NCBI RefSeq assembly: GCF_041381155.1
Contig: NC_091137.1
Span: 17,231,765-17,295,764 of the forward strand
DNA from: Argopecten irradians
Taxonomy: Eukaryota > Mollusca > Bivalvia > Pectinida > Pectinidae
Direction: 5' to 3'
DNA length: 64,000 nt
Shown: in pieces, positions 1-64,000 of the stretch
Numbering within the stretch: the first letter of the stretch is position 1
Layout of the letters: each line of letters begins with the position of its first letter
The notes under the pieces: generated by a model
Told to the model about the DNA's origin: nothing
The model's input: only the letters and a program-made list of their open reading frames with translations
The model's database searches: none
Program-made: the position numbers and the translations under genes

Positions 1-1065
1 TTACATACACAACGGACTGACAAAGAGCAGTTCGATCCATAAAAAGATAGTACTTACATACACCACGGACTGGCGACGAGCAGTCCGATCAATACAAAGA
101 TAGTACTTACATCGACCACGGACTGGCGACGAGCAGTCCGATTAATACAAAGTTAGTACTTACATAGACCACGGACTGACAGAGCAGTCCGATAAACAAC
201 AGATATACAAGTACTACAAAGACCACGACTGGCGACGATCGAATAACAAAGTTAGTACTTACAAAGACCACGCACTGGCGACGAGCAGTCCGATCAAATA
301 CAAAGATAGTACTTTACACGACCACGGACTGGCGACGAGCAGTCCGATAAAACAAAGTTAGTACTTACATAGACCACGGACTGACGACGAGCAGTCCGAT
401 CAATACAAAGTTAGTACTTACATAGACCACGGACTGGCGACGAGCAGTCCGATCAATACAAAGTTAGTACTTACATAGACCACGGACTGGCGACGAGCAG
501 TCCGATCAATACAAAGTTAGTACTTACATAGACCACGGACTGGCGACGAGCAGTCCGATCAATACAAAGTTAGTACTTACATAGACCACGGACTGGCGAC
601 GAGCAGTCCGATCAATACAAAGTTAGTACTTACATAGACCACGGACTGGCGACGAGCAGTCCGATTAATACAAAGTTAGCACTTACATAGACCACGGGCT
701 GGCGACGAGCAGTCCGATCAATACAAAGTTAGTACTTACATAGACCACGGACTGGCGACGAGCAGTCCGATCAATACAAAGTTAGTACTTACATAGACCA
801 CGGACTGGCGACGAGCAGTCCGATCAATACAAAGTTAGTACTTACATAGACCACGGACTGGCGACGAGCAGTCCGATCAATACAAAGATAGTACTTACAT
901 AGACCACGGACTGGCGACGAGCAGTCCGATCAATACAAAGTTAGTACTTAATACAAAGATAGTACTTACATAGACCACGGACTTACGACGTGCAGTCCGA
1001 TCAATACAAAGTTAGTACTTACATAGACCACGGGCAGACAAAGAGCAGTTAGATCCATAAAGAGC
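1..1065. repeat. 53-bp satellite array with an embedded hairpin
   Basis: About 20 head-to-tail copies of a 53-bp unit. The core of each unit is an inverted repeat, CGGACTG and CAGTCCG around an 8-nt spacer. Copies in the middle (about 360-950) are nearly identical; copies at both edges carry indels and substitutions, as expected of an array kept uniform by unequal exchange. No long ORF runs through it. The array starts before the window. Confidence 0.95.
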
Positions 1066-2004
1066 TAATCTATTTCCGCTTCTACACGAGCCTGTTATAC
1101 AGTGTTGAGAGATGTCTGTCGTGTCCTGACTAAACATCACTGCAAAATTTGATGTATAGAAAAAATCATTATCAAAATATTACATTATCAATGTATATTT
1201 AAGCATTGATGTCACTTTTTTTTTTAATTTTATCGGGGTATGAAAAAAATTGTTTGCAAACTGTGTGAATCCGAAGTTTGCAAACAATTTTTTTTCATAA
1301 CCCGATAAAATTAAAAAATAGTGACATCAATACTTATAATCATTTTTATACTCTATTTTATAAAATGAAGTATGTTTAAATGTAACATTATTGTGGTTTT
1401 TCAAGGGACTCTTTTTTTCCGAATCAATACGCAACGTCGATGTCTCTATTGTGACGTCACGATAACGTCGGTGTTTCGCGCCATTCTTGGATTTTTTTCA
1501 TAGTGGTATGTAATAAAAATATTGGCCAATCAAAAAGCCAGATTTGGTATGAAAACAAAGAAAGATTAATTATTTACTTGTAAAGCACAGGAATGGATAT
1601 GAAAGAAACATGCAAAAATATTAAATCTTAGGAACACTAGCTATATACAGTTGTGCTGCATACTTATTCGTCACTCTTGATTTTTCTCGATGTATTCTTT
1701 TTTTATTTTTTTTCCTCGAATGTTTTAAGAACTCATTTATTGATACATTCACACCGAATTGTTTACACTTTCAACTCATAATATTTGCAAAATTTCCCAA
1801 TGTTCCATTATCAAAATATCATTATTTTGTGCACCGCTCAAACTTTGTGACGTCATTTCCTTATTTGTTCATACCAAAATGGTAACGAAAATGTCTTGCT
1901 TCCTAATTATACACTGTTTTCTCAAATCATCCGTATAGTATAACTGTACCTTTGGGTTACGAGTTTGAAACTAACGACAGTTTTTGTCGGACAAACTTGT
2001 TTAC
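1066..2004. other. Non-coding flank left of Gene 1
   Basis: AT-rich. It holds the palindromic element at 1201-1565 and no recognisable CTLD1-C exon for Gene 1. On the minus strand a poly(A)-signal hexamer (plus-strand tttatt at 1736-1741) lies about 180 bp beyond the in-frame stop at 1922, which would suit a 3' end if the last Gene 1 intron is retained. Confidence 0.6.
1201..1565. mobile_element. MITE-like element with long inverted repeat
   Basis: Positions 1201-1336 form an imperfect palindrome (GCATTGATGTCAC to GTGACATCAATAC) with an inner inverted motif GTTTGCAAAC. The next 230 bp contain TGACGTCA and a GGCGCG motif. The same sequence recurs inverted at 38335-38795 and again at 38800-39108, so this is a dispersed family. 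No ORF; non-autonomous. Family name not known to me. Confidence 0.8.
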
Positions 2005-2146
2005 CTCTGGTATATAGACTCCAGTAGTTCAGTGATGTACTTCCACATGGCTCAGACAGTGAGGATCCATCACATTGTAAACTACATCCTACATTTGCAG
2101 ATCTGGTCAACTTATCTCTTGGTCCAATACATGCACAACGTTTACC
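2005..2146 (-). CDS. Gene 1 exon: second half of WSC domain
   Basis: Acceptor ttcag and donor G|gtaaac give a 142-bp exon, phase 0 in and phase 1 out, the same as the other WSC-B exons here. It encodes the Cys pattern C-A-C, then C-x3-C, then PCG, matching the second half of a WSC domain. If the donor is not used, the frame reads on to a stop at 1922-1924 and adds about 27 residues. Confidence 0.8.
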
Positions 2147-2258
2147 CTGAACAAAACATCAAATATATATATAATAAAAATGCATGTTGGTATTTATGTC
2201 ACGCAATAACAATACTGAAAATAACAATTTATTTATTCGTTCTTCTTCCGTTTGATAG

Positions 2259-2326
2259 CATTCATTCATTCATTCATTCATTCATTCATTCATTCATTCA
2301 TTCATTCATTCAGTCAGTCAGTCAGT
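2259..2326. repeat. ATTC and CAGT tetranucleotide microsatellite
   Basis: About 13 copies of a ttca/attc tetramer followed by four copies of cagt, within the Gene 1 intron between WSC-A and WSC-B. Confidence 0.95.
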
Positions 2327-2388
2327 CCAATGAATTTTGTTTCATTTTATTATTTCTTTTTATCTTTTCATTCTTGAAAATAACTTAC

Positions 2389-2510
2389 CTGTAAAGCGAA
2401 GAACTTATTGCTGTATGCAGAACAATGGATTGCACAGGCAGCCGCTGATGTGTTGACTAGAAACATCAGTGATCTGTTGGGGTTTGGTTGTGGCATATAA
2501 CTGTAACAAC
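2389..2510 (-). CDS. Gene 1 exon: first half of WSC domain
   Basis: 122 bp, phase 1 in and phase 0 out (acceptor cccag, donor CAG|gtaagt). The translation starts GCYSY, has C-x3-C in the middle and ends FFALQ, the signature of the N-terminal half of WSC. It joins the 2005-2146 exon without breaking the frame. Confidence 0.85.
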
Positions 2511-2631
2511 CTGGGACATATTGAATGTACATTAGAAAGTGACAAGTACTCATATATATATAACGTGGTGTTTTAATTTCCAGATACATACAGACATTAT
2601 TAAATACAAATAAAAGAAACAATCGGCTTAC

Positions 2632-2835
2632 CGACTAGATTTATCCATGGCGAGAGAAACTGAAATGAACCTGTCCAAACAGTTATATTCAAAGGATAGT
2701 TCCATTTTTGAAATGCGGTGTTGAGATCGTCGTTGTATGCCGCTAAAGTGCCATTATTCCTCTGACAATAAGAATACGCATCTCGTAAAGATGAAGGATG
2801 TTCTATATAATGAAAGGTGGAGCTGGCAGTCGATA
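2632..2835 (-). CDS. Gene 1 exon: CTLD1-N lectin-like half
   Basis: 204 bp, phase 1 at both ends (acceptor tttccag, donor G|gtaagc). The translation has the CTLD helix pattern (aromatic run, SLRDAYSYC, GTLAA) and ends with VWTGSF...PWINLVG, the W-x-G core of the lectin fold. The remaining lectin strands (CTLD1-C) are not found downstream in this window. Confidence 0.8.
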
Positions 2836-3149
2836 CTGGAAATAAATCATCGATCAAAGAGGTTGAAAACATAAAATTCACATATTACAACGCCACTTCT
2901 TTTTCTAATAATGGCTACTACGAAACTAGTAGAAAACAATAATAAAAACATAAGAAAAAAATAACACGAATAATGAAATATGAAAGTAAAATCGTATTCT
3001 AAGGGAACAATTATTAGATAAGTAACAAATATTTACAAAATTCGAATTAGCCAGAATCAGCCAGTGTAGTCTGGAGTATAATGAGTTTCTGTTTTAATTA
3101 ACGATATGGCCATATAAAACTAGATTATAGTTGGGTGAAATGGTAATAT

Positions 3150-4155
3150 CACAAAACTAGGTCAGATCAAGGTCAAATTTCATTATAAAAATTAGGTCAA
3201 ATCAAGGTCAAATGGCAATATCACAAACTAGATTAGATCAAGGTCAAATGATAATATCACAAAACTAGGTAAGATTAGGGTCGAATGTTAATATTACAAA
3301 ACTAAGTCTGATCAGAATCATATGATAATATCACAAAACAATGTCAAATAAAGTCAACTGACAATACTACAAAACTAAGTCAAATCAGGGTCAAATAATT
3401 AAAAAAAAACATGGCAATTTCACAAAACTAGGTCAGAAAAGGAACAAATTGTAATATCACAAAACAAGGCCAGATTCGGGTGAAATTGCAATATTTGAAC
3501 AGCGTGAAATGACAATTTTTTTATAAAACTTAGGTCAAATTAGGTCGAATAGCAATATCACAAAATTAGGTCCAATATTTACAAAATTGAAATTAGCACA
3601 GATACGCACAGAGCATTTTCTGTGTTAATCAACGATAGGACCATACAAAACTAGGTCAGATGAGGTCAAATGACAATATCACAATCTAGGTCAGAGCAGT
3701 TCAAATGACAATATCACAAAACTAGGTCAGATCAGTTCAAGTGGCAATATCACAAAACTTGGTCAGATCAGAGTTAAGTGACAATATCACAAAACTAGGT
3801 CAGATCAGTTTAAATGGCAATATCACAAAACTGGGTCAAATCAGGTTAAATGACAATATCACAAAACTAGGTCAGATCAGGTTAAATGACAATATCACAA
3901 AACTAGGTCAGATCAGGTTAAATGACAATATAACAAAACTAGGTCAGATCAGGTTAAATGACAATATCACAAAACTAGGTCAGATCAGGTTAAATGACAA
4001 TATAACAAAACGGGTCAAATGTCAGGTTAAATGACAATATCACAAAACTAGGTCAGATTAGGTTAAATGACAATATAACAAAACTGGGTCAAATCAGGTT
4101 AAATGACAATATCACAAAACTAAGTCAAATGTTGGTCAAGTGACAATATCACACA
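3150..4155. repeat. 36-bp minisatellite, degenerate at its left side
   Basis: Tandem unit of about 36 bp built on aatatcacaaaactaggtc. The units at 3780-4100 are nearly identical and keep a plus-strand frame with a 12-residue repeat (DNITKLGQIRLN); 3150-3740 is decayed. It lies in intron 1 of Gene 1. The plus-strand frame is a by-product of a unit length divisible by three, not a gene. Confidence 0.9.
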
Positions 4156-4846
4156 AGCAGCCACAAAGGAACTAAATGTAATTTAACACAAGACTGGTGG
4201 AAACTGCTATGCTGTAGAAACCAAAACCTTAACAATGAGAGTCATTGATGTAGTATGAATTTACGAACATACTCTGACCTTAGACAGATAATAAAACCAT
4301 GTAGTTCAGGGGGGTATGCATGTCCTTCATTGACAATAATCGTAATACTATTCAGGCTCAAAAGATATAAAATACATAGATTATTGAAAACTAACATTTA
4401 TAAATAATGCTCTGCAACATTTACCTGCACATACGATGACATATATAACACACTGATTAATAATATGAGTGTTTACATTCACTATCCATTGTTCATCATA
4501 TCTAAACAGCTGATATACACACACCACTATCCACTTTGAACTACCAGGTATTCATTGAATCTGTTATGAAGACCTACATATTTGACCATGATCATCATCC
4601 AGCAATGGAATTAAAAATATACATGTATATGATTCTTAATGTTAACATTTTCATAGACAAAACAATGAAATCGTAAAGAACAAACGTTCCAGTTATAGTT
4701 TCAGCTTTATCAATGAAAAATGCCATTGACCGAAACTGAATCCCTAATAATAAGAGTATGACAATAACCCGAGAACTGATATAAGATATGTTAATAGTGA
4801 AGAACTATACGTTATCGAATAAATGAATTATCATATTATACTTTAC

Positions 4847-4892
4847 CTAGAAGAATACTCGTCAACGTTCTGAGGTATTTATCCAAAAGCAT
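4847..4892 (-). CDS. Gene 1 first exon: signal peptide
   Basis: 46 bp from an ATG at 4892 to a donor G|gtaaag, phase 1. It encodes 15 residues, MLLDKYLRTLTSILL, a short but plausible signal peptide. Its phase-1 end fits the acceptor at 2835. First exons of the same design occur in Genes 3 and 4. Short exon, so the start is less secure than the downstream exons. Confidence 0.6.
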
Positions 4893-7800
4893 TGTCCAGA
4901 TTCGCTAATATTGAATCACTACTGTACATATACAAAAGAGAAAGTACAGAAAAGTTTGGGTACAGGGAGTTATCGTCGAATGTTTTATCTCGTTGTATAT
5001 AAGATTATTAAGTGATTGTTATTATACAGTGTACAGATATGTTAATATATAGATTGCGAGCGTGGATCTTTGACCGTTAATGTAAACAACCTGATAACGA
5101 GAATAATTCATATTCACACAATGGAAAATCATTTGTTTGGAACACATTAAAGGTTATAGGTATCAACGTTTCCAAGTTTTTTTTCTTTGATCAGAAATAT
5201 CCTTATATAGCATTAAATTCTCAGTGCCGGTAAACATATAGAATTAAAAAAAGGGTAGAAACACATTGATAGTTTAGCATTAGCGCTTTCATCATGTTCT
5301 TCAGATGCTTAACAACATTAGATGACGTCGTGACAGTATAATTATTGTATATGGTGACGTCATATTAAGGGAGGCAATTATACATATAACAATTGATTTA
5401 TATAATTGTAATAAACGATTCAGTTTCAGAGTTCTAATAAATTGTTTTTCTTGTTCTTTTCTTAGGATAGTATTATAATTTAACACGTAATAGAACGGAA
5501 ATATAGTAAACCTTTTCTTTCCGCAAATGTCCAAATGTTCACTTAAATTTATTTTCCTGTATTCCGGTACATTAATATGTTGTTTGTGTACACAGACACG
5601 ACCCTCAGTGTATTACTGGTCTCTCGAATGTAAAATTCCTGACATCCGGGACATGTAATTACATAATTAAAAAATAATGCAAATGAAGCTTATTTTTTCA
5701 GCGCATCTATCATATATGATGCACAACAGCTTTATGACTAACACGAGGTTGACGCCAGACTGACACAAACGGTAACTAATTATTTTGAATCTATTTTATG
5801 TGTTTGAATTTGAATTATTTGAATTATTAATCAATGATATATTCTGAGGGGCAACTGAAATTGTTTTTAATATTTACAGACATTATCATATAACTGCATT
5901 ATCAGGCTCCGATCACTCGAAACAAACTTAAAGTCAGAACCTGACTTAATAAAACAAAACTTCTGTTACATAAGGATACAAACTTAAGTTTTGAATTAAG
6001 TCTGCACTTTTGTTTCCAGAAATCGGATCCAGAACTTGAATAACTGTTACAACAATATTGCATATAATTGTCAACAGTCGTTGATAACATGACGTTTCTC
6101 TCATTGTATTTTTTGAAAAGGGGGTTTCTTGATGATTTACGACATGGTACTGTAAACTTTTATTCGAATAAAATCTAAATACACCAAAGTAAACTTCCGC
6201 GAATTTATATCTATATCAAATATAATAAAATCTTCATTCGATTTTCAAATCCGCGAATTTAAATCCGAGAACATGTTTTGAAACGGAAATCGCAAAATTT
6301 AATAGCCGCGAAAGAAAATCGGTTTACAGCATGTAGTGGTAACCGTTTCTATCATAATTAAAATAATCTTTGGAAGACGAATTAAAACTGTCGTAGGTCC
6401 GCTTGCTTTCGAATGATGTACTAGATTTGGACAGAAAATGGTCTGAATAGAATAGTGAGAAATAATAAAATATAGGTGACTATGTTGTATTTCGTACAGT
6501 ACATATAATGAAAAGCACCTGTTCATGACGTTCAATATAAAATAAAAAAATATATAAATTATATAGAAAACCTTATTAATCAATACGTACTTATGGATGA
6601 TTTATAATGCGTGTTAGCTTCAATTTATCAGACAAAACCACAAAGAATAATAATACATTTTTTTATTTAGACAATGTTTACATATTTAGATTTTCGTCTA
6701 GTTTATTATACTGCCTTATTTAGGACAAATATTATACAATAGAAAATACACTTTTAAAACAATATACATACCTATATACGATAAACAGTTATACAATACC
6801 CTAAAATCACGTTAATAAGCTTGAATCGTAAATAGGCCGGTCTTGAATGTAAGCATTGGATTTCTTACTGTCAAATGTATCTTGAAAATATGCCGGCTTT
6901 TAAAATAGGTTGCACTTGGAAGTAAGCCTTGGATTTTCTCCAAGGAAATTATCTAAAACATAAGACAACATTTTCTGATAGTGGTCAATATACAATTATC
7001 ATAACGTTCTTTAGCGGTGTTTCTATTTCATTATATACATAAATATATGCATATGTATATTTAATTTATCTATGTATGAATTAGTACCTTATGGGTTTTT
7101 TTTCTTTTGTATTCATTTGAATGTTTCGTTAGTAAGCCTACCTTTCATTATAGGATAAATAACTTCAGAAACAATACGGGCTTGAAAATAGGCCGGTCCT
7201 GAAAATAAGCCTGGGATTTCCTACCAAAACAAAAAAATATATAAGCCGCGGCTTATTTTCGAGATTTTAAGGTATCCGTCTTAAAGATATTTATATACTA
7301 TAACATATAAGGGAAGCACCAGGTAATATCACCTATTACATACCAATCGAAGGTCACTGGGTAGTCCCTATCTAGAAAACCTATTGGCTGTAGTTTATTA
7401 TTGATGCATACTTTTTAAAAAGTAAGAATTCAAAATATATGACATTAGTGCTTTAATGATAACACATAATATCACAGCGTTGATATCATAGACAATAACA
7501 TAACACGCATTTTGACATAAATAACTAAATTATAATGATAATAATACAAACACAAAATCTAAAATTCATTTGTAATTGAGTAGATCACATTAAAATGACA
7601 ATTCAAATATATCATACATATATTCAGAATATACTAGACAATCCCTTATTACCTGATAATCTCTCTGTTCGTAAATTATACAATGCAGGATAAAAGCTAC
7701 ATTGATTAACGTTCATAAAGGCTGTTCTGCATTTAGAAATGTAGTTTTTTTGCATGAAAAGATCGTGTTGTCAGGGTTGACTAATATAATTTTTACTGTC

Positions 7801-8134
7801 TTTTTAGTACACATATATATCTTCTTTGAACAAATATTGAAATTGTCTTCAGACCATAGCCTAGAGTTCTATTTATGCGGTAAGCTGAGATCATAGAAGG
7901 CACTTGAACTTCTAACTGAAGAGACTTGTCATAAATACCGTCGAAATTTAATATCAGACGGATCATCAGATCTTTACAGGAGATAGAGATAGATGTTACA
8001 AAAACAAACATTTTCTCATGGTTAAAACATCAAGTAATTCAATGTCATGTTTCGTAGATGGAAAGGACTCGCATTAAACCAGAATGCATTTGTTATGCTA
8101 GTCTGGATTTCAGATGTAAGACATTTTGATGATG
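4893..8134. other. Intergenic region between Gene 1 and Gene 2
   Basis: AT-rich with no supported exon on either strand. It holds decayed interspersed repeats: around 6160-6320 (repeated CCGCGAATTTAAAT-like boxes) and 6835-7260, where a unit containing ATAGGCCGG and AATAAGCC is repeated three times. Short ORFs here show no codon bias or domain. Confidence 0.6.
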
Positions 8135-8237
8135 TCATAACCAGGACCTATTGTATCTCTTCTGATGTGGTGTCGTGTACATTTCCACTTCGTTCAGGTG
8201 TAGGGTTTCCTCTTCTTTCCGTTTTCTGAGCTGAGAC
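8135..8237 (-). CDS. Gene 2 candidate last exon: short cytoplasmic tail
   Basis: Acceptor ttacag at 8238 in phase 2 gives 33 further residues and a TGA at 8135-8137. The tail is very basic and acidic (LRKRKEEE) with two tyrosines. The phase matches the donor of the TM exon at 11474, and the total Gene 2 reading stays divisible by three. An inner acceptor (cag at 8226) keeps the same frame. It shares no obvious motif with the Gene 4 tail; the distance (3.2 kb) and short length keep this tentative. Confidence 0.4.
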
Positions 8238-8389
8238 CTGTAACATGTCACAAAGCGACATTATAAATAATCCATAAATGAATATTGATTACAAGCGTCT
8301 TCTTCGCAACATAACATTCATAATTATAATAATAACTAATTTGATGCTTAAAACTGAACAAACATAGATAGTATATTTAAAAGATTTAA

Positions 8390-8742
8390 AGATGCTCCAA
8401 CGCCGACAAATGGTATTTTTTCACTATCAAAAACAGGAGAACATTTAGTATTTTTTTTCAGTTACAAAAGTTACTTACTTTAAACCATTACCAACATTGG
8501 AAAGTTTGAGCTTCTAATTTTGCTTCAAGTTAAAAATATGAAAAATAATTAATTGCATCCCGAAAAAAATCCGTTGCACTATATCCTATATGGAATGAAG
8601 TACTATTTGCGCATGCACCAGCGGCAAAATAAATTATTTTATATATTATTGTTTGTGTTAATTAGACATATATACACGATAATACACCAAATATTGTTCA
8701 AATAATGAATATCATTTATGCTCTGTCGGCGGTGGAGCATCT
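8390..8742. mobile_element. MITE, TTAA-flanked, about 350 bp
   Basis: Terminal inverted repeat AGATGCTCCA-C-GCCGACA / TGTCGGCGGTGGAGCATCT, flanked by TTAA on both sides (8386-8389, 8743-8746). No coding capacity. TTAA targets are typical of piggyBac-like transposases, but the ends are not those of canonical piggyBac; the mobilising transposase is unknown. Confidence 0.9.
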
Positions 8743-8786
8743 TTAAATGTTTCGGAAGAGTAAGCGTTCGTTTTATTTAAAGTTAA

Positions 8787-9137
8787 AGATGCCCCATCTC
8801 CGACAGAGAATAAACGATATTTTATCATTTGAACAATGATTGATGTTTACTTGTGTAAATCAATATCTAATTAACACAAAAAATGATTTAAATTAACCAG
8901 ATTTGTTTTTTGTTGATCACTCCAAATAGGACATATTGCCATGGACTTTTTCGTGAAGCAATTAATCATCTTTAATATTTTTATATATTGAAGTGATTAA
9001 ATGAGAAGCTCAAACATTTCAATGGCGGTAAAAATGATATAAAGTGAGTAATTTTTGTAACTGATGAAAACAATTATTTCGTCTTTTCCTGTTTTTATGG
9101 AGAAAAAAATTAACATTTGTCAGCGGTGAAGCATCTT
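8787..9137. mobile_element. MITE, same family, opposite orientation
   Basis: Same family as 8390-8742 in reverse orientation, with TTAA at 8783-8786 and 9138-9141. The two copies are only 45 bp apart and inverted, so transcripts across them could fold. Confidence 0.88.
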
Positions 9138-11082
9138 TTAATCACCACATCAAAGTGCCAATTGTAAAGAGTGACCATTAAAGAAATCCGAAACGCTGTT
9201 CAGATACAGTCGGCACAACACTTATATACCAGTTTACACATATTTCTATTTTTTTAATATACACAGAAAAGTCATCCGACGGAAGATGATAGGTATTGGT
9301 GTTAAAAACCTATAACCATATACATAGGAACATTGGAATCATGGTATTGATACAGAATAAGACAATATTTCGTATACAAATGTTATACAAATAAAGATAT
9401 TTAACATATTAATAGATATTGTCGGTTACAAAAACATGTTTGTTGACGAATATTGCGTAATGTTTATAAATGATAATTAGGTAGATATGAATGCAAACAA
9501 ATGTCCCGAAATGTTATCATTTGACCTATATTAGGTAAGTTGATAACAAACATGGACAATGCACGCGGACACCGTCGATAATCTCCTTGTCAAGTTTGCT
9601 CCCTACGTTGACATACTTATAGGTCAATAACATGTATCAAATTGTGATAAAAAAATGATGACAGAATTTTGATGTAATCGACACTTCAATACAAATTAAG
9701 TATACATGTACATATACACGGTATTAATCCGTATTTGCATATTTATGATTTACATCTCCTTGCGGGTAGGTGTTGATTCTGACGTCATGTTCTTGCAGAC
9801 GTAACGTCATAGTTTTCAGATAAATCGAGGTAAATTTCGCTCACAAAATAATGAAGCCGTAATATTAGATACCTAACCGAAAGGGATATATAATATGCAA
9901 ATACGGAAAATTTAGCACGTACAAACGTAAAATCGATAATAATGTTGCAGGAGCAGGTATTAACTATCTTCTGCTGGCTTTCAGTTTATTTTAAGTTATA
10001 TTTCAAGCGAATTTCACTGTAACGAACTGTCGCTTAAATATTTGTTATTTGAACATGGACATGAACTTGATGATTTAGCTCCCCAAAAGCATATGTAGGC
10101 TTATAAGAGAGTCGAAAACTCGGGAACATATATTCCTGGTTTTGAATAAAGCGCTGTAAATCACCGCCATGTTCAGTACCTTCGAATCGTATCACGTGAC
10201 TGACGTCGACACGACCTGCACGTAGTGAGTGAGGTAACTAGCGTAAACACACATATGTTTGTTTACGTTTTCCTTTTGTCTAATACGAGCTAATTATGTT
10301 GGTATATGTCCACAGAGTGAGTATTTGAAACATATCAGTAAAATATTGTGTGTATCAAATATTGTTATGTGCGACCATTGGTTTTTTCTAGATCCAGTCT
10401 GCTGGGGTCGACCAAATTGTTTGTTTACGAAAAACTGTTCACATTTTCTCTTGGTTTCACAGCTCGTCGCACAGATTGTCGCGATGATTTTCGGAATGAT
10501 TCGGCATCTTTCGAGACTATTTTCTCGTGTATATGTTAATTTTTTTTAGTTTTGTTATTAAGATACTTCCAGTGCTGCAGCGTTAAAAAATTGGTAAAAT
10601 TAGATTTAAAGATACCTTTTAGAGCTACCTTAATGTATCGCTACATATGGAATTGGTAACATAATGGTCATGCATACATTTCAAAGTCAACTAATGTCTT
10701 CATGATTGTCTAACTATTCTACAACGTTATTCGAAGTTTGTTAAAAAAAGTACTTCCGTATTATTAATTTTCCAAGCACACAAGTCTCTATTTCTAATTG
10801 ATTTAGTAAAATCATTATACACGAACCTCTAACATTCGGTTTACACGACACAGTTTAATATGTCACAGAATCAGAGTATGTGTCCTCCTGATTCTTACCT
10901 TTACATCACGGTGGTTCATATGGTTAGAAAGAAGGGTTGAGCAAGAAGTAAAAAGTTGTTATTCTCTGTTTACGGTGGCTTTATAACAAACCTCATCTCA
11001 CTCTTGTTTCTTGACATAAATATGGACAACTAATACAATACGTGCTGCCACGAAACAGTTATATGAAAAACCGTTCATGTCA

Positions 11083-11196
11083 GAAACGAGAATATTTAAC
11101 GCGTTAAACAAACTTTTAACGCGTTAACATTTAAAGTGTTTAAAGTAAGTTTAACGCGTTACAATATCTCGTTTTTGGCATGAACAGCCATTCATA
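11083..11196. repeat. Palindrome with three TTTAACGCGTTA boxes
   Basis: Outer arms TGTCAGAAACGAGA-ATAT and its near complement ATATCTCGTTTTTGGCA enclose three copies of the box TTTAACGCGTTA, itself a palindrome. No ORF. It could be a small MITE or a binding-site cluster. Confidence 0.75.
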
Positions 11197-11473
11197 CAGT
11201 AAACGCTTGTTATTTGGAGACCCTGAGTCCTTTTCGTTCTTGATACTACTTCCGTGCAATTTGGTTTTTTTCTTCATATTTTCCGTTTCAGGATCGATCC
11301 CGAATTTTCATAGCGGTTTTTTTAAATAAAAAGTTATTGTTTTGTTTGTAGGATGCAATGTGCTTTAACGGATATAGACACAAAATGACATTAAAATTAT
11401 GTGTAAGACGTGTATGTCACAAATCATTTCAAAAAGCGATATAATAAATATCAATGTAAATCTTTGTAGGTAC

Positions 11474-11549
11474 CTCTTATAAATAATTTTTACGATGACA
11501 ATAAATAGAATGACTGCTGCTCCGACAGACGTAGCTCCAACTACAACGA
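11474..11549 (-). CDS. Gene 2 exon: transmembrane segment
   Basis: 76 bp, phase 1 in (acceptor attgcag) and phase 2 out (donor AG|gtacct). It encodes about 24 residues, VVVVGATSVGAAVILFIVIV then KIIYKR: one hydrophobic helix with a basic stop-transfer end. Size class and phases match the Gene 4 TM exon at 51353-51431. Confidence 0.85.
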
Positions 11550-11803
11550 CTGCAATAAAATAAATACACATTATGAATACCATCTATGGATAAACTATTA
11601 ATACTTATATTGTATAAGCGTATTTTCATTAAGATAAAATGGTTAAAAATTTAATCATTAAAATATAATTTATATGATTTTATATGATTGTGTTATCTTT
11701 AAAATCTTTTATTTCAAAAAATGGTTTCTTCCAATCAATTTCCATCCCATTTTCTGTCAGATATTTTGTCATTTTCAAACTCATTAAACAAAACCTAACT
11801 TAC

Positions 11804-15847
<4,044 letters not shown>

Positions 15848-16034
15848 CTAATGCAAATACAAAAACGACAAATACTTAAATACTGTTGAGCCATTTGCAG
15901 AAATTTCAGAAACTATTAACAAAACATTACATCTTTGTTTTTCATTAATGTGAACATATTCTTAATGCTCTAAAATCTTAATACGACTTCCAAAATTGCC
16001 AGATTTATTCAAAGCAAATGTTGTAATCACTTAC

Positions 16035-16148
16035 TTGCATACGTTTCGCATATAAATGGATGACCTTCACTAGAACAGACCTTACAGTATTCAATGTGGA
16101 CCTTGCCATTAGGGCCCACCTGTACACGTGGACATTCTGCAATAGTAC
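16035..16148 (-). CDS. Gene 2 exon: CTLD2-C lectin-like half
   Basis: 114 bp, phase 1 at both ends (acceptor gtacag, donor A|gtaagt). It encodes three or four cysteines ending HPFICET, the typical final strand of a CTLD (hydrophobic-C-E). It aligns with the Gene 3 exon ending HFVCET and joins CTLD2-N through a Gly codon. Confidence 0.85.
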
Positions 16149-17819
16149 CTGTACAACAAATATATCGTTGTACAAATTTGTAGTAGCTCTCTGTAGTGCA
16201 GCGTTATCTATTAATAATGATACATGCCTTGATGATTTCGAAGCGGTGCACTTTAATATTAAATTTACAGGGGCAACATATATTACCCATACCCCCTCCC
16301 GCTTCAACGTTTCACAAGGAAAAATTTTAAGTAAAATCAATAGTTAAACTTAACGATCATTGTCTGATATAATTTTGTCACTACACCTTGCAAAAAAAAT
16401 ACGGTTTTGAAAATCATAAAAATTCTTTAATCAAGGTTAAACCGGGGTTTAAACGAGACTAAAATCTAAATAGTTAAGATCCTTAATCACTACTACAAAT
16501 GTTTAGTGTAAAACGCAAGGTGGAGTTTTCGACGCCTATTTTCTGAGCGTCGAATTTTAAAAAGTTGTGAAGGTGTTTCAACCAATTTCTTGAAATAATA
16601 TTTTTGATGCTGGGTTGAAAACAAAGGGTATGTATATCTCACATGATAGAAAAAATATGGTTTTCATAAAATTTTATCAGAAAAATATGTAGTCTGAGGC
16701 TATATGTATTGTTAATACGTTTCCTTATTTTGTGATGCCGGCCGGTTACATTTCACTGTTATACATGTACTATTGTTACCAATTTTTACCAAAATTTAGA
16801 AAAATGTCATAGTCATCATCGAGCGATGTCAAAAAGATTAGTCAATTAGGAACGTATGGCATAACAACTTTCTTACACTCCTGATTTTGGGTACGTTCGG
16901 CAAGATCAAACATTTTGATATGAAAAACAGTATTTTAATATATATTCATGTCTATATTGAAATGTGTTTCGTACAAAACTGATATAGAAAGCTCTTCAGA
17001 AAGCCACAATTGTCGATTATTATTTTTTTCTCCTTTCGGTACCATGGTCTGACAATGATGCAACTGAAACTAGCCCTAGACCCTACAAGGCAGGCAGTGA
17101 AAACCAATGAAGTAGGACCTTACATGAATACAGGGAGCATTTTTCTAAAACTAGCAATGGTGACCTTTACATTGACCAGATGGTCATGACGCTCAAAATA
17201 TATCCTACATATTTTGATTCTTTGCAAACAGATGGAATATATTGGAAATTACTACAAGAAATGATACCGCAATAGTGACCTTGAATGTGATCTAGCAACC
17301 CAATTGTCAATCATATTTCTATGTTATACTTGTGTACACTCATTTTTGAAAATCCATCCATCTTATATTATCACTTTGTTACTTACAAAGTTCATTTCAT
17401 TGCCAAAAGGATTAAAGAATTACATTACGGCTGGTCACATTCTTGATACTCCAAGAAAGTGTTACTAATATTATTTCACTATAATTATATCCATTATATT
17501 ATCGTACATATTAAATGTTATGTTAATTTTCTATTTTTGAATTGTAAGGGTAATTTCATAATAATGAATTTAATAAAAAATTTAATGCCTATTACAATTT
17601 ATTATAATCAATTCATGAATTATTAAATTTTCATCTCCTTTGTTATAATATGTGATTTTATTATGTGTCTGAATGCATGTCTTACTCCTACAACGCAAGT
17701 GCATAGGCCATTTATAACTATAGATAAATTGTTTTAACATTTTAAGTATAATAACTGTTGATGATTTATTTGTTTTTACAAATTAACAATTAATATCGAT
17801 TTTTAAAAATTTCACCTAC
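16149..17819. other. Intron between CTLD2-C and CTLD2-N of Gene 2
   Basis: AT-rich, no supported exon. Nothing recognisable beyond short AT-rich stretches near 17520-17640. Confidence 0.6.
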
Positions 17820-17993
17820 CTGAACTAAGAGGCTTTCCAGTAAAAAAAACTCGAAAAGTTTTGGTCCACACTCCATCAGCAATATGCCTACATACAAATT
17901 CTCTGTAGTCTTTACTGGATGGTATGGTTTCCGCAGACGCCATGGGGCAATGATTTAAAGAACTGTTCCATATGTTGCTAATTTCGTACGTGT
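17820..17993 (-). CDS. Gene 2 exon: CTLD2-N lectin-like half
   Basis: 174 bp, phase 1 at both ends (acceptor tttccag, donor G|gtaggt). It encodes NIWNSSLNHC...SKDYREFVC...WTKTFRVFFTGKP. It is clearly homologous to the Gene 3 exon at 33108-33296 (NWQNAVHHC...HQDYRKYIC...WTKTFRNYFSGP), so the two genes share a second lectin-like domain. Joined to CTLD1-C the junction codon is TAC (Tyr). Confidence 0.85.
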
Positions 17994-18608
17994 CTGGAAA
18001 TCAGAGGAAAACTATAATGTAACTTTATTAGTGTTATATAGGTACATTATGTCACTTAAAAGATGCAAACTAACGTACATTTTTTTATTTGTAGTATTTG
18101 TAAATAACACATTCTTTGATGATTCCATTCAAATATAATAGTTTCATTCTCTTACACGTTATTTGAGTCCAAAGTTCATTAAACATTGTACATCACGTAA
18201 AATTCAGATGTGTTCTTATCTACTTACCATGTTTATGATCTTTGCCTGAAAATATTTACGAGGCGCAAAGTAAAAAACAATTTAAAACCAAAGTTTAAAA
18301 TTTTTTTGTTTTGTTTTCTATTCAGCGATTTCTTCTTTTGTTATATGTGTTAAATCATAAAAGTAATGTTATCCATTGAAGGAGTAAGCTAAAATAGACA
18401 ATATGTATGTCAGTGCAAACTTTAATATCTAATACTGGCATTATCTCAGCATGAACCATCAAATTGGTAAATGAGATCATTATATTTACACAAGATAAGT
18501 TTTTGCTTGAAAACGCTTTGAGGATAGTTATGAAATGCAAGATATTGCATGCATTGTTAAGATGATTTTTTTATCAAAATGAAAACATTTTAATGAAATC
18601 ATACATAC

Positions 18609-18737
18609 ATAAATATCTGAGTGACTGTTCACATTGACGTGGTTGAAATATGACGTCAGTCGTTCCAATTCTTTTGCATTTGGCACTCATACAACGTGCC
18701 ATAGACGTTCTAAATGAAGAATCAACATTTGTTATTC
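18609..18737 (-). CDS. Gene 2 exon: CTLD1-C lectin-like half
   Basis: 129 bp, phase 1 at both ends (acceptor tttcag, donor T|gtatgt). It encodes RCMSAKC then QCEQSLRYL, matching CTLD1-C of Genes 3 and 4 (C-x4-C, then C-x6-YL). It lies immediately downstream of the two WSC exons, completing the lectin fold begun at 23850-24443. Confidence 0.85.
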
Positions 18738-19602
18738 CTGAAATGTAACGAAAGAAACATGAAAACACATCTGGAGGAATCAACCAACAACATATTGAGT
18801 ATATAGCCATAACTGTACATACTTTAAAAAAATCAAAGACATTCTACCCTCGCATAAGTGCACACTCTAAAATAATCAAAGCTACAAGTAAACGTTTCAT
18901 GAGCATTATGTTTTATTCTGCAAACAATAAAACTAAGGCTAGTATTTCATTCTGATCAACTGCATTAAAGAAAAGGTTTATATGCATGAAAAATGTTTTA
19001 AAATGGAATGATACCTTTATTACCTGTGTGGATTGGAATATGTAGCGTAATTAAAAATCTAGACAATGACAGTCTTAGCGTACCGGAATACCACCATAAA
19101 GCATCCTATTCCCTCACGAATTAAATTTGCGTTTTTAACTTTGTTACTGTTGTATTTTCTTTTGTCATTCATAATCATCTGCCAATTACGTGAATATTAT
19201 TGCACTCGAAAATAGGGTTGTATACAGTATCAAAGACAGCATGCAGCACTTTCCATCCGGTCTTATTATACAGATGCTGCACAGACCAGGCGTCCAAATA
19301 GCTGACCGTAAGGTAAAGGTATCATTGTGAAGGCTCATGTGTATCTTAATTCGGGGACAAAACCAACGTCAAATGTTTAAAAAAAACGGCAATTATATAC
19401 AAAAATAACAAAACATGTGATATTTACGCTAATTTGTCTTCTGGACTCGAAAATGACAAACATAGGCGAGTTGCAGGTAAGCAGGGAAAAAGGAAGAAGA
19501 AAAAGGCAAAAATATTTTTTGGTTACAAAAATGATTCTCAATACATATGCAAACAAAGGCATGGAAATATTTGATTGGAATAGATTATAATAATTATCTT
19601 AC

Positions 19603-19741
19603 TGTCGATTTTATAGACGCTGGCGGTTTTTAAACCACCACACGTTACACCAAGGTCAGAGTTGATGCATATGTAAGGACAAGCGGAATCCGTTGTTGAG
19701 TTTTGGGGATTTGAGTTCCCCATGCAGAAACAGTTTTGATC
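19603..19741 (-). CDS. Gene 2 exon: second half of WSC domain
   Basis: 139 bp, phase 0 in (acceptor ttttcag) and phase 1 out (donor A|gtaaga). Motif order: NCFCMG, ACPYIC, TCGG, ASVY. This is the typical WSC end (C-x-C, C-x3-C, CGG-x-VY) and is the same length as the Gene 3 WSC-B exon. Confidence 0.9.
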
Positions 19742-20227
19742 CTGAAAAACAAATGTAAGTAAATATCAAATGTAAACGGGATAATTTATGTATTTTAATT
19801 GCTTTGTCTGTTTTTGTATTGATGTTTTCTCTATTTGTTTTTACAGATTTTAAAAGTACAAATATGGTAAATGATACAATTTATGTAAAACCCGTAGCGT
19901 TTTTGTACCAAATATACTGGTAAATGGTTTTATCTTCTTCAAATTCCATCCTTTTATATATGAATCTATATATGAATATAAGAAGTTACACCTTAAAATA
20001 AAAATATAATTGAACAGAAATACAGAGTGGCAAATTCCTTAACATGAAAATGATTTAAATCATATTTCAAAAAAACTACTTTCGAGTTTGTTCAAAGTAT
20101 TAATTCAGTATTGTGTTCATTACAGATCATCCTCTCATTTTGCCAAACATCTATCAGGAATACGGTTGCATAACGACGTGAATTACACAGTAAATAGCCA
20201 GACGTACAACATCATTTGTAGACATAC

Positions 20228-20331
20228 CTGGACAGCTATATGTTTGGAAGACGAACAGTATATTTGACAGAAAGCTGGGTTATTGTATATGGAGCTAAAA
20301 GTAGGTGTCGCACCATTCAACGGAAAACATC
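20228..20331 (-). CDS. Gene 2 exon: first half of WSC domain
   Basis: 104 bp, phase 1 in (acceptor ttttag) and phase 0 out (donor CAG|gtatgt). Begins GCFPLNG, has FCQIYC and ends HIAVQ; the same length as the Gene 3 exon. Together with 19603-19741 it forms a complete WSC domain of about 81 residues. Confidence 0.88.
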
Positions 20332-20365
20332 CTAAAAAGAAACCTTATACATTATAAATTTTAAA

Positions 20366-20883
20366 AGGACCTCTTTCACGAACAACGAAATTTGCTCATG
20401 AACCAATTTTATCAAAACTAAATGTTACATGTAGCAACATTAATGCAAACCTTGGAAATACGTTTGAAAAATTCAAAAGGGCCCAGGGGCCTGTGCTATG
20501 GCCAAATTAAAGTTGCCCAGTACAGGTATATGACAGGGCTCCCTTTTTGATCCAAAAATGTTTCAAAATAATGTTTTTTGTCATAAAACTGTATTTTTTA
20601 ATGAAGAGAATAAATAATTACATAATATGATCACAAATGTGTAGGCAAAATGTAACAAATAAAATTTTGGCTACATTTTTAAGACATGTTGAAATTTTGG
20701 GTGTTATTTTCGGCCAAGTCAATTATTAAAAATGGGGATTCATCCACTTCCAGTTTGAGTGCACCAAAAATATTTTCTAAAAAGTTGGCACACTACCTAA
20801 AGTAAATGAAGTGAAAATTTCAGAAAAATTGTTGACCGGTAAATTTGTCGTTTAACGGTTATAATATGGCAAGGTCTATTTTT
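20366..20883. repeat. Left copy of an inverted ~0.5-kb repeat
   Basis: Begins AAAGGACCTCTTTCACGAAC and ends near GGCAAGGTCTATTTT. The reverse complement, several percent diverged, is at 23186-23709. The outer ends face outward, so the pair could be long terminal inverted repeats of one 3.3-kb element, or two independent insertions. Confidence 0.85.
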
Positions 20884-23185
20884 AAGCAATATTACACTAT
20901 GGTCGCACCACGGCCCTTTTAATCATAAAATTGAGAAACCGAAGAAAGTTAATATATTAATCTTATTTAATACTCATAAGGTAAATTTATATATGATTTT
21001 ATAACCTATATATTGTAGGATAATCAAAATATTGAATCATAATAACAAAGTGTTTCGGAATTTTAGGGCATTATCATTCACTTTTCAAGCTAGATTATGA
21101 ACTGCATTCTCAGAAATATTCCTTTTATTTATAGGTGAATGGCATATAAAGTAAAATAATAACTTGAATAGATTTTTTTATGTTATGGAGATATAACACA
21201 AAAATCTGAGTGTACTCTAAATAAACCGCGAAGCGGTTTATGATGAGAGTACACTCAGATTTTTGTGTTATATCTCCATAACATAAAAAATCTATTCAAA
21301 TTAATCCTTATAATTCAATTTACTAAAGATAATCTCTTCAACATTTAAAATTCATTTTGGGACTCTTTTGTCTATGAAATTATTACGCCGTCATCTCAGC
21401 CAATCAGAAGCGACGTTACAAACGGCGACGCCATTTTTTCCTTTATGGGCTGATAAAGTAAATTTTTAAGCCAATGGAAATGCTCGTAACAAGCAACATT
21501 GAATTATATATATATATAATAATAACAAAATTTAGAAAAAAAAGATGGGTGTATGTAGATTATTATGTAAGAGAAGCAGGTTTTTAACAATTTTCACTCA
21601 TCCAGTATATTAGTAGATAAATGTATAATGTTGTTGGGGTTATTTTTTCTCAAAATATTGTGCTTTCAAAGTGTTGGCAATGGCATTAAATCACACCATT
21701 ACAAGTTTTTGTGTTAAAAAAACAAAGACAAATTTATTTATGATTTTTTTTCGTACAAAATTATATAATAATTTTACCATATCTAGTATTTCTTAGCAGT
21801 TTAAGATTTAGATTGTTCATAATATTTTGTGATCAATCAACTGAAGTTTGATTTCGGATTTTTGAAATTTCTTCAGAATTTTCATGAATCCCATAAAGAT
21901 TAACTAAGATTTTTTTTTCAGTTGAAAAACGAACAGCATCTTTTATGGTTAATGAAGCAGTCAAAAGTTTTTGATGTCCACAGTTTTATTTTTCATAATT
22001 AGCTTTGTGTATCGTAAACATATCATACTTTCAATCAAAATGGCTTAAGATTATCATTTCAGGTATTAAAGTTTGATTTTATAAGAGATTTGGTTATCAC
22101 AACATGAATTAAACATGTCAGAGGGATCCAAATAAATTAATTTATACGTGATACAAAGCTAAGTAACATACAGTATATGTAATACACTGCATCTAAATGA
22201 TTTCCAGTTTGGTCAGACTCTCTCATTTCATGTTTGACTGTTTCCCCATTATCTCTGTACGGTTAACATATCCGCAAATTAATATTTTTACAGATGTTTA
22301 TATACTTCAGAATTGCTAATAAAATTCATATAATTCTAAACTCAAAGTCAGTTTATATAGTATGGAATAAAACTGTTTCATCGTCAAAACACTCCTTACC
22401 ACAGGGATATACACCATGTACATGTACTGTGATCGAAGACTTTCTTTTGTGTCTAATACTCAGTAAAGCTATGAATTTTCTAATGGTCAAATAATACTAA
22501 CATGGAACTCAAATATTATTATTGACAATAAACATAAAATCAAGTGTTGATGATTTACTTTCAGATAACGTGTATTTAATTTTCATTATCAAAACTGCTA
22601 CATTCAGTTAGCTATTTTGCAAGATTAAAGAAGTAATTGGCATTAATGTATCTAAATCTGAAATGATACATACATGAGTTTCCCGACCAAATTAAACTTA
22701 AAATCTAAAACAATGTAATATGTTAAAGTGATGAGATTTACATTTGTTAGCATGAATCAACAAAAAATGTTAATTTATCAGAAGTGTTAGCCCGGCCTGC
22801 AAATAATTGAACTTCTGTAGGTTTGTAACAAATGACCCATGCATGTAACCTGGTAACTCTTCGCTCTTAAACCGTACAGTTACAGAATCCCATTTTAATC
22901 ACTCTTTTCACTGTAATTGTGCTCTATAATTACAAAATAAATCATTAGAACAGGACATATTAGTGAAGCTACTTCAAATGCAAAACAGCTTATTCTAAAA
23001 ACGCCCAAATGTTTTGAAATTTTGATTATGTAAAACTTAATTTATATACAAAGTATCACTAAATAAATCAATTTGAAATCGTATCAAGCGTTCCAGATGA
23101 GTATTGGATTATATATTAATGTTGACATCGTAAGATTTGTGATTTATGATCCAAAATAAGCATATTCATATTCATACGTTACTAA
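20884..23185. other. Interior of the inverted repeat pair, in Gene 2 intron
   Basis: 2.3 kb of AT-rich sequence between the two inverted copies. It contains the strong palindrome at 21162-21302 and no ORF resembling a transposase. If the pair are TIRs, the element is non-autonomous. Confidence 0.55.
21162..21302. mobile_element. Near-perfect palindromic MITE
   Basis: Arms of about 55 bp (TTGAATAGATTTTTTATGTT... and complement) match almost exactly, around a centre that itself holds the inverted motif AAACCGC-GAA-GCGGTTT. The high arm identity suggests recent insertion or active gene conversion. Similar design to the palindromes at 1201 and 38641 but different sequence. Confidence 0.85.
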
Positions 23186-23709
23186 AATAGACCTTGCCAT
23201 ATTATAACCTTCAAACGACCAATTTACCGGTCCACAATTTATTTCTGAAATTTTCCCTACATTTACTTTAGGTAATGAGCCAATTTTTCAGAAAATATTT
23301 TTGGTGCACTCAAACTGGAAGTGGGTGAATCACCATTGTTAATAATTGACATGGCCGAAAATTACACCCAAAATTTCGACATTTTCTGTCTTCAAAATGT
23401 AGCCAAAATATCATTTGTGACATTTTGCCTACACATTTGTGATCATGATATGTAATTATTCATACTCTTCATAAAATGATACAGTTTTATGACATAAAAC
23501 ATTATTTTGATACCTTTTTTGGATAAAAAAAGGAACCCTGTCATACACCTCTACTGGGCAACTTTAATTCGACCATAGCACAGGCCCCTGGGACCTTTTG
23601 AATTTTTTAAACGCATTTCAAGGGTTTGCATTATTGTTGCTACATGTAATTTAGTTTTAATGAAATTGGTTCGTGGGCAAATTTCCATTGTTCGTGAAAG
23701 AGGTCCTTT
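23186..23709. repeat. Right copy of the inverted ~0.5-kb repeat
   Basis: Reverse complement of 20366-20883, ending GTTCGTGAAAGAGGTCCTTT. Lies just downstream of CTLD1-N of Gene 2. No clear target-site duplication could be assigned at the outer ends. Confidence 0.85.
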
Positions 23710-23849
23710 ATCTCAAATACAAATGCAAACAAAATGTGTATTTTTGCAACAAGAACGTTAAAATCCGCTTTCAAAATTGTAAATTTTGATAATTTGTAAA
23801 AGATTTTTGTTCGGCACATATTTATATATATACATATATTCTCACATAC

Positions 23850-24443
23850 CCACGTATGACATCCATTTTGAAATCATTTGAGACCAAACAAACGTTGTTC
23901 TAATTTCAGGATAGTTATCATCTAGTATTGACATCACTTCCGGTATATGCCGAAACAATCCTCCGTGCATGTGTTCTACACAATATTTCTGTGCATCACT
24001 CCAGCTTTTCGTATAATTAATGTAAAAGTAGTCCATTACTGGTCGGTTCTCATAGGAATTATTCGTCATTATCGTTGTGCTAGAAAACATTGATGTGGTT
24101 TCTTGTTGAACTGCTGTGTCAGTTATCCTTTCGGAATACAATGTAGTTGTTTCTAGTCGTGAATCGCTTGTTGTTACTCTTGTAGTTGTTGTTGAGGTAT
24201 GTATTTCTTCAGTAGTGGCTAGTTTTAGAGTGGTCGTGGTTGTTGGAGTGGGTGTTGCTGCTTGAATGGTTGTTGTTGCTTGAGTGGTTGTTGTTGCTTG
24301 AGTAGTTGTTGTTGCTTGATTAGTTGTTATTGCTTGAGTAGTTGTTGTTGGGGTAGCAGTGGTTGTCGGTATTTTTGTTATCGGAGTCGGAGTTGTAGTT
24401 GGTTTGATTTCAAAAACGTCTGGTTTTGAACTGAAGCTGTAAG
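23850..24443 (-). CDS. Gene 2 exon: Thr-rich linker fused to CTLD1-N
   Basis: 594 bp, phase 1 at both ends (acceptor tttaag, donor G|gtatgt), open throughout. The first 120 or so residues are Thr/Pro/Gln-rich with repeats of QATTTT; then comes CTLD1-N with SWSDAQKYC, GGLFRH and FVWSQMISKWMSYVG. Unlike Genes 1, 3 and 4, the lectin half shares its exon with a mucin-like segment, placing a second stalk N-terminal to the lectin/WSC head. Confidence 0.85.
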
Positions 24444-24645
24444 CTTAAAATAAAAACATAAACATATAAAATCCTCAGAAAATAGATTTGTGGTGAAAAT
24501 GAATTTCACTAGGCTTTGTTAATTTGTAATTGTTATGTAAAATGCTAGAATAATTACGTCAGTTTACGTGTGTATACTAGACAGATTATACATTGTAAAT
24601 ATCATCAGTTACAAGCTAGACTTACGTCAGTGTACGTGTGTATAC

Positions 24646-24715
24646 TGGACAGACTTGATATGATATGCAATAATAGTATTACCGTGTATTTGGAATTTCT
24701 AGATATTGTCTTCAT
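24646..24715 (-). CDS. Gene 2 candidate first exon: signal peptide
   Basis: ATG at 24715 followed by 23 residues, MKTISRNSKYTVILLLHIIS then SLS, with a basic start and hydrophobic core typical of a signal peptide. A phase-1 donor A|gtatac at 24646 fits the acceptor at 24443, but a stronger donor (gtaagt, 24625) is in phase 0 and would not. A repeat of the donor region lies about 75 bp away. If this exon is wrong, Gene 2 could be the continuation of Gene 3. Confidence 0.35.
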
Positions 24716-26555
24716 GATGTGAGGATGGCGATCGTACGCGATTACGTTTGTTAATCATTCCCGCAAACTGTTGTCAGTTTGTATATTTACTTGATGACGT
24801 CATACTTCCGGTTGTTATCGGGAGTTATTTTTAGTATTATAAGTTGCTAAGGATCGTGCTTTTGTAAATAGTAGTTATTTTGGAAATGGTAAATTATTTA
24901 CAAAGGAATATGTACAGTTAAATCTTTATATTGCATTTTTTGTTGTTGTTGCTATTGTGGCACGTGAATTTTACGATAAAAACCAGATGTAACGGTTTTC
25001 GAGATTCAGAACAGCAGACAGCGTAAGGGAGGCAACTCATATAGAAAGGTAACTTTAGGCATTTTTTCACAAGTACTTCGGTACAATTTTATTAGTATAT
25101 TTCGAGTTGCTGATTAGTTAATAAGCTTTAAGCATTTTTTTAGAAATTATTAGATATTTATTTAGGTTTAGTTTAGCTAAGATAAATGTGTGAAATACGT
25201 AAGTTATAAGCACATGATAGTTTTTCGGATAGGTTCGGAATATAAAATTATTAGTTACATGTGTGTAGGATAATCGTTGATTACGTAATGTACAAGCGAA
25301 ACGATAGCTATACATAGTAGTTCAGTGTGGAGTACGTAATGTACAAGCGAAATGATAGGTATATATAGTAGTTCAGTGTGGAGTACGTAATGTACAAGCG
25401 AAACGATAGCTATACATAGTAGTTCAGTGTGGAGTACGTAATGTACAAGCGAAATGATAGGTATATATAGTAGTTCAGTGTGGAGTACGTAATGTACAAG
25501 CGAAATGATAGGTATATATAGTAGTTCAGTGTGGAGTACGTAATGTACAAGCGAAATGATAGGTATATATAGTAGTTCAGTGTGGAGTACGTAATGTACA
25601 AGCGAAACGATAGCTATACATAGTAGTTCAGTGTGGAGTACGTAATGTACAAGCGAAATGATAGGTATATATAGTAGTTCAGTGTGGAGTACGTAATGTA
25701 CAAGCGTAATGATAGGTATATATAGTAGTTCAGTGTGGAGTACGTAATGTACAAGCGAAATGATAGGTATATATAGTAGTTCAGTGTGGAGTACGTAATG
25801 TACAAGCGTAATGATAGGTATATATAGTAGTTCAGTGTGGAGTACGTAATGTACAAGCGAAATGATAGGTATATATAGTAGTTCAGTGTGGAGTACGTAA
25901 TGTACAAGCGAAATGATAGGTATATATAGTAGTTCAGTGTGGAGTACGTAATGTACAAGCGAAATGATAGGTATATATAGTAGTTCAGTGTGGAGTACGT
26001 AATGTACAAGCGAAATGATAGGTATATATAGTAGTTCAGTGTGGAGTACGTAATGTACAAGCGAAATGATAGGTATATATAGTAGTTCAGTGTGGAGTAC
26101 GTAATGTACAAGCGAAACGATAGCTATACATAGTAGTTCAGTGTGGAGTACGTAATGTACAAGCGAAATGATAGGTATATATAGTAGTTCAGTGTGGAGT
26201 ACAGTACGTAATGTACAAGCACATTTTAGGGATTCTTTAGACAGTAGGTTAGTTAGTTTATTATAGGATAAGCTGTATAGCGATTTGTTAGATTTTTCAT
26301 AGTGGTACGTTTTATAAGTATCAATTAGAATATAACTATATATATCATTAATAGCTGTTCTGTTCCGTACTATGGTGTGTATGGTGTGAGCTGAGGATAT
26401 TTTGTATGTTTATATTATTGTCTATATTGTTTGACATTTGATATGTGTAATAAACCAAATCAATTTTACAAAGTTGTCGATCTTTCCATCCACCTCGCAA
26501 AACTACAAAAGTAAAAATACAGCAAGATCATATATTTATAATGGCACACATTTAT
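24716..26555. other. Region between Gene 2 and the Gene 3 stalk
   Basis: Contains a short duplication (24550-24650), a TGACGTCA octamer near 24803, and the 51-bp satellite. No TM or tail exon for Gene 3 was recognised. A weak exon-like piece is seen on the minus strand near 26474-26506 (acceptor ttttgtag), but it is too short to claim. Confidence 0.5.
25282..26220. repeat. 51-bp satellite, about 18 copies
   Basis: Unit TACGTAATGTACAAGCGAAA... with two alternating variants (aatgataggtatatata and acgatagctatacata). The unit length is 3 x 17, so the minus strand stays open for ten units with a 17-residue aromatic repeat. No splice context or start supports translation. Copies are very similar, so the array is young or homogenised. 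Confidence 0.95.
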
Positions 26556-29500
26556 CTAACAGTAGGATACAGTACGATATGGTGTTATGATCGATGTTAT
26601 GGTTAGTGTAGTGATTGGTGTTGTAGTTGATGTTTGTGTTGTAGGTGTTGTTGTAGGTGTCATGGTTAGTGTTGTAGGTGATGTGGTTGGTGTTGTGGTT
26701 GGTGTTGTGGTTGGTCCTGTGGTTAGTGTTGTGGTCGGTGTTGTGGTTGGTATTGAGGTCCGTGTTGTGGTTGGTATTGAGGTCCGTGTTGTGGTTGGTA
26801 TTGAGGTCCGTGTTGTGGTTGGTACTGAGGTCCGTGTTGTGGTTGGTATTGAGGTCCGTGTTGTGGTTGGTATTGAGGTCCGTGTTGTGGTTGGTATTGA
26901 GATCCGTGTTGTGGTTAGTGTTGTGGTCGGTGTTGTGGTTGGTATTGAGGTCCGTGTTGTGGTTGGTATTGTGGTCCGTGTTGTGATTGGTATTGAGGTC
27001 CGTGTTGTGGTTAGTATTGAGGTCCGTGTTGTGGTTGGTATTGAGGTCCGTGTTGTGGTTTGTATTGTGGTCGGTATTGTGTTGGTATTGAGGTCCGTGT
27101 TGTGGTTGGTCCTGTGGTTAGTATTGAGGTTCGTGTTGTGGTTGGTCCTGTGGTTGGTGTTGTGGTCGGTGTTGTGTTTGGTATTGTGGTCCGTGTTGTG
27201 GTTGGTATAGAGGTCCGTGTTGTGGTTGGTCCTGTGGTTAGTATTGAGTTCCGTGTTGTGGTTGGTATTGAGGTCCGTGTTGTGGTTGGTCCTGTGGTTG
27301 GTGTTGTGGTTGGTGTTGCGGTTGGTATTGTGATCCGTGTTGTGGTTGATATTGAGGTCCGTGTTATGGTTGGTATTGAGGTCCGTGTTGTGGTTGTTAT
27401 TGAGGTCCGTGTTGTTGTTGGTATTGAGGTCCGTGTTGTGGTCGGTATTGTGTTGGTATTGAGGTCCGTGTTGTGTTTGGTGATGTTGTTGGTATTGTGG
27501 TTGGTCCTGTGGTTGGTGTTGTAGTCGGTATTGTGTTGGTATTGTGGTCCGTGTTGTGGTCCGTGTTGTGTTGGTATTGTGGTCCGTGTTGTGGTTGGTC
27601 CTGTGGTTGGTGTTGTGGTCGGTCCTGTGGTTGGTGTTGTGGTCGGTGATGCGGTTGGTATTGAGGTTGGTACTGTAGTTGGTATTGAGGTACGTGTTGT
27701 GGTCGGTATTGTGTTGGTATTGAGGTCCGTGTTGTGGTTGGTCCTGTGGTTGGTATTGTGGTCCGTGTTGTGGTTGGTATTGAGGTCCGTGTTGTGGTTG
27801 GTATTGAGGTCCGTGTTGTGGTTGGTCCTGTGGTTAGTATCGAGGTCCGTGTTGTGATTGGTCCTGTAGTTGGTGTTGTTGTTGGTGTTGTGGTTGGTCC
27901 TGTGGTTGGTGTTGTGGTCGGTATTGTGGTTGTTATTGAGGTCGGTATTGTGTTGGTATTGAGGTCCGTGTTGTGGTTGGTCCTGTGGTTAGTACTGAGG
28001 TCCATGTTGTGGTTGGTCCTGTGGTTGGTATTGTGGTCGGTGTTGTGGTTGGTATTGAGGTCCGTGTTGTGGTTGGTCCTGTGGTTGGTATTGTGGTCGG
28101 TGTTGTGGTTGGTCCTGTGGTTGGTATTGAGGTCCGTGTTGTGGTTGGTCCTGTGGTTGGTATTTCGGTCGGTATTGTGGTTGATCCTGTGGTTGGTATT
28201 GAGGTCCGTGTTGTGGTTGGTCCTGTGGTTGGTATTGTGGTCCGTGTTGTGGTTGGTATTGAGGTCCGTGTTGTGGTTGGTATTGAGGTCCGTGTTGTGG
28301 TTGGTCCTGTGGTTAGTATTGAGGTTCGTGTTGTGGTTGATCCTATGGTTGGTATTGAGGTCCGTGTTGTGATTGGTCCTGTGGCTGGTATTTCGGTCGG
28401 TGTTGTGGTTGATCCTGTGGTTGGTATTGAGGTCCGTGTTGTGGTTGGTATTGTGGTCCGTGTTGTGGTTAGTATTGAGGTCCGTGTTGTGGTTGGTATT
28501 GAGGTCCGTGTTGTGGTTGGTATTGAGGTTCGTGTTGTGGTTGGTCCTGTGGTTAGTATTGAGGTTCGTGTTGTGGTTGGTCCTGTGGTTAGTATTGAGG
28601 TCTGTGTTGTGGTTGGTCCTGTGGTTGGTATTGTGGTCGGTGTTGTGGTTGGTATTGAGGTCCGTGTTGTGGTTGGTCCGTGTTGTGTATTTAGGTCCGT
28701 GTTGTGATTGGTATTGAGGTCCGTGTTGTGGTTAGTATTGAGGTCCGTGTTGTGGTTGGTATTGAGGTCCGTGTTGTGGTTTGTATTGTGGTCGGTATTG
28801 TGTTGGTATTGAGGTCCGTGTTGTGGTTGGTATTGTGGTCCGTGTTGTGATTGGTCCTGTGGTTAGTATTAAGGTTCGTGTTGTGGTTGGTCCTGTGGTT
28901 GGTGTTGTGGTCGGTGTTGTGTTTGGTATTGTGGTCCGTGTTGTGGTTGGTATAGAGGTCCGTGTTGTGGTTGGTCCTGTGGTTAGTATTGAGTTCCGTG
29001 TTGTGGTTGGTATTGAGGTCCGTGTTGTGGTTGGTCCTGTGGTTGGTGTTGTGGTCGGTGTTGCGGTTGGTATTGTGATCCGTGTTGTGGGTTGTGTTGT
29101 TGTTGGTGTTGAGGTCCGTGTTGTGGTTGGTATTGAGGTCCGTGTTGTGGTTGGTATTGAGGTCCGTGTTGTGGTTGGTATTGAGGTCCGTGTTGTGGTT
29201 GGTATTGAGGTCCGTGTTGTGGTTGGTATTGAGGTCCGTGTTGTGGTCGGTATTGTGTTGGTATTGAGGTCCGTGTTGTGTTTGGTGATGTGGTTGGTAT
29301 TGTGGTTGGTCCTGTGGTTGGTGTTGTAGTCGGTATTGTGTTGGTATTGTGGTCCGTGTTGTGGTTGTATTGTGTTTTGGTCGGTATTGAGGTCGGTGTT
29401 GTGGTTGGTCCTGTGGTTGGTGTTTTGGTCGGTGATGCGGTTGGTATATATGTTGGTCCTGTAGTTGGTATTGAGGTCCGTGTTGTGGTCGGTATTGTGT

Positions 29501-32234
29501 TAGTATTGAGGTCCGTGTTGTGTTTGGTGATGTAGTTGGTATTGTGGTTGGTTCTGTGGTTGGTGTTGTGGTCGGTATTATGTTGGTATTGTGGTCCGTG
29601 TTGTGGTCGGTATTGTGTTGGTATTGTGGTCCGTGTTGTGGTTGGTCCTGTGGTTGGTGTTGTGGTCGGTATTGTGTTGGTATTGTGGTCCGTGTTGTGG
29701 TCGGTATTGTGTTGGTATTGTGGTCCGTGTTGTGGTCGGTATTGTGTTAGTATTGAGGTCCGTGTTGTTGTTGGTGCTGTGGTTAGTGCTTTGGTCGGTA
29801 TTGAGGTCGGTGTTGTGGTTGGTCCTGTGGTTGGTGTTGTGGTCGGTATTGTGGTGGTATTGAGGTCCGTGTTGTGGTCGGTGATATGGTTGGTATTGAG
29901 GTTGGTCCTGTGGTTAGTATTGAGGTCCGTGTTGTGGTTGGTCCTGTTGTTGGTATTGAGGTCCGTGTTATGGTCGGTGATGTGGTTGGTATTGAGGTTG
30001 GTCCTGTGGTTGGTATTGAGGTCCGTGTTGTGGTTGGTCCTGTTGTTGGTATTGAGGTCCGTGTTATGGTCGGTGATGTGGTTGGTATTCAGGTTGGTCC
30101 TGTTGTTAGTATTGAGGTCCGTGTTATGGTCGGTGATGTGGTTGGTATTGAGGTCCGTGTTATGGTCGGTGATGTGGTTGGTATTGAGGTCCGTGTTATG
30201 GTCGGTGATGTGGTTGGTATTGAGGTCCGTGTTATGGTCGGTGATGTGGTTGGTATTGAGGTCCGTGTTATGGTCGGTGATGTGGTTGGTATTGAGGTCC
30301 GTGTTATGGTCGGTGATGTGGTTGGTATTGAGGTCGGTGTTATGGTCGGTGATGTGGTTGGTATTGAGGTCGGTGTTATGGTCGGTGATGTGGTTAGTAT
30401 TGAGGTCCGTGTTGTGGTCGGTGATGTGGTTGGTATTGAGGTTGGTCCTGTGGTTAGTATCGAGGTCCGTGTTGTGGTTGGTGCTGTGGTTGGTGCTGTG
30501 GTTGGTATTGTGTTGGTATTGAGGTCCGTGTTGTGGTTTGTTTTGTGGTCGGTATTGTGTTGGTATTGAGGTCCGTGTTGTGGTTGGTCCTGTGGTTAGT
30601 ATTGAGGTCCGTGTTTTGGTTGGTCCTGTGGTTAGTGTTGTGGTCCGTGTTGTGGTTGGTATTGAGGTCCGTGTTGTGGTTGGTGTTGAGGTCCGTGTTG
30701 TGGTTGGTATTGAGGTCCGTGTTGTGGTTGGGTTGGTCCTGTGGTTAGTGTTGTGGTCGGTGTTGTGGTTGGTATTAAGGTCCGTGTTGTGGTTGGTGTT
30801 GAGGTCCGTGTTGTGGTTGGTCCTGTGGTTAGTGTTGTGGTCGGTGTTGTGGTTGGTATTGTAGTCGGTGTTGTGGTTAGTGTTGTGGTCGGTATTGTGT
30901 TGGTATTGAGGTCCGTGTTGTGGTTGGTATTGAGGTCCGTGTTGTGGTTGGTATTGAGGTCCGTGTTGCGGTTTGTATTGAGGTCCGTGTTGTGGTTGGT
31001 ATTGAGGTCCGTGTTGTGGTTGTTATTGAGGTCCGTATTGTGGTTGGTCATGTGGTTAGTATTGAGGTCTGTGTTGTGGTTGGTCCTGTGGTTGGTGTTG
31101 TTGTCGGTGTTGTGGTTGGTATTGAGGTCCGTGTTGTTGTTTGTATTGAGGTCCGTGTTGTGGTTGTTATTGAGGTCCGTATTGTGGTTGGTCCTGTGGT
31201 TAGTATTGAGGTCCGTGTTGTGGTTGGTATTGAGGTCCGTGTTGTGGTTGGTCCTGTGGTTAGTATTGAGGTCCGTGTTGTGGTTGGTATTGAGGTCCGT
31301 GTTGTGGTTGGTCCTGTGGTTGGTGTTGTAGTTGATATTGAGGTCCGTGTTGTGGTTGGTATTGAGGTCCGTGTTGTGATTGGTATTGAGGTCCGTGTTG
31401 TGGTTGGTCCTGTGGTTGGTGTTGTGGTCGGTGTTGTGGTTGTTATTGAGGTCCGTGTTGTGGTTTGTATTGAGGTCGGTATTGTAGTGGTATTGAGGTC
31501 CGTGTTGTGGCTGATTCTGTGGTTAGTATTGAGGTCCGTGTTGTGGTTGGTCCTGTGGTTGGTAATGAGGTCCGTGTTGTGGTTGGTATTGAGGTTGGTC
31601 CTGTAGTTAGTGTTGTGGTCGGTATTGTGTTGGTATTGTGTTGGTATTGAGGTCGGTGTTGTGGTTGGTCCTGTGGTTAGTGTTGTGGTCGGTGTTGTGG
31701 TTAGTCCTGTGGTTAGTGTTGTGGTTGATATTGAGGTCCGTGTTTTGGTTGGTATTGAGGTCCGTGTTGTGGTTGATATTGAGGTCCGTGTTGTGGTTGA
31801 TGTTGTGGTTGGTGTTGTGGTTGGTCCTGTGGTTGGTATTGTGGTCGGTGTTGTGATTGGTCCTGTGGTTGGTATTGTGTCCGTGTTGTGGTTGGTCCTG
31901 TGGTTAGTGTTGTGGTCGGTGTTGTGGTTGGTATTGAGGTCCGTGTTGTGGTTGGTATTGTGGTTGGTGTTGTCGGAGTTGTGGTTGGTGGTGTATGTGT
32001 TGTAGTATGTGTTGTAGTTGATGTTGTGGTGGGTTTTGTAGTTTGAGTTGTGGCCGGTGTTGTAGTTGGTGTTGTCATCGGTGTTGTTGTAAGTATTGTA
32101 GTAGGTGTCGTAGTAGATGTTGTTGTAGATGCTGTAATTGCCGATGTTATGTTTGTTGGTTGTGGTGTTGGCTTTGTTAATGGTTTCCCTGTAGGTGTTA
32201 ATGGTGATGTTGAAGTTAAATTAATGTTTTGTAT
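26556..32234 (-). CDS. Gene 3 exon: giant minisatellite-encoded stalk
   Basis: A 5.7-kb tandem array of short units (GGTATTGAGGTCCGTGTTGT with GGTTGGTCCTGT inserts, multiples of 6-12 bp). On the minus strand the left and right ends read in the same Thr/Pro frame: NINLTSTSPL at the start, TTTRTSIPTT and TTGPTT repeats within, and PITTLTITSIITP before a TAG at 26556-26558. Inside, the frame slips repeatedly, for example at about 31878 (one base short of the unit). At the 5' edge, acceptor caaag (phase 1) needs one fewer T in the run at 32227-32230 to be in frame. It is either a damaged or error-containing mucin stalk; no convincing donor to a TM exon was seen. Confidence 0.6.
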
Positions 32235-32642
32235 CTTTGTTGTATGATTTCAATAATGCTTTGATATGCTTTCTATACCTGGGAAGCTGTTTATTGAAAT
32301 ATCACATTTATTGATTGATCGTTATGAAGATAATATATCTATATATTATACAATTATATACATGCATAACTGTTCAGGAAATGATATATATATATAGCGA
32401 TATATGGTGGGTTTGATTAAACAAGGACAGTATAAATGGAAAATGATAATAGTAACACATTCGATCATCTGTTAATGTCGGTAAAACACAAACTAAAAAT
32501 CTAGAGTTTTTATTATAAAAGACTATACAGTGATCTCTGATCTTAGTTGGTGGATCTCAAGGCAATATGCCAGGTAAATGGATAGTATATTGCTTAGGAT
32601 TTTATCTTATAGGAGACTTCGATTTTCTTTTACAGACATTAC
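32235..32642. other. Intron between Gene 3 stalk and CTLD2-C
   Basis: AT-rich; no recognisable feature. Confidence 0.6.
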
Positions 32643-32744
32643 CTGTTTCACACACGAAATGGCGTTTCTGAGAGCATCGTCCATAGGGAAGAGTAGTGGC
32701 CGAATTATAACTCAGAGACCCACAGTTCATGTTACCGAGATATT
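32643..32744 (-). CDS. Gene 3 exon: CTLD2-C lectin-like half
   Basis: 102 bp, phase 1 at both ends (acceptor gatacag, donor G|gtaatg). Encodes MNCGSL, then YGRCSQKRHFVCET, the last strands of a CTLD, matching Gene 2 (HPFICET) and Gene 4 (RFICYS). Confidence 0.85.
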
Positions 32745-33107
32745 CTGTATCGAAAAAAATGAATTAGAATAATTTTCCACATCCTGAATCTCGTAAAATC
32801 GACAAACACGCGTCTATCTTATTCTGTTAGTATTCCTAAAAACTAATGTATTGTGGTAGAAAAAAAATGTTACACGAATCGTGGTTGTTAAATATGGCAT
32901 GTATTTAATACTCGTATTTTTTTTAAATTGGCTAAAGCTCGAGTGGTTTGTCACTTTGAAAAAAATAATATATATACGTGTGAAATAAATTCCATATCCA
33001 CCATGCACTCGCTTTGTAACCTTTTTATATATCTTGGTTCTCATTTATTGTGCTCCACTTTGTAGGCTAGAGGAAAACAGGAAAACCAAACTGTGCAATA
33101 TCATTAC

Positions 33108-33296
33108 TTGGATTCCACGGTCCAGAAAAGTAGTTTCGGAATGTTTTTGTCCAAGACTGTCCCGTAGTTGCTGTACATATGTATTTTCTATAGTCCTGGT
33201 GGGAACTGACAGTTCCTGCTGACACCATCTGGCAATGATGAACTGCATTCTGCCAGTTACCGGCTGTTTTTATATCTACAATATATCGTGATACAA
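33108..33296 (-). CDS. Gene 3 exon: CTLD2-N lectin-like half
   Basis: 189 bp, phase 1 at both ends (acceptor acaaag, donor A|gtaatg). Encodes RYIVDIKTAGNWQNAVHHC, HQDYRKYIC and SWTKTFRNYFSGPW. Homologous to 17820-17993. It joins CTLD1-C at 39903 through a TTT codon, across an intron of 6.6 kb now filled by an LTR element. Confidence 0.85.
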
Positions 33297-33912
33297 CTTT
33301 GTAATTTCTGTTTAAAAGACAATAAATGATGAAAATAACAACAATTGTACATTGTAAGTATAATGCTTTTGTTAGTAGATATTGTTATATGAATGTTACT
33401 TTTTATCCATTGTTCCCATGAATGACCTGTCAATATTAAAGAGCTAAAAATATGGGTTGAGGGATAAAGATAGTTTCTGGTTTCCCGAGACTTGTCTACT
33501 TCCAGAAGCGAAGGCAAGTACAGGTTGCAAGACTTACAACTGTATTTACAATTTCGATTGTAGGGGATAAGTTTCAACGCAAAAAGAAGCTACAGAGTAT
33601 TTGGACACGCCATATTTTACAATACATTTGATGCATTTTGACAAATCAATGCATATTACAATGCATATAATCGTCTATTTTACAAAATCAAATAAAGAGA
33701 GACATTTGTCAAACATCTGAAGAAAGAATAAACTTCTTCAAGTTCAAGGAAATCTATTTAAAAAATCATCATCATCAAAAGTTTTCAAAAATGCATGAAA
33801 TGTATAGTAAATATAACTTCCTTTTAGCACTTTTATCAGTTGTTTGTACATGCATTCATTGTATTTGTCTATATATGTTTTTACATCTTATAAATACTTA
33901 TCGAAAGGAAAT
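33297..33912. other. Gene 3 intron, left of the LTR element
   Basis: AT-rich; open stretches on the minus strand at 33257-33577 have no splice-bounded domain and are not annotated. Confidence 0.5.
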
Positions 33913-33917
33913 TAGAA

Positions 33918-35235
33918 GATTATATGTTAAACTTGATCATGTTTATGTTTATATATGTGTCAGTATGTCACCAATTATCATTGTTTAGATCTAATTTACG
34001 TTGTGTGTCTTTTCAGACCGTGTTCATTGCTGAATAAAATGCTAGGTTTACACTATGTTCCCGGCGGCCACGGCAGCCCCGTTTCAGGCCACCGTGGACA
34101 AAACGTGGTGACCGCGAGACAACGTGAGACAACGCAGAAGGACGTGATAGATAAACGTGAGCGATCGTGATTACCGTGGATGCCGTGCCAGATTTTTAAA
34201 CTGTCAAAAAAATTGCCACGGCAGTCACGGTACAGATGGTGAACGCCACAGGACGTAATAAAACGGGATTGACGTAACAAAACGTAACAGTGCGTACGAG
34301 GCCGTAACAGAACTTCAAGACGGTCCGTGGTAGAACGGGCAGCAAGCACGTTCCCCAGAATCTCGCGGTGATTTAAGTTTTGTGACGTTCTGTAGCGTTT
34401 TTTCCACGTTTGACCACGGTTGCTGCAGATTGGCTGCACGTTTCGTGCCGTTTTGTCCAGTTTTGTCAAGGTTTTTACGGCAAGCCAAAGTGGATGAAAA
34501 CCGTTTTGATGCGTTCTGACAAGGCTTCTTACGACTTGTTGCGGTTGAAAGTCCGACGTCATACGGCTTGTTACGTCTTATTACGGTCTTACGTTGCAAG
34601 CAAAATATGATAAGGGTATCATTGCCTGGCCTGGTACATATTTGCTACTTCATTAAACTATTTGTATTAATAAATAGGAATAGTCATTATCAAACACATT
34701 TAAACCCTCGAATTACACCAAAGCTATTATTGCAAAAGGCAGATTAAATGAGTACAGAAAAAAAAATATTTGCGTAGAACAAATTTTGTAATTAAAACGT
34801 GTTTGAAATGACATTTTCGGCAATAAATATTGTTTCATTTGCTCCAAAAAGCCCGGCATCAGACTTTCATCCTAGTAAGCCTTGGCGGACCGTGAAAAAA
34901 GGTATTGGAGTCCGATCAAAACGTGTAAAACGTAGCAGACCTCATCAGATCGTAACAGGCCTAGAGAGAACGTAGTGGTATCCTTGATAGACCGTGCTCA
35001 AGCCGTAGTGTTCCTTTAACCTCCGGGAACAGCACTTTCCCGTATATCCACGGTCCACCACGTAATCCGTAAAAGACCGTGGCAAAACTTCACAAGACCT
35101 AGCTCAACTTGAATACAGTTGCAAAAATAGCCAAAATTCCACGGCGCACCACGTTTCGGACAAACGGGGCTACCGTGGTCGCCGGGAACATAGTGTAAAC
35201 CTAGCATTATGACGTAAACGGACCTGATTCCCATT
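33918..35235 (+). mobile_element. 5' LTR of Gypsy-like element, split by a TIR insertion
   Basis: Shares GATTATATGTTA..., GTGTCAGTATGTCACCAATT, TAGATCTAATTTAC and TATGACGTAAACGGACCTGA with the 3' LTR at 37963-38077. The TIR element 34041-35205 lies within it, just after GAATAAAA (the probable poly(A)-signal region of the LTR). The 5-bp TSD TAGAA flanks the whole element (33913-33917 and 38078-38082). Confidence 0.75.
34041..35205. mobile_element. Nested GC-richer TIR element, about 1.17 kb
   Basis: Terminal inverted repeat GCTAGGTTTACACTATGTTC (continuing CCGGC) and its complement at the right end. Markedly richer in CG than its surroundings. The interior is full of degenerate CGTAACA, CGTGG and ACCGTGG words on both strands, giving many imperfect internal palindromes. 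No ORF of family length; non-autonomous, family unknown to me. Confidence 0.8.
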
Positions 35236-36330
35236 TATGAACACGGAAAACCAGCTGTTGCCTGCCCTATCCCCGACTGCGACTTTGTCTCGGAGGACCT
35301 GAACGCCACTATCGTCGCGGCACCCATTACGACTCAATTCGCTGTACACAACTCGAGACAGGCAGCAGAAGTTGAGAACGTCAAACGACCAACGCTCAGC
35401 GCCGCAGGAACTAGTGAAGAGTGGGCCTACCGCTGGTCTGATTACGTTAGTGCCACGAAAATAACGGGACACGATAAAGTAGTTCAGCCACTTGAATGTT
35501 CTGACGAACCGCTCTGCAAGGATTTAACTCGATCTGCTGGTGGTAGTCTCGCGAACAAACATGTTGAAGAGGTTTTAGCCGCCATTAAAAAGCTAGCAGT
35601 GCGCGAGGAAAACACAATGGTCGCAAGAGTAGCGTTACATAACATGCGACAGGATCGCGACGAAACCGTCCTAAGCTATGGTACCTGTCTTAAAAGACAA
35701 GCTGGTGTCTGAAAGTTTGTAATGAAATGTCCTGGATGTGTTCACGACGTCAATTACACTTATGCTATCATGCGCTATGTCCTAACACGCGGGATTTCCG
35801 ACCCAGAAATACAGCTCGATCTGCTCGGACACAAGAATCATCACATGAATCGCGAGAAAGTATTCCTATTCGTAAAGCAAAGGAAGCCGGTAAACGTTCT
35901 GCTTCTAGACTATCCGACTCCCATCCGGTTGAGGCTGCCAACAGTCATACAGGAGAGGCAAGTTTGACAGATCAATACCAAAGGATACATCTAACAAGAC
36001 AGATCCATGTGCGTATTATGGAAAGAAGGGTCACGGCAAATCGGCCCCTGCTCGAATTCGCAAAACCGAGTGTACAGCGTATGGACACACGTGTGAGCAT
36101 TGTCATCGACAACATCATTTTGAAATTGTGTGCAGAAGTAAGGATAATAGAAAACCATCTGATCGAGGCGCGATTTCTGGAAGTGCATCATTTGACGCTC
36201 TGTGTACTGCTCAAGACTACCATTGTACCGTTTGCGAGTCCGGTATGGAACGTTCTATCCGTATTGATCATCACATCTACGATGAACTGACCAATTCCTT
36301 GGTGAAAACAACGATCACAACCACAACCAT
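35236..36330 (+). pseudogene. Gag-like remnant with CCHC-type zinc knuckles
   Basis: An open Gag-like stretch runs from the end of the LTR, meets an in-frame TGA at 35710-35712, continues in the same frame to about 35880, then changes frame twice (about 35880 and 35990). The last part has a C-x2-C-x4-H-x4-C knuckle near 36095-36135 following a second knuckle-like motif. The breaks rule out a single product. Assigned to Ty3/Gypsy-type elements from the following protease and integrase order. Confidence 0.65.
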
Positions 36331-36332
36331 TT

Positions 36333-36968
36333 GTGAATGTCAAGGCTCGTGTTACACGTGAAGACTATGCGGCTTTAAGCGTCAAGCTACAATGTGATAC
36401 CCGCACCATGCCAATACAGGCTAATGCCGACACTGGATGCCAGAGTTGCCTAGCTGGCCTCAAAGTCATCCGCCGTCATGGTATACGCGAATCTGAACTC
36501 ATACCGGTAACAATACAGATGTACACTGTTACATACAGCGGCATTATAATTCTCGGAGCAACAATTCTTCGTTTTGCGTCCGAAGACAAGGCAGCCAATA
36601 TCAAGGAGACGAGACAAATGACTTACGTTATAGACTTAACAGACAAGCTCTTCCTCAGTTGCAAAACATGTGCCGTTTTAGGTATCATTCCAGAATCATT
36701 TCCGCATGTTGGCACGCAAGACACATCTGCATACATCAATGCTACTTCGTCTCCCGTTAACCGCCAGGATGCACCATGCAATTATCCAACACGTGAAAAA
36801 CCTCCACCGCCTCCGACGAAACATCGTTTTCCAGCTACAACGGACAATGTCGGCCGCTTAAAGATTACCTACTCGAGTATAACAAGTCGAGCACATTCAA
36901 TACGTGTGAACATCGTGTCAAAACAGCCACCACAAGCGATAACAACATGTAGGCGTTACTCGCGTTGA
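36333..36968 (+). pseudogene. Retropepsin-like protease region of the LTR element
   Basis: Open for 211 codons. It contains the motif ADTGC near 36427-36441, which aligns with the D-T/S-G active site of retropepsins, followed by a hydrophobic strand pair. After the protease part the frame passes directly into integrase-like sequence: the reverse transcriptase and RNase H blocks are absent. Confidence 0.65.
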
Positions 36969-37710
36969 TAGAATCTGGTATGGCGAACCCCCGGCATGAA
37001 CTTCCGAAGTCACTACAGGAATATTTCACACTCCGTGACGACCTTCATACAGTAGATGGTGAGGTTCTTCACAAGGAGAGAATAATCATTCCACCATCTT
37101 TTCGACAGGAAATATTGGCCTCTCTACATTCAGCACATCAGGGGGATTACATCAATGACTTCAAGAGCCGAGGCTTCAATATTCTGGCCTGTGATCACAG
37201 CTGCTATCGCGTCGGTTCGGGCATCATGTAATCACTGCAATCGTATCGCCCCATCCATCCCGAGTGCACCACCAATGCCTCTGACCACGCCTGACTATCC
37301 GTTCCAATGTGTATGCGCGGACTACTTTCATTACATGGGATGTAACTATCTCGTAATCGTCGATCGTTATTCTTACTGGCCAATAGTGGAGAAAGCGTCC
37401 AATGGTTCTAGCGGCTTGATAGAAAGCCTCCGAAGGACATTTATTACTTTTGGCATTCCAGATGATCTAGCCTCAGATGAAAGTCCCGAGTTCACCTGCT
37501 TTGTGTGTGTTCGGTCATCCTATACGGAACTTCATCCCTATACCACCAGGTCGGTACATTCCACATAACACATGGATGGAAACCCTAGCAGCCCGCGAAG
37601 AAGCGTTTAGGAACGGACATATGCGTGATAGCGAACGTTGGTCTGAACATACTAAACCTTTTTCGCCACTGGAAGTTGGAGATCATGCGCGTATCCAAAA
37701 CCAAGTCTGA
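36965..37710 (+). pseudogene. Integrase-like region of the LTR element, frame-broken
   Basis: An integrase-type zinc-binding region (H...H then C-x2-C near 37220-37240) is followed by the catalytic-core fold, with residues resembling the first Asp (CADYFH) and a later D-E-S-P motif. The reading is spread over three frames with shifts near 37150 and 37490. It ends with a tail-like segment before the polypurine tract. Not functional as it stands. Confidence 0.65.
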
Positions 37711-37946
37711 CCCCATACCCCGTAAATCTGGCCGTACAACAACAAAACCGGCGTGGCACTTGGGCTATGATATGTCTGGATGATTTGACATTCTACTACT
37801 CAGGACATTTGTGTTGAGATTTTTACAGACGTGATGTTCATTTTATGTTCACTTAGACAAGTACTCTGACATATTAGTGATCATTGTATATCAGTCTTTG
37901 TCAATAACACTCATATCAGTGATACTTCACCACCAAAGACTTGGGG

Positions 37947-37962
37947 GGAGGGGGAGATAAAG
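37947..37962 (+). other. Polypurine tract
   Basis: The run GGGGAGGGGGAGATAAAG directly precedes the 3' LTR, as expected for the plus-strand primer site of an LTR element. Confidence 0.75.
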
Positions 37963-38077
37963 GATTATATGTTATACTTAATCATGTATGTGTCAGTATG
38001 TCACCAATTATCTTTGTCTAGATCTAATTTACTTGTTGAATAAACACCTTATGACGTAAACGGACCTGAGTCCCATT
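37963..38077 (+). mobile_element. 3' LTR, short
   Basis: 115 bp, colinear with the 5' LTR but lacking a stretch of about 30 bp present there (GTGTGTCTTTTCAGACC region). Followed by the TSD TAGAA. With the 5' LTR it bounds a 4.16-kb insertion in the Gene 3 intron, opposite in strand to Gene 3. Confidence 0.75.
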
Positions 38078-38334
38078 TAGAATTTTATTTTAAGAAATAA
38101 GATGTAAACGGATTATAATACTTACTATTAAATATATGAGTACTGTCACCTGTGAAAATATGTAGGATCATATAATATGCATAAAACATGATGTAATAAG
38201 TTCTTTTTACATAAACGCTTTGCCTCCAAATAAACATTGGTACTAGTATAGAACTTTTATATTCGTCCACACCCATCGCGTTAACAAACATAACGCCGTA
38301 CTGTTTGTTCAACTGTCTATAATTAATTCTTATT

Positions 38335-38795
38335 TGTTTTCATACCAAATCTTGCTTTCTGATTGGCCAATATTGTTTTGCATACCACTATAATTAATTT
38401 TTCTTTGTTTTCATACCAAATCTGGCTTTCTGATTGGTCAATATTTTTTTTGCATACCACTATGAAAAAAAAAATCCGAGAATGGCGCGAAACCCCGACG
38501 TTTTCGTGACGTCACAATAGAGACATTGACGTTGCGTATTGATTCGGAAAAAAGAATCCCTTGGTAAACCACTAGATCTATAATGTTACATTTTAACATA
38601 CTTCATTTTATCAAATAGAGTATAAAATTAATTATAAGTATTGATGTCACTATTTTTTAATTTTATCGGGTTATGAAAAAAAGATTGTTTGCAAACTTTT
38701 GTGAGAATCCGCTACGCGGATTCACACAGTTTGCAAACAAATTTTTTTTTCATACCCCGATAAAATTAAAAAAAGGTGACATCAATGCTTAAATG
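38335..38795. mobile_element. Palindromic MITE family, inverted copy of 1201-1565
   Basis: Contains the flank with TTGGCCAATATT and GGCGCGAAA, a TGACGTCA octamer, and the palindrome 38639-38793 whose centre is GAATCCGCTACGCGGATTC. Closely similar to 1201-1565 in reverse orientation. Confidence 0.85.
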
Positions 38796-38799
38796 AAAA

Positions 38800-39108
38800 A
38801 AAAATCCGAGAATGTCGCGAAATCCCGACGTTATCGTGACGTCACAATAGAGACATTGACGTTGCGTATTGATTCGGAAAAAAGAATCCCTTGAAAACCA
38901 CTATATAGTTACATTTAAACATACTTCATTTTGAGTATAAAATTAATTATAAGTATTGATATCACTATTTTTTAATTTTATCGGGTTATCAAAAAAAAAA
39001 TGTTTGCAAACTTTTGTGAGAATCCGCTACGCGGATTCACACAGTTTGCAAACAATTTTTTTTCATACCCCGATGAAATTAAAAAAATAGTGATATCAAT
39101 GCTTAAAG
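38800..39108. mobile_element. Second tandem copy of the palindromic MITE
   Basis: Repeats the CCGAGAATG...GACGTCACAATAGAGAC flank and the palindrome (38953-39108), directly after the first copy. It ends exactly where the TTAA-type MITE begins. Confidence 0.8.
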
Positions 39109-39460
39109 ATGCTCCACCGCTGACAAATGGTATTTTTTCACTATTAAAACAGGACCAGACGATTTAGTAATTTTCTTCAGTTACAAAAGTTACTTACTTT
39201 ACACCATTACCACCATTGAAAAGTTTGAGCTTTGAATTTTACTTCAAGTTAAAAATATGAAAAATAATTAATTGCATCCCGAAAAAATTCCGTGGCACTA
39301 TATCTTATATGGAATCAAGTAATGATTGCGCATGCACCAAAGGCGAAATAAATTATTTTATGTAATTTTTTGTGTTAATTAGGCATATATATGCACGATT
39401 AAACACCAATTATTGTTCAAATGATGAATATCATTTATGCTCTGTCGGCGGTGGAGCATC
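39107..39460. mobile_element. TTAA-type MITE
   Basis: Same family as 8390-8742: TIR AGATGCTCCACCGCTGACA / TGTCGGCGGTGGAGCATC, TTAA at 39103-39106 and 39461-39464. Confidence 0.9.
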
Positions 39461-39902
39461 TTAAATGGTATAATGTATGTACACTATCCCGGAAACTGAA
39501 CAATGAAACACTTTCTTTATTATCAAGGTTGTGTTTTAATTGGGTTCTATATCTATCTCATTTGTTTTCATTCAAGGTTCATTGATATTAATTTGAATTT
39601 TGTTCTAGTCATTCATACAGCCGTTCTTGTAATTTCCTACGGACTGTTCATTTAGAATATATATATGTATTTGATTATTTTGATCGCTCTACTTGTACAG
39701 TCGGGAAAAATTCACAAAATCAATAACAGTGTTCTGGGTTTATTTTAACGAAATAACCTTATTTTAAGTGTCTTTACAGGCAAGAATTTCTTTAACTATA
39801 TGTCATTGAAATCTTATTTTTAGTTTTGTATGATATTTTATTTATTCGTTTTTATTTCTTTAATTTAGAATATTTTGGTACGTTTTGCAAGCTGACACTT
39901 AC

Positions 39903-40022
39903 ATAAATATTTCAACTCTGTTGAACAGTTGGTTGCTTGAAAAATAACTTGAGATCTTCCTGTGCATTGTGTACTTACACACTGGCCGTTAGGGGTTGAT
40001 GAACCAGAGACGGAGACAGAAT
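39903..40022 (-). CDS. Gene 3 exon (copy 1): CTLD1-C
   Basis: 120 bp, phase 1 at both ends (acceptor ttttcag, donor T|gtaagt). Encodes GQCVSTQC and NCSTELKYL, the second half of the lectin fold interrupted by WSC. Confidence 0.88.
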
Positions 40023-40238
40023 CTGAAAAGACAGTCATAAGTAGTACACCAATACCGTATAGTCTAATTATATTCACGGATCATATCCGTAAAATAATTA
40101 TAAATTGGTTTTTATCCTGATAATATAACCGATAAGAGATGAAGTGTGGTATACCAGTTGCACCATTCTTATCAATTTTACAACAAATCTTGACACAAAA
40201 GAATTATGATTATTATTGTACTATTGAGGAACACTTAC

Positions 40239-40377
40239 CGTCTTTGTTGTAAACACTCGCTGCACCGACGCCTCCACACCTCTCATCACGCTCTGACCCC
40301 GGGCAGGAAATGGCACACATGCTATCATTGCGTGGTCCGGTTGGATTACGTGAACCCATGCAAACACAAATACGATC
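40239..40377 (-). CDS. Gene 3 exon (copy 1): WSC second half
   Basis: 139 bp, phase 0 in, phase 1 out. Motifs ICVCMG, MCAISC, RCGG and ASVYN: clear WSC C-terminal half. Confidence 0.92.
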
Positions 40378-40538
40378 CTGCAACAAATGTAAAAGGTCAC
40401 TTTGATACCAACGACCATGAAAAAGCAAACATTGTGGAATCGCTATAGGTGGCACAAGTCATGACAATGATAATTAACTTGATGTAAGTATCAATACATT
40501 GTGTTGAATTAAAGTTATGTAAATATGTATTTCACTAC

Positions 40539-40642
40539 CTGGAGAGCAAAATAGGTGGACGTTCTGCAGTATATCTGGCAAAGTCCGGGACTGTTCGTAG
40601 GTAGTGCAGTTCCAGACAGCTTTCTGTTAATAGGATAACATC
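40539..40642 (-). CDS. Gene 3 exon (copy 1): WSC first half
   Basis: 104 bp, phase 1 in, phase 0 out. Starts GCYPINR, contains LCQIYC and ends TYFALQ, the classic N-terminal half of WSC. Confidence 0.92.
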
Positions 40643-40837
40643 CTGGAACAAGCAATTCGTGACATCGAAGGACATATTGCTGAATCATAAGGAATCATCA
40701 TTTGTCAACGCAATGGTGAACACTAAATAACGAATGACATTAATGATCGAGTCATCCGTGGTGAAAAAAACTTATAAAGATGACGAGGTATGAAGTGTTT
40801 TGGATTAATTGTTCATAAACAAAATGGCTAATGGTAA

Positions 40838-41119
40838 TTTTTCATCATTTAAAAAAAAAACAAGATTAGATTGGTGATTATCTTTTTTGTATCAAAATTA
40901 CATACTTTACATTATCATTTCATGTAAAAGTTGGGGCATTTTATTTACTTCAGAATGAAATGAATTAGAATTGTTAATTGCATCTACAATTCAAGGCAAT
41001 ATAAAAACCTTATATGGAATGCGGTGTTTTTGTGTTACTTAGACATAATTATACGATTCAACATTTTTTTAGTACAGATGATAAATATTGTTTATGCCTG
41101 TCGGTAGTGGAGCATTTTA
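40838..41119. mobile_element. Decayed TTAA-type MITE, copy 1
   Basis: Diverged member of the AGATGCTCC family; the right end reads TGTCGGTAGTGGAGCAT. In the intron between WSC-A and CTLD1-N. Confidence 0.65.
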
Positions 41120-41394
41120 ACATAAAAAACTACACTAACTGAAAACATCTTTGATTATGGTATTCGTCAATTTATTGCACTAAAGACACTACTGGTCATC
41201 TGGTGACATTTCAATCTAAATCAATGCGAGAAAACAACATAAAAAGGACCCCAACGGGACAAAATCAGTACGACAATGCAAAAACTATTTCTTTCGGATT
41301 GGCGCGTGGTTTTTTCGCATTATCGCCTGATTTTGTGGCGTTGAAGCATGATATTATCGCCTAGTCATATATGTAGATACAAAAAATATCTTAC

Positions 41395-41586
41395 CACTAT
41401 ATGATATCCATGCGGACATAACCTGTGTCCAAATAACAGTGTCCATGGGGACGATATGGTTGTAAATTAAAGACGTCACTTCCGGAGTAGGCCGAAACAA
41501 ACCTCCAGAGAGGGATTTAAAACAAAAATTCTGTGCCTCCATCCATGTGTTTGGTGTTCGGATGTAGTAGTATTTCAGGGTACCAC
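41395..41586 (-). CDS. Gene 3 exon (copy 1): CTLD1-N
   Basis: 192 bp, phase 1 at both ends (acceptor aatag, donor G|gtaaga). Encodes TLKYYYIRTPNTWMEAQNFC, GGLFRPTPEV and VIWTQVMSAWISYSG; closely related to CTLD1-N of Gene 2 and more distantly to Genes 1 and 4. The polypyrimidine tract is weak, but the phase fits both possible upstream exons. Confidence 0.85.
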
Positions 41587-42361
41587 CTATTATATTGGTA
41601 ATGTAAATGATGTCATTAGCATTATCTAATGAAAACAGATCATTTGATTTATTATTCAAATGGGAATGGTTATGAAAAAAAGACAATTTCTTATAATCAG
41701 TATTTCATTATAATAATACTTAAAACCCAAGTTCCATGCAAGTAGTTCCCTTAGATTCTAGGAAGTGATAAATGACCCCTTATACGAAGTTGGACAGATG
41801 CTGTTCTTGCACAATCGTTTGTTATACTGCTATTTTCTTATATAGATATATCCCATAGGGGCTGAGAGTGTACATACAAAATGTATTAATTTCCGTTTCT
41901 TATTATATTTTATAATGTATTTATTTTATGGGCGCGGGGTGGAGAGAAGAGACGCGAACTTCCAAGATGCCACAAAGACATTCTTTCTGTTCTCTGTTTT
42001 TGGTGAAAACTTGCATATAAATGCAGAACTTTTGAAAATTGATACAAACGGTCATAAGGGATCCTGTATGGAATTGGAATATTGTGCAAATGATAGTTTA
42101 GTCAAAACTGCATTTTTACCGAATGGTGTCGTTCATAAGACAACATTCCTCAATTACTAGTGTGTTTGGACCAAAATGTTTAAACTAACAGTTATAATTA
42201 GTTCAGAAATGTCCGAACAGCGTGAACAAATGCCGCAACATCCAATATAGCTAGTTTTATGAAGTAATACATATACTTAAGAAATCAAAAAACTTGAACG
42301 TAATGCAAAGGATTTGAATTGCTTCATCTTATTTCATTATGTTCCAAATACAAAAACATAC

Positions 42362-42452
42362 CTCTTGTGCTGGACAGTCCAAGAAAAGAGAAGAGAAACA
42401 TCCTTATTAGGGTATGTTTAAATTTCCATGTGGTATTCAATGTTATTTCCAT
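42362..42452 (-). CDS. Gene 3 first exon (copy 1): signal peptide
   Basis: 91 bp from ATG at 42452 to donor G|gtatgt, phase 1. 30 residues with a hydrophobic core MFLFSFLGLSS. Differs from copy 2 at two positions (KFK for KWK, IRM for IWM), a notable share of the differences between the copies. Confidence 0.75.
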
Positions 42453-43336
42453 GGCTTCACATTGGTACTACATACACGTTTTAGCATTTACATTGTCTGA
42501 AAATTGTTGTCAATTCATGATAAAGTTGCCACAACGGTCTTCTATTGTTATTACACATATTCATAACACAAAATAATATATGTAGCTTTAAATTCGACTT
42601 TAAAATATGTCCGCGTTTTCTTTTTACAAATGAGCCACCATATGTATAAACAGAGGAACAATAAACAGGTCACTTTATCAGATCTATATACAATGTACAT
42701 ATCATACTATAAATAGAACTTCTTGTCATTGTTGATAAAGAGTGTTATAACAATCGCAGGGGACAAATACCACTGATATAAAAGTGTGCTATTCGAGTTT
42801 CATCGCTTTCATTAATATATAATAAATAAATGTTGAGTTTCAAACGGAAAACCAAAATTATGTGATCATATCCTTGTACTCGAAACCTTGCAAACACAGA
42901 ATTAATTTTAACGACAAGCTAGAAGAAGATTATAAAAATCTCCAAATGATATCATAATAGTGTGAATGGTTATAGACCTCATTGTATCTTGTTGGTGTGC
43001 CTGTTATCACAGTTATAAGTATAATGTTGTCATTTAACCTATTGTGATTCATTATTACAATTACTCACTATTTATAGGTGACTGATAACTAAGTTAATGT
43101 TTGAAACATCTTATTTTAGAAAATAGATTCATAAGTTTAAAAAGTTGTTGGTCACAATTGAATCAAATTTAAAAAACAAAATAAGCTAATAGGCTAATTA
43201 TGTAATTGGTTTATTGAAAGACACTGTGATCAATTTTAATATTTTTTTTCGTTTTCATACGTTTTATGGACATAGATGATGTCGTTAACATATAGTGGTA
43301 AGGTTGTGTCGTTTTACAATATCAACAGAAATATTA
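42453..43336. other. Upstream region of Gene 3 copy 1
   Basis: Presumed 5' UTR and promoter region of the inner start site, duplicated at 46710-47593. AT-rich, no further exon recognised. Confidence 0.5.
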
Positions 43337-44017
43337 ATACGGGGGTTTCAAGATCCAAAAATGACGTGGGTAAAGTACAGTAAACGCAGTGGTTGCCGTG
43401 CAAGAATACACACACGGAACACTGACTTCCGCAATGCCTAACCGATTAGGCCTATTGTATCTGTATAACAAATTTTCAATAAACTGCATGTATGAATGAA
43501 ATGTTTATCTTTAATTATATATCAGCAAATAAAATATTTAACAAATATTGTATAAATGGGATGAAAAAAGATAAAGTTAATGTGGAAATATATTTTGTGT
43601 ACTCTCTGAATTTGACATTTCCCGCCAAATTGAAGCCAGCTGTTTCGGGAGTCCATCTATTGACCGGCTGTTCCAACAATCGTATAACATTAAAAAAACA
43701 GAGTTTTATTTTATTTGAACAACTTAATTTTTAATAAAATGGTCGGTCGAAATGTAAATATAAGGAATGATTGTAATTATTATATTTCAACAGGACGTGC
43801 CAACGTGCGTCATTTAAAATGTATGTACAAAAAATGCAGTTTACGCACCAGTAAACAACAAACCATAAAAATCATTCCTTAATTAGTCCCACCTTCCGGT
43901 GATTACGACGTCACGAAACTCACGTCAAATGATGACGTCACAATCACCACATGCTTTGACTAATCGACGGGTAATTGTACATTATCACGTCATTTTTGGA
44001 TCTAGAAACCCCCGTAA
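43337..44017. mobile_element. TIR element at the duplication boundary, copy 1
   Basis: About 680 bp with terminal inverted repeat ATACGGGGGTTT..GATCCAAAAATGACGT and complement. Carries TGACGTCA octamers and a short ORF without known domain. A shorter relative with the same ends is at 52911-53102. Its right end is 7 bp from the duplication junction. Confidence 0.8.
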
Positions 44018-44158
44018 TGTATTTTGTCTTTACAGGCAAGAATTTCTTTAACTATATGTCATTGAAATCTTATTTTTAGTTTTGTATGATATTTTATTTA
44101 TTCGTTTTTATTTCTTTAATTTAGAATATTTTGGTACGTTTTGCAAGCTGACACTTAC

Positions 44159-44278
44159 ATAAATATTTCAACTCTGTTGAACAGTTGGTTGCTTGAAAAA
44201 TAACTTGAGATCTTCCTGTGCATTGTGTACTTACACACTGGCCGTTAGGGGTTGATGAACCAGAGACGGAGACAGAAT
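44159..44278 (-). CDS. Gene 3 exon (copy 2): CTLD1-C
   Basis: Same sequence and phases as 39903-40022. Its donor T| could join the copy 1 CTLD1-N acceptor (GT), giving a Cys codon and a protein with two nested heads. Confidence 0.88.
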
Positions 44279-44495
44279 CTGAAAAGACAGTCATAAGTAG
44301 TACACCAATACCGTATAGTCTAATTATATTCACGGATCATATCCGTAAAATAATTATAAATTGGTTTTTATTCCTGATAATATAACCGATAAGAGATGAA
44401 GTGTGGTATACCAGTTGCACCATTCTTATCAATTTTACAACAAATCTTGACACAAAAGAATTATGATTATTATTGTACTATTGAGGAACACTTAC

Positions 44496-44634
44496 CGTCT
44501 TTGTTGTAAACACTCGCTGCACCGACGCCTCCACACCTCTCATCACGCTCTGACCCCGGGCAGGAAATGGCACACATGCTATCATTGCGTGGTCCGGTTG
44601 GATTACGTGAACCCATGCAAACACAAATACGATC
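44496..44634 (-). CDS. Gene 3 exon (copy 2): WSC second half
   Basis: Copy of 40239-40377 with intact frame and splice sites; phase 0 to phase 1. Confidence 0.9.
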
Positions 44635-44795
44635 CTGCAACAAATGTAAAAGGTCACTTTGATACCAACGACCATGAAAAAGCAAACATTGTGGAATCGC
44701 TATAGGTGGCACAAGTCATGACAATGATAATTAACTTGATGTAAGTATCAATACATTGTGTTGAATTAAAGTTATGAAAATATGTATTTCACTAC

Positions 44796-44899
44796 CTGGA
44801 GAGCAAAATAGGTGGACGTTCTGCAGTATATCTGGCAAAGTCCGGGACTGTTCGTAGGTAGTGCAGTTCCAGACAGCTTTCTGTTAATAGGATAACATC
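44796..44899 (-). CDS. Gene 3 exon (copy 2): WSC first half
   Basis: Copy of 40539-40642 with intact frame and splice sites; phase 1 to phase 0. Confidence 0.9.
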
Positions 44900-45094
44900 C
44901 TGGAACAAGCAATTCGTGACATCGAAGGACATATTGCTGAATCATAAGGAATCATCATTTGTCAACGCAATGGTGAACACTAAATAACGAATGACATTAA
45001 TGATCGAGTCATCCGTGGTGAAAAAAACTTATAAAGATGACGAGGTATGAAGTGTTTTGGATTAATTGTTCATAAACAAAATGGCTAATGGTAA

Positions 45095-45376
45095 TTTTTC
45101 ATCATTTAAAAAAAAAACAAGATTAGATTGGTGATTATCTTTTTTGTATCAAAATTACATACTTTACATTATCATTTCATGTAAAAGTTGGGGCATTTTA
45201 TTTACTTCAGAATGAAATGAATTAGAATTGTTAATTGCATCTACAATTCAAGGCAATATAAAAACCTTATATGGAATGCGGTGTTTTTGTGTTACTTAGA
45301 CATAATTATACGATTCAACATTTTTTTAGTACAGATGATAAATATTGTTTATGCCTGTCGGTAGTGGAGCATTTTA
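45095..45376. mobile_element. Decayed TTAA-type MITE, copy 2
   Basis: Duplicate of 40838-41119, showing that the MITE was present before the segmental duplication. Confidence 0.65.
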
Positions 45377-45651
45377 ACATAAAAAACTACACTAACTGAA
45401 AACATCTTTGATTATGGTATTCGTCAATTTATTGCACTAAAGACACTACTGGTCATCTGGTGACATTTCAATCTAAATCAATGCGAGAAAACAACATAAA
45501 AAGGACCCCAACGGGACAAAATCAGTACGACAATGCAAAAATTATTTCTTTCGGATTGGCGCGTGGTTTTTTCGCATTATCGCCTGATTTTGTGGCGTTG
45601 AAGCATGATATTATCGCCTAGTCATATATGTAGATACAAAAAATATCTTAC

Positions 45652-45843
45652 CACTATATGATATCCATGCGGACATAACCTGTGTCCAAATAACAGTGTC
45701 CATGGGGACGATATGGTTGTAAATTAAAGACGTCACTTCCGGAGTAGGCCGAAACAAACCTCCAGAGAGGGATTTAAAACAAAAATTCTGTGCCTCCATC
45801 CATGTGTTTGGTGTTCGGATGTAGTAGTATTTCAGGGTACCAC
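45652..45843 (-). CDS. Gene 3 exon (copy 2): CTLD1-N
   Basis: Copy of 41395-41586, same phases and splice sites, identical translation. Confidence 0.87.
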
Positions 45844-46618
45844 CTATTATATTGGTAATGTAAATGATGTCATTAGCATTATCTAATGAAAACAGATCAT
45901 TTGATTTATTATTCAAATGGGAATGGTTATGAAAAAAAGACAATTTCTTATAATCGTTATTTCATTATAATAATACTTAAAACCTAAGTTTCATCCAACT
46001 AGTTCCTTTAGATTCTAGGAAGTGATAAATGACCCCTTATACGAAGTTGGACAGATGCTGTTCTTGCACAATCGTTTGTTATACTGCTATTTTCTTATAT
46101 AGATATATCCCATAGGGGCTGAGAGTGTACATACAAAATGTATTAATTTCCGTTTCTTATTATATTTTATAATGTATTTATTTTATGGGCGCGGGGTGGA
46201 GAGAAGAGACGCGAACTTCCAAGATGCCACAAAGACATTCTTTCTGTTCTCTGTTTTTGGTGAAAACTTGCATATAAATGCAGAACTTTTGAAAATTGAT
46301 ACAAACGGTCATAAGGGATCCTGTATGGAATTGGAATATTGTGCAAATGATAGTTTAGTCAAAACTGCATTTTTACCGAATGGTGTCGTTCATAAGACAA
46401 CATTCCTCAATTACTAGTGTGTTTGGACCAAAATGTTTAAACTAACAGCTATAATTAGTTCAGAAATGTCCGAACAGCGTGAACAAATGCCGCAACATCC
46501 AATATAGCTAGTTTTATGAAGTAATACATATACTTAAGAAATCAAAAAACTTGAACGTAATGCAAAGGATTTGAATTGCTTCATCTTATTTCATTATGTT
46601 CCAAATACAAAAACATAC

Positions 46619-46709
46619 CTCTTGTGCTGGACAGTCCAAGAAAAGAGAAGAGAAACATCCATATTAGGGTATGTTTCCATTTCCATGTGGTATTCAATGT
46701 TATTTCCAT
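46619..46709 (-). CDS. Gene 3 first exon (copy 2): signal peptide
   Basis: 91 bp, ATG at 46709, donor G|gtatgt in phase 1; hydrophobic stretch LIWMFLFSFLGLSS. This would be the outer start of Gene 3. Used alone with copy 2 it encodes a head with no CTLD2, stalk or TM unless it splices into copy 1 or onward. Confidence 0.75.
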
Positions 46710-47593
46710 GGCTTCACATTGGTACTACATACACGTTTTAGCATCTACATTGTCTGAAAATTGTTGTCTATTCATGATAAAGTTGCCACAACGGTCTTCT
46801 ATTGTTATTACACATATTCATAACACAAAATAATATATGTAGCTTTAAATTCGACTTTAAAATATGTCCGCGTTTTCTTTTTACAAATGAGCCACCATAT
46901 GTATAAACAGAGGAACAATAAACAGGTCACTTTATCAGATCTATATACAATGTACATATCATACTATAAATAGAACTTCTTGTCATTGTTGATAAAGAGT
47001 GTTATAACAATCGCAGGGGACATATACCACTGATATAAAAGTGTGCTATTCGAGTTTCATCGCTTTCATTAATATATAATAAATAAATGTTGAGTTTCAA
47101 ACGGAAAACCAAAATTATGTGATCATATCCTTGTACTCGAAACCTTGCAAACACAGAATTAATTTTAACGACAAGCTAGAAGAAGATTATAAAAATCTCC
47201 AAATGATATCATAAATTGTGTGAATAGTTATAGACCTCATTGTATCTTGTTGGTGTGCCTGTTATCACAGTTATGGGTATAATGTTGTCATTTAACCTAT
47301 TGTGATTCATTATTACAATTACTCACTATTTATAGGTGACTGATAACTAAGTTAATGTTTGAAACATCTTATTTTAGAAAATAGATTCATAAGTTTAAAA
47401 AGTTGTTGGTCACAATTGAATCAAATTTAAAAAACAAAATAAGCTAATAGGCTAATTATGTAATTGGTTTATTGAAAGACACCGTGATCAATTTTAATAT
47501 TTTTTTCGTTTTCATACGTTTTATGGACATAGATGATGTCGTTAACATATAGTGGTAAGGTGTTGTCGTTTTACAATATCAACAGAAATATTA
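46710..47593. other. Upstream region of Gene 3 copy 2
   Basis: Duplicate of 42453-43336; probable outer promoter region. No motif strong enough to name. Confidence 0.5.
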
Positions 47594-48276
47594 ATACGTG
47601 GGTTTCGAGATCCACAAATGACGTGGGTAAACTTGCGTAAACGCAGTGGTTGCCGTGCAAGAATACACACACGGAACACTGACTTACGCAATGCCCAACC
47701 GATTAGGCCTATTGTATCTGTATAACAAATTTTCAATAAACTGCATGTATGAATGTAATGTTAATCTTTAATTATATATCAGCAAATAAAATATTTAACA
47801 AATATTGTATAAATGGGATGAAAAAAGATAAAGTTAATGTGGAAATATATTTTGTGTACTCTCTGAATTTGACAACATTTCCCGCCAAATTGAAGCCAGC
47901 TGTTTCGGGATTCCATCAATTGACCGGCTGTTCCAACAATCGTATAATATTAAAAAAACAAAGTTTTATTTTATTTGAACACTTAATTTTTAATAAAATG
48001 GTCGGTCGAAATGTAAATATAAGGAATGATTGTAATTATTATATTTCAACAGGACGTGCTAACGCGCGTCATTTAAAATGTATGTACAAAAAATGCAGTT
48101 TACACACCAGTAAACAACAAACCATAAAAATCATTCCTTAATTAGTCCCACCTTCCGGTGATTACGACGTCACGAAACTCACGTCAAATGATAACGTCAC
48201 AATCACCAGATGCTTTGACTAATCGACGGGTAATTGTACATTATCACGTCATTTTTGGATCTCTAAACCCCCGTAA
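47594..48276. mobile_element. TIR element at the duplication boundary, copy 2
   Basis: Duplicate of 43337-44017 with a few indels; ends 7 bp before the duplicated segment ends. Confidence 0.8.
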
Positions 48277-48283
48277 TGTATTT

Positions 48284-50793
48284 GTTACTTATTCAATCGT
48301 CATATGAGTTTTTGACCTTAATTAACAGGAAACACTAACAGAAAATGTTTACAGAGAACTATCATCGAGACTTACTTTTAACATCCAGCTATATATACAT
48401 GTATAAAGGATTTTGAAAGTTTATAAACGATATTTGTTAGTGATCAATAGGTTTATAAATTTGATATATATGGAAATAAATAGTTCACTAATTAAACTAT
48501 CGTTCTCATTCAAGGCTTACTTACGGTAATTTTGTGCTATCAGACTGAGATACACGCGTATGTACGGAGTCCCCAGACTGACATGCCGCACACTTATTTT
48601 ATTTCGTTTTATAGAAATATCATTTCGTTTTAACAAACACTATTTCGTTTTAACAAACACTGTTTCGTTTAATTGGTATATTATTTATTTTTATCGAATT
48701 ATTAACTCATTTAATCGGTATATTGTATTTCACTTTAACGAAATCTTATTTCTGTTTAAAGAATTAATAGTAAGGTATTATTACATAACCATTTCAGGTA
48801 TAATACATTTCATCAGGTTGAAGGCCAATGCATCAATCTGAGGGCTAGAAGTTTGAGGGCTTATATCGAAACAGAAAGACTGATCAGATAGTTTGTATAC
48901 CATAAAAAATAAATGTATTTTGTGTATGTAATAAATCTAAAACCACTACCAGTTTATATCCATAAAAAACATGCGCACGGTACAGGCGTGCCGTTTACAT
49001 CCCGCCAAATAATCACCAAGCCATTGTAATCAAGTTCAAGTCTGTTTCAGACTAATTTATTGTACCAAAACTCACCAGTATTAAGATCCTTTTCCGTCAA
49101 AACGAGTTATAAAGATTATTTTACTTCACATAAAAACGAAACGTTTTTGACGCATGCAACGACCTCGACGCACACTGTACGCTTTCCAACAGCAGTTTTG
49201 ACGTCAGGCGGCAATCACAACATATATTGTAGCGTGACGTCACTCAATTATTGATGACGTTGACAAATGACGATGTTGCACTGAGAAATAAGTAGTTTGG
49301 TCAAAGTTCACCGTGTCAGCCAATCAGAATGCGTACAGAGTTAATACCACGTGTGGTAAATAAATTGTTAATCAACAGCTGCATCGTTTATCTGATACCC
49401 CGAGCGTTGAATAACAGCGCCTATTGTGGTAGAAACTGTCATATACTTCACTTTGCCTTGGTTAGTTTATAAAGTAGAAGTGACAAGTAAATATAAATAT
49501 TGTTCAATGTTTGGTATAACGCTGTAGTACCCGTTATAGAGACTATCACACGTAATAGTATGGATATTTGGTTACAGATATATGCCTCGAACCAGATGGA
49601 CTTATTTCCCGAAACGTGTTTTTTGAACAAGCTACAGTATACAACAAACTACGAATTTTAATATACCAAAGGTTAGCCATTATGCATACCTACCTACTTG
49701 ACAGGAGGGATAATATTTAAACAACTATTGTCATGGCATACCAGCCCCTCTGAAAAAGCAATAGCTCAAAAGAATAAATAAAGCTTTTTGTCCACGGTAC
49801 GTTTCTGTCTAACCATTTTTTATGTAATACGATGACCTCTCTAAGTATCTAACGGTGGTGTTATATAACCAATTTATTGATTTTAGATTCCAAAATACTG
49901 ATATTATATGAACAATTTAGAGTAAAGTTTTCCCATACTAACTACATCAACCATCATTTACAAAATACTCAAGGGAGCCATCCATTTTATCATGTCATCT
50001 TCGACACCTGCTCTAACGTCATTATTCCTGATGTGACGTCATTTTCATACCATGACGTCAATAGACTTTGCTCCAGGCAAACGTTTAATTCATTGATATA
50101 GATGCTTAAAAGATGCTCCGATGCTGAAGAATGGTATTTTTTCTCTATCAAAAAAAAAGGATTAGACGGATAAATATTTTTCTTTAGTTACAAAAGTTAC
50201 TTACTTTGCAATATTACCATCATTGAAAGATTTGATTTTCTTATTTTATTCATGATAAAAATATTAAACTATCTACTATATGGAATTACGCATTTGCCAA
50301 AAGCAAAATACATTATTTCATATGTATTTTTGTGTTAATTAGACACACGTATACACGATTAAACGTCAATAGTTCTTCAAGTGGTGGGTATCGTTTATAC
50401 TCTCGGAACTTTGTGAAGTTCCTTTTCTGCAATCATCGTTTTGTTTACTACTATTTCTGCTTTGTTTTAAAATGTCATGGAATCCCAAATAAAATAACAA
50501 AGTCCAAATTTAAATTCATTGCAAAAATTCGAACACAGTTTGTAAATGAAATCGTTTAATGAGACAGTGGTCCATTTGAGATATTTCTTCAATATAAATG
50601 ACTTCAATAAAATTAACTTGTAATATCATTTCTTGAGATAAATATCATTTGTATGAATACAGTTATTTGAGATGTTCACAAAATATACTGTCAATCCTAT
50701 CAAATAAATTAAAACACACAACGTAACGTTCTTTAGGTACAGTATAACTCAAAATGGAAAAAACGAACAATATATAAATATAAAACTTGTGTG
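48284..50793. other. Intergenic region between Gene 3 and Gene 4
   Basis: AT-rich with a local repeat of TTTCGTTTTAACAAACAC at 48600-48680, TGACGTCA octamers near 49199, 49233, 50030 and 50052, and a truncated MITE at 50109-50404. No supported exon. The 3' UTR of Gene 4 must lie in the right part, below 50794. Confidence 0.55.
50109..50404. mobile_element. Truncated TTAA-type MITE
   Basis: Begins TTAAAAGATGCTCC and follows the family consensus, but the right TIR is eroded. Confidence 0.75.
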
Positions 50794-51061
50794 CTACGCC
50801 AGCGAATGATGTTTATAAGGCTCAGGATAACACGTCATGTATTCACTAGAATTTGGAATTTCCTGCAGATCGACAGATTCTAAATTGTCTTTGGATACGA
50901 AACTCTCTCCTGCAAATGTTGGATTTGTGAACGCTGCGACTCCAGCCATACTTTCGTACAAAGGATTGTCACGAGCTATAGTTCCATCCCCATTATTTTC
51001 AGATGTTGGTATATTTGTTCCGGTATAGCGGGTTCCGTTTGATTTGTTCCTGTTCCGGTTT
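50794..51061 (-). CDS. Gene 4 last exon: cytoplasmic tail with NPxY-type motifs
   Basis: 268 bp, phase 2 in (acceptor ttatcag), stop TAG at 50794-50796. About 88 residues, starting basic (RNRNRNKSNGTR). It contains DNPLYES, an NPxY motif, and 16 residues later TNPTF, an NPxF-like motif, then acidic stretches and SSEYMTCYPEPY. NPxY motifs bind PTB-domain adaptors in integrins and LDL-receptor-type proteins, linking to endocytosis or signalling. That role here is inference. Confidence 0.88.
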
Positions 51062-51352
51062 CTGATAAATACAGAAAAGTTTTTTATTAACCAAAATGAC
51101 ATACAAAAGCAATAGCAAAGACACAATTTTGACATTCTTCTCCCAAGTATCTCACTTTATATAAAATACTTTTCAAGAAATAAAGATTTATGTTATATAC
51201 ACCAATTAATTAAAGCTTCAACAAATACTCAGTTTGGTACCAATAATGTATTCAATCTACTTTTCAATGTTACGTATCGTCGAAAGACCAAGGTTGATGT
51301 TATCTTATAAAACTGATTTTACACTAAATGTAATTATCATTTCTACACTTAC

Positions 51353-51431
51353 CTAGATTTTTTCACCACTACGAAGACGATTGCGGCCACAACCAGTACC
51401 ACTAGAGTGCCTACTCCACCTGCTACGGCGG
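51353..51431 (-). CDS. Gene 4 exon: transmembrane segment
   Basis: 79 bp, phase 1 in (acceptor ttgacag), phase 2 out (donor AG|gtaagt). Hydrophobic helix AVAGGVGTLVVLVVAAIVFV then VVKKSR: a single-pass membrane anchor with a GxxxG-like start and basic stop-transfer. Same size and phases as the Gene 2 TM exon. Confidence 0.92.
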
Positions 51432-51915
51432 CTGTCAAGGTAGAAAGCCCTCAAGGTAAGCTACTAGTGATACTTATATACTTAAACACAAGTGAATTTA
51501 TCTGTATAGATCAACAACAAATACAATATATATTGTAGTTTAAAATAACTGAGATAGAAAACTGAATCAGAAACTCCTTCGTAAAGTATATATAGGCTAC
51601 TGTTAGTGAGAATAAATTGGCACTAATTCACGAACTTAGAGAACTTTCGTGCGGGACTATTGTTTCTATTGGTGATGGAAAAACGTCAAAGGCGATATCC
51701 CGCGCTTACGTCATTTCAGCGGGAAGACTACAAAGATTTACTTCCTATCGCCACTGGAGATACTAGTTCCGCATAAACGTTATCGGACATCATGATGTAC
51801 GTGAATAAGTCCCATTGTTAAAATATTAGTTTTCCAAAAGCATGTTTTTCAAAGGTTTTTAAAATAAAGATGAGGACATTCATATACAAAAACTAAACAG
51901 AATATGCAGACTTAC
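51432..51915. other. Gene 4 intron between stalk and TM
   Basis: AT-rich, no recognisable feature. Confidence 0.6.
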
Positions 51916-52884
51916 TCATTGGAAAGTTGCTGATATTGGCACTGGCAGAGGCTTGTGTCATCCCTCCGTTAATAAATATTGTTGTAGGTGTTGTGGTTAG
52001 TGTTATTGGTGTGGTAGTTGGTGTTGTTGTAGGTGTAGTAGTTGGTGTAATGGTTTTTGTTGTTGTAGATGTTGTTGTATGTGTTGTTGTCGGTGTTGTA
52101 GGTGTTGTAGTTGGTGTTGTTGTAGGTGTTGTAGTTTGTGTTGTTGTAGGTGTTGTGGTTGTTGTTGTTGTTGGTGTTGTAGTTGATGTTGTTGGTGTTG
52201 TAGTTGGTGTTGTTGTAGGTGTTGTTGTTGGTGTTATTTTTGTTGTTGTGGTTGGTGTTGTCGTTACTGTTGTTTTTGGTGTTATGGTCAACGCTGTTGG
52301 TGTTGTAGTTGGCGTTGTGGTTGGTATAATTGTAGGAGTTGTTGTTGGTGTTGTGGTTGGTGTTGTGTTTGGTGTTGTTGTGGATGCTGTTGTTGGTACT
52401 GTGGTTGGTGCAGTAGTTCGTGTTGTGGTTGGTGTAGTTGTATGGGTTGTGGTTGGTGTTGTTGTATGGGTTGTGGTTGGTGTAGTTGTTGGTGTTGTGG
52501 TTGGTGTTGTAGTTGGTGTTGTTGTAGGTGTTGTTGTTGGTGGTGTTGTTGGTGTGGTTTTCGGTGTTGTTTTCGGTGTTGTTGTAGGTGTTGTTGTAGA
52601 TGTTGTGGTTGGTGTAGTTGTTGGTGGTGTGGTTGGTGTGGTTTTCGGTGTGGTTTTCGTCGTTGTTGTAGGTGTTGTTGTAGGTGTTGTGGTCGGTGTT
52701 GTTTTAGGAGTTGTTGTTGGTGTTGTTGTCGGTGGTGTTGTGATTGGTGTTGTTGTGGTTGTTGTTGTCGGTGTTGTTGTGGGTGTCGTAGGTGTTGTGG
52801 TTGGTGTTGTTGTGGGTGTTGTGGTCGGTGTTTTAGTCGTTATGATGTTCAGATTGAAGGGATTTTTGTTCTTTACATAGACAT
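51916..52884 (-). CDS. Gene 4 exon: PTTT mucin-like stalk
   Basis: 969 bp, phase 1 at both ends (acceptor gattcag, donor A|gtaagt), open throughout. After a lead VYVKNKNPFNLNIITT come about 280 residues of PTTT repeats (12-bp DNA unit on GGTGTTGTTGTA), then a short unique end (INGGMTQASASANISNFPM) with an N-glycosylation site. Presumed heavily O-glycosylated spacer between the lectin domains and the membrane. This stalk is intact and in frame, unlike those of Genes 2 and 3. Confidence 0.9.
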
Positions 52885-52910
52885 CTGAATCAAAACGTTA
52901 AATATAATCA

Positions 52911-53102
52911 ATACGAGGGTTTGGCGATCCCAAAATGACGTCGGTTAAGTACGATTTACCTTTGATTAGTCCAAACTTTCAGTGATTATGACGTCACAAA
53001 AATCACGTCAAATGATCAACGTCATAATCACCGGATAGTGGGACTAATCGACGGTAAATTGTACTTAACTCACGTCATTTTTGGATCTCGAAACTCATGT
53101 AT
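52911..53102. mobile_element. Short TIR element, relative of the duplication-boundary element
   Basis: About 190 bp with ends ATACGAGGGTTTGGCGATCC and complement, and an inner inverted part with TATGACGTCACAAA. Same terminal sequence as 43337-44017 but deleted inside. In the Gene 4 intron between stalk and CTLD2-C. Confidence 0.8.
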
Positions 53103-53392
53103 TGTAATGAACGTGTATTGTTATGGTAAAAAGAAGACACACACTAAACTAAACAATTTAAATTTGTTGTTCATTACATGTATGTCACACTATCAAAATG
53201 TAAATAAAATAGGTAAGGAATATGGAGACATTAGTCTTATGCCGAAACTAAACCCATAGTACATTTTTCCTTTGTGATGCTCATACAGCAAAACGATATC
53301 TTAAATACTAACATCTGCGTGACTATACATACGCTAAATGGTATTGAGTTGCAGACAAATCACATGATATTAAGATATTTCCAACTCGGTAC

Positions 53393-53515
53393 CTGAATAA
53401 CATATGAAGCGTTTTGGCGACAAACAGTTTGGCACATTAAAACCGGAAGCAGCGCCGTCTGTACGAATGTACACATCTTGACACGAAAGTAAGCTTCCAA
53501 GTCCATCCGGAGAAC
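53393..53515 (-). CDS. Gene 4 exon: CTLD2-C lectin-like half
   Basis: 123 bp, phase 1 at both ends (acceptor ccaaag, donor G|gtaccg). Encodes LLSCQDVYIRTDG, then NCLSPKRFICYS, the terminal CTLD strands. Confidence 0.88.
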
Positions 53516-53859
53516 CTTTGGAAAATACCCCAAAAAAAAATATTTAAAGATTATTAATTAAGGTTTCTAAGCTTAAATAAATGTATAAACAGGTATTGTC
53601 TGTACCAAATAGCTGCACTCTAATCTTAGTTTTTTTTCTTTAATCATTTAATATCGTACTTGGTGAAAATATTCTAACGTGCCACACAAGACGCCATTTG
53701 GTAAAGATATAGACTATCAGAATTATCTCAATAGAAAAAAACCACGAAGTTTAGAAGTTCATATCCGCATATACCTATTAACTGGAACTATCATTAACCG
53801 GTCCTGGTAAAATACTTTTGAATATGACATTTTAAGAAGTTATCGTGTTGATGACGTAC

Positions 53860-54042
53860 CTGATATAAAATCGTTATACTGCTCCCTGAACAAACCGATC
53901 CAGAACCTTTTCTGTGAGAGACCAGAATAACCGTATTTACAATCCTTTCTCAGATTCGCAGCAAGGTATGTATGGCTGTAGTTACGGCAGCTAGAGGCAG
54001 CATCGACCCAGGACGCCGGGTTGTTGAGGACAACGAGTTTAT
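53860..54042 (-). CDS. Gene 4 exon: CTLD2-N lectin-like half
   Basis: 183 bp, phase 1 at both ends (acceptor ttcacag, donor G|gtacgt). Encodes NNPASWVDAASSC, TYLAANL and KRFWIGLF, the WIGL core motif of CTLDs. Joins CTLD1-C through TAT (Tyr). Confidence 0.9.
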
Positions 54043-54304
54043 CTGTGAAAGTATTATAGTCTGTTAATCATATGTATCCATCTTATGTATTTATTGTTAT
54101 TGAATTGTTATGTATTGTATGCAAAATTATATAGATTATGACGATATTGTCATGAAATGTCTGAGAAAATATACATATTATAGTTATATTGTTATTTACA
54201 TATACGAAATTGATAACATATACATCTTATCGTTAATTGTCTGTTAAATGATATTCAATGTATCATTCACATCATAACTGTATTTTTATTTACTGTCTTG
54301 ACAT

Positions 54305-54371
54305 GAAATTGACCAGAATTTCAGGTCAATATCATGTCAACATTTCTTGACGTGAAATTCTGGTCAATTTC
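54305..54371. repeat. Inverted repeat, 24-bp arms
   Basis: GAAATTGACCAGAATTTCAG (continuing GTCA) and its complement differ at one position and are separated by 19 bp. In a Gene 4 intron; unknown role. Confidence 0.85.
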
Positions 54372-54412
54372 TGGTAATTTCAGGTAGGAATTATTTGTAT
54401 ATGGTGTCTTTT

Positions 54413-54650
54413 TTACATATGAGATATGTTGAGATCACTCACCAGTCCTGTTGTATCTACCTGCAAGTTGATAAACGGAAAAATATTACTCAGTGAAACA
54501 ACCTTAATGTACGATGGCACAGAAGACATTCTTACGGGCAGGTACCCATTGTGATGTAAATATTTTTGGGCGCAATTTACGTCGTTTTCCGCCACAAATA
54601 TGATGTTACGCTCACAAACACATGACGTCACAATCAATACCTACTCGCAA
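54413..54650 (-). pseudogene. Possible decayed extra CTLD-N exon in Gene 4
   Basis: A minus-strand open stretch reads CERNIIFVAENDVNCAQKYL, HHNGYLPVRM, reminiscent of CTLD-N, but the expected W-x-G end is missing. The only phase-1 acceptor giving the conserved Cys (T+GT) leads to a stop after about nine codons. Without it Gene 4 reads in frame, so I regard it as a dead or non-exonic remnant. Confidence 0.35.
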
Positions 54651-54765
54651 GGTCAGATAACTGTGTTATATGCAAATACATAATATATCCCGTTCGCAAA
54701 CACAACATAATGACTTTACACGTTTTGTTGAACATATTAATAGAAAGAAGGGAAACAAAGCTTAC

Positions 54766-54900
54766 ACAATGGTGTACGCAGATCTGAGCATTGTTCAACA
54801 AAGTATTGGAGACTTTGATCTGGTTGGTTAGGGTGTTGTTTACAGGATACGGAGATACATCTCAGGGTGGTAGCTGTGGTGTTGTCTTGGTACTCCGACT
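54766..54900 (-). CDS. Gene 4 exon: CTLD1-C lectin-like half
   Basis: 135 bp, phase 1 at both ends (acceptor tctcag, donor T|gtaagc). Encodes TLRCISVSC and EQCSDLRTPL, matching CTLD1-C of Genes 2 and 3. Lies right after the WSC exons. Confidence 0.87.
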
Positions 54901-55279
54901 CTGAGAACAAAAACTCATCTTTTAGAAGCACATTATACCACGCAATGCTTTTACAATGTATAGTGTAAATCATGCTTTTTACGTTTTGCTGAATTAGAAA
55001 AGTAAAACATAAGCACTTATCAAATGATATACTAGATATCAATCACTCAAGACATTTTTTTTTTATTTTTATTTTTTTTAAATCCAGCGTATTCCTTTCT
55101 TAACTTTGATAACTACATTTAAAATGCCTTAAACGACAGCAAGAATATGTCACAGCATTAACGTACTGAAATAATGCCAACTCTACTAGATTACCAAAAA
55201 GTTGGCAATAATTGTTATTGTGATGGTCAAGATAATTTCATAACATAATTTTGAATTTAGTCACTTGAGTTGAACTTAC

Positions 55280-55415
55280 TAGAGTACACGTTATAGACAT
55301 TAGGCCCACCACAAGGCTCCCGAGATGTCGAGTTTGCACAGTCAATACTACACAGATCGTCCAGTACGGACTGAGACCGTTGTGGGATGGCATCCAAACA
55401 GTCACAGCGATTGCT
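55280..55415 (-). CDS. Gene 4 exon: WSC second half
   Basis: 136 bp, phase 0 in (acceptor attag), phase 1 out (donor A|gtaagt). Motifs RCDCLDA, CSIDC, PCGGPNVYNVY: strong WSC C-terminal half. Confidence 0.93.
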
Positions 55416-55836
55416 CTAATGTTTGACATTAACAAATGAATGATTTAAAATAGTTGTGCAGGACTATCAAATCAAAATTGAAATTCAAACTTTAAAAAAT
55501 GCAAATAAATCTAATATATCTTCTATATAAACTCAAATGAAAATCTCAGAAGACAACCTTATTGCTCTTTAATATTCCTTGTTTACTTGGTGACAATTGT
55601 ACTGTGTAACCACTACCTAAACTCGTATTAAAAGATACAGTATAGGAATTTCTGTCTAAAATTCTTAAAAAGGCCACACAATAAACAGAATATAATTAAG
55701 AAGATATTATCTGAGTTGTGTAAAACGAAGTGGTTCAATTTTGCTGTGAGTTGTCAAGTAAAGGTAATAAGCGATAACAAATCTCGATCAAGTCAAGATG
55801 TGTAGGTTGTATGTTCAGTGGAATTTGGTTATTTAC

Positions 55837-55952
55837 CTTCAATGCAAAATACTGATACTTCCGGCATTTGAACTGACAATAGGCCGCGTTATATATTGGC
55901 AGTATGGCCGACTCACGTGATCTGCTCGTTATACTGTCGGTAGGATAGCAAC
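55837..55952 (-). CDS. Gene 4 exon: WSC first half
   Basis: 116 bp, phase 1 in (acceptor ttttag), phase 0 out (donor AAG|gtaaat). Starts GCYPTDS, contains YCQFKC and ends QYFALK, a clear WSC N-terminal half. Confidence 0.93.
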
Positions 55953-56456
55953 CTAAAATGAAGAAGCGGGGCTATAATTAAAGATATCTTACAAATCTAT
56001 TTAAAGATTTTACTATTGAACATTTGAAAAAAACCGTTGTTGGTTCCCTCATTTTTTTCTGATGATCTATTTTATATCAAAATTGTTATGCGTATGAATC
56101 GTAAATGATTGTATATTTGGCAGAATATCATGTATAACAAAACAATGGGTGTGGGATAAATTCTAGTTTCTGAATTCCGTCTTCTGCATTTCTTACGTTT
56201 ACAGCAGTAACCATACTATATTGTTTTAAGATATTCTTCATCATCTTTGTTTCTTCATTCATTATGTATTCTGCAAAAATTGGATTTGGTCTTTATAATT
56301 AGCTTTCACGAAAACAAAAATATTAAAAAAGAAAAAAATATTAAAAAAGAAAAAAATACGTATGTCAATAAGCTATTGTGGTGTAGAACAACCACAAGCA
56401 TGACAACAATGAAAACGTCTATAAAAACAAAACTAGGCCAGGAACATTGAAGTTAC

Positions 56457-56663
56457 CTTGGTTTGAAATCCATTCGGAAAGACCGGAGTGATAGCCCACC
56501 CAGAACGGTGTGGCATTTGGTACATGATGACGAAGGTTTGACAAATCAGTATTACTATAGTCCAGTAGATTTCCTCTAAAAGTGCTTTGACAGTATTTCT
56601 GGGCGTCTAACCAGCTCTTGGGATCAGTTACGTAGTAAAAGTATCTATCACCTGACACACAGT
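56457..56663 (-). CDS. Gene 4 exon: CTLD1-N lectin-like half
   Basis: 207 bp, phase 1 at both ends (acceptor ttgcag, donor G|gtaact). Encodes CVSGDRYFYY, SWLDAQKYC, RGNLLDY, then FWVGYHSGLSEWISNQG: the standard CTLD helix and W-x-G core. The WSC exons follow where the rest of the lectin fold would be expected. Confidence 0.92.
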
Positions 56664-56732
56664 CTGCAAAAGATGGCAGTTAAATGTTAAAGGAATCCTT
56701 TCCTCTTACTTACAAACAATACAATCTGATCT

Positions 56733-57005
56733 TAAAGATGCTCCACTTCTGACGAATGGTATTTACTTTCTATCAAAAAAACAATGATCGGATAAATTAG
56801 TATTTTTTTTCAGTTACATAAGTTACTTACTTTACACCATTACTAAAAATTGCATCCCGAAAAAAAATTCATGGCCCTATGTCCTATTTGGAATGATGTA
56901 ATGATTGCGCATGTACCAAAAGCAAATTATGATAATGTTTATATTCCTTTTTTGTTTTAATTAGACAAATATATAAACAATTAGACATCAGTTATTGTTT
57001 AAATT
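56733..57005. mobile_element. Truncated TTAA-type MITE
   Basis: Left end TTAAAGATGCTCCACTTCTG follows the family consensus; an internal piece and the right TIR are missing. Confidence 0.78.
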
Positions 57006-58682
57006 TATCTCACACTTTACTCCTCGTTTATAGATAAGTTGGACGAAATCCGAGGCTCAGGATCCGTTATGAGTGTTTTTATGATCATTAAAATACCTTC
57101 TATAGACAAACTGTAATTTATCGATATTCTGATTTCAATTAAAAAAGGGCATATAATTAATTTCAATCTTTATGATAAGATTACAGTTACAACCTACTCT
57201 ATACAGATTATGCTTGTACCCTAAAATTCTTAAATCCGGATTCCAGACTAGCGTGACAGTTCAACCATCACGAGAACATAATTACGTTTTGCCTGCTTTA
57301 ATTGATTTGTGGTAAGATAACGATTCTTTTATCACGATTACCAAAGGAAATGTTATATTGTTGACTTCCTTTTTTAAATCATGTGAAGATGATTTTGAAA
57401 TTTGAACATCTTCTACATATCGTGTTAGCATACATTGTTGGAACAGTCACTGGCACAACAATTCTTTATATTTATATTATCCGTATCTTTTATGGTGTTC
57501 TGATTTCTTCAGAATTTTGTTTGTTTGTTTTTGTTTCCTTTTTAATTAATTCCAATTACTATTTATAAACTATATCTTTTCACGTATACACTATTTAGCC
57601 TCTTCGTTGGTTTTTGATACATAAATTCACGATCAAGGTCTCTTACTGACAATTGAGCATTCCCATATACAGTTCATACAACTACTTCCGAAACATTTGA
57701 ATTCACATCGAGCTCTATAACGTCATTAAGCGAGAATGTATATTTCACGATAATAAAGTGGTTAAAAGTTCCGAATTGACCTATTTGATTAGAAATATGT
57801 CGATATAGACGTCGATCTACGTACGTTTGTACTTCGATCGTTCGTATTTGACAGAGATCGTCATGAACCTCGAGTGTGAAATAGCATCCCGGGTACAGTA
57901 TCTATCTAGTTTATCATTGAGTAGGTGCTACAAAGTAGAGTGTGTACAGAAAGTGATACCGGCTGATAACACATGATAACAATATGATAACATAACAATG
58001 CCAATACGTCATCATCAATACTACTCAGGCTATTGTTTATAGATTATAATAAGGTACAGGTACAGGTAATACAAAGATCGAGGTTAAAACACGATGGGAA
58101 TATATCTGATTTTTATGTAAATCCTACTGATTTAACATTGATTAATAAAATGAAATGGAAAATAGAAAAGTTTGGATATACACTTATACATGTTTTATAC
58201 ATTTTATATTAACATTCGAGCATATCGAAGAGTCAACGATATTCAAGATAATCAAAATAAATGAAATAAGGTAATAAAAGTTTCTTTAGTTAATATACAT
58301 TTTTTCCGAAACGACTTTTGATATTAATATTGAATTATTATGTTCTTAGCTTTGTAGGATTTGTTGATAAAAGGGATATTTTTTTTAAAAAAGCACCATA
58401 TTATGTTTTCGGGAATATGATGTGGTGCCGATAATAAAAATGCAGTAAATATGAGTAAATGTAAATGATGAAAGGATTTGATTGGTGAAGTGATGATAAA
58501 TGGCTATGACTGATGAGAATGATAATTTTAAGTGTGTTGATGGCGAGAATGATAATGATGGTAAGAAATAATGTGTATGATTAGAAGGAATTTTATAATC
58601 TTTATAACTTAAAAATAATTAATTTAACTGTATAGTTTTTGTCTGTACATATTGCTACTGTTGGGTGAAAATAAAACAATTA

Positions 58683-58683
<1 letters not shown>

Positions 58684-58723
<40 letters not shown>
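58684..58723 (+). repeat. Poly-A tract, probable retroposed 3' end
   Basis: About 40 A in a row, preceded at 15-20 bp by AATAAAACAATT, which suggests reverse-transcribed RNA with its poly(A) tail. The sequence upstream shows no recognisable gene or SINE. Confidence 0.6.
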
Positions 58724-58724
<1 letters not shown>

Positions 58725-59581
58725 ACAGACTAATCAAATGTCTATAAATATGACAGAAACGAAATCGATATATGATATTTTAATGTAATTAAGAATAAGA
58801 TTTTACACGATTCCATATAAGTATATTGCAGATCTGTCGTAAGTTGTTTATATCTAACTTTTATCAAACTCTACGGTTGTTTTTATGAAATATAGTTTCT
58901 AAATTTCTATATTTTTATCTTCATTTCAATAAATTTCTTGGCTAACGTATGCGACTAGATATATAAAATACAATATTACAATACTCTATTTTAATCCATT
59001 TTGCGATTAATTAATCATTGATATCATAAATAATACGGAGACACTTTCAAGCAATAAAATCATAAAACATAGCTTTTAGGGTACGTTATAATCAATAAGG
59101 TCTACACAAAACATCTACGTCATTTATGGCCTATGTCCAAAACATTTACGTCACAAACACCTGAACGTTACACGCTAGTATGTAATTTATACAAAATAGC
59201 CAGACAATGTAAGCCATTTTGTATACAGTAAACACGTTTATGACGAACACACTAACCATGAGTTCATGTTTATAATGTTTTGATGTATTCCCCACCTTGG
59301 TTCCTATACGAATTAGTTTATGTCTATACTGGACTATGTTTATGATGAAGTAATTTTGTTTGTTCCTAGAGGTTCGTGATAACCGTATTGTATCACTAAT
59401 GACCGAAATACAATGGTAATTATCCTCAAACATCAACAGCTACAATATTATAAAAGAAATCTTCAAAAAGAAAATTGTTACATGAGTATAAAAAAATACT
59501 ATAATTGAGAACGTCGAAAACTTTAAAATATTTTTGCATTATAAATCGGAAACAGAATTTAATTAGAGTTATTCTACGTAC

Positions 59582-59630
59582 CTGTTATAATTGTCCATAC
59601 CACAGCGATAAACAAATACCCGACTCGCAT
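59582..59630 (-). CDS. Gene 4 first exon: signal peptide
   Basis: 49 bp, ATG at 59630, donor G|gtacgt in phase 1. Encodes MRVGYLFIAVVWTIIT, a compact signal peptide that joins CTLD1-N through a GAC codon. Chosen because it is the only ATG plus hydrophobic run with a phase-1 donor upstream of 56663. Confidence 0.8.
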
Positions 59631-62195
59631 TGTAAACACCGTTTGCTTCACAACAAGGAAATCAAATGTTTGTCAAATGTTTCGTTGGAAAAAACACATT
59701 GTATATGATAGTGATATACAATGGCGTTACGCATCTCTAAATTAAGCAATAAATGTGATAAATCGAAAGTTCGGGATAATTAGGACATTGTAACTTGTAT
59801 TATCTAAAATGGAACGGTTGGCCTTGACCTTTAATTGTCCCTCGTCCTAATCCCGGTACTGGCGCGTGAGTTATATCAAACACTGAGTTATATCTATAAA
59901 TATCTCACACATTGATAATCTGTAATGACTTTGAATAATTTCCCGTCAGAGATATGTTGTACGGGTAGAGGGAAACAATCAACCAATACAACAATGAAAA
60001 TTTCCGATATAGTTTCGAATAAAATTAACTGACATCCAAATGCGTCATGGATAACACTGTACTGTTTGATAGTACGGTAAGGTTCATCTGTTGATAGGTA
60101 AAAGTCACGATTATAAAACTTTTGCTACAATGTGGTATCTGCAACAAAGAGTGGTACTGTTTCTAGAACTGGCATGGAAATGTTGGTCTTTTTGCTCAAT
60201 ACATATAAAATATTTGTTATGTTAGCAGTTTTTATCAAATATGTGAAACATCACTAAAATCTTATATTTTTTTTTTATTTAAAAAATAAATAAAAATAAA
60301 ACATATGTTAAGATAAAATACACTGATTCAATGAGAATTATTAAGAAAAATAGCCAAAGTTCTTCTCTCAACAAAGCAATAGAAGTACAGATTTTTAAAA
60401 AGACTGACACACAGGTTTTATTTTTCAGAATTATTTCTTTAAATTCCGCAAACAATAGAAGTAAAATAATTTGTAACAATTTTCATGTTATGGCAACTTT
60501 TTTTTCAAAATATCACAAAACTTTTTTAATCAATATTACATAAGTGACTATGAAATTCAAGTCTTACGAAATAAAAGTAATGAACTATATATATAACTGA
60601 TGTTGATTGCTCCATACGTGATTTTCAAATAAACAATTCGTAAATCATTTTGAAAATGTGTTATTATTGCGTTGTATGGAGACTTAATTCACTTATTGAT
60701 ATAGATTACGTTTGTATTCAGTATTAACTCTGAAATGGATGAAAATGCATCATATTGTTATCAAAACGTAACATGACTGTTTATTGTTTTCATAAACCTC
60801 GAGTCAATGAAATGATATTTGATATTCCATAAGCATTTGATTGTTATATGAATAACTGTATTTCAACGAATGGAGAAACTTTAACATGTATTCAAAGACT
60901 CGTTTGCACACAATGAGTACATTGAATAGTTTTGATTACATGATTTTTAACGTGACAATAATTGGTGTTTTTTATTGTTCATCTAAACTCGCATTCCGCA
61001 AGATGTATCATCATACAACTATTGGCATCACACAGGGTAAGGGCTGAAGACAGTGAGATTTACCTCCCCTTCGACTGAAGAAACAACAGAATACATGAAT
61101 ACAAACAAGGCAACAATAAGACTTTTTAATACATACTGCATTCACAGGTTAATAATTTGGTTATCTTTTGTTAGTTTTTACGTCCGGGGTCATGTAAGGA
61201 CATGCCAGGTTTGTTGGTGGAGGGAAGCCATATGGAGGTGAAGAGCTTGTGGTATTATGTCGGGACATCTTTGAAAATCACCTGGCCACTACAGTTAAAC
61301 AATACCTGCATAGTGCAATTAATTTAATCCAACAAGTTAGTTCACATTATCAAGATTATAGATAAAATCATTTTCACCACTTAGTCATTAAACTCGTAGA
61401 TTAAGTACGAGCAAAGGTTAAAATCTTTAAGAATTTATATAAAAAGTCTACCACTTGTGATGTCCATTATTAGTGAATGTATGTTTAACTGAAGCCTGCG
61501 TTTAGGGGTTCTAGTTAAACCATGACCCAATGTTCCCAGACTAGCAATGTGATAATGTTATGAACATGTATAGGATGAAGATCTGAATGATTCGAAAAAT
61601 AATGCAAAATGGTGCGAAGTAAGTACTTAGGGGTAAGGTTAGACCTAATGTCTTTATCTAAATATCAATGCTTTAATATTTTGATTGCAATATAGCCTCT
61701 ACATTAAATACATGGTTATATATTGGGGATCTCAACAAAAACAAAATAATCACCACTGTCATCATCAGACGGTGGTTCTTTTTGTGTTGTATTACTAACT
61801 TATTGCTCAACATGTTTTTAGAATTATATATGATTTATTATCTGGATATCAATTGTTTAATAAGATAGATAAATCTTGATATCCCCAAATAGTAATTATA
61901 AAGATTTGCAGTTGTGCGATGGTGATGGTGGTGAAAATGATGGTGATACTGATGACATACGATAAAGTAATATAATGGAGACACGTGTGTAATTGGTTCG
62001 GTGACTGTTTATTAAAACTATACAGCTAATATTCCTCTTTATCGAGTACACTAGTTCTTTATATAAATTATGTAAACTCTATATCGACCGTTCGGACCTT
62101 CTAGTGATAATAATATTAATTAATACTTCATGATTTTTTTTTTAAGTTTAATAACAAGTAACCTAATGTGATATACATGTTACTAAAGTTATTAA

Positions 62196-62558
62196 AGATG
62201 CTCCACCGCTGACAGAGCATAAATTATACCAATCATTTGAGCAATAATTGGTGTTTAATCGTGTGTGCATATATATATGTATAATAGATACAAAAAGTAA
62301 TTTGAAAAATAATTTATTTTGCTTTCGGTGCATGCGCAATTAGTACTGCATTCCATATAGGACATAGTACCATAGAATTTTTTCAGGATACAATTAATTA
62401 TTTTTTATATATTTATCTTGAAGTAAAACTAGAAGCTCAAATTTGTCAATGGTGGTGATGGTGTAAAGTAAGTAACTTTTGTAACTGCAAAAAATACTAA
62501 ATCGTCTGCTCCTGTTTTTGATAGTGAAAAAATACTGTTTGTCAGCGGTTGAGCACCT
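62196..62558. mobile_element. TTAA-type MITE
   Basis: TIRs AGATGCTCCACCGCTGACAG and TGTCAGCGGTTGAGCACCT with TTAA at 62192-62195 and 62559-62562. In reverse orientation relative to 8390-8742. Confidence 0.9.
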
Positions 62559-63280
62559 TTAAATGTCTAAAACCTGTAAACGAATATTAGAATATTCATC
62601 TTATTTAACAGTTGTTCCCCCTGAAAGTAAGTTTTTTAATGAAATGATTGAGATTTGTAAACGATGAGTGTATCTGTAATTAATGTGAAAGTGTCGTACG
62701 TGCATATTTAGAAGAACCAATTTAGATATGGAAATTGGTGTGGAAGTCCTTCTGTGAAAGGAAAACATTGTTATTTACAAGCTTTGCAGAAATTAAGGGA
62801 AAATATGAAGTTAAGGATCTTTCTTAATTCCTGTAATGAAGTTAAAAATGTTATTTAAGTTAAGAAATATTCATGAAATAGAGCACTTGTGTTCCGTAAG
62901 GGTAAGCGTCTTCTGATTAATTCCGTAATAAAAATCGTTGGTTGACAAAAAAGATATACAATGTTATGTATATATATAATGGAGAAAGTTCCTAACAATT
63001 ATCTTTTTAGGGGGCCATTTAATGACATTTTTTGTTTTAATTCCTTTCTCTTATTTTCTATCTGCAATTATAATATATTAACCGAGGATAATTTTGAGAA
63101 AGGATTTCTATTGCGATGGTTACAGCCGATATAAAAACCTAGACAATTTATTGAACAGACCAAACAATTCCACACATAAGTGACACATTTCTGTCGAGTG
63201 TTATTCGGTGTCTCTGATAAATTATACAAGGAAATACACCGTGGTCCTAATGTTATTTATCTGTACGGTAGAAAAATCCT

Positions 63281-63500
63281 TGGGTATATAAGCCATTTTC
63301 TGCATTACCAGAACCTATCACGATATGATTTGTTTTGTGTACAGTAGGTTTACGCTCAATATCCGGCAGTCTTATTGGCAATGGCTTCTGCTCCTAAAAC
63401 AAAGTTCCTGAAGCTGTTTTCTTAACGTCGTTACAGGCGCGGCGCTCCAGAAATCCCCGGAGAAAGATTTGGGCAATGTGATCGCTAGGGTGGGAGACGC
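63281..63500 (+). promoter_or_regulatory. Weak plus-strand TATA box with short ORFs downstream
   Basis: GGTATATAAG at 63282-63291 is a good TATA box; about 90 bp on, an ATG (63381) opens only 14 codons (MASAPKTKFLKLFS). A second frame behind an acceptor-like ttacag reads KSPEKDLGNVIARVGDAGQ to a TAA. The two are out of frame. Could be the edge of a plus-strand gene or a decayed one; low confidence. Confidence 0.25.
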
Positions 63501-64000
63501 TGGCCAGAACCCTATCAGGAAATAAATAGCTCCCTTAGGCTGAATTACACGTCTTCTCTGCAGCAAGACAAGTTGATCATGAAAGCAGAAATCACATTTC
63601 CTGTGACAGGGAGTGAATCTGCCGGCACTGCGTTGTCTAAAACAGTTTGGCTGAAATGCTGAAACGTTCTATGATTATAGCGTTCTATATTGTTATCGCC
63701 GTCAGTCGAGTAGGCGTTAGGGCTGATAGGAATTACAAAGCGACTTCATAAATAGCCCAGTGTATACATTAGCAGAGTAAACTGTTTTCTTGAAGATTTG
63801 CATCAGGATTTATGAGGAAGAATATTTCTCCTTTGGCGATGTCACTGCATGTCGTGTCGTCCCAGTACATATTTGGTTAACACTAAGACAAACCTGGTTC
63901 ATTATTATTATACCATTCACATTTAAAACATAGAAATAGAAGAAAATATCACAATAACTACATTGGATTGTTTTTAATTAAATTCCAGAAAACGTCGCCC

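Follow-up and report, generated by a model that had tools for sequence, protein, structure and literature searches.

Exon structure of the locus

The stretch of DNA analysed, hereafter the window, comprises 64,000 nt of the Argopecten irradians genome (assembly GCF_041381155.1, NC_091137.1, positions 17,231,765-17,295,764). It contains five copies of one gene structure, termed Genes 1, 2, 3a, 3b and 4, in which exons for the N-terminal half of a C-type-lectin-like domain (CTLD), WSC-A, WSC-B and the C-terminal half of the CTLD follow one another in this order, all of them on the minus strand. A preliminary description of the same DNA had proposed this order for Gene 4, Gene 2 and both Gene 3 copies; the exons of all four were rebuilt with AG/GT borders and matching phases, and the borders proposed for Gene 4 (56663-56457, 55952-55837, 55415-55280 and 54900-54766) proved exact. 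The tally of four was, however, one short, as Gene 1, with a nested set spanning 2835-1023, constitutes a fifth copy. The nested exons are listed below in window coordinates; assignments are based on AG/GT borders and phase unless stated otherwise.

2632..2835, minus strand, Gene 1 CTLD1 N-half exon, ends in phase 1 (AG/GT, open frame and alignment with the remaining copies)
2389..2510, minus strand, Gene 1 WSC-A exon, ends in phase 0
2005..2146, minus strand, Gene 1 WSC-B exon, ends in phase 1
1023..1139, minus strand, Gene 1 CTLD1 C-half exon, ends in phase 1
23850..24443, minus strand, Gene 2 CTLD1 N-half exon, which also encodes a Thr-rich stretch
20228..20331, minus strand, Gene 2 WSC-A exon
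19603..19741, minus strand, Gene 2 WSC-B exon
18609..18737, minus strand, Gene 2 CTLD1 C-half exon
41395..41586, minus strand, Gene 3a CTLD1 N-half exon; an upstream AG is an alternative start
40539..40642, minus strand, Gene 3a WSC-A exon
40239..40377, minus strand, Gene 3a WSC-B exon
39903..40022, minus strand, Gene 3a CTLD1 C-half exon
45652..45843, minus strand, Gene 3b CTLD1 N-half exon (tandem duplicate of the 3a exon)
44796..44899, minus strand, Gene 3b WSC-A exon
44496..44634, minus strand, Gene 3b WSC-B exon
44159..44278, minus strand, Gene 3b CTLD1 C-half exon
56457..56663, minus strand, Gene 4 CTLD1 N-half exon, ends in phase 1 (Lectin_C, 25.4 bits alone)
55837..55952, minus strand, Gene 4 WSC-A exon, ends in phase 0 (with exon B, WSC at 33.4 bits)
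55280..55415, minus strand, Gene 4 WSC-B exon, ends in phase 1 (AG/GT, phase, Pfam with WSC-A)
54766..54900, minus strand, Gene 4 CTLD1 C-half exon, ends in phase 1 (AG/GT, phase; no match in Pfam alone)

Read on the minus strand, the rebuilt exons display AG/GT borders in 20 of 20 cases, and the exon-end phases, 1, 0, 1 and 1, are identical across the five copies. WSC-A and WSC-B together measure 243-264 nt, a length divisible by 3 in every copy. With borders deduced from sequence, the WSC pair forms a symmetric 1-1 module with an inner phase-0 intron in 5/5 copies, as had been proposed. Genes 3a and 3b lie in two directly adjoining tandem units (39769-44024 and 44025-48283), with a unit length of 4,256 bp and an identity of 98.8% over 4,261 bp, by which they are judged to be a recent tandem copy. 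As recent duplicates they are counted once, and the window thus holds four independent copies. The duplication (39769-48283) also sets two nested CTLDs in a row and, since the exons taken together are 1-1, a single protein carrying both is possible. Local profiles revealed no further nested copies in the DNA flanking the window, over 30 kb on the left and 20 kb on the right.

Downstream of the nested domain, Gene 4 comprises the following exons.

53860..54042, minus strand, Gene 4 CTLD2 N-half exon; the CTLD is uninterrupted and the exon ends in phase 1 at the matching Gly (sequence reading)
53393..53515, minus strand, Gene 4 CTLD2 C-half exon (sequence reading)
51916..52884, minus strand, Gene 4 Thr/Pro-rich (mucin-like) stalk exon (borders by eye)
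51353..51449, minus strand, Gene 4 transmembrane exon (borders by eye)
50794..51061, minus strand, Gene 4 cytoplasmic tail exon with stop, containing NPLYESM and NPTF (sequence reading)

The split of a plain CTLD2 at a matching phase-1 intron, an earlier claim for these genes, is clear in Gene 4, whereas the CTLD2 borders of Genes 1-3 are less clear. The full domain set was read in Gene 4 and in several of the single-exon genes described below, the Thr/Pro-rich stalk being that of Gene 4. Such genes would encode type I membrane proteins with the WSC domain splitting the outer CTLD1, CTLD2 unsplit behind it, and a stalk leading through a membrane span to a short tail. A signal-peptide exon was looked for in Gene 4 and none was found. 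The candidate cytoplasmic tail of Gene 1 (L014, window -4363 to -4881) is rich in acidic residues and in tyrosines (YVYM, YLDM).

The inserted WSC domain

Against Pfam cut-offs of 27.8 bits for WSC (PF01822) and 22.6 bits for Lectin_C (PF00059), the insert of Gene 4 was identified as a WSC domain at 33.4 bits and that of Gene 3 scored 27.8 bits, the cut-off itself, while the inserts of Genes 1 and 2 gave no Pfam WSC match. When the inserts of the window and single-exon genes are taken together, 4/17 match Pfam WSC at E ≤ 1. Alignment of the four distinct window copies (Genes 1-4) revealed eight WSC cysteines that are invariant and in register. The profile built from the window WSC sequences has yeast Wsc1 (7pz2) as its sole PDB match at E ≤ 10 (positions 2-83, E 1.5e-5). 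A profile of 17 sequences (13 single-exon and 4 window genes) gave seven PDB matches at that threshold, the best four of which are Kremen1 (E 0.02-0.03). Yeast Wsc1 (7PZ2) and human Kremen1 share with the present domain the eight cysteines, their order and the motifs CX3C, CXC, CX3C and CG. Unlike both, the WSC domain of the single-exon members has a further CxC close to its end. In Wsc1 and Kremen1 the WSC domain stands between domains, whereas here it interrupts one.

The disulfide bridges of yeast Wsc1 are given in the available text of PMC9024836 as C27-C86, C49-C69, C53-C71 and C90-C98. Fold and bridges of the present domain are likened to that description, with the pairing transferred by cysteine order; on this basis three of the four bridges would link WSC-A to WSC-B and both exons would be needed. 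The same text describes the Wsc1 sheet order as beta1-beta5-beta3-beta4-beta2, with the first and last strands adjacent. The two ends of the WSC domain are thus predicted to lie close together, which would fit insertion into a loop.

Single-exon relatives elsewhere in the genome

Besides the window genes themselves, a whole-genome protein search recovered single-exon frames on C7 and, on C10 and C812, decayed copies of Gene 4. The decayed copies are DNA copies with introns included, 88-94% (L055, C10) and 81-84% (L056, C812) identical to Gene 4 in large blocks, and both contain stops and frame breaks. In L057 and L058, in contrast, a single frame encodes a hydrophobic N-terminus, the CTLD N-half, WSC, the CTLD C-half, CTLD2, a membrane span and a tail. 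With L058 as query, 34 genome matches were found at E ≤ 0.1 on C7, C16, C10 and C642; eleven of them, query included, extend from the CTLD N-half through the C-half without a stop (query positions ≤10 to ≥190 in a single frame). Judged from these loci, the nested family is much larger than the set of window genes.

Fifteen single-exon loci were read (12 on C7, 2 on C16 and 1 on C10), and 14 of them encode the N-half, WSC and C-half in one stop-free frame, L059 having one stop. The fusion point [W/F]-x4-[G/S]-C was located by script in 17/17 sequences (13 single-exon and 4 window genes) and by eye in two more single-exon loci, giving 15/15 for the latter group. As these genes encode the identical domain order and fusion point, the nesting is independent of the splicing deduced for the window, and they lend it its strongest support. 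The four CTLD cysteine columns are invariant in 13/13 single-exon genes (alignment A10). L059, with its stop, and L071, which lacks the last CTLD cysteine, were left out of A10, of A11 and of the tree; L051 was left out of alignment A5 because it is close to L050. L070 lacks some WSC cysteines and its N-half is poorly recognisable. A C-terminal hydrophobic span is present in at least 6/15 frames, several of the stretches ending before that point.

Pfam Lectin_C was matched at E ≤ 1 by 2/13 single-exon genes. A profile of their joined CTLD halves aligned with other CTLDs of the genome at E 1.9e-6 and with the window genes at E 6.5e-9, and its only three PDB matches at E ≤ 10, all weak, are CTLDs (rhodocetin beta, rhodocetin alpha and KLRF2; E 0.02, 0.3 and 0.4, respectively). 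Pairwise dN/dS was 0.43 for L057/L061 and 0.76 for L065/L072, one pair in each case. In an unrooted tree with several long branches and a bootstrap that had not settled, window and single-exon genes are split at 100/100, which fits one origin without proving it. The single-exon branch, which lacks introns at the sites where its relatives have them, was probably retroposed; at this divergence a poly-A remnant or target-site duplication would hardly have persisted.

Origin of the nested architecture

Exon shuffling is usually seen between domains. The preliminary description had proposed shuffling into a domain, and this is supported by a shared CTLD intron, by the phases of unrelated WSC loci and by the open frames of the single-exon genes. 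A genome scan with PF00059 gave 150 scored matches and 497 candidates; 14 of the 150 start at position ≤4 and end at 64-68 of 107. Ten of these 14 CTLD exons, chosen for ending at 64-68, were read, two of them by eye, and 10/10 show a phase-1 donor at W-x4-G, in the codon five residues past the conserved W, the open coding stretch ending at the same point. The donor codon has the form XGT (GGT nine times, AGT once), F replaces W in L041, and several of the donors fit the consensus only loosely. In the nested genes W-x4-G lies at the same distance as in the other CTLDs. Plain CTLDs thus share the place and phase of the intron, as expected if the WSC domain was shuffled into an existing CTLD intron. 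Fish antifreeze-like CTLDs have an intron downstream of the WIGL motif, according to the available text of PMC514892.

Among four unrelated two-exon WSC loci, three start in phase 1 and contain the same middle phase-0 intron, while the fourth has a different middle intron. The end border of those three is, respectively, a clear phase 1, plausible with a weak donor, and unclear. Sister WSC genes at C4:14.18 and 16.86 Mb (L019-L020 and L022) have tandem repeats filling the intron between the WSC exons. Single-exon WSC domains adjoin CTLDs at C4:40.58 Mb. The gene at C4:40.58-40.60 Mb resembles the nested genes in having both domains in one gene region; it differs in that they stand side by side, with WSC in one exon and the CTLD halves adjacent, and is not nested. 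A side-by-side arrangement, which thus does occur in the genome, was rejected for the nested genes. Over C4:40.57-40.61 Mb (L015-L018, minus strand), CTLDs alternate with single-exon WSC domains, and sushi-like exons are also present.

One shuffling event into the CTLD intron, followed by a retroposed branch, would explain these findings most simply. Bounded by phase 1 and carrying a phase-0 intron inside, a symmetric WSC module would have entered the phase-1 intron of the CTLD at W-x4-G, the start of the long loop. Copies would then have spread by local duplication and as DNA copies that are now decayed on C10 and C812; a further route would be the branch of single-exon genes on C7, C10 and C16, which was probably retroposed. 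Two independent insertions at this intron, in separate ancestors of the window genes and the single-exon genes, are unlikely. In their favour, the intron is common in the genome and could thus have received an insert more than once, the unrooted tree sets the two groups well apart (100/100) and the C-terminal parts of their WSC domains differ by the extra CxC. Nevertheless, the fusion residue is identical in all genes read, CTLD2 follows the nested domain in both groups, and the joined-CTLD profiles are closer to each other (E 6.5e-9) than to other CTLDs (about 2e-6).

The flanks of the insert as a probable single lectin-like domain

The joined flanks of Gene 4 match Lectin_C at 30.6 bits, compared with 25.4 bits for the N-half alone (Pfam cut-off 22.6). 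Those of Gene 3 and Gene 2 score 19.5 and 14 bits, respectively, and those of Gene 1 gave no Pfam Lectin_C match; a search of NCBIfam with two proteins gave no match. Joined window halves match solved CTLDs over their full length, for example agglucetin (3ubu_B, E 1e-4, positions 7-109), and in profile-profile comparison (hhalign) they align with nine other CTLDs of the genome at E 1.5e-6. In similar comparisons, the window N-half alone gave E 1.2e-5 against genome CTLDs and the C-half alone E 0.027, placed at the CTLD C-terminus; inclusion of two single-exon genes in the C-half profile gave E 0.0016. Inclusion of the C-half does not improve every match: phospholipase A2 receptor scored 35.3 bits with the N-half alone versus 26.4 with both halves. 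The whole nested alignment had a histone methyltransferase as its best PDB match (E 0.0025), rejected as a chance match, followed by CTLDs over the N-half. Alignment A8 was not used as evidence because it also contains CTLD2 of Gene 4.

The canonical CTLD cysteine C1 lies before the insert and C2-C4 lie after it. CTLD1 of Genes 1-3 contains one cysteine before and four after the insert, and that of Gene 4 two before and four after. The second post-insert cysteine aligns with the canonical C2 of the single-exon relatives, so the first is the extra one, and it has no evident partner in the window genes.

The alternative that nothing is nested, the protein instead having a truncated CTLD, a WSC domain and an unrelated cysteine-rich segment in succession, is improbable. 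By itself, the C-half of Gene 4 has no match in Pfam, and profile searches with the CTLD C-half gave no relevant PDB match. When 200 shuffled C-halves per gene were compared with a local profile of 10 single-exon CTLDs, 26/200 equalled the real segment in Gene 1 and 65/200 in Gene 4, as this alternative would predict; in Genes 2 and 3 the real C-half beats its shuffles, which equalled it in 1/200 cases each. This local profile was dropped as the main test, being too insensitive and giving mixed results. The alternative is opposed by the end-to-end alignment of the joined halves with CTLDs and by the single-exon C-halves, which carry the CTLD pattern GNC...C...C. Furthermore, the lone N-half cysteine of Genes 1-3 needs a partner in the C-half, as the WSC domain has eight cysteines of its own. 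Together these comparisons suggest that the two flanks pack as one CTLD fold.

The shuffling account also bears on the order in which the two gene types arose. Were the single-exon genes older, and the window introns a later gain, the larger size and diversity of the single-exon branch in the genome would be explained; the window introns nevertheless coincide with those of unrelated CTLDs and WSC domains, so that gain would need repeated hits, and this order of events is very improbable. It is scarcely credible that the WSC exons are part of a different transcript or are skipped every time, leaving a plain mature CTLD: the window exons were deduced from sequence and WSC skipping would keep the frame in all five copies, the module being a multiple of 3 with phase-1 borders, but in the single-exon genes an uninterrupted frame covers the identical order and fusion point. 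Optional skipping of the WSC exons in the window genes is possible.

Predicted function of the nested domain

Between the WSC domain and the first C-half cysteine of the four window genes lie 13-15 residues; EPN and QPD are absent from this loop, and WND is absent from the C-half. With so short a loop and none of these motifs, calcium-dependent sugar binding by CTLD1 is unlikely. The WSC domain seems to take the place of the long loop instead of being inserted into an otherwise complete one. The remainder of that loop being short and motif-free, WSC would serve as the outermost binding unit on a lectin scaffold. According to the available text of PMC9024836, the ligands of WSC or PAN-type domains are sugars or proteins; WSC is thus the likeliest outer binding surface, with CTLD1 as its scaffold, from which it probably stands out. 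We infer that the proteins are surface receptors that bind ligands in recognition, immune or similar. The dN/dS values, tandem copies, decayed copies and strong divergence make the group look like a birth-and-death recognition family.

We consider it probable that the genes encode membrane proteins with a WSC domain nested in CTLD1, which arose by shuffling at the phase-1 intron and were then duplicated and retroposed. A fuller version, held tentatively and on balance doubtful, is that of a hitherto undescribed cell-surface receptor family in which an entire WSC domain replaces the sugar-binding loop of the CTLD, with a single origin by exon shuffling within a domain, spread by retroposition and tandem copying, a recognition repertoire still diversifying through birth and death, and optional in-frame skipping of WSC in the genes that have introns. 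If true, this would be a lectin scaffold with a second binding domain as its loop. Provided that the fold is as predicted, a whole domain can be accommodated at the variable loop of the C-type lectin scaffold, a natural counterpart to loop engineering. As donor module, target intron and both intron-bearing and single-exon products occur in one genome, the insertion of a domain into a domain could be traced stepwise. Most members fall below the Pfam cut-offs for both domains, and such genes would thus tend to be annotated as uncharacterised; the family may therefore be wider than database records indicate.

Comparison with known systems

A WSC domain nested in a CTLD was not found described among the open-access literature matches listed, and the claim of novelty made in the preliminary description is uncontradicted there as far as nesting is concerned. 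The co-occurrence of the two domains in bivalve proteins is, however, already in print: the available text of PMC10140915 mentions WSC as one of the domains that accompany C-type lectin domains in proteins of unknown function specific to bivalves. That text describes the combination, while nesting is a feature of the present genes. The main text of PMC13114784, on domain insertions, contains neither lectin nor WSC. CTLDs with a short long loop, such as the NK-receptor-type KLRF1/KLRF2 and the snaclecs, resemble the joined halves in their full-length profile matches and resemble the window genes in the absence of EPN, QPD and WND. In contrast with CTLD1, which is split by a folded domain, the matched chains carry no insert. 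A WSC domain-containing protein has been reported among mussel gill transcripts (PMC4581086).

Repetitive tracts in the window

A 53-bp minisatellite of ~18 copies (window 1-1049) adjoins the end of the CTLD C-half exon of Gene 1, whose donor region falls within it; the exon end recurs in degenerate form at window 3-53. At 13342-14844, ~1.5 kb of almost pure T lies within a longer GTT-rich repeat and is either real or an assembly fault. The tract at 26580-32123 consists of 5.5 kb of a 12-bp repeat with Thr/Pro-rich coding on the minus strand, and is probably the stalk of Gene 3.
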